The translations under genes were made by a program, and so were the position numbers. 44,302 nt of DNA from Alphaproteobacteria bacterium (GTDB lineage: Bacteria > Pseudomonadota > Alphaproteobacteria > JAJTHO01 > CANGXP01). Below are positions 1-44,302 of the stretch, piece after piece. The notes beneath the pieces were generated by a model. It was not told where the DNA came from. It saw nothing but the letters and a program-made list of their open reading frames with translations, and searched no databases. The stretch lies in NCBI GenBank assembly GCA_947457935.1, contig CANGXP010000011.1, positions 1 through 44,302 of the forward strand. Direction: 5' to 3'. Numbering within the stretch: the stretch's first letter is position 1; each line of letters begins with the position of its first letter.

Positions 1-224
1 TGTAACACGCCTTGATTTTGTGATGTTCTAGTTACATAATCAAATTGTTCACCTGAAATCAATTTATTAGTGTTAAAACTAAGCGTATTTTCAATTTCAA
101 ATAAGCTCCCAACTTTAAATGTACCCCACTCAACGGTTTTTAATTGTTCGTTGAGCAGGGTATCTACTTTCCCAAGCTGTCTTCCTTTATCCGCTGATTC
201 TTGAGAAGATCGCTTATTTCCCAA
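1..224 (-). CDS. Specificity (S) subunit of a restriction-modification system, 5' part only
   Basis: Downstream of the methylase gene on the same strand, an open frame runs off the left edge. It reads ...QLGKVDTLLNEQLKTVEWG, then TFKVGSLFEIENTLSFN, which has the look of the beginning of a target-recognition domain of Type I or BcgI-type S subunits (a W-x-x-F/Y-K-V-x-x-L-F-x-I pattern). No ATG is present in this frame; two in-frame stops lie just upstream (around 229-250), so translation would have to begin at the TTG at 222-224 or by frameshifting from the methylase. That TTG lies inside the methylase 3' end, giving a 61-base overlap. The role would be DNA sequence recognition for the partner methylase/nuclease. 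Coding sense is well supported; the start is uncertain and most of the gene is outside the window. Confidence 0.6.
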   Translation of the reverse strand, partial: MGNKRSSQESADKGRQLGKVDTLLNEQLKTVEWGTFKVGSLFEIENTLSFNTNKLISGEQFDYVTRTSQNQGVL

Positions 225-2200
225 GCAAGGTAATCACTGACGGTTTTCTTAAAATCTTTCAAGGTAGGTTTTGTGTCAATAGAAGCTGTTTGATTCCAAT
301 CTGCGCCATTATTTGGATCAATCGTTCCTTCATAGTATTCACGTTCTGTGAATATATTGAGTTTGCTTTTGCCAAAACGCACCAAGTTCACCACTTCTTC
401 ATAGCGTTCTTTGGCTTGGTCTGTGTCTTTTAAGTTATTGCTTGCTTTTTTTCGGTTGGTTCTTGTGTAGCCATCGTTGGAAAAATCAATGAACTTTACA
501 ATGTCATCTCTATGATGTTTTTCGTTTACTTTGAACACATAGATATTGGTTTGTACGCTTGATTTTCCTATAAAAGTATCAATAGGCATTTTGATGCTTG
601 CCAACAAGGTATTGCGCTGTAGAATTCTTTTGCAATACTCTTTTGCTTTGCCTGAACCTGCCGAGTTTTGGATAATGATTGCGGCATAGCCCTTGTTCAT
701 CATTCCCAATGCTTTTTCCACGAAGTTCATGCCGTTGCCTAGGGCAGAATATGGCGGATTCAATATAAAAGCATCCGCAGGGAAGTTACGGTCTGTTTTT
801 CCAAAGCCATATTTACCATCAAAATCTTTTATTGAGTCTTTGTTCAAGATGTTCGAGCTGCCATCACCCATTAATATCATATTGAGGATAGCCAACATAT
901 ACACACTTGAGAGCAGCTCCAAACCAAGCAACTGTTCCGCTTTGATTTTGATTTCTTTTTGAGTGAGCTCTTGGGGCGATTGAATATTGTTCTTGGCATC
1001 ATTGAGCATTTCATTCATTGCCGCAACTAATAAACCCGCTGAACCTGTTGCAAAATCCCACACATAAGAGTCTTTATTCACCCGCGCTAATTTCACTAAC
1101 AGAGACGCTACATAGGAAGGTGTAAGGACAACATCATTCAATTTGTCTTGAGAAAACCCAAGCCAACCATACATTTCGTTAAATAGTTTTCCTGTAAAAT
1201 CGGTCGTTAAGCCAATTTTATAGTATATACCTAAATCGTCTACAATTTTGGTAAATACTCTTTTTAATTGGCTTTCTCCGTTTTCAACTTTGTTGATGTT
1301 TTCTGTGGTTAGCGTATTTTCTAATGTTCTTAGAATTAAATCTTTCTTTTCGGTAGGGATGTCTTTTTCATCTAAAAAGGCTTTGATTTTTCTTACAATA
1401 ATGTCTCCATCTTTGTTGCCTTTTTCGGTTGAAGATTTTAAGTCCGCTTTTTCTAGTGGCGCAACTTTTCCTGCTATGCCGAGCGTTGCAATAATTGAAG
1501 CCGCAACAAGGTAAACGCGGTCATTTTCTCCCAGACCTTTTTCATTTTGGTAAATGTCGTTGTTAAGCCTTTTAAGGCTTTGATCAATTTCTCTTTCCCG
1601 TTGTTCTTTTAATTTATCAATGTCTTCTTGGGAAAGCTGAAGCGTTTTTACCGTCTCAATAAAAGCGTCAAAATTTTTCGGTGCTAAAAAAGAAAAATCC
1701 GAATAGTCACCAACTTTCTGTCCTGCACCCAAGTTATTTTTAGAAACGTAGTAAACACCTATCTCGTGATGAATTTTACCTGTTTCGTCTTTGTACCCCG
1801 TCATCCCAATAGCAATAATATCAGTATAGCTTGTGTGATGGAGTAGTGCGTTCGCATAATGAACGGCACCGTTTACAGCAAACGCATTGATATTTTTCAA
1901 ATTAGGTTCGTTTTTAGCCGTCCTGTTTTCAACTTGCCCATCAGTGTCAAGTTTTACAAGTTTGTCTTTGTATCCCTTGTACTCGATAAGGATTGGGAAG
2001 AAATCCAGATTTTTGTTTTGCAGTAATATTTTGGCATCTGGTCGATTGGCACCAGCCCCACCATTCTTAGTAAAGTAGTCGGAAAGAGCCTTATCAATCT
2101 CGGCATTTACCGATTCTTGTTCTAATTTATAATCAAGATTGTAGGATTTAAGCCAGCCATTCGCTAAATCTGCAATGTTTGGCTCTATTGATTGTGCCAT
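164..2200 (-). CDS. N6-adenine DNA methylase with N-terminal nuclease-like domain (Type IIB/IIG BcgI-like or HsdM-like)
   Basis: 678 residues. The C-terminal two thirds are an adenine methylase: SAM-binding motif DFATGSAGLL at about residue 382 and catalytic motif NPPY at 481-484. The first ~200 residues are not the usual HsdM helical domain; they contain FFPILIEYK, with E73 and K75 placed as in a PD-(D/E)xK nuclease core, and a preceding acidic residue near the AxRPDAK segment. This layout, with a separate S gene immediately downstream, resembles the A subunit of BcgI-type enzymes, where cutting and methylation share one chain. No separate HsdR gene is visible. An AAGGAAAG ribosome site precedes the ATG. 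The gene is clearly AT-richer than the genes to its right, suggesting transfer. The methylase call is firm; nuclease activity is inferred. Confidence 0.85.
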   Translation of the reverse strand: MAQSIEPNIADLANGWLKSYNLDYKLEQESVNAEIDKALSDYFTKNGGAGANRPDAKILLQNKNLDFFPILIEYKGYKDKLVKLDTDGQVENRTAKNEPNLKNINAFAVNGAVHYANALLHHTSYTDIIAIGMTGYKDETGKIHHEIGVYYVSKNNLGAGQKVGDYSDFSFLAPKNFDAFIETVKTLQLSQEDIDKLKEQREREIDQSLKRLNNDIYQNEKGLGENDRVYLVAASIIATLGIAGKVAPLEKADLKSSTEKGNKDGDIIVRKIKAFLDEKDIPTEKKDLILRTLENTLTTENINKVENGESQLKRVFTKIVDDLGIYYKIGLTTDFTGKLFNEMYGWLGFSQDKLNDVVLTPSYVASLLVKLARVNKDSYVWDFATGSAGLLVAAMNEMLNDAKNNIQSPQELTQKEIKIKAEQLLGLELLSSVYMLAILNMILMGDGSSNILNKDSIKDFDGKYGFGKTDRNFPADAFILNPPYSALGNGMNFVEKALGMMNKGYAAIIIQNSAGSGKAKEYCKRILQRNTLLASIKMPIDTFIGKSSVQTNIYVFKVNEKHHRDDIVKFIDFSNDGYTRTNRKKASNNLKDTDQAKERYEEVVNLVRFGKSKLNIFTEREYYEGTIDPNNGADWNQTASIDTKPTLKDFKKTVSDYLAWEISDLLKNQRIKEDSLGK

Positions 2201-2468
2201 TATTCTTTCCTTTTAATAGTAAACCTCTGGGGTAAGGAGAATTTTTCATCACAAATGCCAATGCGTGAAGGTGGGCACAGACAGCGACATTGATGGATGC
2301 ACTTTTCTACCCTCAAAAAATGTGCCCCTTTATGCCTCTAACAGAGATACCAATCAAGGCTTTCAAGCCCGCAACCCAACAAGTTTGGTTTAATTTTTGA
2401 AGCGTTAAAAGAAAAGGAAAGCTATGACGGCTCAATCATGCAATCATCAGAGCAACGAACGCCTGTAT
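2201..2468. other. Boundary region between the R-M locus and rpoZ
   Basis: 268 bases without a convincing gene. In alphaproteobacteria rpoZ is normally followed by a relA/spoT homologue; here the restriction-modification genes come instead, so an insertion junction is likely in this stretch. I looked for tRNA ends, long inverted repeats and transposase remnants and found none that I can defend. A short open reading (EALKEKE...) near 2399-2420 is too brief to assign. Confidence 0.4.
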
Positions 2469-2876
2469 TTAAACAGCAGCATCCTCACCAGACTCGATTT
2501 CCTCAGCAGAAAATCCGTCAACTTCTTCCATCTCAACCAACACGGCTTCTTCTTCAATAGAAGCCATAAACACATCCGTGTCTTCTGCGGTGAGCAATTC
2601 TTGATCTTGCGCCAAGATTGACTCTAAATCTTCTTCGTTGTCCTCAACAGGCAAGTTTTTCTGCATATTGCGAATAATTGTTTCGCGCAACACATCAGGA
2701 GAAATATTCTGCTCTGCAATTTCGCGCAACGCGACAACAGGATTTTTATCGCGGTCACGGTCAACAGTGAGCATCGCCCCAGCAGAAAGCTCTTTGGCAC
2801 GTTGTGCAGCAACAGTCACAAGTTCAAAACGATTGGGGACAAGCTGAATGCAATCTTCAACGGTAACGCGCGCCAT
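2469..2876 (-). CDS. rpoZ: RNA polymerase omega subunit
   Basis: 135 residues. The N-terminal ~65 residues are the conserved omega fold: it begins MARVTVEDC, continues with [19 protein letters not shown] and ends with [11 protein letters not shown]. Omega helps assemble and stabilise RNA polymerase by holding the beta-prime subunit. The rest is a strongly acidic tail (many E and D), longer than the 91-residue enterobacterial protein but usual for alphaproteobacteria. It is divergent from the NYN gene, with a 209-base AT-rich intergenic region that must carry promoters for both; I could not identify clear -35/-10 boxes there. What follows downstream is unusual: an R-M system rather than relA/spoT. 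Confidence 0.95.
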
Positions 2877-3085
2877 ATTTTTTGCTTTCCAAAATTTTAT
2901 TTGCTCTAAAAATCAACAGTCTTTGCGTTTAGCAAACGTGCTCTCAAAAAACAAGCAAAAAATACCATTTACAACCCTGTTGCAACGCGGCATAGTAAGT
3001 CAATAAACAAATTTGTATGTGATTTTTATATTTAAATTACAAAAAACAATAATACTGCGTAAAACCGTAGCATGGAGTTATCATT

Positions 3086-3706
3086 ATGTCTGAGTCTTTC
3101 GTCTATCCTGAAGAACGCCTATGTCTCTTCATTGATGGTGCAAATCTTTACGCAGCAGCGCGTTCTCTAGGGTTTGATATTGATTATCAAAAACTATTAC
3201 GCCATTTTTCAAAGCGCGGTCGCCTCATTCGCGCCTTTTATTATACAGCCCTTATTGAAGACCAAGAATTTTCGCCCATACGACCGCTCGTTGATTGGCT
3301 TGATTACAACGGCTTTACGATGGTCACCAAGCCCACCCGTGAATTTACTGATGCCTACGGTCGCCGCAAAATTAAAGGCAACATGGATATTGAACTCGCC
3401 ATCGATGTACTAGAGATGGCAGACAAAGTGGATCACATCGTGTTGTTTTCAGGCGATGGTGACTTCCGCCGCCTCGTAGATTCCGCGCAACGCAAAGGCG
3501 TACGCGTTTCTGTTGTCAGCACTATTAATTCTAACCCACCGATGGTTGCGGATGAATTACGCCGCCAAGCAGATCATTTCATTGAGTTATCCGATTTAGC
3601 GCAACACATCAGCCGTGCAGGGGGAGAGAACGCCGCTCGCCGTCTGCGGGAAGAATCAGGCGAAGAAGAAATGCCGCAAGCGCGCCCCTTAAAAAATGCA
3701 GTGTAA
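3086..3706 (+). CDS. NYN-domain (LabA/DUF88-like) protein, probable RNase
   Basis: 206 residues. The NYN fold of the PIN-like nuclease group is recognisable from three acidic motifs: LFIDGANLY near residue 14-22, GNMDIELAIDVLEMA in the middle and LFSGDGDFRRLV after it. The acidic residues of these motifs would bind the metal. The C-terminal ~40 residues are charged and probably disordered. The family is found beside rpoZ and DNA-repair genes in alphaproteobacteria; substrate is unknown, RNA being the likely one. TGGAGT lies upstream of the ATG as ribosome site. The stop overlaps the start of the next gene by 11 bases, so the two are translated from one message. Confidence 0.88.
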   Translation: MSESFVYPEERLCLFIDGANLYAAARSLGFDIDYQKLLRHFSKRGRLIRAFYYTALIEDQEFSPIRPLVDWLDYNGFTMVTKPTREFTDAYGRRKIKGNMDIELAIDVLEMADKVDHIVLFSGDGDFRRLVDSAQRKGVRVSVVSTINSNPPMVADELRRQADHFIELSDLAQHISRAGGENAARRLREESGEEEMPQARPLKNAV

Positions 3707-4334
3707 TCAGACACATACCCCAAAATACTGCGGACTGTGTCCGCGTCTTGTGGGGTTCAGAGAACAGAACACGCACACCCACCCCACTTTTTTTAATGGG
3801 GCAGTGCCTAGTTTTGGCGGGATTGATGCAGCACTCCTGATTGTGGGCTTAGCCCCTGGTCTTAAGGGCGCGAACCGCACAGGAAGACCGTTCACGGGCG
3901 ATTATGCGGGGGAATTGCTCTACCCCACCCTGCTGCAATACGGTTGGGCTTCGGGCGTGTATGACACCGAAAACCGCGAAAAATTCAGCTTAAAAAACGC
4001 CCGCATCACCAACACCGTTCGCTGCGTGCCACCGCTTAACAAGCCACTCCCCATAGAAATCAACACCTGCCAGCAATTCCTTAACAAGGAGATTGCCGCC
4101 ATGCCCCGCTTACGCTTTATCGTCGCCCTGGGCACGGTCGCCTACACCGCAGTGCTCAAAAATTTTGGCAAAAAACTTACCGCCCATCCGTTCAAACATG
4201 GCGGCATCGTCACACTCACCCCCGAAATTACCCTTATCAGCAGCTATCATTGCTCGCGCTACAACACGAGCACCAAACGCCTCACAACAGAGATGTTTCA
4301 CGCGATTTTTGACAAGCTCAAAGAACTACGCTAA
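3696..4334 (+). CDS. Uracil-DNA glycosylase, family 5 (UDGb type)
   Basis: 212 residues. Removes uracil (and often hypoxanthine or xanthine) from DNA in base-excision repair. Motif A reads GLAPGLKGANRTGRPFTGD and motif B is SSYHCSRYNT; the GANRTGRPFTGD form, lacking the usual catalytic Asp/Asn of family 1 and 4 enzymes, points to family 5. Cysteines in YCGLCPRL near the N terminus, with others at NTVRCVPP and NTCQQFL, fit the four ligands of the 4Fe-4S cluster of family 4/5 enzymes. Motif B has Cys where Pro is common (SYHPSR). The start overlaps the NYN stop, so the pair forms an operon. Confidence 0.9.
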   Translation: MQCNQTHTPKYCGLCPRLVGFREQNTHTHPTFFNGAVPSFGGIDAALLIVGLAPGLKGANRTGRPFTGDYAGELLYPTLLQYGWASGVYDTENREKFSLKNARITNTVRCVPPLNKPLPIEINTCQQFLNKEIAAMPRLRFIVALGTVAYTAVLKNFGKKLTAHPFKHGGIVTLTPEITLISSYHCSRYNTSTKRLTTEMFHAIFDKLKELR

Positions 4335-4366
4335 CACTATCATTACAATTAAACCATGAGGTTTCA

Positions 4367-5455
4367 ATGCGTCCCCTTCTCGCCCTCCTCTTCTCCCTCT
4401 TCCTCACCACCGCCGCAAAGGCAGAAATCCTTCTTGCCACCGTGGGGCCCATGACGGGGCAAAACGCCAGCATTGGCGAGCAAATGCGCCGTGGGGCAGA
4501 ACTCGCCGTCAAACACATCAACGCGAATGGCGGCTTACTGGGAGAACAAGTCAAACTCAGCGTCATGGATGATGTGTGCGATCCCAAACAAGCAACCACG
4601 GTTGCGCAAAAACTGGTAAATGACGGCGCGGTGTTTGTGGCAGGGCATTTTTGTTCAGGTGCAAGCATTCCCGCCTCCAACATCTACAGCGAAGAGGGCA
4701 TTGTGATGATAAGCCCCGCCTCCACCGCCCCTGAATTGACCGATAGAAAACTCAGCGGCATTTTTCGCCTGTGTGGGCGCGATGATCAGCAAGGGGTTAT
4801 CGGCGCACAATACCTGCTCAAAACATTCGCAAATAAAAACATCGCGATTATTCACGACAAAACGGCTTATGGTAAGGGCTTGGCAGATGTTGCCAAAGCA
4901 GAACTGAACAAAAATGCTGTCACGCCCGCGCTCTATGAAGCCATCACCGTCGGCGAACGGGATTTTTCTGCCCTCGTCACAAAAATGAAGCAAGCTAAAG
5001 TGGATGTGATTTTTTACGGCGGCTATTACACAGAAGCAGGGCTCATCGTGCGCCAAGCGCGTGACCAAGGCTTAAAAGCCCCGCTCATGGCGGGAGATTC
5101 CCTCATTACCAAAGAATTTTGGACAATCACAGGGGCTGCAGGGGAAGGCACACTCATGACTTTCAGTCCTGACCCCCGCCTAGAGCCAACAGCACAAAAA
5201 ATCGTCGAAGAATTTCGCAAAACAGGCTATGAACCTGAAGGCTACGCACTCTATAACTATGCAACCGTGATGGTCTATGCGGACGCGGTTAAAAAAGCCA
5301 ATTCCACCAAGCTCCCTGATGTCTTGAAAGCATTGCACAGCAACTCTTTTGCTACCATTATCGGGAATATTCAGTTTGATCCGAAAGGCGATGTCACCGC
5401 CCCTGCATACAGGGTGTATAACTGGAAGGACGGCGCGTACATTTATGCAAAATAA
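4367..5455 (+). CDS. Periplasmic substrate-binding protein of the branched-chain amino-acid (LivJ/LivK) type
   Basis: 362 residues. A signal peptide (MRPLLALLFSLFLTTAAKA) precedes the mature protein, which starts with the type I periplasmic binding fold: VGPMTGQNASIGEQMRRGAE, then INANGGLLG, DDVCDPKQA, GHFCSGASIPAS and ISPASTAPELT, all typical of Leu/Ile/Val-binding proteins. It should capture an amino acid or similar small molecule in the periplasm for an ABC importer. No LivH, LivM, LivG or LivF gene is nearby, so the permease is elsewhere or the protein works as a sensor. It lies 32 bases after the glycosylase gene, and the HPr gene starts almost at its stop codon. Substrate cannot be told from sequence. 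Confidence 0.88.
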   Translation: MRPLLALLFSLFLTTAAKAEILLATVGPMTGQNASIGEQMRRGAELAVKHINANGGLLGEQVKLSVMDDVCDPKQATTVAQKLVNDGAVFVAGHFCSGASIPASNIYSEEGIVMISPASTAPELTDRKLSGIFRLCGRDDQQGVIGAQYLLKTFANKNIAIIHDKTAYGKGLADVAKAELNKNAVTPALYEAITVGERDFSALVTKMKQAKVDVIFYGGYYTEAGLIVRQARDQGLKAPLMAGDSLITKEFWTITGAAGEGTLMTFSPDPRLEPTAQKIVEEFRKTGYEPEGYALYNYATVMVYADAVKKANSTKLPDVLKALHSNSFATIIGNIQFDPKGDVTAPAYRVYNWKDGAYIYAK

Positions 5456-5468
5456 CACAGCACCAATC

Positions 5469-5741
5469 ATGCCCGAACAATCGCAAACATTGCTAATTAC
5501 TAACCAACGCGGGCTACATGCACGGGCGGCGGCGAAATTTGTCAAAGTCTCAGGGCAATTCCAAGCAACGATTCTGGTTTACAAAGGCGAATTAGAGGCG
5601 CAAGGCACGTCGATTATGGGTTTGATGATGCTCGCCGCCAGCAAGGGCTCTTCCATTGAGGTGCGCGCTAACGGCGTGGATGCCGCAGAAGCCGTTGCTG
5701 CGATTGCGGAACTGGTCACAGGGAACTTTGGTGAAGAGTAA
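5469..5741 (+). CDS. ptsH: Phosphocarrier protein HPr
   Basis: 90 residues from the ATG at 5469, the normal HPr length; an ATG at 5445 in the same frame would overlap the previous gene and add eight residues. The active histidine is His17 in NQRGLHARAA, and Ser48 in TSIMGLMMLAA lies at the position of the regulatory serine (Ser46) phosphorylated by HPr kinase. HPr passes phosphate from Enzyme I to EIIA proteins; in alphaproteobacteria it normally serves the nitrogen-type regulatory PTS and is encoded with hprK and an EIIA gene. Neither is next to it here; instead it is coupled to an amino-acid binding-protein gene. Confidence 0.93.
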   Translation: MPEQSQTLLITNQRGLHARAAAKFVKVSGQFQATILVYKGELEAQGTSIMGLMMLAASKGSSIEVRANGVDAAEAVAAIAELVTGNFGEE

Positions 5742-5751
5742 TAGGGAACTG

Positions 5752-5829
5752 TTATTCTCTCATATCAAGCACAAAAACCTCACCTTTCTCCCCATGCGTT
5801 GCTTTCAGTACAAGTGCTAAGGTACGCCG
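5752..5829 (-). pseudogene. Possible 25-codon remnant of a CapD/FlaA1-like sugar-nucleotide dehydratase
   Basis: On the minus strand, a short frame ending in TAA at 5752-5754 reads RRTLALVLKATHGEKGEVFVLDMRE. The stretch L-VLKA-x(4)-GEVFVLDM resembles a segment near the end of membrane polysaccharide dehydratases of the CapD/FlaA1 group. A TGA in the same frame lies just upstream, at the edge of the hairpin repeat, so nothing functional can be made. It may be a relic cut by the repeat, or chance. Confidence 0.25.
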
Positions 5830-5832
5830 TGT

Positions 5833-5907
5833 GTGTCATTCCCTCGAAAGAGGGAATCCACTCTTAACCCAAAAAAGCGTGGATTCCCTCTTTCGAGGGA
5901 ATGACAC
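5833..5907. repeat. Paired-hairpin repeat (29-bp perfect inverted repeat, dRS3-like arms)
   Basis: Arms 5833-5861 and 5879-5907 are perfect reverse complements separated by 17 bases. Each arm also folds alone: TTCCCTC and GAGGGAA form a 7-bp stem around GAAA (left) or TTTC (right). Each arm contains ATTCCC-N8-GGGAAT, the consensus of the neisserial dRS3 repeat, although a shared origin is not shown. It ends 20 bases before the tsaE start and could act as a transcription or RNA-stability element downstream of ptsH. Confidence 0.9.
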
Positions 5908-5927
5908 GAATTTATATTTCATCCAAA

Positions 5928-6368
5928 ATGCCCCTTCTTTTAAAAACACTCAAAGACACCCAATCCCTCGCCCAACAGCTTGCCGCACAATCCCATGCCA
6001 CCGATTGCCTTGCGCTCTATGGCAACTTAGGCGCAGGAAAAACCACCTTTGCAAGATACTTTTTGGAAGCCCTCGGCTGGACAGCGGAAGTCCCCAGCCC
6101 CACGTTTACCATCGCCCAATTTTACGAACTCCCCACGCACACCCTCTGGCATCTCGATGCCTATCGCCTGAAATCTGCCGATGAAGCAATCGAGGCAGGG
6201 CTAGAAGACTGTTTTCAGAATGGCATTTGCCTTGTGGAATGGCCGCAAAACATTGCAGGATTGCTGCCAAAAAACAGACTCGACCTCCATTTTTCGCTTG
6301 AAGAAAATAGCCGTACCGTTGAGTATACAGGGCATGGACACTGGCAACACATCGCGCTCAATTTTTAA
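5928..6368 (+). CDS. tsaE: tRNA threonylcarbamoyladenosine biosynthesis ATPase TsaE
   Basis: 146 residues from the ATG at 5928; an in-frame ATG at 5901 lies inside the hairpin repeat and is less likely. TsaE is the ATPase that works with TsaB and TsaD to make t6A at position 37 of ANN-decoding tRNAs. The Walker A loop is GNLGAGKT at residues 32-39; VPSPTFTI, WHLDAYRL and CLVEWPQNI are further family signatures. The 3' end overlaps the amgK start by 35 bases, so the two are translationally coupled, an arrangement common in alphaproteobacteria. Confidence 0.93.
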   Translation: MPLLLKTLKDTQSLAQQLAAQSHATDCLALYGNLGAGKTTFARYFLEALGWTAEVPSPTFTIAQFYELPTHTLWHLDAYRLKSADEAIEAGLEDCFQNGICLVEWPQNIAGLLPKNRLDLHFSLEENSRTVEYTGHGHWQHIALNF

Positions 6369-7284
6369 GCAACAATTCCTTGCAACCACAGCCTTTGCAG
6401 GCGCGAGTGAACACTCACTCAAAAGCGATGCCTCGTTTCGCCGCTATAGCCGCCTCACGTTAAGCAATAAAACCGCGTTGCTCATGGATGCGCCACCTGA
6501 CAAAGAATCCACCACCGCGTTTCAGCACATCGCCGATATTCTGCAAGCCCATCATCTCTCCCCGCCCACTATTCTTGCCGCCGACCATCAACACGGCTTT
6601 TTGCTCTTGGAAGACTTTGGCGAGGACACCTATACCCGCCTGCTCCAGCAAGACCCGACGCAAGAAACCGTGCTTTACGGCCTTGCGATTGACGTACTGA
6701 AAGACCTCCACCAACAACCCTGCCCGCAAAACGTCCCGCCCTATGATGCAGCACTCCTCTGGCGAGAAGTGGAGCTTTACATTGATTGGGCATTGCCTGA
6801 AAACGCAGATAAAGAAGCTCTACGCGCCTCTTGGAAAGCCCTCTGGCAGCCCCTGCTTGCGCCCTATACAAATCCGCAAACGCTGGTGTTGCGCGACTTT
6901 CACGTTGATAATCTGATGCTTGTGCCCCATAAAATAGGGCTGCAACAATGCGGCCTGCTCGATTTTCAAGATGCGGTGGTGGGGCATCCCGCCTATGATG
7001 TTGTCTCCCTGTTGCAAGATGCACGGCGCGATGTTTCGCCACAACTCACAACTGCAATGCTCGCCCATTATGGCAACAATACCGCTGATTTCCTGAATGC
7101 CTACTCTATCCTCGGCACGCAACGCGCCTTTAAAATTGTGGGGATTTTTAACCGCCTGCAAAAACGCGATGGCAAAGGGCATTATCTCCATCACCTACCC
7201 CGCGTGTGGCACTGGATTCGCCTTAATTGCGAGCAACCTGTGCTTGCCCCTGTGAAAGCGTGGTTGGAGGAAAATACCCTATGA
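6334..7284 (+). CDS. amgK: N-acetylmuramate/N-acetylglucosamine 1-kinase (AmgK-type)
   Basis: 316 residues from the ATG at 6334. It belongs to the aminoglycoside phosphotransferase fold: SDASFRRYSRL in the N-lobe, LLLEDFGEDTY at the hinge, catalytic loop LVLRDFHVDNLM and metal site LLDFQDAVVGHPAYDVVSLLQ. With murU two steps downstream of the same message, the likely reaction is phosphorylation of MurNAc (and GlcNAc) at the anomeric position in cytosolic peptidoglycan recycling, as in Pseudomonas putida. It overlaps tsaE and is followed by a hairpin repeat before murU. Older annotations call this family simply aminoglycoside phosphotransferase; antibiotic modification is unlikely in this context. 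Confidence 0.87.
   Translation: MDTGNTSRSIFKQQFLATTAFAGASEHSLKSDASFRRYSRLTLSNKTALLMDAPPDKESTTAFQHIADILQAHHLSPPTILAADHQHGFLLLEDFGEDTYTRLLQQDPTQETVLYGLAIDVLKDLHQQPCPQNVPPYDAALLWREVELYIDWALPENADKEALRASWKALWQPLLAPYTNPQTLVLRDFHVDNLMLVPHKIGLQQCGLLDFQDAVVGHPAYDVVSLLQDARRDVSPQLTTAMLAHYGNNTADFLNAYSILGTQRAFKIVGIFNRLQKRDGKGHYLHHLPRVWHWIRLNCEQPVLAPVKAWLEENTL
6405..6420. repeat. 16-base inverted repeat GAGTGA-ACAC-TCACTC inside amgK (also in addB; variants in addA)
   Basis: Perfect 6+6 inverted repeat with a 4-base loop. The identical 16-mer (17 bases with the following A) recurs at 10249-10264 in addB, a one-mismatch copy lies at 11856-11871 in addA, and a weaker copy (GAGTGA-ACGC-TTACTC) at 12150-12165 in addA. 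In all but the last it is read in the same frame, giving EHSL. Function unknown; chance cannot be excluded. Confidence 0.45.
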
Positions 7285-7328
7285 AAGCTCTATATTTCTT
7301 TAGACCTTATCCCCAAAAACCAAATAAC

Positions 7329-7404
7329 TGGACTCCTGCCTTCGCAGGAGATTCGCTCAGAGTATGCAAAAAAGGGGCGAATCCCCAGCGAAGGCTGGGG
7401 TCCA
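7329..7404. repeat. Paired-hairpin repeat, second member of the family
   Basis: Arms 7329-7355 and 7378-7404 are inverted copies with compensating differences. The left arm folds as CTCCTGC-CTTC-GCAGGAG and the right as CCCCAGC-GAAG-GCTGGGG; both keep 7-bp stems and the outer TGGA...ATTCG bases. The plan is the same as at 5833-5907: two stem-loops facing each other with about 20 bases between. It fills most of the 149-base amgK-murU gap and is read through by an upstream open frame that is not the real murU start. Confidence 0.85.
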
Positions 7405-7433
7405 GAAATCCTTCGAATGACAAGGGAGGCATA

Positions 7434-8147
7434 ATGTCACCCTTCAACCAAACCATGATTCTCGCCGCAGGACTTGGCACCCGTATGCGCCCGCTCACCA
7501 ACGATAAACCCAAAGCGTTAGTGAAGGTCTGCGGCAAGCCATTGATGCAATACGGCATGGACGCACTGAGGCGTTTTGGGATCACGCACTATATCGTCAA
7601 CGCACACTACAAAAAAGAGGTCTTACTCGACTATCTGAGCACCCTCAACGGAGTGAACATTCACGCAAGCATTGAAGAAACGATTCTAGAAACGGGGGGC
7701 GGTATTCTCAAAGCTTTGCCGCTTGTCGGGGAGGCTCCTTTTATTGCCGTCAATTGTGATAGTTTATGGCTCGATGATGCGACACCTTTATTAGAGAAAT
7801 TAACAGCAGCATGGAATCCCGCCACCATGGATGCACTGCTTGTGTTATACCCACGCGAGACTATGGTTGGGAATACAGAAGCAGGCGATTTTTTTCAAAA
7901 TGCCGCAGGGCAACTGGAGCGGCGGGGGACTGCCTCTTATGCCCCTTATGTCTATATGGGCGTGCAAATCCTGCATCCGCGCTTATTCGCAAACGCACCA
8001 GCAGGGGCATTTTCTCTTAATATCCTTTACAATCAATCGATTGCCGCAGGAAGATTGTATGGTGTGGTGCATGAAGGAACGTGGTTTCACATCAGCACGC
8101 CGCACGATGTTGCTGTGACTGAACAAATCCTTTGTAAAAAAACATGA
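7434..8147 (+). CDS. murU: N-acetylmuramate alpha-1-phosphate uridylyltransferase (MurU-type)
   Basis: 237 residues. The ATG at 7434 is chosen because AGGGAGG (7423-7429) lies five bases ahead, and because the open frame upstream runs through a hairpin repeat. The nucleotidyltransferase signature AAGLGTRMRPLTNDKPKAL is at the N terminus, followed by EETILETGGGI and VNCDSLW (metal-binding Asp). With AmgK it would form UDP-MurNAc directly from recycled MurNAc-1-phosphate, bypassing MurA/MurB. Generic alternatives are other NDP-sugar pyrophosphorylases, but the adjacent amgK strongly favours MurU. The stop overlaps the addB start by four bases. Confidence 0.88.
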   Translation: MSPFNQTMILAAGLGTRMRPLTNDKPKALVKVCGKPLMQYGMDALRRFGITHYIVNAHYKKEVLLDYLSTLNGVNIHASIEETILETGGGILKALPLVGEAPFIAVNCDSLWLDDATPLLEKLTAAWNPATMDALLVLYPRETMVGNTEAGDFFQNAAGQLERRGTASYAPYVYMGVQILHPRLFANAPAGAFSLNILYNQSIAAGRLYGVVHEGTWFHISTPHDVAVTEQILCKKT

Positions 8148-11100
8148 CCGTTTCCGCCACCCCCTTTGGTGCTCCTTATCTTGAGATACTCGCTGAAACG
8201 CTGTTGCAACGGCATGGCGCAACGCCACATGCCCTCGCAGAAGTCGTGGTGTTTTTGCCCACCCGCCGCGCGGTGAAAACCTTAGAAGACCTGCTGTTCG
8301 CCAAACAAGAACAAAACGGCGCAACCGCGATTTTGTTGCCGCACATCACTAGCATCACCGAGCTAAGCCCGTCGCTGCCCTATCCTCTGCCGCCAAACCC
8401 GCCTGCTGCCTCGCCCCTACAACGACAGCTCACCCTCGCGAAACAACTGGGCGCTCCTAAAAACCCTTTTATCGGGATGAGTGGCGAGAAAGAAGTTTTT
8501 TCTGAAACGCAAGCGTACCCTGCTGTACGTGCGGCTTCAGACAAAATTTCTGACGCTGCCAATCGCCCTAGAAAAGAGGTTTTTAGAGATGCCCAAATCA
8601 GTGCTCAATATTCCTTGCCCCAAGCCCTCGGCATTGCCGAAACGCTCTTGCCCATCTTAGATGAATTTCATGCAGTCGACAAAACTGCAGCAGCCCTAGA
8701 ATTGCTTGATACGGGCAGTTTTTCTGCCCATTGGGCAAAAACAACGGAACTTCTCTCAACTGCCCTAAAAACAGATGAAAATGGTGCTGTACCCCTTGCA
8801 AAACAAGCGTTACGGGCATTATGTACCTATTGGGAAAAACATCCCACCGAAAAACCCGTGTATGCCGCAGGAATCCTCAATATCAGCCCGTATATACTGG
8901 AATTTTTAGAAAGCGTCCATCGCCTTCCCCAAGGCAACGTCGTGCTCCCAAATGTGGACTTGCAACGCGCAAACCCGCAGGAAACAACGCTGCCGCTGTG
9001 GCATCCGCAACAAAAAATCGCCAAAACCCTTGAATACCTTGGCGTTGAGCATGAAAATCTCGCATTATTGACCAAAAAAGCGAAAATTGCGCCACTTTCA
9101 CAGCAAAATATCGCGCGATTACTCATGTTGCCCGCAAACGCGCTGAAACAGTGGCACACAGCCGATAGCGATGCGATTGCAGCAGGATTAAAATCTTTAA
9201 GCGTACTCGATTGCGCCACCACCACGGAAGAGGCATTATGCATCGCGCTAAAAATCCGCGAATCCCTTGAAAATAAAGAGAAAAAAGTTGCATTTGTCAC
9301 GGCAGATAGATCTCTTGCAACCCGTGTTGCCCATCAACTTTTGCGCTGGAATATTGTTGCCAATAACTCAAGTGGTACACCGCTGAATGCCACGCCCCCG
9401 CTGGTTTTCATGCGTATTTTGCTGGAAGCAACACAAGAAATTTTACAACCCGTTGCCCTGCTCTCTCTTTTAAAGCATCCGCTATATCGCCAAAATTTGC
9501 CCAGCGATGTTGTGCGCCGCTATGCAAGAGCCTTTGAAAGGCTTGTGCTCCGCGCCCCACGGGCAGGAAATTCGCTTCCCGCCTATCAACGTGCCTTGAA
9601 CCGCGTTTTAGAGAAGCCAAACGCCACCCCTATCCTTGAGAATTATGGCGTTACAGCAGAAGAACTCTCCACATGGTTTACGGCGCTTACGGAACTTTTG
9701 ACAATAAAACACCCAAACTCTCTAGAATCTGCCCTTAAAACGCACGTTGCCATTGCGGAAAAATTGAGCACGGACAAGGAGGGAATCTGCCAGCTTTGGC
9801 AAGAAGAAGCAGGAGCGGCTTTTGCAGAAACGCTGCTTGATGTGCTGCCGCAAACGGATTTGCCCTATCGCCCGCAAGACCTCCCTTTTTTATTCACACA
9901 ACTTTTTCAACACGGCACGCTTCCCGCAACATTCGGCTTTCACCCGCGTTGCCACATTTGGGGGATGCTGGAAGCCCAAGGACAAAGTGCGGATGTGGTA
10001 ATTATTGGCGGATTACAACAAGGCATCCTCCCGAGCAGTCATCGTGTTGACCCCTTTTTAAATCGCGCCATGCGGGAACAACTAGGACTGCCGTTGCCTG
10101 AACTATCGCTGTCGCAAGAAGCCCACACTTTTTGTAGCCTCCTCATGGCACCTGAGGTTTTGCTCACCTATAGCCATCGCTGCAACGCCGCCCCTGCCCT
10201 GCCTTCTCCGTGGATTGAAAAGCTGTATGCGCTTGCAACACTGCATAAGAGTGAACACTCACTCACAAACAGCACTTATCTAAAAGACCTCGCCTATCAT
10301 CTTGATTTACCTACAGAAAAACATCCTGCAACAGAGCCACGCCCCACACCACCGCGCCATAGTCGCCCCCGTACATTTTCGGCAAGTTCGCTTACGCTTT
10401 TGATGAAAAACCCCTACGCCTATTATGCGAAATATATCTTACGCCTCACCCCGCTTGACCCGTTAGACAAAGCCCCTGATAACAGCGAAAAAGGCAAAGT
10501 TATTCATAGCCTTTTGGAAAAATTCCTGAAAACGTACCCCACCACACTCCCCGAGAATGCCCTTGAGATTCTGGAGAAGAGCGGTGTTGAAGCATTCCGC
10601 ACCGCGTTTGATACGCCTGAAGCAAAACTTTTTTGGGAACACCGCTTTAAGACTGTTGCCGCATGGTTTATTAAAACAGAAATTGAGCACCGCGCAAACA
10701 ACTGGATGCCGAAAAACCTAGAAATATCAGGACAATATACCCTTGGAAACTTTACAATCGGCGCGCGGGCAGACAGGTTAGACACCCACGCTTTTGGCAA
10801 TGTTATCCACTGCATTGATTATAAAACAGGCACGCCGCCCACAGCAAAGGACATAACAGAGGGGCGCGATATTCAGCTTTGCATACAAGCACTTATTGCG
10901 CGACAAGGCGGGTTTGGACATACCCCGCCGCCGCGCATCGGCGCAATTTCCTATTGGGCGCTCTTAGGAAAAAGTGATACGGCGGGCAAAATTGTTAGCC
11001 TTGATACAGGATTGGACGAGTTGCTCCCCACGACACAAGACTATCTTTTGGCGTTACTCTCTGCGTTTGACAACGACACGCAACCATATTTAGTAAAACC

Positions 11101-11164
11101 CTTGCCGTGGAAAATGCCCCATAATGACTATGACCATTTAGAAAGACACACTGAATGGGCATGA
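8144..11164 (+). CDS. addB: Double-strand break repair protein AddB (alphaproteobacterial type)
   Basis: 1006 residues. AddB is the helicase-like, nuclease-bearing partner of AddA in the RecBCD-equivalent enzyme. The N-terminal half has an inactive UvrD-like core (VVVFLPTRRAVKTLEDLL; later VVIIGGLQQGILPSSHRVDPFLNR). The C-terminal RecB-family nuclease reads GKVIHSLLEKFL, then ARADRLD and IDYKTG with D892 and K894. The C-terminal CxxC-x5-C iron-sulfur ligands known from Bacillus AddB are absent; the chain ends HLERHTEWA. Residues ~103-156 (8450-8610) interrupt the block between SPLQRQLTLAKQL and SLPQALGIAETLLPILDEFH and coincide with a palindromic DNA element. ATGA overlaps on both sides couple it to murU and addA. 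Confidence 0.93.
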   Translation: MTVSATPFGAPYLEILAETLLQRHGATPHALAEVVVFLPTRRAVKTLEDLLFAKQEQNGATAILLPHITSITELSPSLPYPLPPNPPAASPLQRQLTLAKQLGAPKNPFIGMSGEKEVFSETQAYPAVRAASDKISDAANRPRKEVFRDAQISAQYSLPQALGIAETLLPILDEFHAVDKTAAALELLDTGSFSAHWAKTTELLSTALKTDENGAVPLAKQALRALCTYWEKHPTEKPVYAAGILNISPYILEFLESVHRLPQGNVVLPNVDLQRANPQETTLPLWHPQQKIAKTLEYLGVEHENLALLTKKAKIAPLSQQNIARLLMLPANALKQWHTADSDAIAAGLKSLSVLDCATTTEEALCIALKIRESLENKEKKVAFVTADRSLATRVAHQLLRWNIVANNSSGTPLNATPPLVFMRILLEATQEILQPVALLSLLKHPLYRQNLPSDVVRRYARAFERLVLRAPRAGNSLPAYQRALNRVLEKPNATPILENYGVTAEELSTWFTALTELLTIKHPNSLESALKTHVAIAEKLSTDKEGICQLWQEEAGAAFAETLLDVLPQTDLPYRPQDLPFLFTQLFQHGTLPATFGFHPRCHIWGMLEAQGQSADVVIIGGLQQGILPSSHRVDPFLNRAMREQLGLPLPELSLSQEAHTFCSLLMAPEVLLTYSHRCNAAPALPSPWIEKLYALATLHKSEHSLTNSTYLKDLAYHLDLPTEKHPATEPRPTPPRHSRPRTFSASSLTLLMKNPYAYYAKYILRLTPLDPLDKAPDNSEKGKVIHSLLEKFLKTYPTTLPENALEILEKSGVEAFRTAFDTPEAKLFWEHRFKTVAAWFIKTEIEHRANNWMPKNLEISGQYTLGNFTIGARADRLDTHAFGNVIHCIDYKTGTPPTAKDITEGRDIQLCIQALIARQGGFGHTPPPRIGAISYWALLGKSDTAGKIVSLDTGLDELLPTTQDYLLALLSAFDNDTQPYLVKPLPWKMPHNDYDHLERHTEWA
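8497..8546. repeat. Palindromic element within addB, read in frame
   Basis: Left arm 8497-8518 and right arm 8525-8546 form an imperfect hairpin with loop CCTGCT: CTGAA-CGCAAGCGTAC against GTACGTGCG-CTTCAG, flanked by T-run against A-run. The surrounding coding stretch (residues ~103-156) is rich in A, S, K and E and bears two near-direct repeats, KEVFSETQ (116-123) and KEVFRDAQ (144-151), on either side of the hairpin. It resembles in plan, not in sequence that I can verify, the Rickettsia palindromic elements that insert in frame into genes. Confidence 0.6.
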
Positions 11165-14100
11165 GTGCACTTTCCCTATCCCCCCATGCAACCGCCTTGG
11201 AAAATGCGGCAGCCCTGCAACGCCTTGCCATGCAACCGCATCATTCTGCATGGGTTTCGGCTTCGGCAGGGAGCGGCAAGACATATGTGCTCATTCATCG
11301 CGTTATTACGCTGTTATTGCAAAACGCAAGCCCTGATAGCATTTTGTGCCTCACCTATACCAAAGCGGCGGCAGCAGAAATGCAAGAACGTATTTTTGCG
11401 CGGTTGCGCGGCTGGCTGACGCTGGATGATGCCGCATTAAGACGTGATATTCAGAGTTTTACAGATATTGCTGTTGACCTTGCCAAGGCACGGCGATTGT
11501 TTGCGGAGCTTTTAGAGCATCCGATTGGCCTTAAAATCCAAACAATTCATGCGTTTTGCCAAGCATTGCTAGGGCAATTTCCGCTTGAGGCAGGGCTGCA
11601 ACCCAATTTCAAAATTTTAGAAGATAGCAGTGCGCAAGAATTGCGGATGATGGCATTAAAAGCCACATATGCAATGGCGTTAGAGGGCGATGCATCGCTG
11701 CAACACGCCTTCACGCTTTTGGCAGATGTGAGTACAGACAAAACCATTATGGATTCGCTCACCAGTTTACTGAGTGATGCGACAAAAATTGATGCCTGTT
11801 TTACGCACTTTCCTACCGTTGCCGTGTATACGGCGGCACTGAATACGCTCCTTGAGAATGAACACTCACTCACCAACCAAGCCTATCTGGAAGCCGTTGC
11901 AAATCCGCCCTTTGCTGAAGAGATTGCCCGTATTGCTGGCAATGTGGCGCAAAATGAAAAAAGCTCAAGAGATAGTGCGTTCTCCCGTATTGTTGATTGG
12001 CTTTCGTTGCCTTTGGGAGAACGGGTGAGTGCTGGAATTTCAGACTATTGTAGTCACTTTCTCACCACAACACACACCATCAAAGTAGATATTGTTACCA
12101 AGAAAAATGCCTATATTACCCCTGCTGAACGGGATATTCTCCAGCAAGAGAGTGAACGCTTACTCACACTCAAAATGCAGCGCGATAAGAGTTGCGTTGT
12201 GGAACAAAGCTCCGCGATGTATCAGGTTCTCTCTCATGTTCATGCGCAATATACCCGTCTCAAAAATAATCATGGACTGTATGATTATGCCGATTTAATT
12301 GCATGTGCCTTATCGTTAGTGACAAACAGCGACAATGCGCCGTGGGTTTTGTATAAATTAGACCAACGCCTTGCGCATCTGTTATTGGATGAGGCGCAAG
12401 ATACAAGCTTGTCACAATGGGAAATTGTGCAGCAACTCACGGCTGATTTTTTCGCAGGGGAAAGCAGTGAAGATAAGGATTCCTCGCTGTTTGTGGTGGG
12501 GGATTTCAAGCAATCTATTTATAGTTTTCAGGGGGCTAACCCCTTATTGTTTCAAGAAAACGAACACCTGTACACAGAACTTGCAGAAAGCGCGGCAAAA
12601 GGCTGGGAGCGTGTTCCGCTTGATGTATCGTTTCGCTCGAACCAAACCGTGCTTGATTTTGTTGATAGCGTTTTTGCAGACGACACACCGCGCCATGCGT
12701 TGGGCATTACAGAGACGCTAAAACACACCGCCAAACGCGTGCAACAAGCGGGGACAGTGGCGTTATGGCCGCTTGCTGTGGGCATGAAAACGCCGCTAGA
12801 GCCTCGCTCATTGCCGCTGTCCCGCGTGCCGCAAACAGAGGCAGATGACGTGCTTGCAACAGAGATTGCCGCCCGTGTGAAAGACTGGCTTGACGAGGGG
12901 CGGATTCTCCCTGCGCGTGGTCGTGCGGTGCAGCCCCGCGATATTTTGCTGCTTGTTCGGAAACGCTCAAGAATGCCGCATCGCCTGATTAAAGCCTTTG
13001 AAAAAGCCGCTATTCCGATTGCGGGGGCGGATAAATTTTCGCTTAAAGACCACCTCGCGGTGCAAGATTTGCTGGCATTGGGGAATTTTTTGTTGTTGCC
13101 CGATGATGCGTATAGCCTTGCGTGCGTGTTAAAATCGCCGTTGTTTAACGTGACGGAAGAACAGCTTTTTGCGTTGTGTTATAATCGTAACGGTGGGCTG
13201 TGGCAACGCGTGCAAGAAAATCCTGATTTCAGCCACGTTGTGGAGACATTAAAACAATGGCTTGGTCGTGTTGATTTTATTTCGCCCGCCGCGCTGTATA
13301 ACGCCGTTTTGCAAAACGCACGGCAGCATTTTCGCGCACGATTCGGCGAAGAAGTCAATGACGTGCTCGCGGAATTTGAGAATGTTTTGTTGAATTTTGA
13401 AGAGCAACAGATTCCAACCCTGCAAGGATTTTTGCATTGGGCAGACAACGCGCCCCTTAGCATAAAACGGGAATTGGGCGCACATACTGCGAATGAAGTG
13501 CGAATTATGACCACGCACGGTGCAAAAGGCTTGCAAGCCCCCATCGTTATTTTAGCGGATTGCAACAGCACGCAAACGCCAAAAGACAGCTTATTATGGG
13601 CGAACACGCTGTTTGTTTCCTTCAAGGGTGTTGATTTACTGCCTGAAACCATTGAGGCCTTGAAAGAACATCAGGATGCAACCGAGAAGGCAGAATCCTA
13701 TCGATTGCTGTATGTTGCACTCACTCGGGCGGAAGATGAGTTATATCTTGCGGGCAGTGCCAAAAACACCAAAGATCCTGTGGCAAAAGAAAGTTGGTAT
13801 GCGCTGGCGCACGATGTGTTCAGCACCAATGCACGCACCCAAACTGCGCGCGATGGCACGATGGTGTGGCACACACCTGCCACGGCAGCGGGCGACAGGA
13901 TAGAGCAATCTGCGCCCGTTGTTGCCGTAGACACTGCGCTTCCCTTATGGTGCACCACGCCTGTTGAGATTGAAAAAACCCGCGCTGCTTTTGCTACCCC
14001 TGATGCAACAGACAAAAATATTGCTGTTGGGTTGACAAGAGCACAAGCCGAATCAGCAAAGACGCGGGGGATTATGCTGCATAGCCTGTTGCAAAAACTG

Positions 14101-14511
14101 CCGCTCGTGCCCCCGCAACAACGAGAGGCGTATTTAGCGGCAGTTACGCCCGATGATGCGGCACTTTTGCAGGGATTATTAACTACACCTGAATTGCACC
14201 CTATTTTTGCAACAGGGCGGCTGACAGAGGTGCCGCTTTGTGCGGTCTTTAACAACGCGCTGTATAAGGGACGACTTGATTGCGTGATTATTAGCGATGA
14301 TACGGTGCTGATTATTGACTATAAAAGCGCACACAACCCGCCTACAGTTTTGGCGGATGTGCCAAAGAGTTATGTGCAGCAAGTCGGATTGTATGCACGG
14401 GGGCTTCGGGCGCTCTATCCGAACCACCGTATTGCGGGCGGATTGTTGTGGACAGCGAATCAATCGTTAATGATGCTGCCTGAAAAAACTTTATTTCCCG
14501 CTACCCCTTGA
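11161..14511 (+). CDS. addA: Double-strand break repair helicase-nuclease AddA
   Basis: 1116 residues from the ATG at 11161, which overlaps the addB stop as ATGA; an in-frame ATG at 11155 is also possible. AddA is the ATP-driven motor of AddAB, unwinding and trimming broken ends for RecA. UvrD/RecB motifs occur in order: SASAGSGKTYVL (K40), LCLTYTKAAAAEM, LLLDEAQDTSLSQW, VVGDFKQSIYSFQGA, RIMTTHGAKGLQAPIV and LLYVALTRAEDELYLAG. The C-terminal nuclease has GRLDCVI and IDYKSA (D1053, K1055). Both subunits therefore retain nuclease residues. The stop codon overlaps the -35 box of the trxA promoter. Confidence 0.95.
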   Translation: MSALSLSPHATALENAAALQRLAMQPHHSAWVSASAGSGKTYVLIHRVITLLLQNASPDSILCLTYTKAAAAEMQERIFARLRGWLTLDDAALRRDIQSFTDIAVDLAKARRLFAELLEHPIGLKIQTIHAFCQALLGQFPLEAGLQPNFKILEDSSAQELRMMALKATYAMALEGDASLQHAFTLLADVSTDKTIMDSLTSLLSDATKIDACFTHFPTVAVYTAALNTLLENEHSLTNQAYLEAVANPPFAEEIARIAGNVAQNEKSSRDSAFSRIVDWLSLPLGERVSAGISDYCSHFLTTTHTIKVDIVTKKNAYITPAERDILQQESERLLTLKMQRDKSCVVEQSSAMYQVLSHVHAQYTRLKNNHGLYDYADLIACALSLVTNSDNAPWVLYKLDQRLAHLLLDEAQDTSLSQWEIVQQLTADFFAGESSEDKDSSLFVVGDFKQSIYSFQGANPLLFQENEHLYTELAESAAKGWERVPLDVSFRSNQTVLDFVDSVFADDTPRHALGITETLKHTAKRVQQAGTVALWPLAVGMKTPLEPRSLPLSRVPQTEADDVLATEIAARVKDWLDEGRILPARGRAVQPRDILLLVRKRSRMPHRLIKAFEKAAIPIAGADKFSLKDHLAVQDLLALGNFLLLPDDAYSLACVLKSPLFNVTEEQLFALCYNRNGGLWQRVQENPDFSHVVETLKQWLGRVDFISPAALYNAVLQNARQHFRARFGEEVNDVLAEFENVLLNFEEQQIPTLQGFLHWADNAPLSIKRELGAHTANEVRIMTTHGAKGLQAPIVILADCNSTQTPKDSLLWANTLFVSFKGVDLLPETIEALKEHQDATEKAESYRLLYVALTRAEDELYLAGSAKNTKDPVAKESWYALAHDVFSTNARTQTARDGTMVWHTPATAAGDRIEQSAPVVAVDTALPLWCTTPVEIEKTRAAFATPDATDKNIAVGLTRAQAESAKTRGIMLHSLLQKLPLVPPQQREAYLAAVTPDDAALLQGLLTTPELHPIFATGRLTEVPLCAVFNNALYKGRLDCVIISDDTVLIIDYKSAHNPPTVLADVPKSYVQQVGLYARGLRALYPNHRIAGGLLWTANQSLMMLPEKTLFPATP

Positions 14512-14536
14512 CGTTTTTTATAAAAAATCTTATTAT
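14508..14536 (+). promoter_or_regulatory. Sigma-70-type promoter of trxA
   Basis: TTGACG at 14508-14513 and TATTAT at 14531-14536 with a 17-base spacer, both one mismatch from consensus. The -35 box overlaps the addA stop codon. A start near 14543 would give a leader of about 15 bases including the GGGAGAG ribosome site before the ATG at 14559. It lets thioredoxin be made independently of the long upstream operon. Confidence 0.75.
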
Positions 14537-14558
14537 TTAAGTATAACGGGAGAGAAAT

Positions 14559-14879
14559 ATGTCCACTGTAAAAGTTACTGATAGCAGCTTCGCCGCCGAT
14601 GTTCTGCAGGCTAAAGGTCCTGTTGTCGTAGACTTTTGGGCAGAATGGTGTGGCCCTTGTAAGGCAATTGGTCCAACACTGGAAGAAATTGCGACCGAGT
14701 TAGGGGATGCGGTTAAAATAGCAAAAGTCAATATTGATGAAAATCCTGACACGCCGAACCGTTATCGGATTCGGAGCATCCCTACGCTGATTTTGTTCAA
14801 AGATGGGCAGCCCATTAGCACAAAAATCGGTTCTTCCCCAAAAGCAGCACTGCTTGAGTGGATTAAGACTGCCGCTTAA
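14559..14879 (+). CDS. trxA: Thioredoxin
   Basis: 106 residues, standard length. The redox-active site is WCGPCK with C31 and C34; the downstream [12 protein letters not shown] carries the conserved cis-proline. It reduces disulfides in cytoplasmic proteins such as ribonucleotide reductase and PAPS reductase, using electrons from thioredoxin reductase. Placement directly after addA is common in alphaproteobacteria. It has its own strong promoter at 14508-14536 and a good ribosome site. Confidence 0.97.
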
Positions 14880-15187
14880 AACTTTTCAAGTGACATCGTA
14901 AGAGTACACAACAAGGTATCTACTTTATTGTCTAGGTTATTCTTGTGTGTTTTTGTGGCCTGAACTTTTTGTGATAAACAGCACAATTATTTTTAATAAA
15001 AAATATATAAAAACATATTGTATTTTTTTATTAATAGTGTATTGTCTGTTTAAACAAAGCATATCTACACTCCTACTTACTCATTTTTCGGTACCCCTCT
15101 CAAACTTATTGCGCGTGCGTACAAAAAGTAGTATGGGTGTATGCGTTATATAAGATTTAGTCGTGTATATTAATTTTAGTTGAGATT
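14880..15187. other. AT-rich intergenic region
   Basis: 308 bases between trxA and the sugar-transferase gene. It is very AT-rich, with an imperfect A/T inverted repeat (AATAAAAAATA at 14995-15005 against the T-run at 15021-15032). It probably holds the promoter of the sugar-transferase gene, but I see no -35/-10 pair I can defend. A 68-codon open frame inside it has no recognisable protein features. Confidence 0.5.
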
Positions 15188-16678
15188 ATGACAAACTCAT
15201 ATTCTACAAATTTTTCTTCGCCTCCCTCAAATGCTTCTCTTGCGAGCACGGAGACGACAAAAATATATACAAAAAAAACAGCTTCTTATCGCCGTCTTAG
15301 CCTTTCTCACCAACTTTCTATTATTTCTTTGCTCACGTTCGGAGATGCCGCTATCCTCGCTTTCGCTCTCTTCTTTTTTGCGCCTTTATCTTTAGAAATC
15401 GCCTTCGCAACTGCAGCAGGAATAATTGGCTACGCACTATTATGGGTGCGTCAAATTCGAAACGCCCCTGCAACACATGCAACCAAAACAGTATTTAAAA
15501 ACACGGTCAGACGCGTTCCGTTCTTAACTCTTCCATTTGTCGTATTGCTGGCCGCACCAGAAGTTGCTGCCGTTTCCGTTATCATCCTTGCAACAACGCT
15601 GGCGTTGGGGATTGTTGCTTGGCGTATGATGATGGCGTTTGCACTCAATCGGCTGTCCGTAACTGCCTATTTACAAGAACAAATTTTGCTCATTGGTAGT
15701 CAAAAAGATATTACCCATCTGCTGACCAAGACACAAAATCGCCACCTGCAAAGCAATTTTGTCGGCTATTATAGCGTAAAACAAGAAACCAACGCGACAG
15801 CAGAAGGGATTCCCTATTTAGGAACCATTGCTGATATTCCTTTCCTGCGATGCGAGCACCCCCTTGATGCGATTGTGGTGGTGAGCAACACGCTGGATAG
15901 TTCTAAACAACGCCATGTTCTGCAAAAACTTGCCGCTTTTTCTTGCCCACTCTACAGCTGCCTTGTGCCCGTCTTTAATGCACAACATATAGAAACAGCC
16001 TCGCAGAAGAATAAAGCATTGGGATCTATTTTTGCAGGGGCGCATGTAACTTTGCTGCGTGACCGCACGCTTTCTTTGAGCAATCAGTATATAAAACGCG
16101 CCTTTGATATTGTTGCTAGCAGCATTGCACTTGTTGTGTTTTCGCCCCTTCTGCTTGTGGCTGCGATTGCGGTGAAGGTAAATAGCAAAGGAACGATATT
16201 TTTTCGCCAGCAACGCTGGGGATTAAATGGAAAAGTGTTCCACATTTATAAATTCCGCAGCATGTACCAACACACCTGCGATACTGGGCGCGGCGTTGTA
16301 GTCCAAGCACAAAAACGCGATGCACGGATTACAAAGGTAGGATGCGTGCTGCGCTCTACCAGCATTGACGAATTGCCACAGCTCTTTAATGTGCTCAAAG
16401 GCGATATGTCGCTGATTGGCCCTCGCCCCCATGCTGTTGGTCACAATGAATATTATGCGCCAAAAATTCGCCATTATATCAGCCGCCACCGCGTGAAACC
16501 TGGTTTGAGTGGTCTTGCACAGGTGCATGGCTATCGCGGGGAAACCCCAAAACTAGAGCAAATGCACAAACGGGTTAGCTATGACACAGCCTACATCCGC
16601 CGCTGGAGTATTTGGCTCGATATGCAGATTATTTTCCGCACAGTGCAGCTTGTTTTAAAACGCCAGAACGCGCACTAA
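15188..16678 (+). CDS. Polyprenyl (undecaprenyl-phosphate) sugar-1-phosphate transferase of exopolysaccharide synthesis
   Basis: 496 residues. Four or five hydrophobic segments (about residues 35-165) are followed by a Rossmann-like CoA-binding_3 region (about 175-270, QILLIGSQKDITHLL) and, from about residue 301, the bacterial sugar-transferase domain: IKRAFDIVASSIALVVFSPLL, FFRQQRWGLNG, YKFRSM, STSIDELPQLFNVLKGDMSLIGPRP and VKPGLSGLAQVHGYRG. This is the WcaJ/ExoY/PssY layout. It starts polysaccharide repeat-unit assembly by moving a hexose-1-phosphate from a UDP-sugar onto undecaprenyl phosphate at the inner membrane. No glycosyltransferases or polymerase lie nearby, so it stands apart from its pathway. 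Its 3' end overlaps the convergent fadL-type gene by four bases. Confidence 0.93.
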   Translation: MTNSYSTNFSSPPSNASLASTETTKIYTKKTASYRRLSLSHQLSIISLLTFGDAAILAFALFFFAPLSLEIAFATAAGIIGYALLWVRQIRNAPATHATKTVFKNTVRRVPFLTLPFVVLLAAPEVAAVSVIILATTLALGIVAWRMMMAFALNRLSVTAYLQEQILLIGSQKDITHLLTKTQNRHLQSNFVGYYSVKQETNATAEGIPYLGTIADIPFLRCEHPLDAIVVVSNTLDSSKQRHVLQKLAAFSCPLYSCLVPVFNAQHIETASQKNKALGSIFAGAHVTLLRDRTLSLSNQYIKRAFDIVASSIALVVFSPLLLVAAIAVKVNSKGTIFFRQQRWGLNGKVFHIYKFRSMYQHTCDTGRGVVVQAQKRDARITKVGCVLRSTSIDELPQLFNVLKGDMSLIGPRPHAVGHNEYYAPKIRHYISRHRVKPGLSGLAQVHGYRGETPKLEQMHKRVSYDTAYIRRWSIWLDMQIIFRTVQLVLKRQNAH

Positions 16679-17988
16679 AACTTCAACCGAACATTCGCGG
16701 AAATAACCTCAAACCGATTTGAGTAATCAGTCGATACCGCGCCACGGAAAGCAGCCGCGTTATTCGCCTGTGTTGCCAACTGATCAACATTACTGTCGTT
16801 AACAAAACCGTGCAAATAGTTCGCACCAATATCCACACTGTTTGTTATCTTATAGGTTGAGCCAACACTGACCCAGCGGCGATCGCCATCTGGCAGGCGA
16901 GGGCTCCGATTTGCCGCCGTAACGGGCGAGCTATCAAACCCTATCCCTGTTTTTAATGCCCATTCTTCGGTTACAGCATAGGTTGTCCCTAGCCCGAAAA
17001 ACCATGTATTTTCATAGTTGGTTGTCTCTGCACCCGTTTGACCACCATCTAAATTAAGACGCAACTCTTTAAGCCCATCCCAAAATGTGTACTGCACATC
17101 AAATCCCACATTCCATTGTGGGGTGATATCTTGCGAAACACCTGCTGATAATAAGGCGGGGGTTTTCACTGTTGATTGGAGATTTTGATTAGTCAACAAA
17201 CCACTAAGAGCAATTGGAACATTAGAATAACGCACTTGCCCTTCGAGGTCTTGACGAATCAAGGAACGATAGCCCACGCCCACACGGGTTGTATCCGTGA
17301 CCTCCACTAACGCGCCGAGATTATATCCATATCCCCAACCATCGGCATTTTGATCTGCAAAACAATCGCTGGCGATTGTCCCCGGTGTTGTGCTGAGTAA
17401 TGTGCCGCAATCAACGGCATTGGTTAATCGTGCTCTGAAATATTGCGCCTCTACCCCTGCCCCTATGGAGAGCCAGTCTGTTGCCTGCCACGCAAGGGCG
17501 GGGTTAATGTTTAAGGAACTGATGCTGCTGGTAACGGCATAATATCGCCCCACCCATCTATCATCGTAGGACGTTGACAGCCCCCACGGCACGGTTACAC
17601 TTAAACCTGCTTTTACTTCAGGTGTGACTTCAAACGTTGCATAAAACGAGGGGATTGATACGGGCGCACCAATACCGCTTACATCTTGAATGCCATTAAC
17701 GGGTGTGCTTGCTGCTGTTGTTGCGGTTGCTTCTGTTGGCTTAAAATTGCCAATAATGAGACTGTTACCGAGATACACCTGTGCCCCCTCTGCAAGAGAC
17801 AATGTTGCAGGGTTAAAATATTGTGTGCTGATATCGTTGCCATCACTTCCTGCCGATATACCACCATATGAAGTTGCCAACCCTGAAGGGCTTTCTGTGC
17901 GAATGGCAAAACCTGCCGCTGTTGCAGATTGCTGTGCTGTCAGCATCAAAATTACGGCTAAGAAACTGGTTTTCAACGGTGTACGCAT
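16675..17988 (-). CDS. FadL/OmpP1/TodX-family outer-membrane channel
   Basis: 437 residues. A signal peptide ends near QQSATA, and the mature N terminus (GFAIRTESPSGLATSYGG...NDISTQYFNPATLS) is the hallmark of FadL proteins, with the NPA of the plug. Alternating beta strands fill the rest, and the last residue is Phe, as in outer-membrane barrels. The family lets long-chain fatty acids and other hydrophobic molecules cross the outer membrane. No fatty-acid degradation genes are nearby; instead it is divergent from a membrane histidine kinase, with a 253-base shared control region. FadL homologues of rhizobia have been shown to help perception of long-chain acyl-homoserine lactones, so a signal-uptake role is possible here. 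Confidence 0.9.
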   Translation of the reverse strand: MRTPLKTSFLAVILMLTAQQSATAAGFAIRTESPSGLATSYGGISAGSDGNDISTQYFNPATLSLAEGAQVYLGNSLIIGNFKPTEATATTAASTPVNGIQDVSGIGAPVSIPSFYATFEVTPEVKAGLSVTVPWGLSTSYDDRWVGRYYAVTSSISSLNINPALAWQATDWLSIGAGVEAQYFRARLTNAVDCGTLLSTTPGTIASDCFADQNADGWGYGYNLGALVEVTDTTRVGVGYRSLIRQDLEGQVRYSNVPIALSGLLTNQNLQSTVKTPALLSAGVSQDITPQWNVGFDVQYTFWDGLKELRLNLDGGQTGAETTNYENTWFFGLGTTYAVTEEWALKTGIGFDSSPVTAANRSPRLPDGDRRWVSVGSTYKITNSVDIGANYLHGFVNDSNVDQLATQANNAAAFRGAVSTDYSNRFEVISANVRLKF

Positions 17989-18088
17989 TGCTCTCTCCTT
18001 GTTTTGACCTTGTTTTAGAGAAAGAATGCATTTTCATATTTAAAAAAACATTAACGCGCTGCGGTAGAAAAACTACTTACACAATCAA

Positions 18089-18103
18089 TTGTTGCAGCAA
18101 CAA
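18089..18103. promoter_or_regulatory. Palindrome TTGTTGC-A-GCAACAA, possible operator
   Basis: Perfect 7+1+7 palindrome in the divergent region between the fadL-type gene and the histidine kinase gene. It lies about 100 bases from the fadL start and 140 from the kinase start. The GTTGC/GCAAC half-sites also occur, with another spacing, upstream of the PilZ-methyltransferase gene (21247-21262). Binding protein unknown. Confidence 0.4.
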
Positions 18104-18241
18104 CACATCTCTGCACGCTGTGACAAAGGGAACACTGTTGCCAAGGATAAACTGCATTACTTGACGTTCCTATAAACGTTTTAGCAATACTTTTATGACT
18201 CACTGTATGTGTATGCGAAAAAACCATTACTTTAAAGAGCG

Positions 18242-19696
18242 ATGCTAAGGAATATTACAACCTACTTTAAAACTATTATACAGAACATCCTGAAGCGCTC
18301 CTGCTTTCAGGACAGCTTTGCTATTAACTATTTTACACTGTCCTTTAGGGATGAAACACAAGAAAAGGCGTTTCTAAGTCATACACTTTTGGAGTATTTA
18401 CCTGTTGTTCGATTCCTTCTATTCGTAGCTATTTTATTATTTTTAATTGTTGGCGCAATAGATCCCTATGTCATGCCAAACAAATACCACATTATTTGGC
18501 TTGTTAGAGCAGTCGCCATTTCTATATTTATTCTTCTTATTTTTTTAAGCTATCGTAAGAATTTTATTATTAAGGCACAAAAAGTTTTGATAACCTGCTA
18601 CATAACAACGTGTAGCAGTGTGGTGTTGATGATTATGGTTGGTGAAAGCCCTGGAAAAGAATTGTATTACGCAGGACTGATTCAGGTCTTTCTTTATTCA
18701 AGCATGCTACGGGTAAAGTTTTTGTATGCGCTGCGTACTATAAGTATGAGCATGCTTATTTATTTCATTTTATGTCAACAACTAAAACCATTTGAAGGGA
18801 TAAATATTGGGATTATACTTAATAACAACTATTTTTTAATCGGCTCAGCATTGATGGGGATTACTATTCACTATATTCAAGAATTTTATCAACGACAAAA
18901 TTTTGTACAAAAAGCACAATTAGAACTAGCAAAGCAAAGCGCTATCGCCGCAAGAGAGCTGACCGAAGAGCTTTACATTGAAGCACGCTCTGCCAATGAA
19001 GCGAAACAACAGTTTCTTGTGGTGATGAACCATGAACTCCGCACGCCGCTTAATGCGATTATTGGTTTTGCAACGATGATGGCGAGCGGATACCTTGTTG
19101 ATAACAAAGAAAAATATGCCGAATATTCTAAGGATATTATGAACAGCGGCAATCATCTTTCTGAGGTTATCAACGAAATTTTAGAATTTTCTAAAGCCTC
19201 TTCTGGCATTTTAGAAATGAATGAAGAGCTGTTTGACCTGCAAGAAATTATTGATTTTGTCTTGAAAATGGTTAGTATGCGCGCCGCACAACAAGGATTA
19301 AGACTTGAATTTGAGAAACCCGAGGATCCTGTCTATGTCCGTGCGGATAGACGACTCCTCACGCAAGCACTTGCGAACCTTGTTACCAATGCGGTTAAGT
19401 TCACGCCCACCAGCGGCGCAATCACTGTGTCTTTAAGTGAGACAAAGACAGATATTTGCATTCATGTTACCGATACGGGTGTGGGCATTGCGCCTGAAAA
19501 TATTGAGCGCGCGCTTACACCCTTCATGCAAATTGAAAACGCTTTCAGCCGCCACAACGAAGGCATGGGACTGGGATTATCGATTGTTGTTAAGATTGTT
19601 GAAAAACACAGTGGCCGTTTTATTCTTAAAAGCGCATTGGGCGTAGGCACAACAGCAACGATATGCTTACCGCTTAGCCGACTTGAACGCCTTTAA
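18242..19696 (+). CDS. Membrane-bound sensor histidine kinase
   Basis: 484 residues. Five or six hydrophobic helices (about 55-210) precede a coiled coil (about 215-255) and the kinase core. The phosphorylated residue is His264 in MNHELRTPLNAIIGF; the N box is NLVTNAVKFTP near 380, then DTGVGIAP and GMGLGLSI of the ATP lid. There is no periplasmic sensor domain, HAMP, PAS or receiver domain, so sensing is probably through the membrane helices, as proposed for LqsS/PhcS-type kinases of lipid and ketone signals. No response regulator lies next to it. It converges with the PilZ-methyltransferase gene (8-base gap) and is divergent from the FadL-type gene. Confidence 0.9.
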   Translation: MLRNITTYFKTIIQNILKRSCFQDSFAINYFTLSFRDETQEKAFLSHTLLEYLPVVRFLLFVAILLFLIVGAIDPYVMPNKYHIIWLVRAVAISIFILLIFLSYRKNFIIKAQKVLITCYITTCSSVVLMIMVGESPGKELYYAGLIQVFLYSSMLRVKFLYALRTISMSMLIYFILCQQLKPFEGINIGIILNNNYFLIGSALMGITIHYIQEFYQRQNFVQKAQLELAKQSAIAARELTEELYIEARSANEAKQQFLVVMNHELRTPLNAIIGFATMMASGYLVDNKEKYAEYSKDIMNSGNHLSEVINEILEFSKASSGILEMNEELFDLQEIIDFVLKMVSMRAAQQGLRLEFEKPEDPVYVRADRRLLTQALANLVTNAVKFTPTSGAITVSLSETKTDICIHVTDTGVGIAPENIERALTPFMQIENAFSRHNEGMGLGLSIVVKIVEKHSGRFILKSALGVGTTATICLPLSRLERL

Positions 19697-19704
19697 GCGT
19701 TTTT
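19686..19704 (+). terminator. Short hairpin with T-run after the histidine kinase gene
   Basis: AACGC (19686-19690) pairs with GCGTT (19697-19701) around a six-base loop, followed by TTTT. It overlaps the kinase stop codon. With only five base pairs it is a weak intrinsic terminator candidate for the plus strand; the opposite strand lacks a T-run. Confidence 0.4.
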
Positions 19705-21210
19705 CTAAAACTCGCCCTTTGTAATGTGCATCATGTATATGCCACCCGTTTTGTCTTGTGTCAGGGTGTAGCGTACTTGTGGTAATCCCTCAACCAAATC
19801 AATCATGTCTTGCTCGGTACGATAAATCATCGTCCAGTCACACAAATACTCTAAAGCCCAATACATGGATGTTGGAGAATGCCGCACGTTTGCAATAAGC
19901 AACGAGCCTTGTGGCTCTAGCTTTTCATATACATTCGCCACGAATTCTTTCGCTTGCTTTGCGCTGAAATAATCCAACAAACCCATGCTATAGATGATTG
20001 TTTGCGCAGGCGTGTTCTTCGCAAAATCACTAAAGTGTGTTAGCTGCAGAAACGTTGCGTTAAGCGTATTCACTTTAAGGTCAATATTGCGATGCGCGGC
20101 ACTACGTTTGATGTTTTTTTGTGCAAGGGTAAGCGCGTCAATATCTTGATCAATAAGGGTAACAGTAACTTTTTCTGTAAGCACGCCTTCAGCTGCTAAA
20201 ATATTCAGCTCACGAGCAGATCCTGCACCAACATTGAAAATTGTAGTTGCGTCAATCGTTCCACGCTGTGCCAATAAACTTGCGAGTTGCTCCTTACACC
20301 AATACATTCTATTCACTACACATTCGGGAACATCTAACGTTATATGATGCACGAATTTTTCAAACGGTGTATCGCCTTCATAGCCCCATTGATAAATATA
20401 TTCCATTACTTGGTAATCCCCCGGATATCCCAAGGGTTTCAGGTAACTGCGGCGAAACACAGCAGAAGGCATTGTCTCAGGACATCCCAACATTTCCGTG
20501 TATTGTTTAATCGCTCTATGCGTTGCGGAATCTTTATCTAAGCCCTGCGTAATCGCATTCCCGCGTGCGCAAATCTCGCGCCATTCAGGAATCGCCTTTT
20601 CTTCACACAACTTAATCATTTCTAATTCGCGTGTAGTGTCAAGCACCCCATCCACGGTGTGCGACACCAAAAATCCATCAAGAATTTTTTTGTAGCGACG
20701 GAAAAAATGCAAAACATCCGCAATCAGCACACGATATTCCGCAGGCACAAGGGCAACGTTATGATTATTGCCATGGCTTAATTCATGGCGGATGATGCTA
20801 TCATTATATTTGTCTAGCAGCGCAGAAACATCAATCGGTGTTTGCGATAAGCTGAGGGAAACAATCACCCCAAACGGACTTTTTTCCTCGCGGACAATAC
20901 GCCCCACCGCTTCTAAGAGTACTTCATTATTATGAGAGATGACTAAGGGAACAAAAGTATTTATCGCCCCCATACAGCCCACGCTCATGCCACGCACAAG
21001 CACAGATACGCCTGTCATGCTGATGTCTTGCAACACGCAATCACGCTCATTGACAAAAAATTTAGGGGTTCCATGTTGAAATAAATCTCGGCGTTTAAAA
21101 CGCTCCGCCCGATAGACAACTTTCTGCCCTTCTTCGCCTTTTAGCTGTGTGTAATGCTTTACATCACGCCGTTGTTTTAAACTCACTACCGCAGAAGAAG
21201 AATCTGTCAT
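19705..21210 (-). CDS. PilZ domain fused to a PhcB-like SAM-dependent methyltransferase
   Basis: 501 residues. An N-terminal PilZ domain (about 30-120) has the c-di-GMP signature: arginines in RAERFKRRD (34-42) and DISMTG (62-67). A helical linker leads to a class I methyltransferase. The segment YLKPLGYPGDYQVMEYIY (about 256-273) is typical of the family that includes PhcB, which makes 3-hydroxy fatty-acid methyl-ester signals in Ralstonia. SAM motif I is NVGAGSARELNIL (about 325), followed by LIDQDIDALTLAQ and IYSMGLLDYF. There is no signal peptide, so it is cytoplasmic. Activity controlled by c-di-GMP is inferred from the fusion. The acceptor substrate is not known. Two GTTG-N8-CAAC sites lie upstream. 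Confidence 0.8.
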   Translation of the reverse strand: MTDSSSAVVSLKQRRDVKHYTQLKGEEGQKVVYRAERFKRRDLFQHGTPKFFVNERDCVLQDISMTGVSVLVRGMSVGCMGAINTFVPLVISHNNEVLLEAVGRIVREEKSPFGVIVSLSLSQTPIDVSALLDKYNDSIIRHELSHGNNHNVALVPAEYRVLIADVLHFFRRYKKILDGFLVSHTVDGVLDTTRELEMIKLCEEKAIPEWREICARGNAITQGLDKDSATHRAIKQYTEMLGCPETMPSAVFRRSYLKPLGYPGDYQVMEYIYQWGYEGDTPFEKFVHHITLDVPECVVNRMYWCKEQLASLLAQRGTIDATTIFNVGAGSARELNILAAEGVLTEKVTVTLIDQDIDALTLAQKNIKRSAAHRNIDLKVNTLNATFLQLTHFSDFAKNTPAQTIIYSMGLLDYFSAKQAKEFVANVYEKLEPQGSLLIANVRHSPTSMYWALEYLCDWTMIYRTEQDMIDLVEGLPQVRYTLTQDKTGGIYMMHITKGEF

Positions 21211-21246
21211 ACATTACTGCCTTTTATCTCAAAAAGTTACGTAAGT

Positions 21247-21294
21247 GTTGCTTAAAAGCAACTGATAAATACCATACTGTTGATAAAAGGCAAC
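21247..21294 (-). promoter_or_regulatory. Two GTTG-N8-CAAC sites upstream of the PilZ-methyltransferase gene
   Basis: Site one (21247-21262) is GTTGCTT-AA-AAGCAAC, a perfect 7-bp inverted repeat. Site two (21279-21294) is GTTG-ATAAAAGG-CAAC. They have the same half-sites and spacing, similar A-rich centres, and lie 32 bases apart (three helical turns), at 37 and 69 bases before the ATG. This looks like a tandem operator for one dimeric regulator. Confidence 0.5.
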
Positions 21295-21377
21295 ATGTTT
21301 TTTGCCCTGCAACAAAACGTATCATAACAATACATTAAGGGACGCTTTCAATCAAGATAAAGCAGAAACAGCGCTAT

Positions 21378-22556
21378 CTACTCAAAAAGCTTCGTTTCTT
21401 TCGGGCGCACAAACACCGTATCAAATTTTTTGATGTTTAAATCATCCAACACGTTTTTTGGAATCTCCGCCTGTAAAGGTCGCCCGTTCAAACGTTCTAG
21501 ATCTATTTTTACTAAAGGTCCTGCGGGGTTGATGTGCATCACTTTTGCAATGATATACTCATTGGCATCAGGTGTTTTGGTCACAATCATTTCATGGGGG
21601 CGTGCAAACAGCGTAACTTTTTGCCCAACAAGTTGCTTCGGTGCAACAATTTCTGCTGCAGGCAAGGACTCTGCATGATCTAGTGTTTTTGACGGCGCAA
21701 TTTTCGCCATAATTTTTTCTATTTCTGGATGCCGATGCAGCCATCCACTTTTCTCTGTTGTTGATGCTGATTTTTCAACATCTACTTCCGTAAGATGTAC
21801 CACCCCGTCTTCATCTTTGACACCTGCGAACTCGTTGTAGTTGCCTAAGAAATCATAAACAAAACTATTCGCGGGCGTGTGATAAACATCTGCAGGCGTG
21901 CCGACTTGCTCAATTCGCCCGTTACTCATCACAACGAGTCTATCCGACACTTCCATGGCTTCTTCTTGGTCGTGCGTCACAAAAATGCTGGTGATATTCA
22001 TGTCATCGTGCAATTTGCGCATCCAATGACGCAACTCTTTGCGCACTTTTGCATCCAACGCGCCGAAGGGTTCGTCTAACAGCAACACGGTTGGCTCTAC
22101 TGCCAAAGCACGCGCCAACGCCACGCGCTGCCTTTGCCCCCCTGAAAGCTGGCTGGGGTAACGGTCATGGAACATTTCTAAATGCACCATTTGCAATAAG
22201 TTCATCACTTTTTCGCGGATGATTGCCTTGCTGGGGCGGGTTTCTTTGGGGCGGACACGCAAGCCAAACGCCACATTCTCGAACACGCTCATATGCCTGA
22301 ATAACGCATAGTGCTGAAACACAAAGCCAACGTTGCGTTCTTTCACCGATTGCTGATTGGCATCTTTTCCATTCAGAATAATGGTGCCGCTATCAGCAAA
22401 CTCAAGTCCTGCAATAATGCGCAGCAATGTTGTTTTGCCAGAGCCAGAGGGTCCTAAAAGGGCTATCAGCTCGCCAGACTTAATCGGCAAGCTCACGTCA
22501 TCCAAGGCAACAAATTCTTTAAAGCGTTTATTAATGTTTTGTACGAGAATTTCCAT
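21378..22556 (-). CDS. cysA: Sulfate/thiosulfate ABC transporter ATP-binding protein
   Basis: 392 residues from the ATG at 22556, ten bases after the cysW stop; a longer in-frame start would overlap cysW. Walker A is GPSGSGKTT, the Q-loop is VFQHYALF, the signature [15 protein letters not shown], Walker [16 protein letters not shown] and the switch histidine is in VTHDQEEA. The sequence [12 protein letters not shown] after the ATPase core is typical of CysA. The C-terminal TOBE-like part (about 240-392) is some 40 residues longer than in enterobacterial CysA, with a charged linker. It powers sulfate import by CysT-CysW. Confidence 0.92.
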
Positions 22557-22566
22557 GCGTCTGTTT

Positions 22567-23424
22567 CTAATGCCTCTTTTTGCCTGTGGCAAATTTCATT
22601 TCCATAAAACTTTTCAACAGCAACGTAATTAACGCCAAAATTGTTAGCAAGGAGGCGACCGCAAACGCCGCCACAAAGTTGTATTCATTATACAAAATTT
22701 CTACATGCAACGGCAGGGTGTTTGTTTCCCCGCGAATGTGTCCTGAGACAACCGATACCGCCCCAAATTCACCCATTGCGCGTGCATTACACAACAACAC
22801 GCCATACAGCAGCCCCCATTTAATGTTGGGAAGCGTAACACGCCGAAACGTCTGCCAGCCATTCGCACCGAGTAAAATAGCCGCCTCTTCTTCCTCCGTG
22901 CCTTGCTCTTGCATCAACGGAATAAGTTCTCGCGCCACAAACGGGAACGTGATGAAAATAGTTGCCAACACCAACCCCGGTACAGCGAAAACGATTTGTA
23001 TATCATTATCAACCAACCATCGCCCCAAGGCTGCGTGTGCGCCAAACAGTAAAATATACACCAATCCTGAAATAACGGGAGAGACGGCAAACGGCAAATC
23101 AATGAGGGTGAGTAAAAATTGCTTGCCCGAAAACTCAAATTTCGCAATTGCCCAGCTTGCCGCAAGACCAAACAGCACGTTAAATGGTACGGCAATGGCG
23201 GCAACTATTAACGTAAGCCTGACTGCTGCCAACGCATCAGGATGCAGCAAACTCTGCCAATACGGCTTTATGCCCTTATGCAAAGCCTCCACAAACACGG
23301 CTGACAACGGCAAGCCAATAAGCACCAGCAAAAAGCCCACACCCACCGCAATTAAGAGGACACGCATCCACCACGGCTCTTGAACAGCCGTACTTTTCAC
23401 AGAACTGCTCTCAGCGTTGCTCAT
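22567..23424 (-). CDS. cysW: Sulfate ABC transporter permease CysW
   Basis: 285 residues with six predicted membrane helices and a cytoplasmic N-terminal extension. The EAA loop contacting CysA contains [23 protein letters not shown], and [13 protein letters not shown] is a sulfate-permease signature. It forms the membrane channel with CysT. Its start overlaps the cysT stop by four bases (ATGA). The order cysT-cysW distinguishes it from its paralogue. Confidence 0.93.
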
Positions 23425-24248
23425 TGTCTGCTACTCCATTTTTGCAAGATATTGATGAGCAGCAACAACACAAACGAGGCAAGCAACATCACCACCGCCA
23501 ACGCCGTTGCGCCCGTGTAATCATATTGCTCTAGCTTAATGGTAATCAGCAGCGGGATAATTTCCGACACGTTCGGCAAATTTCCCGCAATAAAAATAAC
23601 CGAGCCATATTCCCCCAACGCCCGCGCAAAAGACATAGCAAACCCCGTAAGGAGCGCGGGGAAAATTTGCGGCAACAGCACACGGCAAAAAATCTGTCTG
23701 CGGCTTGCACCCAAACTTGCGGCAACTTCTTCCACATCTTTTTCTAAATCTTCTAAAATAGGCTGCACGGTGCGCACCACAAACGGTAGCCCCACAAACA
23801 CGAGGGCTAATAGAATCCCCAACGGTGTAAACGCAACTTTAATGCCTAATTCCGCGAGCGGCTTACCTAACCAGCCTTGCGGGGCATAGAGCGTTGCAAG
23901 GGCAATCCCTGCAACCGCTGTGGGCAGGGCAAACGGCAAGTCCACCGCTGCATCAACAATGCGCTTAAACGGAAACGTATAGCGCACCAAAATCCACGCC
24001 ACAATCAAGCCAAAAAAGGCATTTATCAGGGCAGCAGCAAACGCGATGCCGAAACTGATTTTATAGGCATTAATCACGCGCGGGCTGCTAATTGTTTGCC
24101 AAAACGCCTCTCCCGTCATGGTTGCCGTTTTGAAAAACAGTCCTGACAGCGGAATGAGCACCACCACGGCAAGGCAAAACAGCGTCCAACCCATGGCAAG
24201 GCCGAATCCAGGGAGAACGCTGTGCTGTCTTAGTAACGGGATACGCAT
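23421..24248 (-). CDS. cysT: Sulfate ABC transporter permease CysT (CysU)
   Basis: 275 residues, six predicted membrane helices. It begins with [18 protein letters not shown], as CysT proteins do; the EAA loop reads [20 protein letters not shown] and is followed by [16 protein letters not shown]. It pairs with CysW in the sulfate importer. A 65-base gap separates it from the upstream binding-protein gene, without a visible terminator, so one operon is likely. Confidence 0.93.
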
Positions 24249-24313
24249 ACAATAATGAGGCTGCAGGAACGAGTTAAGAATTATAGAGTTTGCTACCCTA
24301 CCCTCCTCTTCCC

Positions 24314-25315
24314 CTATTGTCCATAGATCTGGTCAAACAAACCACCGTCATCGAAATGCTTCTTTTGTACGTCTTTCCAGCCGCCCAAATCTTTAATGGT
24401 TACGAGTTTGGTGACGGGAAACTTATCCGCGTATTTTGCGGCAATTTCTGTGTCACTCGGGCGGTAATAATGTTTTGCGATAATTTCTTGCCCCTCTTTA
24501 GAGTATAGGTGCTCAAGATAGGCTGTTGCAACCGCCAGCGTCCCATTTTTATTGGCGTTGCGCTCAATCACCGCAACGGGCGGTTCTGCCAACACACTTA
24601 AAGACGGCACGATAATATCAAATTTATCTTTGCCCAACTCATTCACTGCTAAGAATGCTTCATTTTCCCATGAGAGCAGCACATCGCCAATGCCGCGCTG
24701 CACAAAAGTGGTGGTTGAACCTCTTGCGCCTGTATCCAAAATTGGCACATTTTTAAAAAGCTTGCCGACAAATTCTTTCGCAGATGCCTCATTATTATTG
24801 TTGTGCTGCAACGCATATGCCCATGCAGCAAGGTAGTTCCAGCGTGCGCCCCCCGATGTTTTGGGGTTTGGCGTAATCACCTGCACCCCTTCTTTCACCA
24901 AATCATCCCAATCTTTAATGTTCTTCGGGTTGCCTTTCTTCACTAAGAACACAATCGTTGATGTATACGGCGCACTATTATTGGGAAATTTTGCTTGCCA
25001 GCCCGTCGGCAATCGTTTTGATTTTTCTGCAATGGCATCAATATCATAGCCCAATGCAAGCGTCACAACATCCGCATTCAAGCCATCGATAACAGAGCGT
25101 GCTTGTTTGCCAGACCCACCATGAGATTGCTTAACATGCACCTCTTCCCCTGTTTTGGCTTTCCAAAAGGTGGCGAACGCTTTGTTATAGTCCTCATATA
25201 ATTCCCGTGTTGGATCATATGAGACGTTTAGAATTTCTTTTTTATCGGCAGCAATCGCGGTTGTTGCCAATAATACGGTGGCAAAAGCCAGCGCAAGAGT
25301 GTGTCGTATTGTCAT
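24314..25315 (-). CDS. sbp: Periplasmic sulfate-binding protein
   Basis: 333 residues with a signal peptide ([22 protein letters not shown]). Family signatures: [16 protein letters not shown] at the mature N terminus, [33 protein letters not shown] and [16 protein letters not shown]. It captures sulfate in the periplasm for CysTWA; Sbp and CysP (thiosulfate) paralogues cannot be separated by eye. It is first of the four transporter genes, preceded by a 172-base gap that holds the 141-bp palindromic element. Confidence 0.92.
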
Positions 25316-25339
25316 AAGTTCTCCTCCTTAGTTAAAGAC

Positions 25340-25480
25340 AGGACGTACGCAGTGCTCGTCTTTTTTGCCCTTTCAGCGTTAAAAAATTGCTCAAAATGCT
25401 CATTTATGTTCAATAAACTCCGCTTTTTCGCAATTTTTTGCCTTGAAATCATCAAAAAATCCTTCACCTGCGCACGTCCT
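25340..25480. mobile_element. MITE-like palindromic element between porin and sbp genes
   Basis: Terminal inverted repeats: AGGACGTACGCAG (25340-25352) and CTGCGCACGTCCT (25468-25480), 12 of 13 pairing. The interior is also a long imperfect palindrome: for example AAAAAATTGC near 25380 pairs with GCAATTTTTT near 25425, and ATTTAT with ATAAAC around a short apex near 25411. No coding content. The ends differ by one base from the terminal sequence of the probable insertion sequence at 44160-44172. It lies eight bases past the porin stop and could modulate readthrough into the sulfate transporter genes. Confidence 0.65.
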
Positions 25481-25487
25481 TAGATAA

Positions 25488-26936
25488 TTAAAACCGAAAT
25501 TGTGTGCGCGCCACTAACGCATTTTCATCAGGGCGATTGGTAACAGTGGCTGCCCCGCCGTCAAAAGTTGTCCAGTCGTAGTTGATAGCGAATTTAAAAT
25601 TCTCGTTGGGATACCAACTTATGCCTGTCCCTACCGTGCTTGCTTTGTTGGCAGAAAGGCTGTTGTTGGCGAATGTGGGGAAGGTTGCGTTATCAAGCTT
25701 CGTTTCGCCTACGCGCCCGAGCACCTCAAACGCGCCCCAACTGTTGGTTGCAGGATTGAACGGATTTTGCGGCACGACACCGCCTTTATACTGATTATCT
25801 TCCCCTGTGAGCACATACCCCGCCGAAACTTGCCATGCATTATGCTCTAGCTGTGCTGTGTTTGCGCCATTTCTCACCGTTTGTGCGGAAATGGCATATT
25901 CCAACTGCACGCCTAAGCTATTGTAATAATAATAGGCTTGGGGAAACAAACGCCAGTGCGTGCCGCTTGCGTACGTTGTGCTAAGGTAGCTGAAAAATGC
26001 TTGCTGCCCTGCTGTGTTGTAACTCCCTAAAATGGTATTGCCCACACTGCCATCACGGTCGCCAATACTTCCCGCAATGCCCACGCCCAAGCCTTGCAAT
26101 AATAGTGTATCCGCGTTTCTAAAGGGGTGCGCGAACACACGCGCAATGTAATCTTTTTTATCATCAGCATCCGTATCGCTATTGGCGAGGTCTGCTGCGC
26201 CATTAAAGATACCCACCTGATATTCCAACACATTGGGGATAATATCGCCATAAAGTTGAAAGCCAACATCACGGCTGGGCGAAAAATTGGTAGGGTGCCC
26301 TCGTTCGATAAACTCCATATCTGCCGCTGATTGCAACCGCTCTAATTCTAGCGGTGGCTTAAATTTTCCCACACGGAATTGCAGGCTGTCGAGCACTCTA
26401 AAATCAGCGTGTGCATCAAACACCCTTGTTGTGTTCGCAAAATCAGGCATCAATCGGAAAGAGAAATCTTGATACGCTGTTACCTCTAAAACAGGGCGTA
26501 AACGCCGCGCCAGAAAATCATCTTTTCCCGTGTTGCCTTTGTCATTAAGGAATGTACGTGCATCAAACTGTGCATAGCCGCGCAATTTAATCTGTAAGTT
26601 TTTATCAGGAGACGTAACGAGCAATCCCTTTTGGCGATTCAACTCAACCGTTGCGGTTTTTGCGGCTGTTGCTTTGGCTACTTCTTGCTGCACTTCGATT
26701 TTTCGCTCTACAAGGGCGAGCTGTTGCGAAACCGTTTCATGGTTCAATTTTTGCGCCTGTGTTTCGCTTTCTTTCGCGGCTAACTGTTGCTTGAGCGTCG
26801 CAATTTCTTGCTCCATCTGCATAATCCGCTGCATGATTTGCGCGTTACTAACAGGCGCTGTTTGCGCAACAGCGGCGTTCGTTGCAAACATAAGCAAACT
26901 TGCTGTAATAATAGTTTTTGTGTCAAAGGATGTCAT
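25488..26936 (-). CDS. OprO/OprP-type anion porin with N-terminal coiled coil
   Basis: 482 residues. A signal peptide ends near NAAVA; residues about 30-95 form a coiled coil (MQRIMQMEQEIATLKQQLAAKE and on), a trimer stalk common in this family. The barrel begins at LLVTSPDKNLQIKLRGYAQFDAR and contains RVGKFKPPLELERLQSAADMEFIERG, typical of phosphate-selective porins O and P. The chain ends ARTQFRF with a terminal Phe. The family passes phosphate, pyrophosphate and probably other anions across the outer membrane. Lying between an Rrf2 regulator gene (26-base gap) and the sulfate importer, it probably admits sulfate or related anions; that is inferred from context. Confidence 0.85.
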   Translation of the reverse strand: MTSFDTKTIITASLLMFATNAAVAQTAPVSNAQIMQRIMQMEQEIATLKQQLAAKESETQAQKLNHETVSQQLALVERKIEVQQEVAKATAAKTATVELNRQKGLLVTSPDKNLQIKLRGYAQFDARTFLNDKGNTGKDDFLARRLRPVLEVTAYQDFSFRLMPDFANTTRVFDAHADFRVLDSLQFRVGKFKPPLELERLQSAADMEFIERGHPTNFSPSRDVGFQLYGDIIPNVLEYQVGIFNGAADLANSDTDADDKKDYIARVFAHPFRNADTLLLQGLGVGIAGSIGDRDGSVGNTILGSYNTAGQQAFFSYLSTTYASGTHWRLFPQAYYYYNSLGVQLEYAISAQTVRNGANTAQLEHNAWQVSAGYVLTGEDNQYKGGVVPQNPFNPATNSWGAFEVLGRVGETKLDNATFPTFANNSLSANKASTVGTGISWYPNENFKFAINYDWTTFDGGAATVTNRPDENALVARTQFRF

Positions 26937-26962
26937 CGCTGCATACTCCTGTATTTTTTTTG

Positions 26963-27388
26963 TTATAATATTTCTAAGGGAGAATCAGAAATTTGCTGCA
27001 AGGTTTTTGCGTCCAACACACTTGCGATCGCATTGCGTACTTCAATCATCACCTTGCGAATGGCACAGGTTTTCTCATCCAAACAATCATCACATTTTTG
27101 ATACGCCGTGACACTGGCGCAACGAATGGGGGCAAGGGGGCCATCAAGCTTGCGAATAACCCGCCCTAAAGAAATTTCTTCAGGTGTTTTTGCCAAAAAA
27201 TACCCGCCAAAAATACCGCGCTTACTATTCACAATGCCGTCATTCTTTAATTCAACCAAGATGGCTTCTAAGAATTTTTGCGGCACGTCTGCTTCTGTCG
27301 CAATGACACGGGTTTGCAACATTTTTTTATCATTTTTTGCCATCACGACAAGCGCGCGGAGAGCATATTTTGCTTTCATTGATAACAT
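26963..27388 (-). CDS. Rrf2-family transcriptional regulator
   Basis: 141 residues. The start MLSMKAKYALRALVVMAK and the helix-turn-helix RVIATEADVPQKFLEAILVELKNDGIVNSKRG are typical of Rrf2 proteins; an in-frame ATG at 27379 gives the usual MKxKYALRA start. Four cysteines (C90, C99, C102, C108) lie in the segment where IscR, NsrR and RirA bind an Fe-S cluster. The spacing differs from the three-Cys IscR pattern. It stands first in a run leading to the porin and sulfate transporter genes, so it may control sulfur uptake in response to Fe-S or cysteine status. That role is inferred from position. Confidence 0.88.
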   Translation of the reverse strand: MLSMKAKYALRALVVMAKNDKKMLQTRVIATEADVPQKFLEAILVELKNDGIVNSKRGIFGGYFLAKTPEEISLGRVIRKLDGPLAPIRCASVTAYQKCDDCLDEKTCAIRKVMIEVRNAIASVLDAKTLQQISDSPLEIL

Positions 27389-27456
27389 TTAACAACCTCT
27401 CACAGCAAAAATCCTACATACTAACTATGGATTTAATTGCGCCCCGTCAAGAAAAA

Positions 27457-27486
27457 AAAGAGCGGCACATCGCTGCACCGCTCTTT
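27457..27486 (-). terminator. Rho-independent terminator of the MFS transporter gene
   Basis: Read on the minus strand, AAAGAGCGG pairs with CCGCTCTTT (9 bp) around a 12-base loop, and a run of eight T follows. It lies about 23 bases after the MFS stop codon and separates that gene from the Rrf2-sulfate block. Confidence 0.88.
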
Positions 27487-27508
27487 TATAGATTCAAAGT
27501 TTTATTGA

Positions 27509-28807
27509 CTACTGATCAACAATGGCACGGCCTTTTGTTTCAATAATCCACGGCATCAAAAGAATACCAATGGCAGGAACAAAGCCAATCCAGAACAACA
27601 CGTTCATAGCTGCTTCCGTGGTGCTTGCTGCGCCCACAAGAAGCGGCCCTGCTGCAGCGATAATACGCCCAATGTTATAGCAGAACCCTGACCCTGTGCC
27701 GCGAATGCGGGTTGGGAACAATTCTGGCAGATAGAACGTAAACGCCCCAAACACCCCAAACACAAACACCCCAATAAAGAAGTATCCATACAGGCGTATT
27801 TCAGGGGAGAGATCCAGACCAAACGTCCCCAGCATCGACAAAATCGAGCAGAAGAAGTAGATCTTGAACATCGCTTTCCGCCCCAATGCCTTAGCAAACG
27901 GAATCGTCAGCAGTGTTCCAATAAATCCACCAACGTTAAAGTACAGACTGGTGTTAAACTTCCACTTTTCGCCTAGTGCCAATGTTGCAGCGGTGTCTAG
28001 TCCGTCTGCTTGCGCTTGAATTTGTGCTAACCCGTTCGCGATAATCGGTAAGAATGCGTTTGCACTCCACCACACAATCAACGCCGTGAACACAACCAAG
28101 AAGCCACTGATGGTCAAGGGGAGATACCCCGGTTTAAAGAGATCCCCCAGTTTTCCCATACTTTCTTTGTCTTCCATGTTCTCCCACACTTCTGGCTCTT
28201 TAACAAAGAGACGAATAATGAAAGCAATAATTGCAGGAACGAGACCAAACGCCAGCGTATAGCGCCATGACATTTCAGGATCATGCGCGAACATATGCCC
28301 TGCGATCACATAGTTGACACCCATTGCAAGGAATAAACCGAAGGGAGCGGACGTGTACAGTAATGCTCCTGCTTCCACGCGTTTTTCCCCGGGGATAACT
28401 TCCGCAACCATGGCTGCACCTGCAGCCCATTCGCCGCCAATACCCAGTGCTGCGATCAAACGACAGAGCAATAAAATCCAGATATTCGGCGCGAACGCAC
28501 ACAATGCTGTACCGATTGAATACATCGCCATGGTGAGCGCGAGTGTCTTTGTACGACCAATTTTATCAGCTATTTTTCCGAAAATAATACCGCCAACTGC
28601 CCATCCCACAAGGAGAGCGGAAGTCATAATGCCCGTCCAATGATACACGGCATCTTTCGCTTCAGGGCTACCAATTTCCAATCCTAAGAGGCTTGGAATC
28701 GCGTTTGGCGCAACAAAGTTAAACAGCATCGCATCAAAAATATCAAACCCCCAACCGAGCCATGCGGCGAAAAACACCGTCCATTGATATCTTGTTAAAC
28801 CTCTCAT
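27509..28807 (-). CDS. MFS transporter, carboxylate/sugar-acid:H+ symporter type
   Basis: 432 residues from the ATG at 28807, chosen because GGAGA stands at the right distance ahead; an ATG four codons earlier is itself part of that ribosome site. Twelve membrane helices are predicted. Signatures: WLGWGFDIFDAMLFNFVAP in helix 1, GGIIFGKIADKIGRTKTL in the 2-3 loop and LFPTRIRGTGSGFCYNIGRI in helix 10-11. The D-x-F-D pattern in helix 1 is typical of transporters of lactate, aromatic acids and related carboxylates. Substrate cannot be given. It is a single-gene unit with its own promoter and terminator. Confidence 0.87.
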   Translation of the reverse strand: MRGLTRYQWTVFFAAWLGWGFDIFDAMLFNFVAPNAIPSLLGLEIGSPEAKDAVYHWTGIMTSALLVGWAVGGIIFGKIADKIGRTKTLALTMAMYSIGTALCAFAPNIWILLLCRLIAALGIGGEWAAGAAMVAEVIPGEKRVEAGALLYTSAPFGLFLAMGVNYVIAGHMFAHDPEMSWRYTLAFGLVPAIIAFIIRLFVKEPEVWENMEDKESMGKLGDLFKPGYLPLTISGFLVVFTALIVWWSANAFLPIIANGLAQIQAQADGLDTAATLALGEKWKFNTSLYFNVGGFIGTLLTIPFAKALGRKAMFKIYFFCSILSMLGTFGLDLSPEIRLYGYFFIGVFVFGVFGAFTFYLPELFPTRIRGTGSGFCYNIGRIIAAAGPLLVGAASTTEAAMNVLFWIGFVPAIGILLMPWIIETKGRAIVDQ

Positions 28808-28841
28808 GGGTATCTCCATTATTATATTTTAAAGGTCTGCC

Positions 28842-28870
28842 TTTATGAATAACAAACTTACGGTTGTCAA
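28842..28870 (-). promoter_or_regulatory. Sigma-70-type promoter of the MFS transporter gene
   Basis: On the minus strand a perfect TTGACA (28870-28865) is followed, after 17 bases, by CATAAA (28847-28842), four of six matches to TATAAT. A start near 28835 would give a leader of about 28 bases containing the GGAGA site before the ATG at 28807. Confidence 0.6.
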
Positions 28871-28915
28871 ATAGCTTGTTAAAACAAATAAAAATCAATA
28901 CATTACTGTGATAAA

Positions 28916-31039
28916 TCATTTCACGGCGAACCAATGCTCTGCCGTTCTCTGTGTTCCTTCAACAGCGGCATAGACATGATGCCTGCCTTTGGCCAACGTC
29001 CATAAAAAAGTGTCGCCTTTTTTATACGCAACCTGCGTGCCGTTCACCCACCATGCAACCGTTTGACTAGGAAGCACGCCCGCAACGCGCATGGCAAATG
29101 CTTGTTTTGTAACGGGCAAACGGGGATCCATCGCCATCTGCAACCCTTCTGCAGGGCTAACAAGCGTAATGGTTTGGGGGGATGCATCAAAAGGCGTATC
29201 AACACGCCCCCTTTTAGGTGCGGTGATTTGCGTAAAATAGTCTGTTTTTTCAACGCACTGTTTTTTATTTTGTTGTGGCACACACACCACAGCTTGTTGG
29301 AGTTTAGGGCTTAAAAACAGCGGTGCTGTCTCTCCGTTTTGTGTGTCTAGCCTGTTAAAAATCCCGCGCAACACAAGCGCCGCGCCTGTTGACCCTGTAA
29401 CACCATCCATCGGCGCTTGATCAGGATTTCCCATCCATACGCCCACTGCATAACGATGATTATACCCCATCGCCCATGCATCGCGATAATCCGTTGAGGT
29501 GCCTGTTTTCACCGCCGTTTGTGTGGGGACATTTAAAACGCTCTGCATACCAAATTCCAAGCTTCGCGCCCATGGATCAGAAAGAATATTGCCAATTAAA
29601 GAGGCGGTTTCTTCGCTGAACACTCGCGTTTTGGGGGCAGGCTCTTCTTCAACAACAGTGCGCAGGGGAACGGAAACCCCACGATTAGCAAGTGTTGCAT
29701 AACCGCGCAATAACTCTACTAAACTCACCTCACCACTGCCCAATGCTAACCCTTCATCATAATAGGCAACGGATTGTGTTAAGCTCGCAAATCCCAACGC
29801 CTGTAATTGTTGCAAATAGGAGGATGTGCCCACAAAACTGATCGTGTGCACCGCAGGAATATTTAATGAGTTGCCTAAGGCTTGCCGCAACGTCACCTGT
29901 CCATAATAACGGTGACTATAGTTATGAAATCGATGCAAGCCCTGCCCCACACTGTTTGCGTAAGGCGCATCTTCAATGATTGTTGCGGGTGTCCAGCCTT
30001 TTTCCAAAGCAGCGGCATATAAAAACGGTTTTAAGGCTGATGCAGGTTGACGCGGGCGACGCACCATATCAATTTTACAGGCTTCTTGCTGAAAATTGCT
30101 CGCAACACACCCCACGCCTGTGGATACCCACGCCAAAATCTCCCCTGTTTGATGATCCATCACCAAAGCAGCGGCAGCTCGCACCTGATGACTTTTTAAC
30201 GCCTCCAGCCGCGTATCCAGCAAGTTTTGCGTAAACTGTTGCAATCCTGCATCTAACGTTGTGCGGGATGCATCGTGTCCTTGTTGGCGCACATATTCTA
30301 AAAAAGGGGCTGCATAAACAAGCGGTTGCGGGTCTGTAACGATGAGGGGTGTATCAGGAGGAGAGACGCCCATCGCCCTTGCAAGACGCTGTATACGCCC
30401 GTTAATCACCCCTGTTTTTTGTCGTAAATCAAATTTTGAGGGGGCACGCACCAACACTGCTAAGGCTAACATTTCTTGCTGACTAAGCGTGTTAAGACTA
30501 CGCCCAAAATAAAACCGTGCCGCTTGCACCACGCCTCGTCTGTTCGCTGCAAACGGTACTTGATTAAGATAAAACTCTAGAATATCCGCCTTGCTGCGTT
30601 GTTGCTCTAGCAGCATTGCCTCAAGCCCTTCAAGCCACTTTGTCCAAAAGGTGCGTGGTCGCGGATGCAGCACCCGCACCACCTGTTCGGTGATACTACT
30701 GGCACCCCGCGAGGCATCGCCATGCCGTATCCGTTGCCAGACTGCCCCAAAACGAGCACGCCAATCAACGCCGCCATGATTATAAAATCCCTTATCTTCC
30801 GCTGTAATAAACGCGTGTTGTAAAAAGGCAGGGATGTGATACAGCGGCATCACATCCGCCGTGTTCCATGCGGTTTGATAGGTTATGCGTAACGGCTGCC
30901 CGTGCCTATCTTCCATGGTGGAAAAACGACTGTCTGATACAACGCGATTGAACATAACGGCGGGCGATCGCACATCCCACACTGTTTTCGCTCCCACAAA
31001 CAGCACGAGGCTCAACACCGCGATAATAACGCTTTTCAT
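28916..31039 (-). CDS. pbpC: Penicillin-binding protein 1C
   Basis: 707 residues. One N-terminal membrane anchor, then a family 51 glycosyltransferase: TAEDKGFYNHGGVDW (catalytic Glu), RGASSITEQVVRVL and QVPFAANRRGV. The transpeptidase domain has Ser334 in SALKPF, NSLN and KTGTS (511-513). A C-terminal BiPBP_C domain follows (ITLVSPAEGLQMAMDPRLPV). It makes and crosslinks peptidoglycan on the periplasmic face. Its start overlaps the end of the alpha-2-macroglobulin gene by four bases; this pairing is known from many Gram-negative bacteria and is thought to link wall repair with protease trapping. Confidence 0.95.
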   Translation of the reverse strand: MKSVIIAVLSLVLFVGAKTVWDVRSPAVMFNRVVSDSRFSTMEDRHGQPLRITYQTAWNTADVMPLYHIPAFLQHAFITAEDKGFYNHGGVDWRARFGAVWQRIRHGDASRGASSITEQVVRVLHPRPRTFWTKWLEGLEAMLLEQQRSKADILEFYLNQVPFAANRRGVVQAARFYFGRSLNTLSQQEMLALAVLVRAPSKFDLRQKTGVINGRIQRLARAMGVSPPDTPLIVTDPQPLVYAAPFLEYVRQQGHDASRTTLDAGLQQFTQNLLDTRLEALKSHQVRAAAALVMDHQTGEILAWVSTGVGCVASNFQQEACKIDMVRRPRQPASALKPFLYAAALEKGWTPATIIEDAPYANSVGQGLHRFHNYSHRYYGQVTLRQALGNSLNIPAVHTISFVGTSSYLQQLQALGFASLTQSVAYYDEGLALGSGEVSLVELLRGYATLANRGVSVPLRTVVEEEPAPKTRVFSEETASLIGNILSDPWARSLEFGMQSVLNVPTQTAVKTGTSTDYRDAWAMGYNHRYAVGVWMGNPDQAPMDGVTGSTGAALVLRGIFNRLDTQNGETAPLFLSPKLQQAVVCVPQQNKKQCVEKTDYFTQITAPKRGRVDTPFDASPQTITLVSPAEGLQMAMDPRLPVTKQAFAMRVAGVLPSQTVAWWVNGTQVAYKKGDTFLWTLAKGRHHVYAAVEGTQRTAEHWFAVK

Positions 31040-34000
31040 GGAGTAGCTTGTAAAGGCTTAATTGTCATTTGCACGGGCACGCCCTTACCATAGACATCAG
31101 AATCATACATTTCTTCTGCCATAACGGGCATACTTAAGAATTGTCCCGCTGCGATTGCTTGTGCGGTATACGATAAATGATAGTTCCCCGCTGGTAAATA
31201 ATCCGCATAGAACCGCACTGCATCATGGCGCAATTCTTGATGATAAAAACTCCACCTCGCTGCATTATATCCCACCCAGTCGTTAAATTTGAAATACCAA
31301 GAGCCACCAGCCGCCGTAAAATCCCCTTTTTTCGCGTCAATGACAGACGCGGTTGCAAGGTCACGGTTCACAGGCTCTAATCCACCCGCAACAGGGTCAT
31401 CCACCACCACAAAATTACGCGCCGCAGGGACAGATATATACAAATCCACCCGCACCAATTCCCCCGCCTTCAAAGCAACAGGCGCACTAAGCAACACCCA
31501 TGCCCCCTCTCGTTCAACGCTGTATTCACGATGAATTTCAATGCCTGCGTTGGTATCTGTCGCACTCTCTTCAAGAGGCGCGTATTGCATCTTTGTTGCA
31601 TAATACAATCGCCCTGTACCCGTGCGTTCAATCTGTACGCTAGCATTGCGTCCTGCATCGCCTGCTTCAAGGGGGCGTGTGAACGTCACTGCTGCATCTT
31701 TTACGCTCGAGAAAGTCGCCTCCCCGAAAGTTTTTGCATCCAATGCCGCACGCACAGTCATCGACGGCTTTACCGCCTCAAAAGTTTTTGCATAGTCAAC
31801 GAGTGCCTGCAAACAAAACAGGTTTTCTTGAGTATTTTCCCAGTGATCCCTGCTGCCGCGTGCTTGAGTTATCATGCGTGCCAATTTCATCGGGACCTCA
31901 CCAACGGAAGATTTCCCTGCCGCTGTTGTTGCATAATCACTAAACACGGATAAAATCGCGCAATTTTCTCGCAACGGACTTGCTAAAATTCGGTCGTAGC
32001 TATCATCAAGCGCTTCACTGAACGTAATTTTTCCTGCTGATTCATTGGCCGTGGATAAAATCATCGGCACCACATCCTTCACATCACTTTTAAGCGCAAG
32101 AGCGGCTTGCATGAAGAATGTTTTGCCGAATAAACTCATGTGTGGTAAGTGTGGACGATAGCGTTCTATATCGGCTGCCGTCACTTTTCCTTGTTCTGCT
32201 AAAGCTGCCAACGCCACAGCGCGCACTGTTGCTGCCATCCCGTCACTATAAAAACTGGGGAAGGCATCTTGGCGCAACAAACCCGCTAAATAGGCATGGA
32301 GTTTTTCTTCCACCGCCACAGGAATTATGTAGCCTGCCTGCCGCAATCCATTAAACGCAACCGCCGTATACGCACTCAAATACGGATCAACATACTGATC
32401 TTGCGCCACAAAATACGTCATCCCTCCGTTGGGTGCTTGCGAACTTGCCGCCGTTGCCAACGTCTGTTGCGGCAACTCTTTTGCTTCTTGCCATGTCAGG
32501 GTTTCGGGCAGGTAGGCGTTGAGTTGGGTAAAATGCGATGCCATCACCGCTTTGGTCAACCGCTGCTCCCAACAACTATAGGGATAGGTGCGGATATAGT
32601 CAAACGCGCCCGCTATATTCCCCAAAACACTGGGCGATGCAACCACGCTCACGCTCCCCACATCCGTATGGATTTTTTGAGGAAACTTGAGCGATTCTTC
32701 AACTCTATTCTCTGTTGTTGAGCCATAATGAGCGGCTGTCTCCAACGACCGCCGTTTGTTGACAACAACCGTATGCGTCAACGCATCGCCATCTATTGCA
32801 TCCACAGCGGTTGCACGAAAATCAATCGCGCCTTGCGGTGTATCATTCCCTACAGCATTGCTTTTTAAGGACAAAAACACAGTTTTTCGTTTATACGGCT
32901 CTAGGGTGATGACTTGTGTTGTTTTCGCCTGCTCAACACTCCCTGTTGCCGTTAAAGTAACGCTGAGTGTCCGCGTTTTATCGGTACGGTTCATCACGCT
33001 GAAATCCGCATCGAAGCTGTCGCCTTCTGTAAGCTGGTTGGGCATCACAGGGCGAATTTCTGTGGGCTTATTCACTGTAAAGTTCGCCTCGCCCAGCCCC
33101 ATTCTATCTGAAGGTGTCACCGCCATAGCAAGAACCCGCCAGCCCGTTAAATTATCAGGCACGGGGAATGTCACTGTTGCTTTGCCATTAGCATCGGTTT
33201 TAAGCGAGGGATTCCAATAGCTCACGAATTTAAACTGATTGCGTGTTGCTAAATCCCGTCCCCCATCGCCACCTTGGTTTGCGCCTTTTGTCATAAACGC
33301 CTGACGACCCACCAACCGCATCAACAGGCTATAATTGCGAACATCCAACCCTTCTAGCTGATAAAAACCATCATACGGGTCAAAATACTTCTTCCCGCCC
33401 TGCAATAAATCGAACACCGCTTCATCTAGCACCACCACGGCAAGCTCAATCGGTTCTTTTTTATCCGCATGACGCGGCGTTGCGTGTAAGCTCACCGTTA
33501 CCGTCTCGCGTGGCTTATACACAGCCTTATCGCTCTGCGCGACAACGGTAATTTCTTTATGCGGATCGTCAAGCGGCACTTTCACATAGCCAATGCGGAA
33601 CGTGGGCTTGCCCAAATCAAGCTGCAATTCCACAGGCTTATCTGTATCTTGTAAGGGCTTTTCTACACGCGGCGAAAATACCGTAACTGACATGTAAAAT
33701 CCCGGCAAATACGATGCTTTAACAGGAAATTGCACCACAGGCGTGCTGCCCTCAAGTGTTTGCACAAAATGATCAATCACCCCATAGCGTTCAATGGTGA
33801 TTAAGGCTTTTGCGTTCGGATAGGGGTTTTTCACTAAAAACTTAGCCGTGTCCCCCACCTGCCATGTTGGCTTTTCAGGAATAATCTCTAAGGCATTTTC
33901 TTCTTCCGTATTCCACACAACATCGCCTTTGCCCACAGCATACAGTGTTGTTTCGTTCGTGTGCATGCGCCCTTTTGTGTCCGTCACCGTTGCAGTTAAA

Positions 34001-36975
34001 CGATAATACCCTGCTTTTTCAGGCGTAAACGAGCACGCCGTTGATGCGGCTTGTGATATTCCCGAACAGTCACCCGCTTTCACCCATTCCGTGTGAAATT
34101 CTGTCAAATAGGCATTGCCTGCCCCTTTAACACGCGCCGCTTTTGTTTCTTCTCGTTCAAACAAGAGCGTGACGTTACTGCCTGCAACGGGCACGCCCTG
34201 TTCATTAACAACCAGATAGTGAGCGGTGCTGGGCACACTCGCTTGCCACACCCAATTTTCAATTTTCAAGCCAATAAAACGGTCAACGCCTGCATAATCA
34301 GCGTAACTTTGTGAGGCAATAGATTTGCCCCTGTCATCCTGCACCGCGCTTTCCACCATCAATCGCCCAAAAGCAACACTCTGTTCAGGCAACGAAAATT
34401 TTATTGTTATCTCTCCTGTTGCGCCCAGTGTATCGTTTTTTTGAAAAACTTGATTTTCGCCATCGTTTTCTGTCGAGTGCCCTGTAAAACTGAACCCTTT
34501 GGCAACGCGGTGTTTTGAGGTGAAGTCTTTAGACGATAGCATCGCCGTTATCTTCACCGCCGCATCCGTATACGCCCCGCCTGAATGGAGTTTTGCGGTG
34601 GTTGTTGCCTCAATAGTCTCCGTGCCTCTAAATAAATCGCCATTTAATTGCGTGGTTACTTTAAACGGAGACGGGGTAAAATCACTCACCAAAACCCGCA
34701 ACGGATACCAATTAAATTTTCCTGTCTCTTCGCCTTCTTCGGTATAGTTGTTTGAATCTCGGGTTGCAAAATTGGCTGTTAGCCTAAACCGATACCACCC
34801 CACCGCCGCATTCTTCGGCACGGTGAATTCCCCCGCATAACTGCCAAATTCATTTAGCGTAACATGCTTGATTTCTTCAACTTTTTTGCCTAAAGGATCA
34901 AGAATAGCCAACGAATACCCGTCTTTAGGGGCAGCAATCAGCGCGTTATTATCTTGATTTCGCACATAAAATTTATATTGGATGGTATCCCCCGCCCGAT
35001 AAATCCCTTGTGCTGTTGTTCCCCATGTTTTGATATGCCCATAATTTTCTTGGGGTTCGGGATAAATGCTTTCCCCTGTGGTGCGATAGGAACTCATCGC
35101 AAAATCATAATTTAGCGGCATCAGCGCAATAGCGTCCTGTTGCGTAACGCGCACAAACAGGTTTTCTTCCCGCTCACTTGTCCAGCGCAATTTCAAAGCA
35201 GGGTCAAGCGTTTGTGTGCCTGCCAACAGGGCAACCCCTGAACCGTCTGTTATTGCGGTGGTGAGTAGTGCGGGAGTGTTTGAAAGGTGTGTCAGGACAT
35301 CTTTGTAAATATCAACCTGAGCATTCGCAACAGGCTGTCCTGTCGCCATGTCTATCACCCACACCATCGTGTTAAAATGCCCCAATTTCACTTGCACTTG
35401 ATAGGGTGTTACCTGTGCAAATAAATACTGCGATTCTGTTGCTGGCGTTGTTGAAAGAGTCCCATACACCGCCCCACTTTTCCCCTCCAACATCTCGCGC
35501 ACTTTTAACGGCACGGCAAACTGAACATCTTTTACAGCGGGGATTTGCAAGGTGGCTGTCTGTTTCGTCGCTGTACCCGATGCACTAAGTTTTGCGTATG
35601 TGAAAGACGTGCTCTCGATGTTATTAACATACAGCGGCGCATCACTTTTAATGCCCGTTTCTAACACAGCCGTATTATAAACCAATTGTGCATTAGGTGG
35701 GCGATGGTCTGTAATGAACGCCAACGCAATATCTGTGGCAAGCGACCTGCCGAATTCATCCGCGAACACATCGGGCTGTTCCTCACGCCATAATGCTTTA
35801 AAAGCACGCCATTGCTTTGTGAAATAATCAGGCGTATCCGCTTTTGCACGGAGCGTATAGGTTGCCGCCGCCTTCAAGCCGAACGGCAGATAGACCGAAT
35901 AGACATTCCCTTTTTTATACGGCTCTGCTAAGCGCGAGCCACCATCCCCCCAATTCTCTCCACTCTCCAAGCCTTTGCTCAAATCAGGGGTGAATTGCAT
36001 CTGTTCTTTTATTATTTTTGGCAACACAGGGCTGCTGAATTGCAAAGCAACCGTATTCATCGGGTTACACTTTTCCTGCTGCGTTGTTTGTGCGTTAAAA
36101 ACAATCGGTTTTCCTGCATTGGTCGTGCACGACACCCCCAAAAAGGCGAATGGCGGCAACGTGTCAAAACGCAACAATTCTCGATTTGTTACACCGTGTT
36201 CGCTCCCCTCGCCCACTAACCCTGCAGTGCCTTTAAGAATAAAAGCACTGTCCAAGGGCAATTCTTGTGTTGGCTCTAATAGCCACACACGCCGCGCCTC
36301 TTTGCCATCAACCTTCAGGGGCGCATCATCGCTAAATTGTTTTCGTATCCACCGCAATAGTGCCCAGCTTCCTGCTTTTTCTTCTGTTGCGCCACTCGAT
36401 GCCTCTTGTGCATCCTCATCTTCCCGTAAATCAAACGAGAATTTTTCGTCACCCTTTGTTAAAACCAACGCTTTTTGAACGGATTCTGCCGTGACGGCTT
36501 GATTAAACGTGATTTTCAGTACAGGCGCACCCGCCGCCCGCCACTGCTTAAAATCAATTTCTTGCACATCAGGGCGTTGCATGATGAAAGTATGCGTATA
36601 GGGTGCAGCCAACGTCCCCCCATCTTCCGCTTTAATACCTTGATTCAGGGTAAGTGTATATTTTGTTGCTTTGGTGAGGGCGTTTTTCTCATCCAGTTGG
36701 CACGCAAGCGCACTGGTATTCAACCACCGCCACTGACAGGCAACTGTGGGGGTTATAGTAATCGGCACTTCGGAAGCATCACGCTCCATGCGCCCTATCG
36801 GCACGACAGCGCGATTAAACTGAATGACAATTTGCTTTTCTGCCCCCACATCCTCGCCCTGCGGGGTAACACGCTCAACGCGCAATTCTTTGGGGGAAAG
36901 TTCTTCTGCCTGTACGTCTGCTTGTGCAACAAAAAAGAGAATAACCAACACGAAAAACAGGGGATAATGGCGCAT
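31036..36975 (-). CDS. Bacterial alpha-2-macroglobulin with thioester (YfhM type)
   Basis: 1979 residues. A signal peptide is followed by multiple macroglobulin-like beta domains, the bait region and the thioester domain. The motif CWEQ, with Cys1468 in YPYSCWEQRLTK, is the CxEQ that forms the internal thioester; the alpha-alpha barrel follows (AKELPQQTLATAASSQAPNGG). The protein traps and covalently binds proteases that enter the periplasm. The signal peptide (LFFVAQADVQAEELSP) has no lipobox cysteine, unlike E. coli YfhM, so it may be soluble in the periplasm rather than membrane-anchored. It forms an operon with pbpC. Confidence 0.94.
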   Translation of the reverse strand: MRHYPLFFVLVILFFVAQADVQAEELSPKELRVERVTPQGEDVGAEKQIVIQFNRAVVPIGRMERDASEVPITITPTVACQWRWLNTSALACQLDEKNALTKATKYTLTLNQGIKAEDGGTLAAPYTHTFIMQRPDVQEIDFKQWRAAGAPVLKITFNQAVTAESVQKALVLTKGDEKFSFDLREDEDAQEASSGATEEKAGSWALLRWIRKQFSDDAPLKVDGKEARRVWLLEPTQELPLDSAFILKGTAGLVGEGSEHGVTNRELLRFDTLPPFAFLGVSCTTNAGKPIVFNAQTTQQEKCNPMNTVALQFSSPVLPKIIKEQMQFTPDLSKGLESGENWGDGGSRLAEPYKKGNVYSVYLPFGLKAAATYTLRAKADTPDYFTKQWRAFKALWREEQPDVFADEFGRSLATDIALAFITDHRPPNAQLVYNTAVLETGIKSDAPLYVNNIESTSFTYAKLSASGTATKQTATLQIPAVKDVQFAVPLKVREMLEGKSGAVYGTLSTTPATESQYLFAQVTPYQVQVKLGHFNTMVWVIDMATGQPVANAQVDIYKDVLTHLSNTPALLTTAITDGSGVALLAGTQTLDPALKLRWTSEREENLFVRVTQQDAIALMPLNYDFAMSSYRTTGESIYPEPQENYGHIKTWGTTAQGIYRAGDTIQYKFYVRNQDNNALIAAPKDGYSLAILDPLGKKVEEIKHVTLNEFGSYAGEFTVPKNAAVGWYRFRLTANFATRDSNNYTEEGEETGKFNWYPLRVLVSDFTPSPFKVTTQLNGDLFRGTETIEATTTAKLHSGGAYTDAAVKITAMLSSKDFTSKHRVAKGFSFTGHSTENDGENQVFQKNDTLGATGEITIKFSLPEQSVAFGRLMVESAVQDDRGKSIASQSYADYAGVDRFIGLKIENWVWQASVPSTAHYLVVNEQGVPVAGSNVTLLFEREETKAARVKGAGNAYLTEFHTEWVKAGDCSGISQAASTACSFTPEKAGYYRLTATVTDTKGRMHTNETTLYAVGKGDVVWNTEEENALEIIPEKPTWQVGDTAKFLVKNPYPNAKALITIERYGVIDHFVQTLEGSTPVVQFPVKASYLPGFYMSVTVFSPRVEKPLQDTDKPVELQLDLGKPTFRIGYVKVPLDDPHKEITVVAQSDKAVYKPRETVTVSLHATPRHADKKEPIELAVVVLDEAVFDLLQGGKKYFDPYDGFYQLEGLDVRNYSLLMRLVGRQAFMTKGANQGGDGGRDLATRNQFKFVSYWNPSLKTDANGKATVTFPVPDNLTGWRVLAMAVTPSDRMGLGEANFTVNKPTEIRPVMPNQLTEGDSFDADFSVMNRTDKTRTLSVTLTATGSVEQAKTTQVITLEPYKRKTVFLSLKSNAVGNDTPQGAIDFRATAVDAIDGDALTHTVVVNKRRSLETAAHYGSTTENRVEESLKFPQKIHTDVGSVSVVASPSVLGNIAGAFDYIRTYPYSCWEQRLTKAVMASHFTQLNAYLPETLTWQEAKELPQQTLATAASSQAPNGGMTYFVAQDQYVDPYLSAYTAVAFNGLRQAGYIIPVAVEEKLHAYLAGLLRQDAFPSFYSDGMAATVRAVALAALAEQGKVTAADIERYRPHLPHMSLFGKTFFMQAALALKSDVKDVVPMILSTANESAGKITFSEALDDSYDRILASPLRENCAILSVFSDYATTAAGKSSVGEVPMKLARMITQARGSRDHWENTQENLFCLQALVDYAKTFEAVKPSMTVRAALDAKTFGEATFSSVKDAAVTFTRPLEAGDAGRNASVQIERTGTGRLYYATKMQYAPLEESATDTNAGIEIHREYSVEREGAWVLLSAPVALKAGELVRVDLYISVPAARNFVVVDDPVAGGLEPVNRDLATASVIDAKKGDFTAAGGSWYFKFNDWVGYNAARWSFYHQELRHDAVRFYADYLPAGNYHLSYTAQAIAAGQFLSMPVMAEEMYDSDVYGKGVPVQMTIKPLQATP

Positions 36976-37053
36976 TCACAGCTCTTTCCAACTTATCCTT
37001 AACTATACCATGCTTTGCTAAAACATGGCAAGGGGGCGGCAAAAATAAAAATA

Positions 37054-37692
37054 TTACAATGCAGAAGCACGCACATTCTTTATAAAACTTGCAATCAGCG
37101 TATTGTCTTTCACACCCCGCGCTCGTTCAACACCCGAGGAGACATCCACACCATCAGGCTTTGTTTGTAAGATTGCGTCCGCAACATTGCTCGGATTCAA
37201 TCCCCCTGCCAGCAGCCACGGCGTTTGACTCTGAAACCCTTGCAATAAAGTCCAATCAAAAGATTTATTATTGCCGCCATGCAACTCTTGCGCTGTGGGT
37301 TTTGCATCCAATAAAAGCCAATCCGCTATGCCTTGATATTGTTGCACAATAGCAACATCGCCTTGCGTTGCAATCCCCACCGCCTTTATCACAGGGAATT
37401 GATACGTTTTCTTGACAAACGCCACGCGTTCTGGGCTTTCTGCACCATGCAACTGCAATGCGTGAACATTCACGCGTGTGCAAATTTCGATCAAAAATGC
37501 GTCCTCTGCATCCACTGTGAGCGCAACAATTTTAGCGTGTTGCAGGGGTATTTTGCTTAAAATAGCCGCCTGCTCTAGTGTTAAATGTCGTGGCGATTTT
37601 TCGTAAAAAACCAGCCCCACAAAATCCGCCCCTGCATTATCCGCCGCCAGCAACGCTTCTGTTGTTGTAATACCGCAAATTTTTATTTTCAT
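37054..37692 (-). CDS. trpF: Phosphoribosylanthranilate isomerase
   Basis: 212 residues, a single TIM barrel. Third step of tryptophan synthesis, an Amadori rearrangement to CdRP. Signatures: KICGITT with the catalytic Cys near the N terminus, DFVGLVFYEKSPRHL, VHALQLHGAE, LLDAKP, FDWTLL, LAGGLNPSNV and GVDVSSGVER. It overlaps pyrF by four bases. trpB and trpA, which often follow, are not here: next is the alpha-2-macroglobulin gene. Confidence 0.95.
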   Translation of the reverse strand: MKIKICGITTTEALLAADNAGADFVGLVFYEKSPRHLTLEQAAILSKIPLQHAKIVALTVDAEDAFLIEICTRVNVHALQLHGAESPERVAFVKKTYQFPVIKAVGIATQGDVAIVQQYQGIADWLLLDAKPTAQELHGGNNKSFDWTLLQGFQSQTPWLLAGGLNPSNVADAILQTKPDGVDVSSGVERARGVKDNTLIASFIKNVRASAL

Positions 37693-38402
37693 TGTGCGGC
37701 AATATCTTGATTGATTGATAACAGCGCTTGAAGGGGATCGGGGCTTTGGGTAATAGGTCGCCCGATAACCAAGTAATCCGCGCCATTTGCAAGTGCTTGT
37801 TTCGGAGTAAGGGTGCGCTGCTGATCGCCCACTGCGGCTGTTAAAGGGCGAATACCCGGTGTAACAACCAGTAATGTTGCGCCAAACGCTTGTTTGATAA
37901 GCGGTGCTTCTAATGGCGAGGCAACAATGCCGTCTAGTCCTGCATTCGCTGCTAATCCCGCCAAGCGCAACACCTGTTTTTCAGGCTGTCCTGCAAAGCC
38001 AATAGCGCTTGTTTCTGCTGAATTGAGGCTTGTAAGCACTGTTACACCTAACACTTTGGGACGCGGTTTATTAACGCTCTGCGCGCCCTCATTTGCGGCA
38101 TCCATCACCGCGCGTAACATCGCTTCACCACCACTTGTATGCACTGTAAGATACGCAACGCCGAGCTTTGCTGCCTCCCGCACTGCCCCTGCTGCCGTAT
38201 TAGGAATATCGTGAAACTTCAAATCAAGAAAAATCGGGACATTCAGCAATAGCAACGCTTTGACGCCCAGAAGTCCTTGCGCCATGAAGAACTCAAGTCC
38301 CAACTTTATACCCGCTAAGTGGGGCGCAAGCATTGCGGTCAACTTCCGCGCTTCTTCTAAGTCAGGTGTATCGAGCGCACAAAAAATTTTATGCTCCTCC
38401 AT
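37689..38402 (-). CDS. pyrF: Orotidine 5'-phosphate decarboxylase
   Basis: 237 residues. Converts OMP to UMP, the last step of pyrimidine synthesis. The catalytic K-x-D array is in FLDLKFHDIPNTA; ALDTPD near the start, IKLGLEFF and VVTPGIRP near the phosphate site are other signatures, with VIGRPITQ at the end. It lies between the aminotransferase gene (three bases) and trpF (overlap), an operon order seen in several Rhodospirillales-like genomes. Confidence 0.96.
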   Translation of the reverse strand: MEEHKIFCALDTPDLEEARKLTAMLAPHLAGIKLGLEFFMAQGLLGVKALLLLNVPIFLDLKFHDIPNTAAGAVREAAKLGVAYLTVHTSGGEAMLRAVMDAANEGAQSVNKPRPKVLGVTVLTSLNSAETSAIGFAGQPEKQVLRLAGLAANAGLDGIVASPLEAPLIKQAFGATLLVVTPGIRPLTAAVGDQQRTLTPKQALANGADYLVIGRPITQSPDPLQALLSINQDIAAQ

Positions 38403-38405
38403 GGC

Positions 38406-39635
38406 TTATTCCGCCGCTTTCGCCGTCGCAACGGGGGCAACACCGTGTTTTGTCATAAACGCTTTAATGCCGCGCAATGCTTGGCGGATACGATGCACAT
38501 TTTCCACCATCGCGATGCGCACATGATCATCCCCGTATTCCCCAAAACCCACTCCCGGTGCGACCGCCACACAGGCTTCTTTTAACAGCAATTTTGAAAA
38601 TTCTAATGACCCCATGGCGCGGAACGGTTCAGGGATGGGGGCCCAAATAAACATGGAGGCTTCAGGCGTGGGCACATCCCATCCTGCGGCTTTCAGCCCT
38701 GCAACCAAAATATCCCGCCGCTCTTTATACATTGCGCGCATATCGGCAACATATTGCTGCGAACCGTTCAACGCGGCTGTGCTGGCAACCTGAATGGGGG
38801 TAAATCCGCCATAATCAACGTAGGATTTTATGCGTGTTAAGGCAGCAATTAACGTCGGATTTCCTGCTGCAAAACCAACGCGCCAACCCGCCATCGAATA
38901 GGTTTTGCTCATGGAGGTAAATTCAATTGCAACATCTTTCGCGTTTGGCACTTGCAAAATGGAGGGAGGCGGTTTTGTTTCATCGAAGTAAATTTCTGAA
39001 TACGCCAAATCGGATAAAATATAAATCTTATGGAAGCGGCAGAAATCAACCATTTCAGCATAAAAATCTAAATCCACCACTTGTGCTGTGGGGTTACACG
39101 GATAATTCAAAACTAGCATCAAAGGCTTAGGAACACTGTGTTTCACCGCGCGTTGCAACTGCAACAAAAATTGCTCCCTGAAATCTGCCCCAAGCGTGAA
39201 CGGAACGTGTCGAATGGATGCCCCTGCAATAATAAAACCGTAAGGATGAATGGGATAGCTTGGGTTCGGGACTAAAATTATATCCCCTGGGCTGGTGATC
39301 GCTTGCGCAAGGTTGGCAATACCTTCTTTTGAGCCTAACGTCACAATAATTTCTTTGTCGGGATCTAATTCCACGCCGAACCGCTTTAAATAATAAGCCG
39401 CTTGCGCTTTTCGAAGTCCAAAAATGCCCCGAGACATAGAGTATCCGTGCACGCGCGGGCTTTTTACCACCTCAATCAATTTTTCGGTAACATGGGGCGG
39501 GGGCGGCATATCGGGATTCCCCATGCCGAAATCAATAATATCGTTGCCTGCTGCGCGCGCCTCTGCCTTTAGCCGATTAACCTCAGCAAAAACATAGGGT
39601 TGCAACCGCTTTATCCGATAAAATTCTTGTTCCAT
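38406..39635 (-). CDS. PLP-dependent aminotransferase, AlaC-like (fold type I)
   Basis: 409 residues. It starts YRIKRLQPYVFAEVNRLKAEARAAGNDIIDFGMGNPDMP, as in the AlaC/LL-diaminopimelate-aminotransferase-like group. The PLP lysine is K244 in SMSKTYSMAGWRVGFA; NYPCNPTAQ and LSDLAYSEIYFD are the other cofactor contacts. Alanine-pyruvate or glutamate-pyruvate transamination is most likely in this group; some members act in lysine or methionine pathways, which sequence alone cannot settle. First gene of the operon with pyrF and trpF. Confidence 0.9.
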   Translation of the reverse strand: MEQEFYRIKRLQPYVFAEVNRLKAEARAAGNDIIDFGMGNPDMPPPPHVTEKLIEVVKSPRVHGYSMSRGIFGLRKAQAAYYLKRFGVELDPDKEIIVTLGSKEGIANLAQAITSPGDIILVPNPSYPIHPYGFIIAGASIRHVPFTLGADFREQFLLQLQRAVKHSVPKPLMLVLNYPCNPTAQVVDLDFYAEMVDFCRFHKIYILSDLAYSEIYFDETKPPPSILQVPNAKDVAIEFTSMSKTYSMAGWRVGFAAGNPTLIAALTRIKSYVDYGGFTPIQVASTAALNGSQQYVADMRAMYKERRDILVAGLKAAGWDVPTPEASMFIWAPIPEPFRAMGSLEFSKLLLKEACVAVAPGVGFGEYGDDHVRIAMVENVHRIRQALRGIKAFMTKHGVAPVATAKAAE

Positions 39636-39796
39636 TATGCCCTCAAATAGTTTTTCGCTTTACAATAAACAATAATTAAAAAAACAGCAATACTTGTGAA
39701 TTGAACAACTATCCATTACAATTAGAAACTGGTCATATAAAAAAGCTTAGATGACTGGTTCCAAGATGATTTAAGCAATCATATTGAGCATGTGAA

Positions 39797-40512
39797 ATGA
39801 TCACGGTTTATCCTTACAACACGCTCGGGCACGCTGACCACGGCTGGCTGAACGCACGGCATCACTTTAGTTTTGCCCGTTATTATAATCCAGACCGTGT
39901 AGGTTTTGGCACGTTGCTTGTCATCAATGATGATATTGTTGCGGCAGGGCGCGGTTTTGCCAAACACCCCCATGATAACATGGAAATCATTACAAATCAT
40001 TACATTATGTACGGCAAGGCGCAATTACCCATGAAGACAGCATGGGCAACAAAGGGCGCACAGCGGCGGGCGATGTGCAGGTGATGAGCGCGGGCACAGG
40101 CGTATTTCACTCTGAGGTAAATGCGGAGCACGAAGACACAAGACTATATCAAATTTGGATAACCCCCAACGTGCGCGATGTTGCACCCCGTTGGGAAGCA
40201 AAGCAATTCCCCAAAGCCCCCGCAACGAACAGTTTGCCCGTGTTGGTATCAGGACAACCTGAACACGCAAATTCTGATGCGTTGATGATTTATCAAGATG
40301 CGGCAATATATGGCGGCACACTCATTAAAGGCGCAACACTCACGCAAAAGATCAAACATCAAGCGTATATTCTTGCGTCTGTCGGGCAATTCACTATAAA
40401 TGATGTAGTGCTCAATCAAGGCGATGGGGCGGAAATAACGGGCGATAAAACCCTTGTAATTACAGCCCTAACGGATGCAGAAGTACTCGTGATTGACGTG
40501 CCTGAAAAATAA
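39797..40512 (+). pseudogene. Pirin-family (YhhW-like) gene broken by a frameshift
   Basis: Two frames together give one pirin. Frame one (39797-~39994) reads HGWLNARHHFSFARYYNP, FGTLLVINDDIVAAGRGF and HPHDNMEIIT; the protein then continues in another frame from ~40009 as YVRQGAITHEDSMGNKG, DVQVMSAGTGVFHSEVN and LYQIWITP to the stop at 40512. The metal ligands (two His of HPH, a later His and Glu) are split between the frames. The break lies at a direct repeat, ATCATTACA at 39986-39994 and again at 39996-40004; compared with the expected protein, 11 extra bases are present. Pirins of this type are cupins, some with quercetinase activity. A sequencing error is possible but the duplication argues for a real slippage. 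Confidence 0.85.
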
Positions 40513-40530
40513 TAATGAGGAGAGACGACA

Positions 40531-41172
40531 ATGATAAAAAAATTTACAGTTACCGCACTGATGGCAGCGTTTGTGGCGATTGCACCGCTCAATATACATG
40601 CAGCAGAAATGACACCCGTTGCAGCGATGCCAGCAGGGGCTTACACGCTCGATAAAACCCACGCGAGCCTTACTTGGAAAGTGAATCACCTAGGGCTTTC
40701 AAACTATACTGCTCGCTTTACTGATATTGACGCAACAATCAATTTTGACCCAAAAGACCTGACCAAAAGCACGCTTGTTGCAACGGTTGACCCTACTTCG
40801 GTAAAAACTGATTATCCTGACGCTAAAAAGAAAAACTTCGATGCCAAACTTGCAGAAGGCAAGGAGTGGTTTAATGCGAAACAATTTCCAAAAATCACTT
40901 TTAAATCGACAAAGATTGAAAAAACCAGTGAGACAACAGGGAAAATTTACGGGGAACTCACGTTTTTAGGGGTTACAAAGCCGTTGGTGTTAGACGCAAC
41001 TTTTAATGGGGCGTACGCCAAAAAGCCTTTCGCACCCAATGATGCGGCAGGGCTTGGTTTTTCCGCAACGGGCGTGGTGAAACGCTCGCTCTGGGGGCTT
41101 GGCACCTACATTCCCGTCGTCGGGGATGATGTTACCGTTCAGATTGAAACAGAATTTCATAAGGCTCAGTAG
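40531..41172 (+). CDS. YceI-family periplasmic protein
   Basis: 213 residues with a signal peptide ending at NIHAA. The YceI lipocalin-like barrel is clear: YTLDKTHASLTWKVNHLGLSNYTARF, IDATINFDPKDLTKSTLVATVDPTSV, EWFNAKQFPKITFKSTKIE and GELTFLGVTKPLVLDATF. Family members bind polyprenyl/isoprenoid lipids in the periplasm. A GAGGAGAG ribosome site precedes the start. It is followed after two bases by cytochrome b561, a frequent partner. Confidence 0.93.
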   Translation: MIKKFTVTALMAAFVAIAPLNIHAAEMTPVAAMPAGAYTLDKTHASLTWKVNHLGLSNYTARFTDIDATINFDPKDLTKSTLVATVDPTSVKTDYPDAKKKNFDAKLAEGKEWFNAKQFPKITFKSTKIEKTSETTGKIYGELTFLGVTKPLVLDATFNGAYAKKPFAPNDAAGLGFSATGVVKRSLWGLGTYIPVVGDDVTVQIETEFHKAQ

Positions 41173-41174
41173 TC

Positions 41175-41726
41175 ATGGTAACCCGCTATCATCCTATTAC
41201 TATTACCCTTCATTGGGTAATGGCAATCGCGTTTTTTCTCATGCTCGGCAGTGGGCTTGTCATGGAAAATCTTGATATTGACCCAAACTTGAAATTCAAC
41301 CTGTTTCAATGGCACAAGTCGCTTGGCGTGCTGTTGTTATGCACTTTTTTTGTGCGTCTTGCCGTGCGGCTGTTTGCTGAAAAACCTGCTTTGCCTGATG
41401 CATTATCGCAACGGGAACAAAAACTTGCACGCTGGGGACATAGAGCGTTGTATTTCTGGATGATTGCGTTGCCGATAACAGGCTGGTTTATTGTTTCTGC
41501 CAGCGTTATTGGGTTGCCAACAATTGTGTTTGGGCAATTCGTCTGGCCGCATATTCCGAACCTTGCAGGCAACGAACAGATTGAAGAAATTGCGGAAACT
41601 GTTCATGCAGCCCTTGCTTATACATTCATCGGGCTTATTTTTATTCATATTACAGCCGTGGTGAAACATATGCGGAAAGATAAAATAAATCTGTTGCCGC
41701 GCATCGGGATTGGCAAAGACAAATAA
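41175..41726 (+). CDS. Cytochrome b561-type membrane protein
   Basis: 183 residues, four membrane helices. Histidines suited to bind haem b lie in RYHPITITLHW (H6, H13), FQWHKSLG, ETVHAALAY and FIHITAVVKH. This is the bacterial CybB group, which passes electrons between quinol or other donors and haem in the inner membrane. Location between two YceI genes is typical and suggests a shared role with quinone or other isoprenoid electron carriers. Confidence 0.93.
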   Translation: MVTRYHPITITLHWVMAIAFFLMLGSGLVMENLDIDPNLKFNLFQWHKSLGVLLLCTFFVRLAVRLFAEKPALPDALSQREQKLARWGHRALYFWMIALPITGWFIVSASVIGLPTIVFGQFVWPHIPNLAGNEQIEEIAETVHAALAYTFIGLIFIHITAVVKHMRKDKINLLPRIGIGKDK

Positions 41727-41735
41727 GTGGGCAGT

Positions 41736-42299
41736 ATGCAGTTATTTTTTATTGCCGTGATGTTGTTACTCGCAGGCGGTCTGCCTTCCGTTGCTGCTGA
41801 GTATAAAATTGATACCACACAAAGCACCTTGAAATTTAGGGGAACGCACGCTGGCAACACTTTTAACGGTGTTTTTAAACAATGGACGGGGAAAATTGTT
41901 TTTGACGCTAAAAATCTTGAGACCAGCAGTCTTGATGTCACCATCGACACAACAACCGCTGAAACAGGCAATACACTGTATGATTTAACACTGCCAACAG
42001 AAGATTGGTTTGCTGTAAAAAAGCACCCTGTGGCAACATTTAAAAGCACCTATATTACGAAAAATTCCTTGGGAAGTTATACCGTTGCAGGAACACTCAC
42101 CATTCGCAATATCCCACAACCAATTCGGTTTACATTTATTCTCACCCCCGATGATGAAAGCAGCCCCACAGCCAAAGTAACATTTACTCTGCCTGTTGAC
42201 AGGCTGGTGTTTGATATGGGGAAGCAGTCTGATGCGGCGGCAGATTGGGTGGGACGGACGATTGATATTGATGGCGTGGTGATTGCAAATCGCTTATAG
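41736..42299 (+). CDS. Second YceI-family periplasmic protein
   Basis: 187 residues from the ATG at 41736; a GTG at 41727 adds three residues. A signal peptide (MQLFFIAVMLLLAGGLPSVAA) precedes the YceI barrel: YKIDTTQSTLKFRGTHAGNT, FKQWTGKIVFDAKNL, EDWFAVKKHPVATFKST and GTLTIRNIPQPIRF. It differs from the first copy mainly in lacking the extended WKVNHLG start, and belongs to the shorter YceI group often paired with cytochrome b561. It is separated from cytochrome b561 by nine bases. Confidence 0.92.
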   Translation: MQLFFIAVMLLLAGGLPSVAAEYKIDTTQSTLKFRGTHAGNTFNGVFKQWTGKIVFDAKNLETSSLDVTIDTTTAETGNTLYDLTLPTEDWFAVKKHPVATFKSTYITKNSLGSYTVAGTLTIRNIPQPIRFTFILTPDDESSPTAKVTFTLPVDRLVFDMGKQSDAAADWVGRTIDIDGVVIANRL

Positions 42300-42307
42300 T
42301 CCTGCAA

Positions 42308-44119
42308 ATGGATAGCTCGGTTCTCTTTAACATTTTTATTTTTCTCACTGCAGCGTGTGTTGTGGTGCCTATTGCCAGCCGTTTCAAACTTGGCTCTGTA
42401 TTAGGGTATTTAGCGGCAGGCATTCTGATTGGCCCTTTTGGGTTGGGCTTGATTGGGGACGCAACCAAAATCATGCACTTTGCCGAATTTGGCGTGGTGA
42501 TGATGCTGTTTGTCATCGGGCTAGAGCTTGAACCTGCGATGCTATGGCGACTCCGCAAATCTATTGTGGGACTAGGCGGGCTACAAGTTTGTGTTACCAG
42601 CCTGTGTATTGCCGCAATCGGCATCGCGTTGGGCTATGCATGGCAAATAAGCCTTGCGGTAGGCATGGGGCTATCGCTCTCCTCCACCGCGTTTGTATTG
42701 CAGTCGTTACAAGAAAAAAGCCTCATGCAAACGCCTGTGGGCGAAAATGCCTTTTCAGTTTTATTATTCCAAGATATTGCCGTTATTCCGATTCTTGTCC
42801 TCATGCCGTTGTTAGCGTTGCATAATCATGAAACCACACACACAACAGGAGTGCTGGCGGGCGCAGCAGGGTGGATTCAGGCAGGAGCGGTTGCACTAGT
42901 GATTGCCAGCGTTATTGCTTTGGGACGCTATGCTTCTCCGCATTTATTCCGCACGATTGCAAAAACGAATTTACGCGAGGTTTTCACAGCAACGTCTCTT
43001 GCCTTGGTGGTGGGGATTACGTTGCTGATGCAGCTTGTGGGCGTATCCCCCGCGCTGGGCGCGTTTGTGGCAGGGGTGGTGCTTGCAAACTCTTCTTATC
43101 GCCGCACGATTGAGACAGACCTTGAGCCATTCAAAGGCTTGCTGTTGGGCTTGTTTTTCATTTCCGTAGGCATGGGAATGGATTTTGCGCTGTTTGATAA
43201 ATATCCTTTATCCCTACCGTTAGCGGTGTTGGGACTCGTTTGCTGCAAGGCATTTATTTTATTTGTATTGGGGCGTTATTTTGGCTTGAATACAGAGCAT
43301 CGAATAGGGCTTGCTGTTGTACTCTCGCAAGGCGGGGAATTCGCCTTTGTGCTGTTTCAATTTGCAGGTGGATTAGGCATTTTTAATGCAGAGCAGGCGA
43401 AATTCCTTACTTTGTTGGTTGCATTGTCGTTGGCAACAACGCCGTTGCTGATGGTGTTTTACAGTAGTGTTATTGTGCCACGTTTTATGACTGTGTTGCC
43501 GCATCGTGATTTTGACGCAATTCACGAACAAAACAGCGTGATCATTGCAGGATTCGGGCGTTTTGGGCAGGTTGTTGGGCGGTTTATTAGCGGGCAAGGT
43601 GTGAAAATAACCGTTCTTGAGAAAAACCCTGAACAAATTGAATTGCTTAGCAAGTTTGGCTATAAAGGCTATTTTGGTGATGCAGAACGCCTAGATATAT
43701 TGCGGAATGCAGGAGCAGCAAATGCAAAATTGATTATTGTTGCGGTGGGAAAAATAGAGAGTTGTTTGCACATTGTGCGCCTTGTACGCGAGGAATTCCC
43801 CCATGTAACGATATTCGCACGGGCACGTAATCGCCGTCACGCATATGAGTTACATAAGTTGGGGGTAACTTATTTTAAACGCGAAACATTTGATTCATCG
43901 CTTACTCTCGCGCAAAAAGCGATGGTATTTCTGGGCAACAATGAAGCTGATATGCTGTATAAAGCAGAACAATTTTTACGCCATGACGAAGCAACACTGC
44001 ATAAGTCATTTGAATTTTTTGAAAATGAGCCACAACTCGTGAATTTTGGGCGGTTGCGCCGCGAAGAGCTGGAGCGTATTTTACAACAAGATAGCGGGGA
44101 TAGGGCAAGCAGTGCGTGA
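42308..44119 (+). CDS. Kef-type K+/H+ antiporter with RCK domain
   Basis: 603 residues. The N-terminal ~390 residues hold about 12 membrane helices of the CPA2 family (LAAGILIGPFGLGLI, MMLFVIGLELEP, GLSLSSTAFVLQ, SQGGEFAFVLFQFAGG). The Q/D/E motifs typical of KefB/KefC are recognisable. The C-terminal RCK/TrkA-N domain has the nucleotide-binding loop VIIAGFGRFGQVVGRF and DAERLDIL. It exports K+ in exchange for H+; KefB/C members respond to glutathione adducts of electrophiles. No KefF/KefG ancillary gene is here. It follows the YceI gene after eight bases. Confidence 0.92.
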   Translation: MDSSVLFNIFIFLTAACVVVPIASRFKLGSVLGYLAAGILIGPFGLGLIGDATKIMHFAEFGVVMMLFVIGLELEPAMLWRLRKSIVGLGGLQVCVTSLCIAAIGIALGYAWQISLAVGMGLSLSSTAFVLQSLQEKSLMQTPVGENAFSVLLFQDIAVIPILVLMPLLALHNHETTHTTGVLAGAAGWIQAGAVALVIASVIALGRYASPHLFRTIAKTNLREVFTATSLALVVGITLLMQLVGVSPALGAFVAGVVLANSSYRRTIETDLEPFKGLLLGLFFISVGMGMDFALFDKYPLSLPLAVLGLVCCKAFILFVLGRYFGLNTEHRIGLAVVLSQGGEFAFVLFQFAGGLGIFNAEQAKFLTLLVALSLATTPLLMVFYSSVIVPRFMTVLPHRDFDAIHEQNSVIIAGFGRFGQVVGRFISGQGVKITVLEKNPEQIELLSKFGYKGYFGDAERLDILRNAGAANAKLIIVAVGKIESCLHIVRLVREEFPHVTIFARARNRRHAYELHKLGVTYFKRETFDSSLTLAQKAMVFLGNNEADMLYKAEQFLRHDEATLHKSFEFFENEPQLVNFGRLRREELERILQQDSGDRASSA

Positions 44120-44159
44120 TCTTTTGAACATTGGTTTTATTTGATAGAGTATACAGTTC

Positions 44160-44172
44160 AGGACTTACGCAG
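44160..44172. repeat. Probable insertion-sequence end (terminal repeat)
   Basis: AGGACTTACGCAG lies ten bases outside the stop of the truncated open frame at the right edge, the expected place for an IS terminus, and differs by one base from the left terminal repeat of the 25340-25480 element. It sits about 40 bases after the Kef antiporter stop. Confidence 0.55.
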
Positions 44173-44181
44173 CTGAGTGAT

Positions 44182-44302
44182 TCACATCACAAGTCTGAGT
44201 GGATTATTCAACGCTGAATATACATAGTCATAGAGTAATTTTTCTTTTAGTTGATAGACGGTAGTTTTGAGGGCATATGCGGCGCGTTTAAGGATAACCC
44301 AA
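44182..44302 (-). CDS. 3' end of a probable transposase gene (truncated by window edge)
   Basis: An open frame of 39 codons enters from the right edge and stops with TGA at 44182-44184. It reads WVILKRAAYALKTTVYQL and on to NNPLRLVM, a basic helical tail like those at the end of transposases, but I cannot name the IS family. The main support is the inverted-repeat-like sequence just beyond the stop. Confidence 0.45.
   Translation of the reverse strand, partial: WVILKRAAYALKTTVYQLKEKLLYDYVYSALNNPLRLVM

Follow-up and report, generated by a model that had tools for sequence, protein, structure and literature searches.

The question raised by this locus is whether three adjacent genes of an alphaproteobacterium could make, import, and sense one hydrophobic signal. 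The DNA analyzed, referred to here as the window, is a stretch of 44,302 nucleotides belonging to an alphaproteobacterial genome that totals 1.83 Mb over 72 contigs. An initial annotation, made from the sequence alone, had placed in it a FadL channel, a membrane histidine kinase, and a methyltransferase carrying a PilZ domain, and the open reading frame (ORF) coordinates and Pfam matches bear out these three neighbors, with positions and strands exactly as first drawn. The FadL/OmpP1-family outer-membrane channel (437 aa) is encoded on the minus strand at positions 16675 to 17988 and matches the Toluene_X/FadL model (Pfam PF03349) at 274.6 bits, against a cutoff of 29.7; it is the sole FadL of its genome. 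By ORF coordinates, 253 bp (17989 to 18241) separate it from the divergent, plus-strand kinase gene at 18242 to 19696 (484 aa), and this spacer likely holds both promoters. The candidate signal synthase, a PilZ-methyltransferase of the PhcB superfamily (501 aa), lies on the minus strand at 19705 to 21210, its stop codon and that of the convergent kinase gene being separated by a gap of 8 bp (19697 to 19704). A scan for promoters and terminators was uninformative, with counts within about two standard deviations of those in shuffled sequence. The annotation had seen no canonical response regulator next door, and neither a response regulator nor a receiver gene is found on the whole of the window's contig.

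Kinship with PhcB and PhcS

In Ralstonia, PhcB makes the fatty-acid methyl ester quorum signal and PhcS is its receptor. Both window proteins were compared with relatives of these two, taken from betaproteobacterial operons of the phcBSRQ type that were picked by operon order and by R22 rather than by the name Ralstonia. A plasmid search yielded a methyltransferase of Paraburkholderia graminis with a kinase and two receivers behind it, and this enzyme has relatives in other betaproteobacteria. Two of the reference loci (L191 and L192) run methyltransferase, membrane kinase, receiver-kinase hybrid, and receiver, which is the phcB-phcS-phcR-phcQ layout published for the Phc operon (PMC8578825, PMC10653808). 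The position altered in the adaptive PhcB mutation R22C (PMC6989110) is Arg22 in these reference proteins.

In the structural model of the PilZ-methyltransferase (pLDDT 86.7), a helical middle part links a PilZ-type barrel to a class I SAM methyltransferase domain. The methyltransferase domain (minus strand, 19717 to 20325, approximately residues 296 to 498) carries GxGxxxE (G330, E334), and its D354 occupies the SAM ribose position. Ahead of it lies the motif KPLGYPGD (minus strand, 20416 to 20439, residues 258 to 265), the counterpart of which in PhcB-type proteins is KPLGYAGD. Full-length homologues share 29 to 36% identity with the window protein. The motif is kept in a homologue set that was collected without using it as a search filter; its invariance in the 80 public loci described below is partly by construction, as the pattern was used in that scan.

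The relation of this enzyme to the PhcB family, as initially proposed, is apparent from several comparisons. The PilZ-methyltransferase HMM matches PhcB-type proteins (L083 and L165 to L170) at 134 to 167 bits, and the full-length profile outscores its methyltransferase part alone because the alignment starts inside the PilZ domain and runs to the end of the methyltransferase. Profile-profile comparison by hhalign gives an E value of 3e-40 over 394 columns against a PhcB reference set that is narrow (Neff 1.7), with only ~25% identity between the two groups of proteins. The enzyme thus belongs with PhcB-type methyltransferases and not with protein or tRNA methylases. In a tree, PilZ-methyltransferases, PhcB-type proteins, and the stand-alone enzymes of rhizobia each make up a well-supported group of their own, none nested in another, with their branching order unsettled. 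The fold neighbors are small-molecule O- and C-methyltransferases, including the alpha-keto acid C-methyltransferase SgvM, and again not tRNA or protein methylases. A sequence search of solved structures gave no match for the single methyltransferase and only chance-level matches for its profile. An acyl substrate fits the family, as a PhcB-type domain terminates a KS-ACP polyketide synthase protein at one locus (L084).

The kinase consists of six transmembrane helices followed by a coiled coil and the HisKA and HATPase_c domains recognized by Pfam, with no receiver domain, and its family alignment contains the invariant residues H264, N379/N383, and D411 along with GxGLGL. The AlphaFold2 model (pLDDT 88), with its six membrane helices, bears out the helical membrane sensor without a periplasmic domain that had been read from the sequence. 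For this sensor (plus strand, 18353 to 18874, approximately residues 38 to 211) Pfam offers no model, and a fold search with the kinase returned kinase domains only, which is uninformative on the sensor. Its suggested likeness to PhcS holds at the level of sequence profiles. Sensor-only profiles of the window family and PhcS align by hhalign with Prob 97.1, an E value of 7.4e-11, and a score of 74.8, against scores of at most 42 for block-shuffled profiles and at most 18 for a reversed profile and unrelated membrane proteins, and both contain a (Y/F)(Y/F)xGL motif at the equivalent position. The link is one between profiles, since remote members of the sensor family, taken singly, give no match to PhcS. 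Across 142 genomes, all 14 strong matches to the sensor are kinases beside the methyltransferase and the few weaker ones are remote relatives, making the sensor domain nearly confined to kinases of this pair.

A conserved convergent pair and its lipid-handling neighbors

Convergent genes are usually the least conserved arrangement of a gene pair, which makes conservation of the pair strong evidence. A seven-sequence profile of the methyltransferase found it in 35 of 385 genomes of the class Alphaproteobacteria, ~9% of those sampled, and the kinase was sought with its own profile in the surroundings. In all 33 genomes with a contig extending past the 3' end of the methyltransferase gene, a kinase of the same family is convergent to it, ~1 kb off in two (L015 and L079) and adjacent in the rest. 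A further 80 public loci, some of them shared with the first set, came from an alignment-based scan with the pattern KPLGYPGD; a scan with the single protein returned nothing. Here a convergent kinase is present in 71 of the 73 testable loci, within 300 bp in 68 and slightly further away or overlapping in three, and the tight tail-to-tail junction of the window is kept, the stop-to-stop gaps in those 68 being mostly 0 to 60 bp. The other seven loci are cut by a contig end, most still showing a kinase fragment, and both testable loci with no kinase beside the methyltransferase are from Parvibaculum MAGs. Carriers of the pair include cultivated Sneathiella, Parvibaculum, Tepidicaulis, and Oceanibacterium, among them Sneathiella chungangensis, Parvibaculum sedimenti, and Tepidicaulis marinus.

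The association of kinase and methyltransferase, for which a neighborhood survey had been proposed as the check, is thus more than chance and recurs in nearly every genome with the methyltransferase. Pairing is kept where identity between homologues falls to ~28 to 40%, and the other window neighbors have no comparable recurrence beside methyltransferase homologues. The two genes are also inherited together, with a correlation between their distance matrices of r = 0.95 over 71 pairs (Mantel), to which common descent also contributes. On a Pseudanabaena plasmid, a methyltransferase that is missing its N terminus and lies beside Tn3-type genes is accompanied by a convergent kinase and a receiver gene. 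In a further genome (G059), a kinase of this family has as its convergent partner a methyltransferase of the same superfamily but without PilZ, which argues that methyltransferase activity, and not the PilZ domain, is the constant link.

FadL, which had been counted as part of the set, is a recurrent neighbor but not a fixed third gene. It adjoins the kinase in 14 of the 80 public loci as well as in the window, in two orientations and in 5 of 11 sequence clusters, and 10 of the 14 have the divergent arrangement; it is also found beside the kinase in L017, L020, and L080. With one FadL in ~1,800 genes, we estimate chance adjacency at about one in a thousand per genome. FadL is thus an optional accessory that only a minority of loci have. 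In 34 of the 80, mostly from Parvibaculum-like lineages, the methyltransferase has an MMPL-family exporter nearby, and MMPL and FadL never occur together among these loci. Since these 34 are fewer than half and the window genome has no MMPL relative, the exporter was dropped as a candidate universal part. At L079, a cyclopropane-fatty-acid-synthase-like (CMAS-like) gene of family f125 sits between kinase and methyltransferase. As FadL and MMPL are each present only in some loci, the core comprises two genes, and the recurring neighbors handle lipids. This conserved core, a PhcB/PhcS-like pair with a PilZ domain on the synthase, is apparently undescribed.

A candidate lipid signal and its proposed control

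We favor, with moderate confidence, the reading that the pair is a two-gene lipid-signal system, distantly related to the PhcB/PhcS part of Ralstonia Phc. The methyltransferase would use SAM to form the methyl ester of a fatty acyl chain, most probably that of a 3-hydroxy fatty acid, and the enzyme's PilZ domain would most likely let c-di-GMP raise or lower this activity. The hydrophobic product would exit the cell, perhaps through the MMPL-type exporter in some lineages, and FadL, where present, would take it back through the outer membrane. Binding of the product by the six-helix sensor in the inner membrane would change phosphoryl flow from the kinase to its partner. This partner is probably a stand-alone receiver encoded elsewhere, because the contig has none, while paralogous kinases and the Pseudanabaena plasmid pair carry receivers. 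The window genome has two more kinases with this type of sensor, each directly behind a stand-alone receiver (L236 and L237, on contigs C56 and C29), and these receivers are candidates for the role; the best matches to PhcQ in that genome are at receiver level only.

Several observations run against this model. At the level of identity seen between the methyltransferase and PhcB, the substrate may differ. The convergent genes are not co-transcribed, unlike phcBSRQ, relatives of PhcR and PhcQ are missing next door, and many loci have no FadL and many no MMPL. The kinase is missing from the two Parvibaculum MAG loci, which do have the methyltransferase, and the arginine motif of PilZ reads RxxR where RxxxR would be expected.

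An unlikely but coherent alternative is envelope-lipid homeostasis, in which the substrate that the methyltransferase modifies or caps is a lipid of the membrane or of storage, the kinase senses the state of the bilayer or that lipid within the same cell, and FadL and MMPL serve fatty-acid traffic, with no cell-to-cell signaling. MMPL, FadL, and the cyclopropane synthase-like gene are general lipid genes, a six-helix sensor lacking a periplasmic domain suits membrane sensing, and the window genome is small and lacks MMPL homologues. However, a generic lipid enzyme would not account for the homology of the two partners to the synthase and the receptor of a diffusible signal that is already known. 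We regard as improbable a Phc-like system with another ligand, where the signal is some other small-molecule ester, such as a methylated keto or hydroxy acid. The low identity to PhcB-type proteins, together with the presence of SgvM and other small-molecule O-methyltransferases among the nearest folds, is consistent with this, whereas the lipid-transport neighbors, the homology of the sensor to PhcS, and the relative at the end of a polyketide synthase favor an acyl ligand. It is very improbable that shared inheritance or antisense coupling of two convergent genes, without a pathway in common, accounts for the whole of the conserved neighborhood, for while convergent genes need not share function and common descent alone would yield Mantel correlations too, other window neighbors are not conserved at the same homologue identity of ~28 to 40%, the pair stands together with a receiver gene on the Pseudanabaena plasmid, and the sensor occurs almost nowhere outside the pair.

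Under the two-gene lipid-signal reading, the PilZ domain (minus strand, 20851 to 21111, approximately residues 34 to 120) would be the point of control. The initial assignment of this domain is sustained by beta-barrel strands at residues 50 to 120 of the model and by Pfam PilZ matches at E ≤ 0.01 in 45 of 58 homologues; the window protein's own match is weak, at 17.5 bits against a cutoff of 22.5. The [D/N]xSxxG motif (residues 62 to 67) is kept in 79 of the 81 sequences of a motif census, and the domain also contains R107. The textbook PilZ arginine motif is RxxxR. In this family it is an invariant RxxR (R34, R37), and the RxxxR present at that site in the window protein (R37 to R41) is not a family feature. 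With one of the two PilZ motifs noncanonical, binding of c-di-GMP and control by it are plausible. The window genome has two GGDEF (diguanylate cyclase) domains over the cutoff and only two PilZ proteins.

A comparison of N termini suggests that the domain in front of the PhcB methyltransferase may be a degenerate version of PilZ. The two domains end at the same place in the alignment, and a profile of the PhcB N terminus matches the PilZ part weakly (Prob 17.5%, E 0.0014), yet better than each of 60 column shuffles; the N-terminal domain of PhcB-type proteins shows no recognizable copy of the usual PilZ motifs. It is possible, and we propose it tentatively, that the enzyme is a c-di-GMP-gated quorum-signal synthase, in which PilZ directly switches fatty-acid methyl ester production, and that the N-terminal domain of PhcB is a relative that has lost its c-di-GMP motifs.

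Phc-type methyl ester signaling is known from the Betaproteobacteria, in Ralstonia, Cupriavidus, and Paraburkholderia. If the lipid-signal reading is true, such signaling extends to a second class, the Alphaproteobacteria. A PilZ domain on the synthase would tie c-di-GMP, a lifestyle messenger, directly to the synthesis of a cell-to-cell signal within one protein. It also raises the question of what role is played by the unexplained N-terminal domain of PhcB, the site of the adaptive R22C.

Comparison with known systems

The literature searched, which took in few subscription papers, describes no PilZ-methyltransferase and no such module. The domain resembles the PilZ c-di-GMP receptors YcgR, Alg44, and BcsA in its beta-barrel with [D/N]xSxxG, and differs from them in having RxxR as its arginine motif and a methyltransferase as its output. 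The stand-alone methyltransferases of rhizobia belong to the same PhcB superfamily, but they lack PilZ, have no kinase adjoining in the loci examined, and form a separate clade. The Lqs synthase LqsA is PLP-dependent, an enzyme class different from the methyltransferase found here. In Sinorhizobium, FadL mediates the uptake of long-chain AHLs (PMC9938287), which is akin to the likely use of FadL here as an entry route for a hydrophobic signal. In contrast to that system, neither an AHL synthase nor a LuxR-type receptor is involved here, and the signal would be of the methyl ester class.

With Phc, the alphaproteobacterial pair shares a synthase and a sensor kinase homologous to PhcB and PhcS by profile comparison, and PhcB-type proteins likewise have a domain in front of the methyltransferase. 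Phc is a co-directional four-gene operon, phcB-phcS-phcR-phcQ, with the LysR regulator PhcA as its output, whereas the pair described here consists of two tail-to-tail genes, next to which neither the window nor the surveyed loci have PhcR or PhcQ. It is further set apart by recognizable PilZ motifs, an optional FadL or MMPL, and its alphaproteobacterial host. Given the different gene order and the lack of PhcR and PhcQ, we consider the pair a variant of the Phc kind rather than a member of the phcBSRQ operon type.

Exchanged and missing partners of the pair

At locus L023 of genome G059 (7463-10190), a six-helix kinase of the pair's family is convergent with a methyltransferase that has no PilZ domain and that clusters in the tree with the rhizobial stand-alone type, a separate PilZ-less clade of the PhcB superfamily. 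This locus is a natural exchange of the synthase, with the kinase family remaining the same. The genome of the window itself encodes two paralogous six-helix kinases, on contigs C56 (locus L236, 2519-4397) and C29 (locus L237, 2625-4397), each preceded by a stand-alone receiver, and no synthase was seen around either. In two Parvibaculum MAGs (loci L126 and L140), the kinase is absent and the methyltransferase and MMPL gene are kept, followed in the kinase's stead by a gene of ~914 aa, judged by eye to resemble ribonuclease E.

Plasmid-borne relatives

A methyltransferase-kinase pair is also present outside the Alphaproteobacteria, on a conjugative plasmid of the cyanobacterium Pseudanabaena sp. 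PCC 7367 (locus L081, 3758-6704). Its methyltransferase lacks the PilZ end, on the side where Tn3-type genes adjoin, and clusters in the tree with that of the window; a receiver gene lies before the kinase.

On the Enterobacter ludwigii plasmid NZ_CP134637.1, a PhcB-type methyltransferase domain forms the end of a KS-ACP polyketide synthase protein (locus L084, 1622-4792), an arrangement that suggests release of the acyl chain as a methyl ester.

Neighboring genes

A gene of ~440-560 aa adjoins the pair in seven loci from two lineages (L016, L058, L060, L062, L064, L067, and L076). One member is weakly similar to FAD-oxidoreductase/halogenase, and a Pfam search of another gave no match.

Upstream of the window methyltransferase lies a sulfate-type ABC transporter operon (21378-25315; ATPase, two permeases, and binding protein; family assigned by eye), which is not kept next to the methyltransferase in the other loci compared. 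Farther along, at 28916-36975, a transglycosylase/transpeptidase penicillin-binding protein adjoins a 1979-aa bacterial alpha-2-macroglobulin, a pairing of known kind.
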